Shown here: one piece after another, positions 1 to 32,359 of the stretch
Layout of the letters: each line of letters starts with the position of its first letter
Numbering within the stretch: the stretch's first letter is position 1
Made by a program: the position numbers and the translations under genes
Assembly (NCBI GenBank): GCA_020072925.1
Contig: JAIQGA010000062.1
Location: 1-32,359, forward strand
From: Terriglobia bacterium
GTDB lineage: Bacteria > Acidobacteriota > Terriglobia > UBA7540
Length of the DNA: 32,359 nucleotides
Reading direction: 5' to 3'
Notes under the pieces: model-generated
The model's input: the letters and a program-made list of their open reading frames with translations, nothing else
Told to the model about the DNA's origin: nothing
Database searches by the model: none

Positions 1-250
1 CGGCCTCCGCCGCCACTTCGCCCGCCAGTGCCCCCACTGTCGAAATGGGCACATCGACTTTCAGTTGGTTAGTGGAAAGCGCGTAGAGTTGATCTCCGTC
101 GCCCGTGGTGTGGTACGGAACGATGGCGCGCGAGGCGCCGCAGTTGGCCATCATGGCGATCTTGGTCATCTCGGTTTTGGTGAAATTGACGTTGGTGGCC
201 ACCACCAACAGATTTGTACTGTTAAAGGGCGGATCGTTGATCGCGAGCGA
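1..250 (-). pseudogene. P1-family (DmpA/S58-like) peptidase, C-terminal remnant
   Basis: Reading the minus strand from about 245 down to 1 gives a continuous frame with PFNSTNLLVVATNV, then TKIAMMANCGASRAIVP, a GDGDQLYALST stretch and VGALAGEVAAEA at the window edge. This is the pattern of the C-terminal half of P1 peptidases (L-aminopeptidase/D-esterase, DmpA, MEROPS S58), self-processing Ntn-type hydrolases: a strand with VVATN, a helix, and the D-G-D-x-x-x-A-L-S segment. The C-terminus lies beyond base 1. Upstream of about 245 the frame stays open but no longer resembles the family, and a lyase gene on the opposite strand begins at once, so the N-terminal half, including the autoprocessing site, is missing. 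The fragment is either a true pseudogene at a rearrangement point or an assembly chimera. Family assignment comes from recognised motifs and was not tested by search. Confidence 0.6.
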
Positions 251-1807
251 TGCCTGGGAATCTGGGTGCCGAACTTCTGGGAGGAATACCCGAACGAGAT
301 CGCGGTCAGGCAGGGCGAGTTGAGTGTGGGACTGTGGCCGGAGCGAGCCATCGATCATCTCTTGACCAAACCGCTGCTTCCGGCCAATCCCCAGGGCACA
401 CCCTATGTGATGACTCGCTACTGGCCTGTCCTGCCGCATCCCTATTGGGCTTTCATCGACCCGGAGAAGAAGTGCCTGGATGCCCGGCAGGGAATGGCCA
501 AGACCCAGGACATCATCCTGAGTGCGTCGGCGGGCCGGCGGGAGATGCCGGCCTTCGAGAAAAAATGGTGGGCTAAATCACTCCAGCCGATCCGGGGCCA
601 TCTTGAACCCTCTTATGTCACTGGCACGGGCACGCTGGGCCAAGCGTGCCCCCGTGATGCGCGGACCTTTCCCGACTTCGAGAGGCTCTTCGATGAATCC
701 TTCGGTTGGCTCGACCGGCATATCGATCTCCAGAAGTGTTATGGCAAGTTCGATTATGGCGACTTCAGGTATTTCACCGCGGCCACAGACTACCTCTGCT
801 CTCCGGGAACCAAGTGGGGTGAGATGGGTGAAATGGCTCGCGAGGGTTACTGGCACAATAACGAACGCGATACGTTCCTTGGCCTGTTGCATTACTATTA
901 CCGCAGCGGCGATGCCGTTGCCTGGGACCGGTGCAAGATCGCGGCACGGCATCTGTTGGATGTCGACATCCGCCATTATCCGTACTGGGGGATGTACACC
1001 CACAGCTATGGGCACTGCTATGTAGAAACTGCGGAAGCGGGCGAGCCCGACCATTCGTGGCTGCTGGGGCTGCTCTTGTGGGCCGGGGCCAGCGGCGACC
1101 CGACGGTGTGGGAAGAGACGAAGCGATGCGGTGAAAGATTGCTCGACTTGAAGATGGACTTCACCCAAGCGGACGCGCGCACGGCAGCCGTATTCCTCCA
1201 CATGATGTGCCAGTTCTATCAGTATACGGGTGAGCCACTTTACCTTGATCGAGCGAAGGCTCCCGTGGAAGCATTCCTGCAACTTCAGAATCCCGACGGC
1301 AGTTGGCCTGCCTACCTGGGAAATCTGAAGCAGCCGCGCCTCACAGGTTTTGTAGAACACGCCGTGATGGCGCTCGCGGATTACTATTCGCTTCGTCCTG
1401 ACGAAGCCGTGCGGAACACGCTCGACAAGGCGCTGGTGTACTTATTTGGGGAAGATGGCGATCGCAAGCCGGATGAAGGCGAATCGGGTCTGGCCCTTTA
1501 TGCGCTGGCGCAGTTGGCCGCGAAGACTGGGGAAAAGAAATATGCGGCGACGGCGGGGAAAGTCCTCACTAAGCTTTGCACAGCCCAGAATTTATCTGTT
1601 GACCCCATGGGGCGCGGCGATTTCATGGCGCAGTGGGGCGTCAACAACTCTGATGCGGCGAAGGGAACAGGCCGGCCCGCGCAATTCCTGGGTCAAACGC
1701 GACCCTTGATCCCCAGTTGTCTGCTTGCTTACGCGTCACCTGCCGTCGCAGCGGTAGCGCGGCAGCACGCCGGCAAATCTCCAAAATCCTCCAAAGCCAG
1801 GCCCTGA
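246..1807 (+). pseudogene. PcRGLX/YetA-like glycan lyase family protein, N-terminally truncated
   Basis: From about base 262 the frame reads IWVPNFWEEYPNEIAV followed by a short strand and VGLWP, matching the middle of PcRGLX/YetA-like proteins (exo-rhamnogalacturonan lyase family). Helical repeats follow with HSYGHCYVETAE, an aromatic-rich DYLCSPGTKWGEMG region and LQLQNPDGSWPAYL, as expected for the alpha/alpha-barrel C-terminal half. About 515 residues remain, whereas full members are much longer because of N-terminal beta domains. The frame stays open upstream to a TTG at 65, but that stretch is the complement of the peptidase remnant and has no family resemblance; no ribosome site marks a start near 246. 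The stop lies 16 bp from the convergent epimerase gene. If functional it would act on uronic-acid polysaccharides, but the truncation argues against activity. It could be called a CDS 65-1807 by gene finders. Confidence 0.6.
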
Positions 1808-1823
1808 TCGACAGGTCCTGATT

Positions 1824-2810
1824 CTATTCACGGAATCGTCCGTCGCTGGTCAACCCGTTAACAAAAGAGAGCCCTCTCTGTACAAGGAAAGTAACGGCAG
1901 TACGCCATGACGCGCCCGGCGCGAGAAGAACCACCCGATCTTCCTCGATGGCCGTTTCGATTTGCTGCGGGTGCGACGTGCAAGGTTCGAGCAGGACTAC
2001 TTGGTAGTCGCGCCATCCGCCGTAGGTTGCAAAGAGCCAGCAGGAGCGAAACACGTTTGGAGGGAAAACAAATCCCGTCGACAGGCGCGCCGCGCGATCG
2101 GTAAGTGCGCACCAGCCGGATTGATAACCGTGGCCATAAAGAAAATAGACTTCTTTGGATCCCGCGGAGCGCACGGTGCGCAGGTCCAGGGGGTTGCCAT
2201 TGCGGAGAGCGAAAGGCCACGCGAAGGGCGCCGCCACACCCCCCAAAGTGCCCATGTAGGATGGCTCCACGTCGATTGACATTGCCGGGAAGTCGATTCT
2301 CTCACCGCCCGAAATGGCGAGAGCGGGGTGGAGAGCAAACATGAATGGGAGTTCGTCTTTCGACATGTTCGTCACGGTATAGGTCACTTCCAGACGCGCA
2401 TCGTCTCCGCGCAGGCGGAAGACATTCTCGACGGTCGCGCCGCTGAGGGGGGCTTGGCAAGACAAACGGAGACCGTCGGCGCCCGACGATTCTTCCGCGG
2501 CTGCCGTCCAAGGAAGGCACCACACTTCGCCGTGATCGGGAAACAGCTTCTGATTGATCGTGCCCGGAGCGGCCGTCGGGAACATTTCCTCCCATCCCCC
2601 GCACCAAACGTCGTCGAAGGCAGTCCCCAACGCGTGTCTCTCCGGCTTGATTTGCGGATTGTGCCAGAGAATTTCGCGGTTAAGCGGCTTATACACGATG
2701 CTCCAAATGCGCCCGCCAATTTCCGGGAGGACAACGACGCGGAGGTTCCCATTCTCCAGCGTGACAGCATCATTCGAAACGTAATGTCCTGGGCGATTAT
2801 TATGTGACAT
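1824..2810 (-). CDS. Aldose-1-epimerase-like (galactose mutarotase fold) protein
   Basis: The protein has about 328 residues with the beta-sandwich pattern of galactose-mutarotase-like proteins (aldose epimerase, DUF4432/DUF5107 relatives). An N-terminal strand block reads NLRVVVLPEIGGRIWSI. GGWEEMFPT follows, then FALHPALAISGGERI, which carries the likely catalytic histidine, and near the end VVLLEPCTSHP, which carries a conserved glutamate. Such proteins interconvert sugar anomers or bind sugars; the substrate cannot be read from the sequence. The start at 2810 (MSHNN) is chosen because the homology begins just after it and AGAGAAG lies upstream; a longer frame to 2900 adds 30 unrelated residues. 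It is convergent with the lyase remnant and divergent from the CGGC gene, and fits a sugar-degradation locus rather than the sulfur island. Confidence 0.75.
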   Translation of the reverse strand: MSHNNRPGHYVSNDAVTLENGNLRVVVLPEIGGRIWSIVYKPLNREILWHNPQIKPERHALGTAFDDVWCGGWEEMFPTAAPGTINQKLFPDHGEVWCLPWTAAAEESSGADGLRLSCQAPLSGATVENVFRLRGDDARLEVTYTVTNMSKDELPFMFALHPALAISGGERIDFPAMSIDVEPSYMGTLGGVAAPFAWPFALRNGNPLDLRTVRSAGSKEVYFLYGHGYQSGWCALTDRAARLSTGFVFPPNVFRSCWLFATYGGWRDYQVVLLEPCTSHPQQIETAIEEDRVVLLAPGASWRTAVTFLVQRGLSFVNGLTSDGRFRE

Positions 2811-3165
2811 GCGTCTTCTCTCTTCTATGCTGCGCGATCGGCCAGGAAGTTCGGAGTCTCGATTACAGCTCCAAATAGAAGCGCCCTTTAGCCGAAGCAT
2901 AGTCGGGCGAGCAAATTTTGCAGGCGGTGATTGCCCGAATTACTTGCTATCACAATATTGCCCTTGTGCTCCACAGTAAATGCGGCAATTCACATAAGCT
3001 TCTGGGCCTTCAGCGCCAATCAGCGCAACCACCTTCGTGTCGCATCCCTGCACAACTGCACATTTTCGCGTCACGACGCCTCCGAGCGCGGATCGCATCA
3101 TTATCTCGAACGGCTTAGTGGAACCTAGATTGCTGTGTTAATATCCGGGACTTGAAGGGGGGACG
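2811..3165. other. Divergent intergenic region, epimerase-like gene / CGGC gene
   Basis: This 355-bp stretch separates two divergently transcribed genes, so it must hold both promoters. Upstream of the plus-strand gene there is a -10-like TAATAT at 3139-3144 and a strong purine-rich ribosome site (AAGGGGGGACG) directly before the ATG, but no convincing -35 element. No open frame resembling a protein family, no clear inverted repeat and no RNA gene was recognised. Confidence 0.5.
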
Positions 3166-3519
3166 ATGGCTCGAATCGCAATAATTTACTGCAAGCGAAT
3201 TAAAGACCACTCGTGCATTGCTTGCGCGAAATGTTACAAAGGGATGCATGAGAAGAACGCGGAGTTTGCTCGCCACAGCGACATTGACCTGGTGGCGATG
3301 ACGGATTGCGGAGACTGCCCGGGGTTAATTCTGCCGCGGGTCAGGCTCCTTACCGAGGTCACCAAAAGTCTCGGGCGGGAAATTGAAGTCCTCCATCTCG
3401 GAACGTGCGTCAAATCGGCGATGAGCACCGCGCAATGTCCCATCGACTTTGACGACTTGAAGATCACGCTTGAAAAAGCTTACGCGTTTCAGGTCGTTCT
3501 GGGCACCCACTCGTACTAG
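3166..3519 (+). CDS. CGGC domain-containing protein
   Basis: A complete 117-residue protein that matches CGGC-domain proteins, a small family of putative metal-binding proteins of unknown function found mainly in anaerobes. Seen in the sequence: an N-terminal strand RIAIIYCKRI, the cysteine cluster CIACAKCYKGM, TDCGDCPG in the position that gives the family its name, and HLGTCVKSA followed by CP. The nine or so cysteines suggest binding of a metal or an Fe-S cluster. A GGGGGGACG ribosome site precedes the ATG. The gene is convergent with dsrK, with 27 bp between the stops, so it is not part of the sulfur operon. No signal peptide or membrane segment is visible, and the role is unknown. Confidence 0.8.
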   Translation: MARIAIIYCKRIKDHSCIACAKCYKGMHEKNAEFARHSDIDLVAMTDCGDCPGLILPRVRLLTEVTKSLGREIEVLHLGTCVKSAMSTAQCPIDFDDLKITLEKAYAFQVVLGTHSY

Positions 3520-3546
3520 CGGTGGATTGAGTTCGCCACAGAGCTG

Positions 3547-5157
3547 TTACCGCCACTCCCATTCTATGAAGCCGGGTTTCACGTCGGTCATGGCATTGAC
3601 GATCAACTCGACAAGCCCCCCGTATAGGATCCGGTGCTGTTCCCACAGGTCATAGTAGGCAAGCATGTCCCGGAACTGCCCTTTGCAGTTGCTGCAAGGC
3701 GCGCAGAGGTATTTGGGAATTGAAGGGTCGAGGCATTCGCGGAAGGCGTTGAGCACCTGCTCGACCTTCTTGCGACCGGCGACCTGGAATCGCCAATCCG
3801 AGAAATTGTGCGGGCTCATGATGGCGAACCCGCTGCCGCCTCCGCAACAGTAATTGTCCACACCGTGCGGTTCCATTTCCCGGAATTGCGGGCAGATCTT
3901 GCGGACGATCTCGCGCTGGGGTTCCACCACACCCATGAGGCGGACCAGGTTGCAGGGATCGTGCAAGGTCACGGGGAAATTGTTGCGCGCGGGATCGAGC
4001 TTGAGGCGTCCACTCATCACGATATCCCGCAACAGCGGCATGCAGCTCTCTCGCGGGATGTTCAGGTCGCCGGTGAGGACGCGGTCCGCAATGACCGTCA
4101 GGGCCTTATGCGCGTGCCCGCACTCACCCAGGACGATCTTCTTGACCTTAAGTTTCCGTGCAGCCTCCGCGTGTTTTATGGCCACCCGAGCGAACTGGGC
4201 GTCATCGTACCAGACGCCGTAGTTGATGGAATCGTACCCGGCGATTTCCGAGGACATGGTCCAGGAAAGGCCGGCGGCATTAAAGATCAAAGCAAAAGCG
4301 CCGGGATTCTCAGGCCAGGCGAGGATTTCTCCGGCGTTGTGGATCAGCAGGATGTCCGCGCCCTCCACATCCCAGGGAGTTTTCACTTCGATGCCGGTCT
4401 TCTCGCTGATGTCTTCATCAATGAACGCGATGTTGTCCTTGACCGCCTCGGCATTCATTCCCGTCGAGGAACCGACCTTGAGTTGGAGCATCGAGCCGCT
4501 GTCGTGAAGTTCTTTGGCGGCAATCCCCATCTCCTGGCTGAACAACTTCCGCAGCTCGTGGGCCACCAAGCCATTGTCCGCGCCGATGGGGCAGGTCTGC
4601 GCGCAGCGCCGGCAGATATTGCAGCGATAGGAGAGTTCAATCAACCGGGCTACCAGAGGCCAATTGAGCTCGATGTCGCCGTGCTGCCAGGCGGAAAGCA
4701 GGCCGCCTCGCTGGACATATTTGAAATAGAGTCGGCGCAGGATTTCGGACCGGTAGGTGGGGCGGTAAAGTTCGTTGCGGCCGCTCCCCTCGAACACATG
4801 GCACGCCTCGGCGCAAGTCTGGCATTTGGCGCAGTAGTCCATAGTCAGGAGCAGCGGCTGGAGAAAGGTCCAGTTGTTCTCTCTGCTAAATAACTTCTCC
4901 AGCCCGCTGAGGAATTTCGCGACCAGCGCTTCTTCCTCTTCCCGGCTCTTCGGTTGGGGCACGCTCACCGCACAAGTGTCATCCAGGAAACACTCGTACT
5001 TCTCTTTGACCTGTGCTGAAAGGGGGCGCCAGTCAGGGGTCCTGGCAGGGTCATCGAAAGGCGCCGGCAACGGCATCAAATCTTGGCTCTCCAAATGGAC
5101 CAGCGGTTTCTTCTCTCGCTTCGAGATGTCCGCGAGGCTAAGCTTTTCCTTATTCAT
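3547..5157 (-). CDS. dsrK: DsrK-like Fe-S (HdrD-type) subunit of a membrane quinol oxidoreductase
   Basis: A 536-residue cytoplasmic iron-sulfur protein. Two ferredoxin-type motifs lie at C109/C112/C115/C119 and C179/C182/C185/C189, followed by an HdrD-like region with GECGHAHK. One CCG domain near residues 410-510 has HDPCNLVRLMG, NYCCGGGSGFA and CAPCSNCKGQ, which would hold the noncubane cluster at which DsrK acts on the DsrC trisulfide. The start at 5157 has AAGGAGG eight bases upstream, and it overlaps the dsrM stop in an ATGA arrangement, so translation is coupled. The frame continues far upstream, but that part only shadows dsrM. With DsrM it should pass menaquinol electrons to a disulfide or trisulfide. 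TmcB and Hme-type proteins are close relatives; the sulfur-gene context favours DsrK. It may be a second DsrMK set. Confidence 0.85.
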   Translation of the reverse strand: MNKEKLSLADISKREKKPLVHLESQDLMPLPAPFDDPARTPDWRPLSAQVKEKYECFLDDTCAVSVPQPKSREEEEALVAKFLSGLEKLFSRENNWTFLQPLLLTMDYCAKCQTCAEACHVFEGSGRNELYRPTYRSEILRRLYFKYVQRGGLLSAWQHGDIELNWPLVARLIELSYRCNICRRCAQTCPIGADNGLVAHELRKLFSQEMGIAAKELHDSGSMLQLKVGSSTGMNAEAVKDNIAFIDEDISEKTGIEVKTPWDVEGADILLIHNAGEILAWPENPGAFALIFNAAGLSWTMSSEIAGYDSINYGVWYDDAQFARVAIKHAEAARKLKVKKIVLGECGHAHKALTVIADRVLTGDLNIPRESCMPLLRDIVMSGRLKLDPARNNFPVTLHDPCNLVRLMGVVEPQREIVRKICPQFREMEPHGVDNYCCGGGSGFAIMSPHNFSDWRFQVAGRKKVEQVLNAFRECLDPSIPKYLCAPCSNCKGQFRDMLAYYDLWEQHRILYGGLVELIVNAMTDVKPGFIEWEWR

Positions 5158-6095
5158 TTCCTGCCTCCTTGCGCCGGGTTGGTCATGGCGATGTCGGCCC
5201 AGGTTCTCGCTCCGTTGGCGCCGACATGTGGCGCAGCCCAACGCGGCCGGTAGGTCAGGTATTCGGCTATCTTCTTTTCCAGGCTGCTTCCTCGCAGGCT
5301 GGGCGCATCGTCCCAGCGCACGAAGTGGTAGGTGAAGAATTTTCCAATGAAGTGGGACATGTGAGTGAGGGGGATATAGGCCGCCAGCAGCGCGCCCAAT
5401 ACAAGACCAACGGCAAGCGGAAGGGGAAAAGCTAGGCGGGTATTGAATGTGACCAAGCCTTGCACGAGCTCCACAGCTTTCGGAGCACCCTGCGGTCGAA
5501 GCAAGTACCCGGTGAACAGGCAGCTGAAGGTGACGATGAAGAATACCAGGTTGAAAATATCGCCCGGCGTCGTGTAGATCTTCAGTTCTTTGTCTGTCAG
5601 CCGACGGATCAACAGAGCCACGGCTCCTGCCACCGCCAGAACTGCTCCCGCCAAGCCCCCCGCCGTGTAGGCAAAGTGCAGGATCGTTCCGATGAGCCCG
5701 GAGACGAGTTGCGGCGAGGACAGCGAGATGACGGCGGTTCCCGCCAAAAGCCCCGTCGACCCGATCAGCAGGTAGAGGCCAAAGTGAAACGGGAATGAAC
5801 GCAGCCACATCGGGCGGTTAAACTCCCGGAGAGCTTTTTGAAAGAGCATCTCCGGGAGCATGGACTTGAGTTCGCCGACCAGATTAAAGGGGCGAGGTTT
5901 CTTCCACCAATCCGTCTCCTCGAGATAGGAGCCTCCGTGCTTGAGCCGGCTCGCTTCCTCGTGAGGCACGGGGTAGAGTTCCCAGCGGAGATGTAAGGGC
6001 AAGCGAGCGTAACGGATCGCTTGAACCGCGCAGCCGAAGAGACAGACCAGCGCTGCGAGGTAGATGAAGGAATAAAGAAGCAGAGTCGTTGTCAT
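5154..6095 (-). CDS. dsrM: DsrM-like cytochrome b (NarI-type) membrane subunit
   Basis: A 313-residue integral membrane protein with an N-terminal helix (LLLYSFIYLAALVCLFG), a cytoplasmic linker and a NarI-like core of about five helices. Candidate haem b ligands are histidines in FPFHFGLYLL, TILHFAYTAGG and PLTHMSHFIGKFF, the placement expected for DsrM/NarI-type dihaem cytochromes that oxidise menaquinol. The start at 6095 (MTTTLLLYSF) has AGAGGT upstream; a frame starting at 6155 adds 20 non-homologous residues. It overlaps dsrK by 4 bp and follows sat by 182 bp on the same strand. dsrJ, dsrO and dsrP are absent next to it, so this is the two-subunit MK form known from several Gram-positive sulfate reducers and from extra paralogues elsewhere. 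TmcC is the main alternative name. Confidence 0.85.
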   Translation of the reverse strand: MTTTLLLYSFIYLAALVCLFGCAVQAIRYARLPLHLRWELYPVPHEEASRLKHGGSYLEETDWWKKPRPFNLVGELKSMLPEMLFQKALREFNRPMWLRSFPFHFGLYLLIGSTGLLAGTAVISLSSPQLVSGLIGTILHFAYTAGGLAGAVLAVAGAVALLIRRLTDKELKIYTTPGDIFNLVFFIVTFSCLFTGYLLRPQGAPKAVELVQGLVTFNTRLAFPLPLAVGLVLGALLAAYIPLTHMSHFIGKFFTYHFVRWDDAPSLRGSSLEKKIAEYLTYRPRWAAPHVGANGARTWADIAMTNPAQGGRK

Positions 6096-6248
6096 GAATG
6101 CGGACCTCTGATCGGCCGGGAACGCAAGGTGATATTCTCCTCGCGATCGGTGCACTCTGGGACGAAGCCATCTGGCGGCTGCAAAGGTCGAGTCGCCTTT
6201 TGGTTCTTCCCTGCACCACCCAGAGGGCCAGCCTCAGTTTGAACGCCA

Positions 6249-6262
6249 GGGGGCCGGCCCCC
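6249..6262 (-). terminator. GC palindrome in the sat-dsrM spacer, possible attenuator hairpin
   Basis: GGGGGCCGGCCCCC is a perfect 14-bp palindrome beginning 15 bp past the sat stop codon. As RNA it can form a five-pair G:C stem with a CCGG loop. No run of T follows on the minus strand, so it is not a standard intrinsic terminator. It may pause polymerase or protect the 3' end of sat mRNA and so lower dsrMK expression. The structure is seen; the function is inferred. Confidence 0.35.
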
Positions 6263-6277
6263 GGAAGCCGCAAGAGT

Positions 6278-7543
6278 TCACTTCGACGCTTGTCCAGTGG
6301 CGAAGCCGTGAAGCTTCACTTCCACTTTTTCCTCGAGGCTGTCGTAGTACTGCTTCAGAATGGCAATCACCTCGGGCCGGGAGAACTCCGAAGGAACGGG
6401 CTTCCCTTCGCTCATCAGTTTTCGGAGCAACGTTCCGGAGAGCAGGAGACGCGCGCCGCCTTTGTACTTGCCGTTCTCGTCGATAACCGCCTTGGTTTCG
6501 TGTGGGCAGGTCTTCATCGACGCCATGGTCCCGCACTCGTAGCAATAGAAAGTCCAGTCCATGCACAGGGGGCGGAGGAGCAGAGCGCCCGCGGGAATCT
6601 CGTTAAAGATCTTCTGAGCGTCAAAGGGACCGTAATAGTCGCCCACGCCCGCATGGTCGCGCCCCACGATCAAGTGAGTGCAGCCGTAGTTCTGCCGAAA
6701 GACCGCGTGGAGCAACGCCTCGCGAGGTCCTGCGTAGCGCATCTCCATGGGATACCCGCCTTGAATGACGCGGTCGCGGCGGAAATACTTGTTGACGAGT
6801 GCGTCGATAGCCTTCACGCGCACTTCCGCCGGGATGTCGCCGGGCTTGAGTTTGCCGACGAGTTGATGGATGTAAACTCCGTCGCACACCTCAATGGCAA
6901 TCCAGGCCAGGTAGGCGTGGGAGTTGTGCATCGGGTTGCGGAGCTGGAGGGCGGCCACGGTGTTCCAGCCACGCTCCTCAAACTGTTTTCGGGCTTCGGC
7001 GGGTCGCTGGTAAATGCCCTTGAACATTTCCGGGTAGTACGATTCGGACAGAACCTTAACCGGCCCCGCCAGGTTCACGGCCGCTTGCTCCTTCACCTTT
7101 TGTACGCCGGGATGCGCGGAGTCCGTAGTGCGAAAAACCTGTTTGCACTCAAACTCCTTGTCGATCGCGTATTTCTCCGTGACCTTCATCGTGCCCATAA
7201 TGGACTCAGTTTCGGTGTCCCACAGAGCCACTTCGCTGCCGACGAAGAGAGAATTCGCGACGGCCTCGTCGGCCGAGAGCGTAATGGGAATGGGCCAGAA
7301 AAGGCCGTTTCGGCTGGGCAGGCTGTAGGTCTCGCAACAACCTTTCCAGTCGTCTTTGCCCATGAAACCATCAAGCGGGGTAAAGGCGCCAATTCCCATC
7401 ATGATGAGGTCGCTCGTTTCACGGCTGGTCATCGGGACTTTCTTGAGACCTTGAGCCTTCTTCATCTCTTCGTCCCGAGCCGGGCCTGTCAAGAGGAGGG
7501 GCTGCAACTCGCCACCCCCATGGGGAAGAATCAACTTGCTCAT
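6278..7543 (-). CDS. sat: Sulfate adenylyltransferase (ATP sulfurylase), dissimilatory type
   Basis: Catalyses ATP + sulfate to APS + pyrophosphate in the cytoplasm; it runs in reverse during sulfite oxidation. The protein has 421 residues, the usual length for the homo-oligomeric bacterial and archaeal form without a kinase domain. Visible hallmarks are [10 protein letters not shown] at about 200-209 (the QxRN and HxxH nucleotide-binding motifs), [21 protein letters not shown], and a [15 protein letters not shown] segment that matches the structural zinc site of bacterial ATP sulfurylases. The start at 7543 has AGGAGG seven bases upstream. Its neighbours dsrN and dsrMK on the same strand, and aprBA further along, show that it serves dissimilatory rather than assimilatory metabolism. 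The second position of QxRN is Leu instead of the common Thr, a mild change. Confidence 0.96.
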
Positions 7544-7675
7544 CAAAGACCTCCTATAAAAGCTGGATTCGAATACTCGCTACGTAACTTTCAATAAAAT
7601 CCACCCCGTTCATAACCATATCGAGGCAAATATCATCGAACTTCCAACTTACCGCTGACGTGCCCGGGCGACTCT

Positions 7676-9085
7676 CTACCAAATGGACGGCGCGACGGTA
7701 GCAGCGAAACGGCGCGCGGCGTGCAGCATACCCTGCGCCCATTCCGGAGTGGCCCACGCATGCAAGTGGGTGTAGCTCGCCCACACATTTCCCGCAAGAA
7801 TACCGTCGCGGCCTTCGAAGCAGCCCGTACCGCGACGGACCGCACAGGCCGTAGCGGGCAGGTCACCCGCCGGCAAAATCCGAGAATAGTGAAACTCGTG
7901 TCCTCTCAGGATCGTGCCAAGAGGGAAAAAGGCATTGGGCGTGTCCACGAGGAGTTCACTGTACCCGTGCCCCTGGGGTTTGGCGCAGACCTCTACATCG
8001 AGGGGAAGCGCTCCCGCCATGGGGTGCCGGCGCCCCCGCCAAAGGATCGAGCGGGCGAGAAGCATCAGGCCGCCGCACTCCGCGTAGATCGGCAGTCCAT
8101 GGTCGGCGGCACTCCGGAGGGATGCCAGGAAGGCCCCATTCGCGGAAAGTGTCTCGCCGTGCGTCTCGGGGAAACCGCCGCCGATGTACAGAGCATCCAG
8201 GTCTTCCGGCAACGATGTCGCCGAAAGTGCGGAGATAGGAACCAGTCGAGCGCCCGTGGTCTCTAAGGCCTCCAGATTCTCGGGGTAATAGAAGGTGAAG
8301 GCGGTGTCACAGATATACCCTACCTTGAGGCCATGCCCATCGGCCGAAGCGGAACAGGGCATCTCGGACGGAGCCAAACTGGGGGCAAGGCGTGAGATGG
8401 TCAACAACTTCTCCAGGTCCAGTCGGCTGCCCACAATCTCCACCAGGCTCGTTCGCAATTCCTCCCGCGCCCCGTATTCTTGCGGGGCCACGAGTCCAAG
8501 ATGCCGTTCGGGGAGAAGCGCACTGAGGTCGGCTCTGGGAATCACACCCAGGACAGGGAGATTGCAATCGGCTTCAATGGCTTCACGCAGAACCTGCTCG
8601 TGCCGCCGCCCACTTACCTGGTTTAATATGACTCCGGCGATATTAAGAGTTGGGTCGAGCTTTTGGCAGCCGAGTACCAAGGCCGCGGCGGTGCGGGTTA
8701 CTTTCGTGGCATTCAGCGCCAGCACGACGGGCGCGGAAAGCGCTTTGGCCAGTTCGGCGGTGCTATGCGTGCCCCGAGCGTCCAAACCGTCAAAAAGGCC
8801 TCGATTGCCCTCGATGACGTTAAGGCCTGTCGGTTCCCCGTTGAGGGTGAATGACTTGACCGTCCTCTCGAATCCCATCAGGTAAGTGTCGAGATTGCGA
8901 GCCGGGTGGCCCGACGCCCAACTGAGCCAGGCGGCGTCGATATAATCCGGGCCCTTCTTGAACGCGCGGACAGACAGCCCTCTCTGCCGGGAAGCGAGGA
9001 GCAGTCCCAAGGAGACGATAGTCTTGCCGGACCCGCCGGAGAGTCCGGCGATAACCAAACGCGGCATCGTGCAAGACGCGGTCAT
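7676..9085 (-). CDS. dsrN: DsrN, cobyrinic acid a,c-diamide synthase-like siroheme amidase
   Basis: A two-domain CbiA/CobB-type protein of about 469 residues. The N-terminal ATP-binding domain begins LVIAGLSGGSGKTIVSLGLL (P-loop GGSGKT) and continues through FKKGPDYIDAAW and EGNRGLFDG. The C-terminal class-I glutamine amidotransferase domain has IGGGFPETH, the nucleophile loop AECGGLMLLARS and the histidine in SYTHLHAWATPEWA. In dsr clusters this family is DsrN, which amidates siroheme to the siroamide used by DsrAB. The cofactor step is known from the family and inferred here from position directly upstream of sat. A true cobalamin enzyme is possible, but no other cobalamin gene is nearby. 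The start is uncertain: ATG at 9085 or 9067 both precede the P-loop, and neither has a strong ribosome site. Confidence 0.85.
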   Translation of the reverse strand: MTASCTMPRLVIAGLSGGSGKTIVSLGLLLASRQRGLSVRAFKKGPDYIDAAWLSWASGHPARNLDTYLMGFERTVKSFTLNGEPTGLNVIEGNRGLFDGLDARGTHSTAELAKALSAPVVLALNATKVTRTAAALVLGCQKLDPTLNIAGVILNQVSGRRHEQVLREAIEADCNLPVLGVIPRADLSALLPERHLGLVAPQEYGAREELRTSLVEIVGSRLDLEKLLTISRLAPSLAPSEMPCSASADGHGLKVGYICDTAFTFYYPENLEALETTGARLVPISALSATSLPEDLDALYIGGGFPETHGETLSANGAFLASLRSAADHGLPIYAECGGLMLLARSILWRGRRHPMAGALPLDVEVCAKPQGHGYSELLVDTPNAFFPLGTILRGHEFHYSRILPAGDLPATACAVRRGTGCFEGRDGILAGNVWASYTHLHAWATPEWAQGMLHAARRFAATVAPSIW

Positions 9086-9192
9086 GGAAGTCTCAGAGTA
9101 CCCCCGTCGCCAATCTCGACCCATCTGCACCTGACGGAGTGTCGGGCGTTCTCGCCGATTTGTGTTTTCCGCGCATGTAATCTCCAGACCGG

Positions 9193-10086
9193 TTATGCCG
9201 CCGGTTTCAGTCCTCGAGGAGGTTTCTCCGACTCGCTCTCTCCCTTGCCAGCGCCAGCCGGAGCAGCTTCAGGATGGGTCTCAGCAGGTGACGGCTTCGC
9301 CCTCGTAGCGATTCCTTTTCGACGTAATCGGCTGGCCAGGAGATCGATTCCGAATCCGGCCAGCATGGCCACAATTACGGCCATCAATCCATACAGGGAA
9401 GCGTGTTTTCTGGCAAACCAAGCCATCCAGGCGGGGAAGCCCACTTCCACTACTTTCAGGCTGGCGATGGTTTGGCTTACCACCGTGTGATCCCTGCATT
9501 CGTAAGCCTTGACTTCGTAGGCTGCCGGCGGCGCCCTGCGGGGCCAATGGAACTCGACGCTATAGGGAACGCCTGCCGGCGTCGCTGTTCCCATTTGCAC
9601 GCCGTTTCTGATGTTCCGGTAAACATTTTCCTGGGTCTTCAAGGTGATGAAGCTTGCTCGCACCACTTCGCGGTCCTGTTCCGGGGGCTGGATACGCATC
9701 TGCTTGTGAATTTCCTCGTATCCAATCTGGTACTTTTCGAGGACAGAAAGGCTGAGCGTTTCCTTCAAAGGGGCAATATGGAAGCAGAGGAATAGCGATG
9801 GGGCGCCCGAGATATGCACCTTGCTTTTGTTTATCCAGATAGGTCCTGCCCGTCCCTTCAGGTTGAAGACTTCCTCCACGTCCGGGCCACGGACAACTAC
9901 CACAACACTCGACCCGGGTCGGACCATGCCTTCGATACGCAAAGGCATACCACTATAGAAGGCGCCCATCTGGATTGTTTCCGGCGTCAACTTCAGGGGC
10001 TGGCCTGCCGGCTCTTCACCGCACAAGGGAGTGAGACCTGCCGCGAGTGTGAGAAGAACGGCAAGAATTGGTGGGACCCGTTTCAT
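9193..10086 (-). CDS. TIGR02186/PF09608-like transmembrane protein next to a TSUP permease
   Basis: A 297-residue protein with a cleavable-looking signal peptide (MKRVPPILAVLLTLAAGL), an extracytoplasmic domain of about 200 residues and one membrane helix near the C-terminus (LYGLMAVIVAMLAGFGIDLLA), then a short charged tail. The strand pattern MGAFYSGMPLRIEGMV near residue 45, followed by VVVVVRGP and the phrase GRAGPIWINKSKVHIS, matches the Alph_Pro_TM family (TIGR02186), which is repeatedly found beside sulfite-exporter TauE/SafE genes. The start is the ATG at 10086, two bases after the TSUP stop, so the two are translated from one message. A longer frame to 10464 only shadows that permease. 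A role as a periplasmic partner of the permease is plausible but unproven. Confidence 0.8.
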   Translation of the reverse strand: MKRVPPILAVLLTLAAGLTPLCGEEPAGQPLKLTPETIQMGAFYSGMPLRIEGMVRPGSSVVVVVRGPDVEEVFNLKGRAGPIWINKSKVHISGAPSLFLCFHIAPLKETLSLSVLEKYQIGYEEIHKQMRIQPPEQDREVVRASFITLKTQENVYRNIRNGVQMGTATPAGVPYSVEFHWPRRAPPAAYEVKAYECRDHTVVSQTIASLKVVEVGFPAWMAWFARKHASLYGLMAVIVAMLAGFGIDLLASRLRRKGIATRAKPSPAETHPEAAPAGAGKGESESEKPPRGLKPAA

Positions 10087-10088
10087 CT

Positions 10089-11003
10089 TTAGTGCCCCCG
10101 CGAATAGGCGATCAGGCAGGCCGGCGTCGAAATTATGCTGATCATCATTTTCACCATCACTGCCAGCACAATGCTGGCGAGTACGATCTTGAGCTGGTCC
10201 CCCCGCAAATACCGGCCGATTCGGGCACCAATTTGGGCTCCTATGGTGGACCCGACCGCCACGAGGAGCGCCAGCATAAGATCCACCGTGTGATTGGTCA
10301 CGGATTGCATTAATGTCACCCCGGCACAGGTAAAAAGGATCTGAAAGAGGTCGGTTCCGACGGCGATACGCATGGGTGTCCGAAGGAGGTAAACCATCAT
10401 CGGGACCATGATGAACCCACCACCGACGCCCATGACGGCTGTCAGGATTCCCACCAGGGAGCACAGGACGAAGGGCACAAAGACGGAATGCTGTATGCCT
10501 GACCGTGGGAACTGCATTTGGAATGGCAACTTCGCGAAAAGATTGTGTTGTTCTTTCGGGTGGCTGGTCTTTGCCACCAAGCTTCCACGCCGCAGACTCC
10601 GCAGACTCTCGACGAACATGAAACTGCCGACGGAGCCGAGAACGAAGACGTACGTTACCGTGATCACAAAGTCGGCATTTCCAAGTGTGCGCAGAATCTT
10701 GATAATCTGGACTCCAATCGCCGCTCCGGTCAGACCACCTAGGAGCAAGACGCTTCCTAGCTTAGGATCGACATTGCCCAGACGGAAGTGTGCGGCAACC
10801 CCGGACGAGGATGTGGCGATGATGGAATTAGTGTCGGACGCAGCCGCCACCGTTGGAGGAACACCAATCATCATCAAGATGGGAGTGAGCAGGAATCCGC
10901 CCCCAACACCGAGGAGTCCCGATAGAAAGCCCACGACCGCTCCCGCTCCGATGAGCAGGAAGAGGTTGATGGTGACCCCAGCTACCGGAAGAAAAATAGG
11001 CAC
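10089..11003 (-). CDS. TSUP-family permease (TauE/SafE), copy 1
   Basis: A membrane protein of 304 residues with the two-fold TSUP repeat: GFLSGLLGVGGGFLLTP in the first half and GILTAVMGVGGGFIMVP in the second. Each is followed by a long helix set, and the protein ends with a conserved GSTIGAQIGARIGRYLRG. TSUP proteins move sulfite, thiosulfate, sulfonates or related anions across the inner membrane; the substrate here is inferred from the sulfur island. The start is GTG at 11003, chosen because the two sister copies begin at the same PxFLPVAG position and GGAGAGG lies six bases upstream; a frame starting at 11081 adds 26 unlike residues. It lies between the PEP-domain gene and the TIGR02186-type gene on the same strand. 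Confidence 0.9.
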   Translation of the reverse strand: MPIFLPVAGVTINLFLLIGAGAVVGFLSGLLGVGGGFLLTPILMMIGVPPTVAAASDTNSIIATSSSGVAAHFRLGNVDPKLGSVLLLGGLTGAAIGVQIIKILRTLGNADFVITVTYVFVLGSVGSFMFVESLRSLRRGSLVAKTSHPKEQHNLFAKLPFQMQFPRSGIQHSVFVPFVLCSLVGILTAVMGVGGGFIMVPMMVYLLRTPMRIAVGTDLFQILFTCAGVTLMQSVTNHTVDLMLALLVAVGSTIGAQIGARIGRYLRGDQLKIVLASIVLAVMVKMMISIISTPACLIAYSRGH

Positions 11004-11095
11004 ATTGCCTCTCCGCCTTCTTGTGACGACTGACTTTCTAGCACATCCAGTACCACGGTGCTGAATGGACAAGATGCCCACCCAAGCGAGTCAGA

Positions 11096-13657
11096 TCAGG
11101 TCCGTTCAGTAAGCGACATCTCGTCATTGTGAACGCGGAACGTGTAGTTCCCGTCCATGAACTGTTGCACATACCACTTCATGGCCTCATGGCTCGTCAT
11201 GTACATGTCCAATTGACTGGAGCAGGCCATGAGGCGACCCAGAATATCGAGATGGGTTTCGGTTTCCGTCGCCGTCCCTTTCTTGAACCAGGCATTCACA
11301 AGATCGCCGCGCCGGTCGACCAGGAAGCCGTGACGAATCAAGCAGGCCTCGATGAAACACGCCCGGAGGTTCCGACGTTCACGGGTCGCACCGCCCCCCG
11401 CGAACCGGAAGAAAATGTAGTTGTTGGCGGGAGTGTCGGACACACACGCGTCCACGAGCGTGAAGTGGTAGGCCAAGCGTGAGTTGAGGTTCATGTACTC
11501 GTCTGCAACCAGCAGATAGCTTTTCTCGCCCAGGGCTCGTACCGCGCTGTTTGATGGACCTAACGAGCCTGCCATCACTGAGGCAAAGTCGCTGAAGCTG
11601 GCGGGCATTTCACGGGTCCAGCTCACGCCCGGGTGGCTGACCCCTTTCCACAGCCCTTGGAACGGTTTGGAAACAATCTGGGAAGGGAGCACTTCTTCTG
11701 CGTTGTGATTCTCCAAGGCCAGTCCGCCGCCCAGGTCAAGAACATAAAGGTTTACGGGCACGGGCGTCATGAGCCTTTTCGGGACGTGCGAACTGCCTTC
11801 GAGCGCACGATCATTCAGCGCAAACATCGCCTCGATGGCTTTCTCATGGCAGAGGCGGATGACGTCATGAGTGGATTCGCACCTGGAAGGGCGGAAGCTG
11901 AAGGCCGACGGATCCAGCAGGTGAAGCGTCAGAAGCTTGCGGCTGATCGGATCGCGTCCCTTTCCTCCAAATCGATCGGCGAGAGCCACTTGCACGTTTC
12001 GGGGCTCCCACAGCGTGCCCGTGTAGACTCGTGCAAGCGAAGCGTCCAAGCTAACCGCGTCTCCGGTCTTCACGTGTTGGAAGCTGCCCGACATCTGAAA
12101 CACGGACGGGACCTTGAATTCCCGGAGGAGGGACGCTGCGTGTCCGGCGACATTTCCCCATTCTGCCACCAGACCCGCAATACGTGGAAACACCCGGACA
12201 ATCTCCGGAGACGCCCGACGCATGAATACTACAGAACCCTCGGGGGTATTTCGCAGGCTTTGGGGGTCCTCGACCAAGAACGCCAGCCCGGATACATGGC
12301 CCGGGTAGACGGTGCGGCCACCGGTAATGAGCGGTTCTCCGTGCGGCCGGACCCTCACCCATCTTGAAACAGACGCTGCGAGAGCGAGGGGGCGCGACTG
12401 AAGAATCCAGAACTTCCCCCGCTCATCCAGGACCCACTCCACGTCCTGTGGCGCGCCGAAGTGCTCCTCGATGCGCATCCCCCAGTCGGCGAGGACCTGC
12501 AATTCAGCTGGCGAGAGGCTAGGGGCATCAGCCTGAGCGGGATCCATTGCCGCGCGGGCAAGTCCTCCGCCTCGCTCAGGGACGACCTGCTCCTCTTTGC
12601 GGATAACGCTGCTTTCCAAAAGGCGTCGGCCGCGGCGCCGCGACACCACGAACAGGTCGGCTGGTGCACGCCCACTGGCAATGTCCACCCCCAGCCCGCG
12701 CGTCGACGTGATCCAGAGCGCCTCGCTCTTGGGGTCCTTCGGGTCTCGTGTGTACATGATCCCTGCTGCGTGGGCCGGAATCACCGGCAGGAAGAGCACC
12801 GCCATGGGGCTTTCGACCTCCAGAAGCCCCGTGGAGAGTCTGTAGAAAAGGGCCCTTTCGCTAAAGCGCTCAGAGACCACGCGCTTGTAAGCATCCACCA
12901 GGCGTTCGTGGGGCACGTTCAGAAGGCTGAGGAACTGACCCGCAAATGTCCGCGCCCCACCTTCGCCCAAGGCACTGGACCGAACTGCAAACCCCCATCC
13001 CTTTGTTTCGACGTTGTCGGCGCGTGCGGTCATGGCGATTTCCACGGCCCTGGGAACGGAGCAAGCCATGACTTTTTCCCGGAGCAGGCTGGAAATACCT
13101 TGCAGGGCCGAGAGGTCACTCAGATCCAGATTGTGCAGGCAATCCCGAATCGAAGTCCACAGCGGTATGCCGCAAAACTGGCGGTAGGCCTCGGTGGTAA
13201 GGACATAGCCATCAGGAACGGGCAAGCCGAGCCTGTTTCTGATCTCTCCCAAGGCGGCAGCCTTTCCACCGAACTCGGAAACCGCTCGCGCATCGATCTC
13301 CGAAATCCAAGCGGCGAGTCTGGGCGTAACGAACTCCTGGCTTGCCGCGACATAGGCTTCCACTTCCTTACGCTGGAGCCCTACGGCAGTATGGAGGACT
13401 GGATATGATTGCCCGCTGAGCACTTCCAGCTCGTATACGATTTCCTGGGCCTTTTGAAAGATGGCACTGACGCGTCCACCCACGACGTCCCGGCGGGCGG
13501 GAACATACCCGAGGTCCTCTTGCAGGCCAGCCAGCAAGTCCAGGCATTCGTTGTTCAGGGTGAGCAGTTGCCGGAACGACCCGTACTTGCGCCTGATTTG
13601 ATTCTCTGCAGAGACCGTCTCGACGGTTCGCGCCTTCTTCCACCAAGAAAAGCTCAT
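11096..13657 (-). CDS. PEP/pyruvate-binding-domain protein with mobile His domain but no TIM barrel
   Basis: An 853-residue cytoplasmic protein. Residues 1-120 are a helical extension. Residues 125-425 form a PEP synthase/PPDK-type ATP-grasp domain, with FGGKAAALGE, AVRSSALGEGGARTFAGQ near 224-241 and QDVEWVLDERGKFWILQSRP near 405-423. Residues 440-548 form the PEP-utiliser mobile domain with the putative phospho-histidine H506 in GNVAGHAASLLRE. The C-terminal 300 residues do not resemble the PEP-binding TIM barrel and were not recognised. The protein is therefore unlikely to be a complete PEP synthase and may be a phosphotransfer protein or ATP-dependent switch. It sits between two TSUP permease genes, which suggests a link to sulfur-anion transport. 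The start at 13657 follows a modest AAGGAA. Confidence 0.75.
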   Translation of the reverse strand: MSFSWWKKARTVETVSAENQIRRKYGSFRQLLTLNNECLDLLAGLQEDLGYVPARRDVVGGRVSAIFQKAQEIVYELEVLSGQSYPVLHTAVGLQRKEVEAYVAASQEFVTPRLAAWISEIDARAVSEFGGKAAALGEIRNRLGLPVPDGYVLTTEAYRQFCGIPLWTSIRDCLHNLDLSDLSALQGISSLLREKVMACSVPRAVEIAMTARADNVETKGWGFAVRSSALGEGGARTFAGQFLSLLNVPHERLVDAYKRVVSERFSERALFYRLSTGLLEVESPMAVLFLPVIPAHAAGIMYTRDPKDPKSEALWITSTRGLGVDIASGRAPADLFVVSRRRGRRLLESSVIRKEEQVVPERGGGLARAAMDPAQADAPSLSPAELQVLADWGMRIEEHFGAPQDVEWVLDERGKFWILQSRPLALAASVSRWVRVRPHGEPLITGGRTVYPGHVSGLAFLVEDPQSLRNTPEGSVVFMRRASPEIVRVFPRIAGLVAEWGNVAGHAASLLREFKVPSVFQMSGSFQHVKTGDAVSLDASLARVYTGTLWEPRNVQVALADRFGGKGRDPISRKLLTLHLLDPSAFSFRPSRCESTHDVIRLCHEKAIEAMFALNDRALEGSSHVPKRLMTPVPVNLYVLDLGGGLALENHNAEEVLPSQIVSKPFQGLWKGVSHPGVSWTREMPASFSDFASVMAGSLGPSNSAVRALGEKSYLLVADEYMNLNSRLAYHFTLVDACVSDTPANNYIFFRFAGGGATRERRNLRACFIEACLIRHGFLVDRRGDLVNAWFKKGTATETETHLDILGRLMACSSQLDMYMTSHEAMKWYVQQFMDGNYTFRVHNDEMSLTERT

Positions 13658-13708
13658 ACTCTCGACAATTCCTTAAAAACCTGCGATGACAATTCGAACA
13701 AGACAACT

Positions 13709-14620
13709 TCAATGGCCGATGGCAGCAAGCAGGCTGGGTGGAGTGCGAATGATGCTATACGCCATTTTTGCTGTCACCAACAGAGCCATTGTGCCCAGCA
13801 AGATCATGAGCTGATCGCCACGCAGAAAGCGACTGGTGCGGGCGCCGATCTGGGCTCCAATGGTGGAGCCGACAGCCAACAACAGGGCCAGAACCAGGTC
13901 AACCGTGAAGTTCGTCGTGGCCTGCATATAGGTCACGCCTGCGCAAGTGAAAAGAATTTGAAAGAGGCTCGTTCCCACCGCTATATGTGTAGGCATTCGC
14001 AATAGATAGACCATCGCCGGCACGATCATGAAGCCTCCCCCTACTCCCATGACGGTAGCGAGAATCCCTACCAGCACGCACAGGAAGAAAGGAAGCAACG
14101 CCGAATGTTGGACTCGGGAACGAGGGAAGGCCATCTGCAATGGGAGGTTACTCATGAAGCCTTGCGCTCGGCCTGCCCGGTGCGTTTTTCGGACTAGGCT
14201 GCCTCTCCGTAGGCTCCGCAGGCTCTCCACAACCATGTAAGTGCCTGTCCCTCCCAGCATTATTATGAATGCCAGGGTAATGGCCAAATCCGCGTCCCCC
14301 AAGGCTCTGAGGAATTTCAAGAGATGGACACCAAACGCCGCGCCGCTCAGGCCGCCAAGTAACGAAACGATCCCCATTCTGATGTCGACATTTCCCAGAC
14401 GGAAGTGCGCCCCCACTCCGGAAGACGAGGCGGCGACGATCTGGCAGGAATCAGAGGCGGCCGCCACCGTGGGCGGGATCCCTATCATCATGAGAATGGG
14501 AGTCAGCAGAAAGCCACCTCCCACGCCAAAGAGTCCCGAAAGGAAGCCGACGAGAGCCCCTACCCCAACGAGCAGTATCAGGTTGATGCTGAGTCCAGCT
14601 ACTGGCAGGAAGATGGGCAT
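13709..14620 (-). CDS. TSUP-family permease (TauE/SafE), copy 2
   Basis: A 303-residue membrane protein with the duplicated TSUP motif (GFLSGLFGVGGGFLLTP and GILATVMGVGGGFMIVP) and the shared C-terminal GSTIGAQIGARTSRFLRG. It is colinear with copies 1 and 3 from MPIFLPVAG to the last helix, so the three are paralogues from local duplication. The ATG at 14620 has GAGAGGA upstream, and that ribosome site lies inside the last codons of copy 3, a 22-bp overlap that couples their translation. Export of sulfite, or uptake of a sulfur anion, is inferred from family and context. The substrate of each copy cannot be told apart by reading. Confidence 0.9.
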   Translation of the reverse strand: MPIFLPVAGLSINLILLVGVGALVGFLSGLFGVGGGFLLTPILMMIGIPPTVAAASDSCQIVAASSSGVGAHFRLGNVDIRMGIVSLLGGLSGAAFGVHLLKFLRALGDADLAITLAFIIMLGGTGTYMVVESLRSLRRGSLVRKTHRAGRAQGFMSNLPLQMAFPRSRVQHSALLPFFLCVLVGILATVMGVGGGFMIVPAMVYLLRMPTHIAVGTSLFQILFTCAGVTYMQATTNFTVDLVLALLLAVGSTIGAQIGARTSRFLRGDQLMILLGTMALLVTAKMAYSIIRTPPSLLAAIGH

Positions 14621-15717
14621 TCTCGTCCTCTCAAACAGGCCGACACTTCGGAGCCTTCCCGCAGCACACCCTTTGCCATCTCTTGGAGAAGGCCATCGTC
14701 TGGTTCAACGGCCTCGGTCAACCAAGATTTGGGACAAGCCTTTGAATCGACCCTACCCTCGCCGGGCGGGTGCTCCTCCGTCAGGACTCTATCGGCATGG
14801 GGCGACGGTGACGGGGCTGGATCGAGCAGGTTTGAGGGCGTCGTGAATATGCCAAATGTCATCTTGGCTGTGATCGCCAGTGCCAGGACTGCAAGCAGAA
14901 TCAGAAGCTGTTCGCCACGCAAGAACCGACTTACCCGAGCTCCAATCTGGGCGCCTACTGTGGAACCGACAGCCAACAACAGTGCCATCACCAAATCCAC
15001 CGTGTGGTTTTCGATTGCTTGCAGGAGCGTGGTGTCAGCACTGGTGAAAAGAATTTGGAACAGACTGGTACCGACGGCCACGCGCACCGGGACCCCCAGC
15101 AGCCCGGTCATCAAAGGCACAACAAGAAAGCCGCCACCTACGCCCATGATGGCCGTGAGAATACCGACGAGCGTGCAAAGAGAGAAGGGAAGCAAGACAG
15201 AATGCCGGACTCCTGAGCAAGGGAAGTTCATCTGGAAGGGGAGCCTCCGAAGGAATCCCGGCACGCGAGATGTGCTTTGGGACTTGCTCACTACGCTCCC
15301 GCCCCTGAGGCGCCGCAGGCCGTCCAAGAACATGTAAATGCCAGAGATGCCGAGGACTACGATGTAGGTGACCGTGATGACAAAGCCGGCTACACCCAGG
15401 GCGCGCAGGAGCTTGATCAGCACCACGCCCATGGATGCGCCCGCCACACCGCCGAATAGCAGAACGCTTCCCAACTTCAAGTCCACATTGCCAAGTCGGA
15501 AATGCGCCGCGAGTCCGGAGGAGGAGGTGGCAACAATGGCATTGACCCCCGACGCCGCCGCGACGCTGGGTCGGATGCCGATCATCATCAGGATCGGCGT
15601 GAGCAGGACCCCTCCTCCTACCCCGAGCAGGCCAGAGAGGAAACCCACTACCGCGCCAATTGCCACCAGCACGAGGATGCTGATGCTGACCCCTGCCACC
15701 GGCAAGAAGGCAGACAT
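14599..15717 (-). CDS. TSUP-family permease (TauE/SafE), copy 3 with long C-terminal tail
   Basis: A 372-residue membrane protein. Residues 1-298 align with the other two copies (GFLSGLLGVGGGVLLTP, GILTAIMGVGGGFLVVP, GSTVGAQIGARVSRFLRG). Residues 299-372 form an extra soluble tail: first Pro/Ser-rich, then acidic, with four cysteines near the end (one at 328, then C361, C367, C371). Neither sister has this tail; both stop within about 10 residues of the same point. The tail may be a cytoplasmic regulatory segment, or read-through into the spacer after loss of an older stop. The ATG at 15717 has AAGGAG upstream. The last 22 bp overlap copy 2. Confidence 0.88.
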   Translation of the reverse strand: MSAFLPVAGVSISILVLVAIGAVVGFLSGLLGVGGGVLLTPILMMIGIRPSVAAASGVNAIVATSSSGLAAHFRLGNVDLKLGSVLLFGGVAGASMGVVLIKLLRALGVAGFVITVTYIVVLGISGIYMFLDGLRRLRGGSVVSKSQSTSRVPGFLRRLPFQMNFPCSGVRHSVLLPFSLCTLVGILTAIMGVGGGFLVVPLMTGLLGVPVRVAVGTSLFQILFTSADTTLLQAIENHTVDLVMALLLAVGSTVGAQIGARVSRFLRGEQLLILLAVLALAITAKMTFGIFTTPSNLLDPAPSPSPHADRVLTEEHPPGEGRVDSKACPKSWLTEAVEPDDGLLQEMAKGVLREGSEVSACLRGRECPSSCQ

Positions 15718-15798
15718 CCCGACTCCTTGAGTGCCCTACCGTCTCTTCAAGCCAAGTCGATCCGGATGCGAAGCCCGCAACTCACTTGCCGAAATCCA

Positions 15799-15819
15799 AA
15801 ATGTCCACAATTGACATTT
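15799..15819. promoter_or_regulatory. Inverted repeat AAATGTC-N7-GACATTT, candidate operator
   Basis: Perfect 7-bp arms with a 7-bp spacer (CACAATT) lie in the 158-bp gap between the kinase-BON gene and TSUP copy 3, about 80 bp upstream of the TSUP start. The AT-rich symmetric arrangement is typical of a dimeric regulator site, so an internal promoter for the TSUP genes is plausible. The symmetry is seen; the regulator is unknown. The MarR protein encoded at 19253 is one candidate. Confidence 0.4.
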
Positions 15820-15875
15820 CTGAGATAAACTGCGGCGATAACAGGAAGGAAATCTGAATTTGCAGGCACAGGAAC

Positions 15876-16688
15876 TCAGACATGTACTTTGGAGCCGAGC
15901 CCGTCGAGATTGAGATCGGTCACGCCGGGGACTGACGAGGCGACATATCGGACTTCCTTGAGCTGCTCTGGAGCGGCCAACTGGCCAAGAATCGAAACAA
16001 CTCCCCTCTCTGCCTTCACCTCCACTTCCAAGTCGGAGGTTGGCCGGTTGAGAGCCAGTTTCGCCTTCACGGTGCTGGCCAACACGAAATCGTCCATCAA
16101 AGCCTGACACTCGGGCGTAAACTCAAAGCACTTCGATTGTCTGGCCATGGTAGAAACAACTTCACACGCATCTTGAATGGATACGTGTTCGAGATTAAGC
16201 ACGATATCGTAGAGGGAGGGATCTCCCCAATCCACGCCGTAAAGATAATGAGCCCACTTCCTTCTTTCCTGGTCCACCTTCTGAATGTAGGCAAGCGTCT
16301 GGGAGCGGTCCATCTTCAGCCGCTCCTGTGCCATTCGGATTCGAAACTCCAGCGGCGCGATGATTCGAACCCGCAGGACATGCGGGCCGCCCTTTAGCAG
16401 CAGGTGCCCGGCGTTTCCGTGGTAAACCGCCTTTCCTGTTCGCACCTCCTCGGCTAAGGCGGCCTGGATCAACGTCAAGTAGATGTACTTCTTGTGACTG
16501 AACCGGTCCAGGATTGATGGTGGTTTCAGGAGCGCGTCCATGAGTTCTTCCTGTGACACTCCCGACGCGGCAGCCCGCTCGACGATGGTATCGCGGTCAA
16601 CGCAGCGGAATCCCAGTTGTGCGGCAAGGCATTCGGCGAGCATCTTTCCCCCGCTGAAAGAACCCCTGGAAATCGTGATTACGGACAT
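15876..16688 (-). CDS. Cytidylate-kinase-like domain fused to a BON domain
   Basis: A 270-residue protein. Residues 1-185 match the cytidylate kinase-like family: VITISRGSFSGGKMLAECLA as nucleotide-binding loop, FRCVDRDTIVERAA, VYHGNAGHLLL, then RRKWAHYLYGVDWGDPSLYDIVLN. The P-loop ends GGKM, so the usual Ser/Thr after Lys is absent. Residues about 198-262 form a BON domain (ALMDDFVLASTVKAKL, EVKAERGVVSILG, VRYVASSVPGVTDL), a fold that binds phospholipid or other ligands. Such fused forms are not nucleotide-biosynthesis enzymes and may be sensory or regulatory kinases. It is the first gene of the minus-strand block leading into the TSUP, PEP-domain and sat genes. The ATG at 16688 has GGGGAGAA upstream. 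Confidence 0.8.
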   Translation of the reverse strand: MSVITISRGSFSGGKMLAECLAAQLGFRCVDRDTIVERAAASGVSQEELMDALLKPPSILDRFSHKKYIYLTLIQAALAEEVRTGKAVYHGNAGHLLLKGGPHVLRVRIIAPLEFRIRMAQERLKMDRSQTLAYIQKVDQERRKWAHYLYGVDWGDPSLYDIVLNLEHVSIQDACEVVSTMARQSKCFEFTPECQALMDDFVLASTVKAKLALNRPTSDLEVEVKAERGVVSILGQLAAPEQLKEVRYVASSVPGVTDLNLDGLGSKVHV

Positions 16689-17294
16689 GATTGTTCTCCC
16701 CTCTTAGGCCTCCAGAAGACGGAAGTCAGGAATGTCTCAGGCCGAATGCGAATGCTCTCCTCCAAGCAACCGAAAGAAAACCCACATGCCAAAAATCCGA
16801 GCAAAGCCTACCAAAGTCCAGGGATTGGTGCAATTAGTCTCAGCCTTCTGGTCCACAGAAGGAACGACCGTTCGACCTGTCCCTGTGAAGAATGGGTCAC
16901 GCGCCAATTCAAACGAGCAGGATTCGTTCCATATGATGAGTTCTGTGCTGTCCCGGCAAAGGGGCGTCCGTGAGGGGCGGGCCAAGTCCCCATGTTAGAC
17001 ATGAAGACCCAGACAACCCAGTCGCATTTCCCTCCCGTCCTCCGTTTGGTATGAAGCCTGCTGGAGTGAGGTGGAATTGGTGCGTCTACACGGAATTGCC
17101 AAGCCGCCTTCTGGAAGCTTGCCACGCCCACAGGGTGCGAATTGCTTTTATTCTTCGATTTAGGAAAGGTTGCCGGTTGGCTCCATCGACTTGCATCATT
17201 GGGAATAGCGGCACGCAATGCCTTTCGAAGAGAGAGTTTGGAGGGGCTTAGGACCTTCGGCTGGATCTGGAAGTCCACCTCAACAGGCAACAGA
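16689..17294. other. Divergent intergenic region, kinase-BON / porin
   Basis: About 600 bp with no credible gene; frames here on either strand have no family resemblance. It must carry the promoter of the large minus-strand block and that of the porin. A small palindrome CATGT-TAG-ACATG lies at 16991-17003 and could be an operator half-way between the genes. A TGGCAT-N5-TTTTC match on the minus strand lacks the -12 GC needed for sigma-54. No RNA gene was recognised. Confidence 0.45.
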
Positions 17295-18770
17295 ATGCGA
17301 TCGCTGCTGAGAAGTTTCCGCGGAAGTCGCGAACTCCTTCGACAGTGTCTGCGTGGGCTGGCGCGAGCTCTCCTGTTTCTTGCAACCATTCACGCGTGGT
17401 GTTTCCTCTGTGTCGCACAGGAGGGGCCGGTTGGTCGTCCGGCCTACGAACCGCTGCGACAAAATGAAGATTGGTCAGTGCTCGTGAACCCTGACGTGCT
17501 CAAGGAGACTGACCCTTTTGACCCTATGAAATATATCTCCCTCACAGACTCAGGTTCAATGTGGGTCAGCTTCGGTGGCCAGGTTCGCGAGCGCGTGGAG
17601 ATTTGGAACCAGTATAATTTTGGAGCGCCCGCCTCCGCTGTCCACAACGACGGTTTCCTCTTATCTCGCCTGATGCTGCACGCCGATTTGCACATGGGAT
17701 CGTACGTCCGGATCTTCTTGCAGGAGAAGAGCGCCTTCTCCACCCACCGCGCACTCATGGGCGGCCAGCAATCGTACGTGGATGAACTGGATGTGGAGCA
17801 AGCCTTTGTAGATGTGAAACTCCCCGTGTCCGACAATAGCCGGCTCACATTGCGTGCTGGCCAGCAGGAGCTCTCGTTTGGAAAAGAGCGCTTTGTTGGT
17901 GTGTCCGACTGGTCGAACCTGCGGCGGACCTGGGCTGGGTTTTCGGGCATCCTGGAGATAGGGAAGTCCGACCTTACCTTCTTCTGGGCAAGGCCCATCA
18001 GAGTCACGAAATACCACTTCAATCACCCTGATTCAGGGACACAGTTTTACGGCCTGCATTTTAACCACAGGCTTCCGCCCGCCTGGGGGACGGCGGAAAT
18101 GTATTGGTACGGATTGGACAACCGGCAGGCGACTTATAACGGCTCGAGTGGCCGGGAAAATCGCCATACCTTTGGCGGGCACAACGTCAATCAGATCGGC
18201 AAATCAGGGTTTGATTATGACCTGGGGGGAAGCCTCCAAGTCGGGTCGGTGGGTGCACACAGCATCTTGGCCTATGGGGCTGTCACCCAGTTAGGTTACA
18301 CAATTCGCAAGATCCGCAGTACCCCGCGCTTTTACGCGGGCTACGACTATGCGAGCGGCGGACGCCAGCGCGGAGGTGATGTCGGCACCTTCAATCTTCT
18401 GTTTCCGACTGCGCATGGCACCTTGGGCTATGCGGACATCGTGGGACGTCAAAACATGACTGACTTGAACGCTGGCGTGGCCTTCAACCCGGCGCGCAAG
18501 TGGCGGCTTCGCCTCGATGGGTACTCATTCTGGCGTGCGTCGGTCAATGACGCGCTGTACGACAAACGCGGCGCCGTAGTCCGTCAGGCTTTTCCCGGCT
18601 CCCCCCGAAAAACGGGCGATGAGCTGGATGCCACCGTGAGATACCAATTCGATCGCCATACCATCATCCAACTCGGGTACAGTCACTTCTTCCCTGGCAG
18701 GTTCCTAAAGCAATCCGGCCCTCATGAACCTGTGGACTTCATGTACAGTTCGCTGCAGTTCACCTTTTGA
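17295..18770 (+). CDS. Alginate-export-family outer-membrane beta-barrel protein
   Basis: A protein of about 491 residues. The start at 17295 (MRSLLRSFRG) is followed by a basic region and a hydrophobic signal segment (ARALLFLATIHAWCFLCVAQ), then a mature domain rich in alternating aromatic strands. Typical Alginate_exp (PF13372) features are seen: FGGQVRERVEIWNQYNF at the first strand, LRAGQQELSFGKERFVG, WSNLRRTWAGFSG, DLNAGVAFNPARKWRLRLDGYSFW, and a C-terminal strand ending in Phe, as needed for outer-membrane insertion. The family forms passive pores; substrates vary widely and alginate is not implied. It lies alone between the two sulfur blocks, divergent from the TSUP block, and could let sulfur anions or organic acids cross the outer membrane. 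It implies a diderm host. The ribosome site is weak, and a frame to 17142 is open. Confidence 0.8.
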   Translation: MRSLLRSFRGSRELLRQCLRGLARALLFLATIHAWCFLCVAQEGPVGRPAYEPLRQNEDWSVLVNPDVLKETDPFDPMKYISLTDSGSMWVSFGGQVRERVEIWNQYNFGAPASAVHNDGFLLSRLMLHADLHMGSYVRIFLQEKSAFSTHRALMGGQQSYVDELDVEQAFVDVKLPVSDNSRLTLRAGQQELSFGKERFVGVSDWSNLRRTWAGFSGILEIGKSDLTFFWARPIRVTKYHFNHPDSGTQFYGLHFNHRLPPAWGTAEMYWYGLDNRQATYNGSSGRENRHTFGGHNVNQIGKSGFDYDLGGSLQVGSVGAHSILAYGAVTQLGYTIRKIRSTPRFYAGYDYASGGRQRGGDVGTFNLLFPTAHGTLGYADIVGRQNMTDLNAGVAFNPARKWRLRLDGYSFWRASVNDALYDKRGAVVRQAFPGSPRKTGDELDATVRYQFDRHTIIQLGYSHFFPGRFLKQSGPHEPVDFMYSSLQFTF

Positions 18771-19252
18771 GTTTCCACCCGCACAACCAGTTCGTGATTC
18801 CGGTGCACGTATACGAGTGCTGGGGCGACCAAGTATCCGAATCCGTGTACGGAATCGTGCGCCGCTTATCCACGGTCGCGCAGCAGGAGGGACTCTCCGT
18901 CGGGTGACATTGCGCATGCCGGCCTCTGGACACCGGACTAAATATCGCTGCTTTGTGAGATTGCACGCAGGCGAGTTCGGATTGCCAGTCGTCAACCGCG
19001 AAATGGCCCCGCGCTAGCCTCGGATGTGCGCGTGGTCATCTCCGACCGTCAACCGAGTAAACAAAATTTGCTCGCAACCGTTCATGACAGATAATGTGTC
19101 CGACCATAACAGTTAACTATGGATTACATCGTGCAGGCGAAGTAGCACCGGGAAGCCCAACGAGGTCGTATGTGGCTAATTTGTCCTGGAGTCGCTGCGC
19201 GTAATCACCCTGCCCAACGAAGCGGGGCGTCACTAGGAGTTAGGATCGGATT
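18771..19252. other. Intergenic region upstream of the marR-apr-qmo-dsr operon
   Basis: About 480 bp without a recognisable gene. The first part has short symmetric elements (CGTATACG near 18809-18816; TCCGT-GT-ACGGA shortly after) but no T-run, so no clear terminator for the porin. The second part should hold the operon promoter. One weak -35/-10 pair is TTGCTC (19068-19073) and TAATGT (19092-19097) with 18 bp between. GACA-N7-TGTC spans 19086-19100 and the palindrome AGTTAACT lies at 19111-19118. Confidence 0.45.
19111..19118. promoter_or_regulatory. AGTTAACT palindrome, candidate MarR operator
   Basis: A perfect 8-bp palindrome flanked by CAT on the left and ATG on the right, about 135 bp before the marR start and just downstream of a weak promoter match. 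MarR proteins usually repress their own operon through AT-rich palindromes placed like this. Only the symmetry is seen; binding is a guess. Confidence 0.25.
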
Positions 19253-19855
19253 ATGACCGCCGAGCAAATCAAAGACTTCCTTGCCAGCGCCCGCGTCTTC
19301 GCCCGATCTGTCCGCGAAGTCGTCGAGGAGGAACTGGTGAGGGCGATGACGAGCGCACAAATCAGTTTCGCTCAACTCAGGTTGCTATTCCTGATTGCCC
19401 ACACCGAGGCGCCAACCATTGGGGACGTGGGCATCTTTCTAAGGATTAGTAAGGCGGGCGCAAGCAAGATCGTCGAGCAGTTGGTACGCCGGAAGTTGAT
19501 CGAGCGGGTTGAGATCGAAAACAACCGGCGTAGCCGGAAGCTGTTCCTGACGGAAGCCGGGCGCCAGCTCATGCACGATTATGAGGTAGCCCGGGACGCC
19601 TGGACGGCCAGGACCTTGGGCGACTACTCCGATGAAGAAATGCGTCATACGGCGGAGATCCTGGATCGGTTGTCAGCCACCATTGCCCGCCGCAGCAAGA
19701 CGTTCCGGGAGCCCTGCCTTCAATGTGAAACGTACTACCGAGAAAGTTGTCGGTTCCAGCAATTGTGCGGGTGTAGTTGCTACTATCAAACCCGCTTGGG
19801 CGACAAGCAAGGCATGAACTCTTCTGAAAGGTCTCATAAATCCGTAAGCAATTAA
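19253..19855 (+). CDS. MarR-family transcriptional regulator with C-terminal cysteine-rich tail
   Basis: A 200-residue protein. Residues 1-150 fold as a MarR winged helix: SFAQLRLLFLIAHTEAPTIGDV leads into the recognition helix region (RISKAGASKIVEQLVRRKLI), then the wing (ENNRRSRKLFLTEAGRQLM) and a dimerisation helix. Residues 155-176 hold six cysteines spaced C155-x2-C158-x7-C166-x5-C172-x-C174-x-C176, absent from ordinary MarR proteins, which could bind an Fe-S cluster or zinc, or react with sulfane sulfur. The ATG at 19253 follows GGAGTTAGGAT. The stop is 9 bp from aprB, so the regulator is very likely co-transcribed with apr, qmo and dsr and probably controls them. The ligand and whether it represses or activates are unknown. 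Confidence 0.85.
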   Translation: MTAEQIKDFLASARVFARSVREVVEEELVRAMTSAQISFAQLRLLFLIAHTEAPTIGDVGIFLRISKAGASKIVEQLVRRKLIERVEIENNRRSRKLFLTEAGRQLMHDYEVARDAWTARTLGDYSDEEMRHTAEILDRLSATIARRSKTFREPCLQCETYYRESCRFQQLCGCSCYYQTRLGDKQGMNSSERSHKSVSN

Positions 19856-19864
19856 GGAGGTCCG

Positions 19865-20305
19865 ATGCCAAGTTTCGTGAATCCTGAAAAGTGCGATGGG
19901 TGCAAGGCACTGGACAAGACGGCTTGCCAGTACATTTGCCCCAACGACTTGATGGTTTTGGACAAGGAGAAGATGAAGGCCTACAACCGCGATGTGTCGA
20001 TGTGCTGGGAGTGCTATAACTGTGTCAAGATTTGTCCCACCCAGGCCATTGAAGTCCGCGGTTATGCCGATTTCGTTCCACTGGGGGCTTCGGTGACGCC
20101 TTTGCGCTCTACCGATTCCATCATGTGGACCGTGAAGTTTCGTAACGGGACGCTCAAACGCTTCAAGTTCCCCATTCGCACCACTGCCGAAGGGACTGCC
20201 GTCCCGGATGGCGGTTTCGCCACGACGGAAAAACTCGACACGCCCGGCCTTTTCACTGAGCCTGCCTCGCTGGGTCTGCCAGAAGTTTTCACTTTGAAAA
20301 GATAG
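19865..20305 (+). CDS. aprB: Adenylylsulfate reductase, beta subunit
   Basis: A 146-residue iron-sulfur subunit that carries electrons between the quinone-linked Qmo complex and the FAD of AprA in APS reductase (APS + 2 e- to sulfite + AMP). Eight cysteines in the AprB pattern bind two [4Fe-4S] clusters: C10, C13, C21, C25 and C47, C50, C53, C57. The rest is the beta-rich region and the C-terminal arm that wraps AprA. The length is close to that of the archaeal protein and shorter than Desulfovibrio AprB. The ATG follows a perfect AAGGAGGT. It is second in the operon, 11 bp before aprA. Confidence 0.97.
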   Translation: MPSFVNPEKCDGCKALDKTACQYICPNDLMVLDKEKMKAYNRDVSMCWECYNCVKICPTQAIEVRGYADFVPLGASVTPLRSTDSIMWTVKFRNGTLKRFKFPIRTTAEGTAVPDGGFATTEKLDTPGLFTEPASLGLPEVFTLKR

Positions 20306-20316
20306 GGAGGATACCG

Positions 20317-22245
20317 ATGGCCAGTTTCGAAACTCAGATTGTTGAAACCGACTTGCTCATTCTGGGCGGCGGCATGGCCGCCTGCGGAGCGGCGGTGGAA
20401 GCGGCTTACTGGGCCAAGCAGCACGGGCTGAAGGTCACCCTCGTGGACAAGGCTGCCGTGGACCGGTCCGGTGCCGTGGCCATGGGCCTCTCCGCCATCA
20501 ACCAGTACGTCGGCCTGAAGGACGGCGTCAACACTGTGAAAGACTACGTTGACTATGTAAGAAATGATTTGATGGGAATTACCCGCGAAGATCTGGTGGC
20601 CAACATCGCCCGGCACGTCGACTCCACCGTGCACCTGTACGAAAAGTGGGGCCTGCCCATTTGGAAGGATGAAAAGGGCAACTACGTTCACGAGGGCCGT
20701 TGGCAGCTCATGATCAACGGGGAGTCCTACAAGGTGGTGGTCGCGGAAGCGGCCAAGAACGCACTGCTGCAAGATGGTGTCGGCCAGATTTTCGAGCGGG
20801 TCTTCATCGTCGGGCCGCTGATGGACGGAGACCGCTGTGCCGGTGCGGTGGGCTTCTCGGTCCGGGAGAACAAATTCTTCGTCTTCAAATCGAAGGCCAC
20901 GCTCGTGGCGATGGGCGGCGCCGTGCACGTGTTCAAGCCCCGCAGTTCGGGCGAAGGCATGGGCCGCGCCTGGTATCCACCCTGGAACTCCGGTTCCTCT
21001 GCCTTCTTCACGATCCGCGCCGGGGCGGAGATGACCTGCCAGGAAGTGCGCTTTATCCCCGTGCGCTTCAAGGATGCGTACGGTCCGGTGGGCGCCTGGT
21101 TCCTGCTCTTCAAGTCCCGCGCCACCAACTCCCAGGGTGGCGACTACATGGTGGAGCGCAGGCCCGAGCTGGAAAAATGGGGTCCCTACGGCAGGGTGAA
21201 ACCCGTTCCCGCCAACCTGCGCAACTATCTCGGCATGCTGGATGTGATGGAAGGCAAGGGCCCCATCTACATGCGGACCGAGGAAGCCATCCAGAAGATC
21301 GCCGACACGTGCAAGGACGATCCCAAGGCTTACAAGAAAAAGATGAAAGATCTCGAGTCCGAGGCCTGGGAAGACTTCCTGGATATGACTATCTCGCAGG
21401 CTATCCTCTGGGCTTCCACTAATCTTCAGCCCGAGGACCGCAGTTCCGAGATCGCTGCCGCGGAACCCTACTTCATCGGCTCGCATTCCGGCGCTTCCGG
21501 CGCTTGGGTGAGCGGCCCCGAGGACTTGCAGACGGACGAGACGAAGTCGGATTACTTTTGGGGCTACACGAACATGTCCACGGTGAAGGGCTTGTTCTGC
21601 GCGGGTGATGCTTCCGGCGCTTCCAGCCACAAATTCTCTTCCGGCTCCCACGCCGAGGGCCGCATCGCCGCCAAGTCCGCCATCAAGTTCATCGTGGAAA
21701 ACAACTCCATGCCTGAGCTGGATGCGGCGAAGGTGGAGAGTCTGAAAGCTGAGATCCTCAAGCCTCTCGACACCTTCGAGCAGCACAAGAACGCCACGAC
21801 TGATCCGGAGATCAATCCCAACTACATCAAACCGCGAATGTTCATGTTCCGACTCCAAAAGATCATGGATGAGTACGCTGGCGGAATCACGGCCCAGTTC
21901 ACAACCAACGGGTCCTTGCTGAATAAAGCGCTGGAGTTGCTCGGTCTCCTACGAGAGGACTCCGAGAAGCTTGCCGCTGCCAACCTGCACGAACTCATGC
22001 GGTGCTGGGAAAACACTCACCGCCTGTGGCAGGCGGAGGCGCACGTGCGGACAGTGCTGTTCCGAGAAGAAACGCGTTGGCCTGGTTATTACTTCCGTTC
22101 TGACAAGCCGGGTCTCGACGAAGAGAAGTGGCATGTGTTCGCCAACTGCCGTTTCGATCCCCAAAAGAATTCCTGGGAGATGCGAACACGGCCGATCAAA
22201 CATGTCTTCGGACAGCGCCAGGAGCCCGCGAAGGCGGCTGCGTAG
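20317..22245 (+). CDS. aprA: Adenylylsulfate reductase, alpha subunit (FAD)
   Basis: A 642-residue catalytic subunit of dissimilatory APS reductase, in the fumarate-reductase/succinate-dehydrogenase flavoprotein superfamily, located in the cytoplasm. The N-terminal FAD-binding fold reads [18 protein letters not shown], then [20 protein letters not shown]; further conserved stretches are [38 protein letters not shown] and, near residue 430, [20 protein letters not shown]. The C-terminal helical domain ends near HVFGQRQEP. Length and order match AprA of sulfate reducers and reverse-Apr oxidisers. The ATG follows GGGAGGAT. Co-occurrence with qmoABC rather than aprM favours, but does not prove, the reductive direction. 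Confidence 0.98.
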
Positions 22246-22312
22246 AACTGCGTATCTTGGAACGGGAGATTCCGCCATTCGGCGAGAGTCTCCCGTCCGC
22301 AGGTTATTCGTT

Positions 22313-22603
22313 ATGAAGTTATGTGACGAGCTGAAATGCCCCCACTGCCAGGTGCCCATGGTTCGCTGGGCCAACCCCAGTGGAGTGAGCTGGAGCAGTG
22401 AATTTCAGTATGTCTGTTTCAACGATGATTGCCCCTATTTCGTACGCGGCTGGACCTGGATGCAAGAGCACTATAACGTGACGGCGTCCTACCGGCATCG
22501 GCTCGATCCCACGACTGGCGAGTGCGGCCCGCTTGCCGTCTGGTCGAAGGAAGCGCTTAGATCTAACATCCTCGAGAGCAAAGAGAAGCCTACCCATGTC
22601 TGA
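22313..22603 (+). CDS. Small zinc-ribbon (Ogr/Delta-like) protein in the apr-qmo operon
   Basis: A 96-residue protein beginning [19 protein letters not shown], with two further cysteines in [13 protein letters not shown], giving CPHC followed about 26 residues later by C-x4-C: a zinc-ribbon or Ogr/Delta-type finger. The rest is aromatic-rich ([26 protein letters not shown]) with no enzymatic motif. It follows aprA by 67 bp and its last 8 bp overlap the next gene (ATGTCTGA). Position inside the apr-qmo operon suggests a maturation, assembly or regulatory role for the Fe-S complexes. No clear ribosome site precedes the ATG. Function unknown. Confidence 0.75.
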
Positions 22604-23429
22604 CCAGAATCCTACAGCGAAGAGCATTCTCCAGGATTTCCCGAGGATGACGTCTGGCGATCAGTTCGTCTTCCGATGCGGACGCGACCTGGATTGTTTC
22701 ACGACGTGTTGCCATGATGTTTCTATCGTGCTCACCCCTTACGACGTCCTGCGGCTGAAGAAAGCCCTGGGCTTGGACTCCAGCGAATTCCTCGAGCGCT
22801 ACACGCTACCCCTGCTCAATGCGGAACAGAAATTTCCGTTGGTCATTCTGCGCATGGATCCCGAAACAAAGAAGTGTCCGTTCGTCTCCGAGCGGGGTTG
22901 TGGAGTGTACGGCGACCGCCCCTGGGCTTGCCGGATGTACCCCTTGGGAGTGGCCACGCCCAAGCAGGCCACGCCGGCGGACCAACCCTTCCACTTTGTC
23001 TTGCGTGAGGATCTCTGCCACGGTCATGGCTGCGGAGGCGCGCGTTCACTGGGTGAGTGGCTTTCGGAGCAGGGCGTCGAAGAGTACGAAATGATGGCCG
23101 CGCCTTTCCAGGAAATCACGCTGCACGAATTCTGGGAGCGCGGGACGGCCCTCACCCCTGAGCAGGTTGCGATGTTTTACATGGCCTGCTACGACCTTGA
23201 CCGCTTCCGGCGCTTCGTCTTCGAGTCGCGTTTCCTCCAACTCTTCGAGGTGGATGAAGCCAGAATCGAGGCCCTCCGTAGCGACGATGAGGAGTTACTG
23301 GAGTTCGCGCTTCTGTGGCTGCGTTTCTGCATTTTCGGCGAGAAATCCATGAAGATGCGTGGAGCGGTTGTCGAAGCAAGGCGGCAGGCCGCTGCTGAGC
23401 CAGGAACCGTAGTTCCTCAGGAGAGCTGA
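22596..23429 (+). CDS. YkgJ-family cysteine-cluster protein
   Basis: A 277-residue protein. The N-terminal third has the YkgJ/CxxCxxCC-type metal cluster: [20 protein letters not shown], then [20 protein letters not shown] and [11 protein letters not shown]. The remainder is helical and aromatic-rich, ending in a charged tail. YkgJ-type proteins bind zinc or an Fe-S cluster; their functions are mostly unknown. The start at 22596 overlaps the upstream zinc-ribbon gene by 8 bp and the stop is 2 bp before the qmoA start, so it is made with the APS reductase and Qmo proteins. A role in assembly of, or electron transfer in, this pathway is a guess. The longer frame to 22533 lies within the upstream gene. 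Confidence 0.8.
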
Positions 23430-23431
23430 GT

Positions 23432-24718
23432 TTGTCCGTGCCATCTGCGCTTCCAACATTTCGAAACGGCAAGCCGGTCCTGGTGATCGGGGGCGGAATT
23501 GCCGGTTTGACCACTGCCCTTGAAGCGGCAGAGGTTGGCTGCCAGGTGATCCTTGCTGAGAAATCACCTGCACTCGGCGGACGCGTGGCGCGGATGCACC
23601 AGTATTTTCCCAAACTGTGTCCGCCGACATGCGGATTGGAGATCAACCTCCGGCGCCTGCGGGAGAATCCACGCATCACGGTGCTGACCCTGGCGGAGGC
23701 GGAGGAAATCCGCGGCGTGCCGGGGAACTACGAGGTCACTCTCCGGCTATCCCCACGGTTTGTTTCTGAGACATGCACGCTTTGTGGCGACTGCGCCCAG
23801 GCCTGTGCGGCGGAAAAACCGGACGAGTTCAACTACGGGCTCTCTAAAACCAAGGCCGCGTACTTGCCTTCCGGCAATGCCTACCCGGCGCGCTACGTGA
23901 TTGACCGGGCGGCCTGTCCGGAGGGGTGCAAGGCCTGCCAGGAAGCCTGCGCTTATGGATCCATCGACCTCAGTCAAAAGGTTGAACGAAAGACCATCCA
24001 GGTGGCGGCGGTCGTGGCTGCGACGGGTTGGGCGCCGTATGATGCCACGAAGATCGATTACCTCGGCTTTGGCAAGTATCCGAACGTGGTGACCAACGTC
24101 ATTCTGGAGCGTCTGGCGGCGCTCGATGGTCCTACCGCCGGCCGGATTCTGCGTCCCTCCGATGGCAAAGAGCCACAAACGGTGGCATTCGTTCAGTGCG
24201 CAGGCTCGCGCGATGATAACCACCTGCCGTATTGCTCCGCTGTGTGCTGTGCGGCTTCCATCAAGCAAGCCACATACATTCGAAAGCTCTACACGCAGGC
24301 GCAGATCACCATCTTCTACATCGACGTGCGAACCTTGGGGCGGCTTGAGGATTTCTATGCGTCGGTTGCGGCCGATCCGAAGATTGCTTTTGTTAAAGGT
24401 AAAGTCGGCGCGGTGGAACAGGATCCCGGCAATCACGATCTGCTGGTGACTGCCGAAGATATCCTCAGCGGGAAGAAGAAGACACAACGGTTTGATCTGG
24501 TTGTGTTGGCAACCGGGATAGTGCCACAGACCGACGGACTTCCGGCAGGTTTTGCGTTGGATGAGTTCAAATTTCTCAGCGTACCGGAGGGGCGCGCGGG
24601 ACTCTATAGTGCGGGCTGCGTCCACCGGCCGGAAGAAGTCTCGGCGGCTGTCCAGGATGCCACGGGAGCTGCTTTGAAAGCTCTCCAGTGTGTGTCCAGA
24701 AGTTCTCAACATGGATAG
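23432..24718 (+). CDS. qmoA: Quinone-interacting membrane-bound oxidoreductase subunit QmoA (HdrA-like)
   Basis: A 428-residue FAD protein of the HdrA family, cytoplasmic part of QmoABC, the electron donor complex of APS reductase. FAD-binding VLVIGGGIAGLTTALEAAEV lies near residue 16, then EKSPALGGRVARMHQYFPK with the conserved CPPTCGLE. Ferredoxin-like cysteines follow in CTLCGDCAQAC and CPEGCKACQEAC, and later FVQCAGSRD and LPYCSAVCC, HdrA-type motifs. The start is TTG at 23432 with AGGAG upstream; no in-frame ATG lies before the FAD motif. The stop overlaps the qmoB start by 8 bp. A GltD- or HdrA-only role is unlikely because qmoB and qmoC follow directly. Confidence 0.93.
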   Translation: MSVPSALPTFRNGKPVLVIGGGIAGLTTALEAAEVGCQVILAEKSPALGGRVARMHQYFPKLCPPTCGLEINLRRLRENPRITVLTLAEAEEIRGVPGNYEVTLRLSPRFVSETCTLCGDCAQACAAEKPDEFNYGLSKTKAAYLPSGNAYPARYVIDRAACPEGCKACQEACAYGSIDLSQKVERKTIQVAAVVAATGWAPYDATKIDYLGFGKYPNVVTNVILERLAALDGPTAGRILRPSDGKEPQTVAFVQCAGSRDDNHLPYCSAVCCAASIKQATYIRKLYTQAQITIFYIDVRTLGRLEDFYASVAADPKIAFVKGKVGAVEQDPGNHDLLVTAEDILSGKKKTQRFDLVVLATGIVPQTDGLPAGFALDEFKFLSVPEGRAGLYSAGCVHRPEEVSAAVQDATGAALKALQCVSRSSQHG

Positions 24719-26966
24719 GAAACTCGGCGTTTATATCTGTAGCGGATGCGGGATCGGCGAGTCAGTCGACACGGCGAAACTGGCCAACGTGGCGACGCGC
24801 GAGTTTAAGGCGCCTGTTTGCCGCGTTCATCCCTTCCTCTGCAGCAGCGAGGGCGTCGAAGCGATTCGGCAAGACATTGCGGCTGGCGCGGTGAACACTC
24901 TGGTCATTGCCGCCTGTTCCCCCCGGATGAAGACGGAGGCCTTCTCCTTTGACCATACCGCCGTAAGTGAACGCGTCAATCTCCGCGAGCAGGTTGCCTG
25001 GTGCCATAAACCCCAGGACGAAGATACGGAGATGCTCGCCGAGGACTGCTTGCGCGTTGGCATTGTCAAGGCGCAGAAGACGGAACTTCCCGAGCCTTTG
25101 TTGGAAACGATTTCGCGCAAGCTTTTGGTGGTGGGCGGGGGCCTCACGGGGATCACAGCAGCACTGGAAGGAGCGGAGGCCGGCTACGAGGTAGTGTTGG
25201 TGGAAAAGGAACCGCGCCTGGGCGGATTTGTGGCGACGCTCCGGAAGCGCTTTCCGACTGCGGCCCCTTATAACGAGCTCATGACCGATGGTATGGCCCG
25301 ACGGATCGAAGCAGTCAGCTACCATCCCCGCATACAAGTCCTAACTTCAGCGAAGGTCGCCCGCATCGAAGGCCAGCCCGGCCTGTTTGATGTCACTCTG
25401 CGGACCGAATCCGGGGAGTCCAGGGTCCGTGTGGGCGCTATCGTTCTGGCTACCGGATGGAAGCCCTACGATGCCACGCGGCTCGGCCATCTCGGTTATG
25501 GACTGAGCCCCGATGTAATCACCAACGTCGATCTGGAGAAAATGGCGGCGCAGGGATCGATCAAGCGTCCTTCCGACGGCCGGCCGGTCGAGAGCGTTCT
25601 CTTCATTCAGTGCGCAGGCTCGCGCGATAAGGAGCACCTTCCTTACTGCTCCACAGTGTGTTGCATGGCCACGCTCAAGCATGCCACGTATATCCGGGAG
25701 CAGAATTCCAGCGCTCAGGTTTATATCATCTACAAAGATATGCGCACACCTGGGCAATACGAACGCTTCTACGCCACAGTCCAGGCCCATCCGCTGAACT
25801 TTCTGACCCAGGGCGAAGTCACGAATGTGGAAAAGACCGCAGCGGGGAAACTCGCAGTCACGGTGAAGAGCACCCTGTTGGCGGAGACGATCACCCTGGA
25901 AGTGGACCTCGTCGTCCTGGCGACCGGGATGGTTCCCAACTCCGCGGATGGCGAAGCGATCCGGGCACTCGAAGATGCCGAGCGGGCGGCGGCCAAGGGG
26001 GAATCGGAAACCCAGCGCGCGGAGGCGGCGAAAAAGGTCGAAGAGCTCCGCAAGCACAAGGGCACCGAGATTCTGAACCTGACCTACCGACAGGGACCGG
26101 ACCTGCCGGTGCTCCGGCACGGCTTCCCTGATTCCCACTTCGTGTGCTTCCCGTATGAAACGCGGCGAACGGGCATCTACACGGCAGGAGCGGTGCGCGC
26201 GCCCATGGATTCACGCCAGGCGGCGGAAGACGCTTTGGGCGCCGCGCTGAAAGCGATTCAGTGTATCGAGTTGGCTTCGCAGGGTCGCGCCGTACATCCC
26301 CGGGCGGGTGACCTTTCGGTGCCCAGTTTTCTGCTGCAACGCTGCACGCAGTGCAAGCGGTGCACGGAAGAGTGTCCCTTTGGCGCGCTGGACGAGGACG
26401 CGAAGGGAACGCCGAAGCCCAATCCCTATCGCTGCCGGAGATGCGGCATTTGCATGGGCGCCTGCCCGGAGCGCATCGTCTCCTTCCGGAATTACTCTGT
26501 GGACATGATCGCTTCCATGATCAAGGCGATCGAGGTCCCGGAGGAAGACGAGGAGAAGTTCCGCGTCCTGGCATTTGTCTGCGAGAACGACGCTTACCCG
26601 GCGCTCGACATCGCGGGAATGAAACGGCGGCAGTACGACGCGAGCGTCAGGATCATTCCTTTGAGATGCCTGGGCTCCTTGAACATTGTTTGGATCGCGG
26701 ACGCCCTTTCGCGCGGCATCGATGGCGTCATGCTTATCGGATGCAAGTACGGCGATGATTATCAGTGCCACTTCATTCGTGGCAGCGAACTCGCACAGCG
26801 GCGGCTGGAGAACGTCAAGGAGACGTTGCAGCGGTTGCAACTCGAATCGGAACGACTTCAATTTGTGCAGTTGTCCATCAACGAAAGCGATACGTTGCCG
26901 ACACAGATTGACAACTTTGTAAACCGGGTACGCGAGCTGGGCCCGAATCCTTACAAGGGGCTTTAG
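24711..26966 (+). CDS. qmoB: Quinone-interacting membrane-bound oxidoreductase subunit QmoB (HdrA/MvhD-like)
   Basis: A 751-residue FAD/Fe-S protein. The N-terminal region has VYICSGCGIGESVD and AACSPRMKTEAF. The FAD fold starts at LLVVGGGLTGITAALEGAEA near 139, with EKEPRLGGFVA and later FIQCAGSRDKEHLPYCSTVCC. A charged helix-rich insertion (about residues 415-450) follows. Two [4Fe-4S] motifs, CTQCKRCTEECP and CRRCGICMGACP, lie near 545-590, and the C-terminal 120 residues form an MvhD/FlpD-like domain (AFVCENDAYPALDIAG, CLGSLNI, GCKYGDDYQC). Length is close to QmoB of Desulfovibrio. Start ATG 24711; qmoC follows after 12 bp. Confidence 0.95.
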   Translation: MDRKLGVYICSGCGIGESVDTAKLANVATREFKAPVCRVHPFLCSSEGVEAIRQDIAAGAVNTLVIAACSPRMKTEAFSFDHTAVSERVNLREQVAWCHKPQDEDTEMLAEDCLRVGIVKAQKTELPEPLLETISRKLLVVGGGLTGITAALEGAEAGYEVVLVEKEPRLGGFVATLRKRFPTAAPYNELMTDGMARRIEAVSYHPRIQVLTSAKVARIEGQPGLFDVTLRTESGESRVRVGAIVLATGWKPYDATRLGHLGYGLSPDVITNVDLEKMAAQGSIKRPSDGRPVESVLFIQCAGSRDKEHLPYCSTVCCMATLKHATYIREQNSSAQVYIIYKDMRTPGQYERFYATVQAHPLNFLTQGEVTNVEKTAAGKLAVTVKSTLLAETITLEVDLVVLATGMVPNSADGEAIRALEDAERAAAKGESETQRAEAAKKVEELRKHKGTEILNLTYRQGPDLPVLRHGFPDSHFVCFPYETRRTGIYTAGAVRAPMDSRQAAEDALGAALKAIQCIELASQGRAVHPRAGDLSVPSFLLQRCTQCKRCTEECPFGALDEDAKGTPKPNPYRCRRCGICMGACPERIVSFRNYSVDMIASMIKAIEVPEEDEEKFRVLAFVCENDAYPALDIAGMKRRQYDASVRIIPLRCLGSLNIVWIADALSRGIDGVMLIGCKYGDDYQCHFIRGSELAQRRLENVKETLQRLQLESERLQFVQLSINESDTLPTQIDNFVNRVRELGPNPYKGL

Positions 26967-26978
26967 GAGGAGCGCGAG

Positions 26979-28133
26979 GTGTCTGAAGCGGCGGTGATGC
27001 AACCCGACACGCAATTCATCCAGCGCGTGATGGCCTCGGGAGGCGGCGACCTGAAGAAATGCTATCAGTGCGCCACCTGCTCCGTGGCATGCGAGTTGTC
27101 GCCGGAGGAATCGCCCTTCCCGCGCCGGCAAATGATCCGCGCGCAGTGGGGGCTTAAACCGCAGTTGATGAGTGATCCTGCGCTCTGGCTTTGTCACAAT
27201 TGTGGTATTTGCACCACGCGCTGCCCGCGTGGCGCGCGGCCCGGTGATGTGCTCGGAGCGTTGAGGCGGGAGGCCATTCGACAATTCGCCTTCCCTCAAT
27301 TCATGGGCAGCCTGGTAGCAAGCCCCAAAGCGTTGCCACTTTTGTTTGCGCTCCCCACTTTGATCTTTCTGGCTATTGCCCACTGGGCTCCCAAAGGCCA
27401 GGTTACTCCGCACCTCGAATTCGCGAACGTGTTTCCGATTCCGATCCTGGAGGCGCTCTTCTTTACGGTCTCCGGATTCGTTCTGCTGGCCTTTGCGGTC
27501 GGGCTGGTCCGCTGCATTCGTACCATGAGGACGGGCGGCGCAACCGGGAAGATCATGCAGGGATTACTTCCCGCCCTGCGTCAAATCATGACGCACCAGC
27601 GTTTCTGGATGTGCGACGCACGGAACTGGTCTCTTGGCCACTTGCTCACGCTTTGGGGATTCGCGGGCCTCGCCGTGGTGGGCACGGTGGCAGGAATTGG
27701 CACGATGGCGGGCTTCCTTCACACCCCGTTGCCTTTGACGAACGGCCTGAAGCTTTTCGCCAACGCGAGCGCGGTGGTCATTCTTTGCGGTGGACTGATC
27801 CTGCTCGCGACACGCATGCAGGATCCCGTCAAGCGGGTCGGGAGCACTTACTTCGACTGGTTTTTCCTGGCCGTTCTGGTGGGCGTTGTGTTGACGGGAA
27901 TTATGGCGGAACTGACGCGCCTGGAACAGGCCGCGGCGGTGATGTACCCGGTGTACTTTGTTCATCTCGTGTTGATCTTTTCGCTTTTCCTGTACGCGCC
28001 TTATTCGAAGTTTGCGCACCTTGCTTATCGAACGGTGGCCATGGCCGCTGCCGGGCCGTGGACGCCGAAGCCTCAGGTTGCGGAGCGGGCGAGAGAGAGC
28101 TCCGCGGCCGGCGCTGTCACTACAACGCATTAG
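26979..28133 (+). CDS. qmoC: Quinone-interacting membrane-bound oxidoreductase subunit QmoC (HdrC/HdrE-like)
   Basis: A 384-residue fusion of an HdrC-like iron-sulfur domain and a cytochrome b membrane domain. The N-terminal cluster motifs are CYQCATCSVACELSPEE and CHNCGICTTRCPRGARP. Then come about six membrane helices, for example LLFALPTLIFLAIAHWA, GFAGLAVVGTVAGIGTMAGF and FLAVLVGVVLTGIMAEL, with histidines in WSLGHLLTLW and PVYFVHLVLIF as haem candidates. It oxidises (or reduces) menaquinone in the inner membrane and feeds QmoBA. The start is GTG at 26979 after TTAGGAGGAG. dsrA follows within about 30 bp, so apr-qmo and dsr are one transcriptional unit here rather than separate loci as in many sulfate reducers. 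Confidence 0.95.
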   Translation: MSEAAVMQPDTQFIQRVMASGGGDLKKCYQCATCSVACELSPEESPFPRRQMIRAQWGLKPQLMSDPALWLCHNCGICTTRCPRGARPGDVLGALRREAIRQFAFPQFMGSLVASPKALPLLFALPTLIFLAIAHWAPKGQVTPHLEFANVFPIPILEALFFTVSGFVLLAFAVGLVRCIRTMRTGGATGKIMQGLLPALRQIMTHQRFWMCDARNWSLGHLLTLWGFAGLAVVGTVAGIGTMAGFLHTPLPLTNGLKLFANASAVVILCGGLILLATRMQDPVKRVGSTYFDWFFLAVLVGVVLTGIMAELTRLEQAAAVMYPVYFVHLVLIFSLFLYAPYSKFAHLAYRTVAMAAAGPWTPKPQVAERARESSAAGAVTTTH

Positions 28134-28166
28134 GAGTTAGGGATTCATAATCAGGAGATGACTCAA

Positions 28167-29366
28167 ATGGGCGATGATACGAAGTCAAATACCAAGTTGT
28201 TGGACGAACTCGAAAAGGGACCCTGGCCGAGCTTCGTCACGGAAATGAAAAAGGCCGCGGAAACGAATCCAATGGCCAAGGACCTTCTAGGCCAGCTCGA
28301 ACTCTCCTACGAAGAGCGTATTGGGCACTGGAAACACGGCGGCATCGTTGGCGTGATGGGTTACGGAGGCGGGGTGATCGGCCGCTACAGTGACGTGCCG
28401 GAGAAATTCCCGAACGTGGCGCATTTCCACACTCTGCGCATCAATCACCCCTCGGGATGGTTCTATACCAGCGAGGCGTTGAGGAAACTGTGCGATATCT
28501 GGGAGCGCCATGGCTCCGGTCTCACCAATATGCACGGGTCCACGGGCGACATCATTTTCCTGGGTACCAAAACCAACGAACTGGAGCCGGTGTTCCAGGA
28601 GTTGACGCAGGCCGGGTTCGATCTCGGTGGGTCGGGTTCCGTACTGCGGACGCCCTCCTGCTGTGTCGGCCAGGCGCGTTGCGAGTGGGCCTGCTATGAC
28701 ACCATGGCGACCTGCGACAGCCTCACGCGGGCTTATCAGGATGAGATCCACCGCCCCGCCTTCCCGTATAAGTTCAAGATCAAGTGCAGCGGGTGCGCCA
28801 ATGATTGCGTGGCGGCGATCGCTCGCGCGGACCTCTCCGTCATCGGGACGTGGAAGGACGACATCCAGCAGGACGACGCGGCCGTGTCGGAATACGCTGC
28901 CGCGGGGCTCGACATTCAGAAGGATGTCTGCGATCACTGCCCCACGAAGTGCATGCAATGGGACGGCAAGAAGCTGGCCATCAACAACCGCGAATGCGTG
29001 CGCTGCATGCACTGCATCAACGTGATGCCCAAGGCGCTCAAGCCGGGGAAGGAGAAAGGCGCGACCCTCCTGATCGGCGCCAAGGCGCCCATCATGCAGG
29101 GCGCACTGCTTTCCTCGGTGCTCATTCCCTTTGTGCCGGCGGCGGAACTCCTGGACACCATCAAGGAACTGGTGTCCCGCATCTGGGATTTCTGGTCTGA
29201 GTACGGCAATAACCGCGAGCGGGTTGGCGAGCTGATACAGCGCATTGGCATGCCGGCTTTTCTGGACGCTATTGGCCTGGACCCTGTGCCGGAGATGGTC
29301 ACCGCGCCGCGCGACAACCCTTACATCTTTTTCCAGACGAAAGAGGATGGGCAGGAGACGAAATAA
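28167..29366 (+). CDS. dsrA: Dissimilatory sulfite reductase, alpha subunit
   Basis: A 399-residue subunit of the cytoplasmic alpha2beta2 sulfite reductase. The siroheme-coupled [4Fe-4S] cysteines are seen in [16 protein letters not shown] (C-x5-C) and [18 protein letters not shown] (C-x3-C), and the inserted ferredoxin domain in [12 protein letters not shown] with [18 protein letters not shown]. Substrate-binding basic residues are expected in the [15 protein letters not shown] and RTPSCC regions. An ATG at 28158 directly abuts AGGAG, which leaves no spacing, so the ATG at 28167 is preferred; the difference is three residues. Length is somewhat short of Desulfovibrio DsrA (about 437), similar to short forms elsewhere. 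Whether it belongs to the reductive or oxidative lineage needs a tree. Confidence 0.97.
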
Positions 29367-29382
29367 CTAAGGAGATACCACC

Positions 29383-30462
29383 ATGTCAGAACCGGCGAAG
29401 CGAATTACCGATATCGGGCCACCGCCTTATGAGAAGTTTCTTCATCCCCTAATCAAGAAGAACTACGGGAAGTGGCTCTACCATGAGAGACCCGCGCCCG
29501 GCGTCCTCTGCCACATCTCCGAGACGGGGGACAAGCTCTATACCGTTCGGGCCGCCACACCCCGCCTCTTAAGCATCCAGACGATCCGCATGTTTGCCGA
29601 CCTGGCCGACAAGTATTCGGGTGGTTATCTCCGGTTTACCAGCCGCAACAATGTGGAGTTCCTGCTGGATAACCCGGACAACATCGAGCCCCTGAAGAAG
29701 GAGCTCCTTGCCGCCGGATTTCTGGTGGGTGGAACGAACAACTCCATCAGCAACATTGTCCACACTCAAGGCTGGATCCACTGCCACTCGGCGGCCACCG
29801 ATGCCTCCGGCATTGTTAAGGCGGTGATGGATGCTCTGCACGACCACTTCACCGAGTCAAAGCTGCCCGCCAAGCTGCGCATTGCGCTGGCCTGCTGCCT
29901 CAATATGTGCGGCGCGGTGCATTGCTCGGACATCGCCATTCTGGGCGTCCACCGCAAGCCCCCGAAAATCAAACGCGACGTGTTGTCGAAGGTCTGTGAG
30001 ATTCCCACGCTCATCTCTTCCTGTCCGACCGGCGCCATCCGGCCGGCGACATTCGAGGGCAAACCCTCCGTCGAGGTCATCGAAGAGCAATGCATGTATT
30101 GTGCGAACTGCTATACGGTCTGCCCCGCGATGACCCTCAATGACCCCGATAATGACGGGCTTTCCATATGGGTAGGCGGGAAAGTCAGCAACGCCCGCTC
30201 GGCGCCGCGGTTCTCCAAGCTGGCTGTTCCGTTCCTTCCCAACAATCCCCCGCGGTGGCCAGAGGTTGTGGACGCGGTCGTGAATATCGTGGACGTCTAT
30301 GCCCGCAACGCGCGGAAGTTCGAGCGGATGGGTGAATGGATCGACAGGATCGGCTGGCCCCGATTCTTCGAGTTAACCGGTATCGAGTTCACTCGTTACC
30401 ACATCGATGACTTCAAGCACGCGGGGACAACTTTCGCTCGTTCCGCGCACCTGAAGTTTTAG
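29383..30462 (+). CDS. dsrB: Dissimilatory sulfite reductase, beta subunit
   Basis: A 359-residue subunit that holds the catalytically active sirohaem site in DsrAB. Hallmarks: [13 protein letters not shown] near 85, [35 protein letters not shown] (cluster cysteines), CPTGAIRP and the ferredoxin motif [18 protein letters not shown], then [20 protein letters not shown] and the C-terminal SAHLKF. It converts sulfite stepwise to a DsrC-bound trisulfide, or the reverse. The ATG follows TAAGGAGAT; dsrA ends 16 bp before and dsrD begins 9 bp after. Nothing in the motifs is degenerate. Confidence 0.97.
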
Positions 30463-30471
30463 GAGAAGGCC

Positions 30472-30723
30472 ATGGCGGTACCCCTCGAAACGCTGGTGGA
30501 AGAAATCTACAAGATGGTCGTGGACCTTCAAGGCAAGAAGAACGTGCGAGCGATGAGCCTGACGAAAGCGATGATCGATAAGTACGGCGCAGGCGAGGTC
30601 AACAAAGAAGATTGCAAGCATGCCATTCGTCAGCTCATCGACTCAGGCCGCTGTGTCTACGGCTATTACGGCGGGGAAAGCTTCATCACCATCCCTCGCA
30701 AGGAAGAAGCTGCTTCTGGATGA
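30472..30723 (+). CDS. dsrD: DsrD, winged-helix activator of sulfite reductase
   Basis: An 83-residue protein that begins with a helix (ETLVEEIYKMVVDLQGKKNVR), continues with AMSLTKAMIDKYGAGEV and ends with CVYGYYGGESFITIPRKEE, the order and length of DsrD (about 78 residues in Desulfovibrio). DsrD has a winged-helix fold and in sulfate reducers was shown to stimulate DsrAB activity allosterically rather than bind DNA. It is found mostly in organisms that reduce sulfite. The ATG has TAGGAGAA upstream and lies 9 bp after dsrB. It is followed by a 96-bp spacer with hairpins before dsrL. Confidence 0.93.
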   Translation: MAVPLETLVEEIYKMVVDLQGKKNVRAMSLTKAMIDKYGAGEVNKEDCKHAIRQLIDSGRCVYGYYGGESFITIPRKEEAASG

Positions 30724-30735
30724 CTTTCGAACCGC

Positions 30736-30790
30736 GCGCCTCGGCGCGGGCCGAGAGCGCACCGGAAGAGGGCTTGGGGATGAAGCCCCA
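30736..30790 (+). terminator. Two hairpins in the dsrD-dsrL spacer, possible attenuator or processing site
   Basis: The first (30736-30760) pairs GCGC-CTCGGC with GCCGAG-A-GCGC around a GCGG loop, ten G:C-rich pairs with one bulged A. The second (30775-30790) pairs TGGGG with CCCCA around ATGAAG. No T-run follows either, so they are not standard terminators; they may pause polymerase, mark RNA processing or protect the dsrABD part of the message, giving lower dsrL output. The structures are seen; the function is inferred. Confidence 0.4.
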
Positions 30791-30819
30791 GATGTGCCCG
30801 CACGCTTAGGACGGAAGCT

Positions 30820-32359
30820 ATGCCTTTTTTCAAGCAAGTGAAGAAACCGGTCATCAAGACGTCCACCGCTGGCGCCGAGGTCAGCTCCCTCCGGCCGCGG
30901 TATGTTGACAAGACTCCGCCGTGTATCGCCCAGTGTCCTAACGGCACCGACATCCGCGAGTGGCTGAACGTCATCGCTCAGGCGCAGGCCTATGGCCGCA
31001 CGAATGAACAGGCCTATCAAATGGCTTGGGAGAAGATCACCGATCGGAACCCCTTTCCGGCCGTGTGTGGCCGCGTCTGTCCACACCCTTGTGAGGACGC
31101 GTGCAACCGCAAGGACAAGGACGGGTCGGTGGCCATCAACGCCCTGGAAAGGTTTGTGGGGGATTTTGCCATCGCCAGGAAGTTGAAACTCTCCCGGCTC
31201 GGGGAAGTATCACGCTCCGAGAAGGTGGCGGTTGTGGGCGCCGGCCCCGCTGGTCTCTCGTGCGCTTACCAGCTCGCCCGGCGAGGATACCGGGTGATGG
31301 TGTTCGAAGCCTTCAGTCATGCGGGTGGGATGCTGCGCTACGGGATCCCTTGCTACCGCCTGCCACGCGAAGTCCTGGACGCGGAAATTCAGAATATCCT
31401 GGATTTGGGAGTAGAGCTGAAGTGCAGCTTCGTGGTCGGGAAAGACATCTCGCTCGAGCAATTGCGTCAGGGGTACCGGGCTGTCTTCGTGGGCATTGGC
31501 GCGCACAAAGGGCTGAAGTTGCGCGTGCCCGGCGAAGACGCGCCTAACGTTGTTACCGGGACCGGCTTCCTGAATAAGGTGAACAGCGGCGAAGAGGTTC
31601 AGGTCGGGAAGAAAGTGCTGGTCATCGGCGGTGGTGATACGGCCATCGACGCAGCCCGTGTGAGTCGGCGCTTGGGTGCGGATGTGACGATTCTGTACCG
31701 GCGGACTCGCGCGGAGATGCCAGCCATCAAGCCCGAGATCGAAGGCGCGCTGGAAGAGGGCGTCCGCATCGAGTTTCTGGCTGCGCCGGTCGAAGTCCTG
31801 CTCGAGAACGGGAAGGCGGTGGGAGCGCGGTGCATCCGCATGGAACTGGGCGCGCCCGACGCTTCCGGCCGGCCCCGACCCGTGCCCAAGCCCGGCACCG
31901 AATTTGATGTCGAGGCGACCGCGATCATCGCCGCCGTCAGCCAGGAGCCGGAGTTTGAAGGCTTGTCAAGTTTGCGGGAGAAGCCCGATTGGATCAAAGC
32001 CGACTCGTGGGGAACCACCCACCTGGAAGGAGTCTTCGCCGGGGGCGACGATATCGAGCTCGGACTTGTGACCACCGCGATTTCGCAAGGCCGCTTCGCC
32101 GCGGAGGCGATTGACGCCCATTTCCGCGGCGTGCCGCTTACAAAGCCGACGCCTCCGCCGACTATTACCTCCGAGCGCCTGAAACTCAATTGGTACCCGG
32201 CATCCGCCCGCCACGAACGGGCGCGGGTTCCTGCCGTGGACCGCAACATGGAGACGGAGATTGAATCCGGCCTCTCGGAGTCTGCGGCGATCGAAGAAGC
32301 CAAGCGTTGCATGTCTTGCGGAATGTGTATGGACTGCGAAAGTTGCTGGATGTATTGCA
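30820..32359 (+). CDS. dsrL: DsrL, NAD(P)H:acceptor oxidoreductase of the Dsr pathway, 3' end outside window
   Basis: The first 513 residues of an FAD/Fe-S protein of the glutamate-synthase small-subunit type. N-terminal cluster cysteines are CIAQC (35, 39) and CGRVCPHPCEDAC (83-95). The FAD fold is VAVVGAGPAGLSCAYQLARR at 136-155, and the NAD(P)H fold is VLVIGGGDTAIDAARVSRR with ILYRRTRAEMPA, whose arginines fit NADPH. GVFAGGDDIELGLVTTAI follows. The frame reaches the window edge in CMSCGMCMDCESCWMYC, a ferredoxin-like tail typical of DsrL and absent from GltD or NfnB. DsrL links the nucleotide pool to DsrAB; it was first shown in sulfur oxidisers, and a second type (DsrL-2) occurs in reducers. 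The ATG at 30820 follows GGACGGAAG. Placement behind dsrD suggests the DsrL-2 type. Confidence 0.93.
   Translation, partial: MPFFKQVKKPVIKTSTAGAEVSSLRPRYVDKTPPCIAQCPNGTDIREWLNVIAQAQAYGRTNEQAYQMAWEKITDRNPFPAVCGRVCPHPCEDACNRKDKDGSVAINALERFVGDFAIARKLKLSRLGEVSRSEKVAVVGAGPAGLSCAYQLARRGYRVMVFEAFSHAGGMLRYGIPCYRLPREVLDAEIQNILDLGVELKCSFVVGKDISLEQLRQGYRAVFVGIGAHKGLKLRVPGEDAPNVVTGTGFLNKVNSGEEVQVGKKVLVIGGGDTAIDAARVSRRLGADVTILYRRTRAEMPAIKPEIEGALEEGVRIEFLAAPVEVLLENGKAVGARCIRMELGAPDASGRPRPVPKPGTEFDVEATAIIAAVSQEPEFEGLSSLREKPDWIKADSWGTTHLEGVFAGGDDIELGLVTTAISQGRFAAEAIDAHFRGVPLTKPTPPPTITSERLKLNWYPASARHERARVPAVDRNMETEIESGLSESAAIEEAKRCMSCGMCMDCESCWMYC

Follow-up and report, generated by a model that had tools for sequence, protein, structure and literature searches.

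A MarR-type regulator with a conserved four-cysteine tail heads a probable apr-qmo-dsr operon in an acidobacterium and is a candidate anaerobic switch

We analysed a stretch of 32,359 nucleotides from a Terriglobia bacterium (contig JAIQGA010000062.1 of assembly GCA_020072925.1; hereafter the window), which carries genes for APS reduction, Qmo and sulfite reduction behind the gene of a MarR-type regulator. This gene, here marR, starts with ATG, encodes 200 amino acids and is single-copy in the source genome of 6.5 Mb. Its stop codon (ending at 19855) and the ATG of aprB (19865) lie 9 bp apart, exactly as the initial annotation had placed them, with a GGAGG ribosome site in between. The features of the locus are collected in Table 1.

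Table 1. Features of the marR-apr-qmo-dsr locus in the window
Feature	Position	Strand	Basis
Promoter/operator-like element GTCCGACCATAACAGTTAACTATGGATTACAT	19098..19129	+	Related to TCTTGC-N3-AA-N-aGTTnAccagGTtTAaanT upstream of relatives' marR
marR, tailed MarR regulator gene	19253..19855	+	Winged helix plus flanking helices (residues ~3-146); C-terminal Cys module 155-178
Cys module codons, C155-Y178	19715..19786	+	CxxC-x7-C-x9-C; C155, C158, C166, C176 invariant (45/45); C172, C174 lineage-specific
aprB	19865..20305	+	TIGR02060, 205 bits, over cut-off
aprA	20317..22245	+	TIGR02061, 906 bits, over cut-off
Small zinc-ribbon-like protein, aprA-qmoA interval	22313..22603	+	Homologues at equivalent position in related loci
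YkgJ-type CxxCxxCC protein, aprA-qmoA interval	22596..23429	+	PF03692, 3.3e-9; 10 loci
qmoA	23432..24718	+	FAD/Fer4 domains, position, synteny
qmoB (HdrA/FlpD type)	24690..26966	+	FlpD 2e-42, HdrA2 model match, synteny
qmoC	26979..28133	+	NF038018, over cut-off
dsrA	28158..29366	+	TIGR02064, over cut-off
dsrB	29383..30462	+	TIGR02066, over cut-off
Small protein at dsrD position	30472..30723	+	Position only
DsrL/GltD-like flavoprotein, cut by window end	30820..32358	+	Fer4_20, Pyr_redox_2

In nearly all the related operons of acidobacteria, aprA and qmoA are separated by the zinc-ribbon-like and YkgJ-type genes, whose products perhaps have a role in Apr/Qmo maturation. Neither Pfam nor NCBIfam assigns a family to the small protein at the dsrD position, whose homologues adjoin a DsrN-like gene in L040, L043 and L045. 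In the window marR is preceded by an alginate-export porin (17142-18770). Further upstream, a minus-strand cluster (1824-16688) contains sat (6281-7546, PF01747), a CbiA/DsrN-like amidase (7676-9130), an HdrD/DsrK-like protein (3547-5808), two TauE-type exporters (13709-14620 and 14599-15717) with a relative at 10089-11081, a PPDK-like protein (11096-13657) and a cytidylate-kinase-like protein with a BON domain (15876-16688).

The regulator was described in the initial annotation as an ordinary winged-helix MarR fold, and both profile matches and the predicted structure bear this out. The protein matched MarR_2 with an E-value of 7.5e-10 and passed the cut-offs of both MarR families (PF12802, 39.3 bits against 27; PF01047, 32.2 against 24.6). 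In the predicted monomer, residues 3-31, 101-122 and 127-146 form the long helices that flank the winged helix on both sides and make up the dimerisation region of MarR proteins. The full-length AlphaFold2 model has a standard MarR fold with a mean pLDDT of 84; blocks of the tail are moderately ordered (pLDDT 67-80), the extreme C-terminus is disordered, and the tail modelled by itself folds poorly (pLDDT 54.5). The 50 best PDB matches to the predicted structure were all MarR-type regulators. The MarR family (PF12802/PF01047), with YusO, MexR, FabT and ZitR/AdcR, thus has the same winged-helix fold over residues ~3-146 and likewise a gene at the presumed target operon, whereas the alignments of its solved members to the window protein stop at about residue 155 and none spans the CxxC-x7-C-x9-C tail. 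The AdcR family cut-off was not reached (NF038251, 24.5 bits against 175).

The tail of the window protein reads ...EPC155LQC158ETYYRESC166RFQQLC172GC174SC176YYQ. A single-sequence search recovered an orthologue with 75-76% identity in a genome of the same bacterial family (G019, locus L036) and further relatives at about 26-46% identity within the class and phylum. A subsequent scan of 85,000 species genomes brought the collection to 50 loci, of which 46 (L036-L081) were used, and 45 complete family sequences, including that of the window, were compared. All four cysteines of the general motif C155-x2-C158-x7-C166-x9-C176 are invariant in 45/45 sequences; R92, R93 and further residues of the winged helix are likewise unchanged. 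Since the cysteines persist down to 25% identity, the motif is not a product of chance. Only two proteins, that of the window and its G019 orthologue, have C172 and C174, and six cysteines were therefore rejected as a family motif. Hence the six-cysteine tail of the initial annotation holds, with the spacing given, for the window protein, but the general motif has four; likewise, among orthologues adjoining aprB it is C155, C158, C166 and C176 that are conserved, and not C172 and C174.

The resulting pattern, C-x2-C-x7-C-x9(11)-C, is present in all 45 complete members and defines what we call the Cys4-tailed MarR group. A family profile matched exactly one protein per genome in 11 genomes, with E-values from 1e-66 to 1e-86, and no other MarR at 1e-15, which indicates a sharply bounded group. 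A Pfam search with the tail returned no significant family, and in the open-access literature we found no MarR protein described with such a cysteine tail and none described at apr/dsr operons. Consistent with the earlier statement that no such member was known, we found no published description of the tail.

In a family tree computed without the tail residues, the window protein falls into one clade of 15 proteins with support of 100/96. Thirteen of these are encoded directly before aprB. For the fourteenth (G401) the marR contig ends within the tail and the aprB contig opens with the remainder, with a 45-nt overlap; for the fifteenth the contig ends within the tail. The gene thus directly precedes aprB in all 14 clade members with an assembled junction, and the chain aprB-aprA-(Zn-ribbon)-(YkgJ)-qmoABC-dsrAB runs on wherever the contig does. 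The aprB ATG overlaps the marR stop codon in 8 of the 13 loci measured, and the other gaps are 9-20 bp. These conserved junctions indicate that marR and apr-qmo-dsr very probably form one operon headed by marR, as had been suggested. On the other side of marR, most clade members carry a tetrapyrrole methylase fused to an O-methyltransferase dimerisation domain directly before it (L044:1970-3724; homologues in L038, L040, L041, L043, L045, L049, L052, L053 and L082).

How widespread is the regulator at apr loci? An aprB over the cut-off was present in 16 of 299 genomes of the class and 23 of 396 of the phylum, altogether 36 distinct genomes. A tailed MarR at apr was found in five (G000, G019, G263, G401 and G591), whereas the other 31 sampled acidobacterial genomes have other genes upstream of aprB. 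We therefore rejected a universal regulator of acidobacterial apr operons, and the pathway can evidently do without it. The AprBA tree is poorly resolved; on it the tailed loci are scattered and do not form one group (5 changes), which speaks against a single shared history of marR and aprBA and makes repeated gain, loss or transfer of marR likely. The regulator thus appears to be an optional addition to apr operons with more than one gain or loss in its history.

About one third of the tailed family lies at sulfur loci and about two thirds elsewhere, mostly at Hdr/[NiFe]-hydrogenase/Hyp loci. At eight loci the gene is located between the genes of the [NiFe]-hydrogenase large subunit/HycI protease and those of HypC/HypD, at ten it precedes HdrB/HdrA/HdrC, Etf and hydrogenase genes, at five it is near butyrate kinase, and at L042 it stands before a NapH/NapG-like ferredoxin gene; a few loci have no clear partner gene. 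QmoA and QmoB are themselves relatives of HdrA. By its neighbourhoods, the tailed family appears mostly tied to low-potential, oxygen-sensitive electron transfer. The initial annotation had considered an Fe-S cluster, oxygen or sulfane sulfur as the signal of a dedicated sulfur-pathway regulator, a proposal to be doubted if tailed homologues lay mostly outside sulfur loci. This is the case for the family but not for the clade of the window protein, and as a sulfur-specific sensor the tail is not borne out. The prevalence of Hdr, hydrogenase and Hyp loci among the other members argues that the tail, as an Fe-S or zinc thiolate site, probably senses redox state or oxygen and not a sulfur compound.

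Two neighbourhoods are recorded separately. Gemmatimonadota members (L065, L066, L068, L072 and L073) form a tight subclade whose neighbours are butyrate kinase, a Na+/H+ exchanger and a GGDEF protein; an obvious target in anaerobic metabolism is lacking there. In L046 the tailed marR directly follows a homologue of tetraether lipid synthase (Tes; 7989-9590, over the NCBIfam cut-off), which is itself preceded by a qmoC-like gene over its cut-off.

A sigma-70 consensus scan of window positions 18700-19300 gave no promoter, and the element in Table 1 came from comparing relatives. Twelve upstream regions were compared, one per group of near-copies. The motif TCTTGC-N3-AA-N-aGTTnAccagGTtTAaanT is common to all 12 and scored 171 against 82±4 for shuffles, although shared ancestry inflates such scores. 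Non-coding DNA next to proteins about 40% identical should, however, have diverged. The element resembles a sigma-70 promoter whose 17-bp spacer holds an inner inverted repeat, yAA-N3-TTr, represented in the window by TAA-CAG-TTA at 19107-19115; in L052 the element lies at 9909-9940. With a leave-one-out matrix applied to stretches of 3-32 kb, the element was the top-scoring site in 15 of 16 loci, and in 14 of these 15 it scored 11-25 nats, four of them with a near-copy kept in training. The window copy ranked first but is weak (9.6 against 8.0 for the runner-up), and the same search did not find the element in L036, the nearest orthologue of the window. A pattern scan of four related genomes, allowing up to three mismatches, returned the regulator's own promoter once or nothing, and no second site. 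We infer that the inner inverted repeat is a predicted MarR operator at marR's own promoter. Seven loci (L039, L041, L044, L045, L049, L052 and L053) share a second conserved patch immediately past the -10 box, for example TTTGATCAAAC or GAGTTGGTCAAAC, and this patch could represent another half of the operator. The lack of a second site in the four genomes, together with the synteny and the overlapping junctions, supports the earlier proposal of a dedicated apr-qmo-dsr regulator. It is from sequence that the MarR fold, the four invariant cysteines, the operon position, the clade synteny and the promoter element of the relatives are read.

Published expression data are available for two organisms of the collection. 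Ca. Sulfopaludibacter MAG_CO124 (L052) carries a clade orthologue; its metatranscriptomes show raised expression of every canonical sulfate-reduction gene but dsrJ under anoxia, with most of these genes silent under oxic conditions (PMC10564751). The words 'regulator' and 'operon' are absent from the main text of that paper. L053 belongs to SbA3, one of the peat MAGs SbA1-7, in which many sulfur genes were raised in anoxic microcosms (PMC6018796). Other regulators could cause such anoxic-only transcription. With relatives beside the same operon or hydrogenase genes, the tailed MarR is the best candidate for the anaerobic switch of these pathways.

Our main reading, to which we give a probability of slightly below one half, is that the protein is an autogenous MarR repressor of marR-aprBA-qmoABC-dsrAB that carries a Cys4 cofactor and releases DNA in anoxia. 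A dimeric protein would repress its own operon by binding the inverted repeat in the -35/-10 spacer of the marR promoter, and its C-terminal tail would be a Cys4 cofactor module, most likely with an oxygen-labile [4Fe-4S] cluster. When oxygen is present, apo or damaged protein would occupy the operator and block RNA polymerase. In anoxia the intact cluster would alter the dimer so that the DNA is released, and the enzymes of APS reduction, Qmo and sulfite reduction would be made only when they are able to work. DNA binding, cofactor identity, signal and direction of control are all what we infer here. Repression is suggested by the site between the two boxes, the autogenous location and the MarR membership. 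Four invariant cysteines without a conserved histidine point to a Cys4 site, and we are fairly confident that the tail holds a metal or a cluster; for Fe-S instead of zinc our preference is mild. An oxygen-labile [4Fe-4S] cluster is favoured by the oxygen sensitivity of the target enzymes and by the anoxic-only transcription; its loss would strengthen DNA binding, a polarity that is our guess.

The four invariant cysteines, which include one CxxC knuckle, could equally hold zinc. The tail would then be a Zn(Cys)4 site of structural or redox function in an ordinary MarR repressor for a small ligand or thiol oxidation, with the zinc stabilising the dimer or acting as a thiol switch. Single tails do give faint, non-significant matches to zinc-finger models (E 0.04-0.5), and the Zn-responsive MarR proteins AdcR and ZitR are among the structural and sequence matches. 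To our knowledge, however, the zinc sites of AdcR and ZitR do not lie in a tail of this kind, and the neighbourhoods of the tailed family are Fe-S-rich anaerobic systems and not zinc homeostasis, which leaves zinc a possible but doubtful reading. It is improbable, in our judgement, that the cysteines instead sense sulfane sulfur or persulfide from the pathway and thereby derepress the operon. Known switches for this signal use one or two reactive cysteines and not four invariant ones, and the four are equally invariant at hydrogenase and Hdr loci without nearby apr or dsr genes. These hydrogenase-linked relatives make the idea less favoured, though it is not exotic: the context is a sulfur operon, such a switch could be built from the two extra cysteines of the window lineage, sulfane-sulfur-sensing MarR proteins such as MexR and MgrA are published (PMC11211675), and the ArsR-type sulfane-sulfur repressors SoxR and sHdrR govern sulfur oxidation (PMC10451225, PMC12423496). 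SoxR and sHdrR are likewise dedicated, cysteine-containing repressors of a dissimilatory sulfur pathway; they differ from the window protein, with its MarR fold and a tail common to non-sulfur loci, in their ArsR family, oxidative pathway and sulfane-sulfur signal. MexR, MgrA and E. coli MarR (PMC11211675, PMC8614764) have the MarR fold with reactive cysteines as here, but lack the Cys4 tail, and their targets are mostly drug-resistance genes.

A cluster in the tail might also respond to nitric oxide and not to oxygen, as in ArnR of Corynebacterium glutamicum, which combines a MarR/ArsR-like winged helix with a C-terminal [4Fe-4S] site that is NO-responsive and nearly O2-stable (PMC12343034). 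ArnR, a dimer controlling an anaerobic (nitrate) respiration operon (PMC12343034), is the nearest functional analogue of the window protein, and the NapH/NapG-like gene downstream of the L042 member fits such a signal. ArnR has three widely spaced cysteines, however (Cys179/193/223, across 45 residues), in a C-terminal domain of its own (PMC12343034), whereas the window tail has spacings of 2/7/9 within 22 residues; by cysteine spacing and C-terminal domain the window protein falls outside the ArnR family, and we regard the likeness as one of plan, without claiming membership. Among the annotated genes near the tailed members we saw none for NO detoxification, and we consider an NO signal very unlikely. 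The MarR-type sulfane-sulfur sensors and ArnR qualify the earlier view that known regulators in this area are of other kinds.

Rex, a repressor of sulfate-reduction genes in Desulfovibrio, exerts redox control over these genes, as proposed here for the tailed MarR, but it is a sensor of NADH/NAD with a different fold. More tentatively than for the window operon, the tailed proteins may constitute an undescribed class of Fe-S MarR sensors that act as the local anaerobic switch for HdrA-type modules (Hdr-[NiFe] hydrogenase and Apr-Qmo-Dsr) in Acidobacteriota, Gemmatimonadota, Latescibacterota, Eisenbacteria and Actinomycetota, and that would turn on sulfate respiration at O2 depletion in facultative sulfate-reducing Acidobacteriota. 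In at least one acidobacterium capable of both oxygen respiration and sulfate reduction, the latter pathway is switched on solely under anoxia, and an operon-heading gene with a Cys4 tail and hydrogenase/Hdr relatives is a concrete and cheaply testable candidate for the switch. Should an oxygen-labile cluster be bound there, the tail would represent a new architecture within the MarR family and a marker that predicts oxygen-controlled anaerobic respiration in uncultured bacteria.
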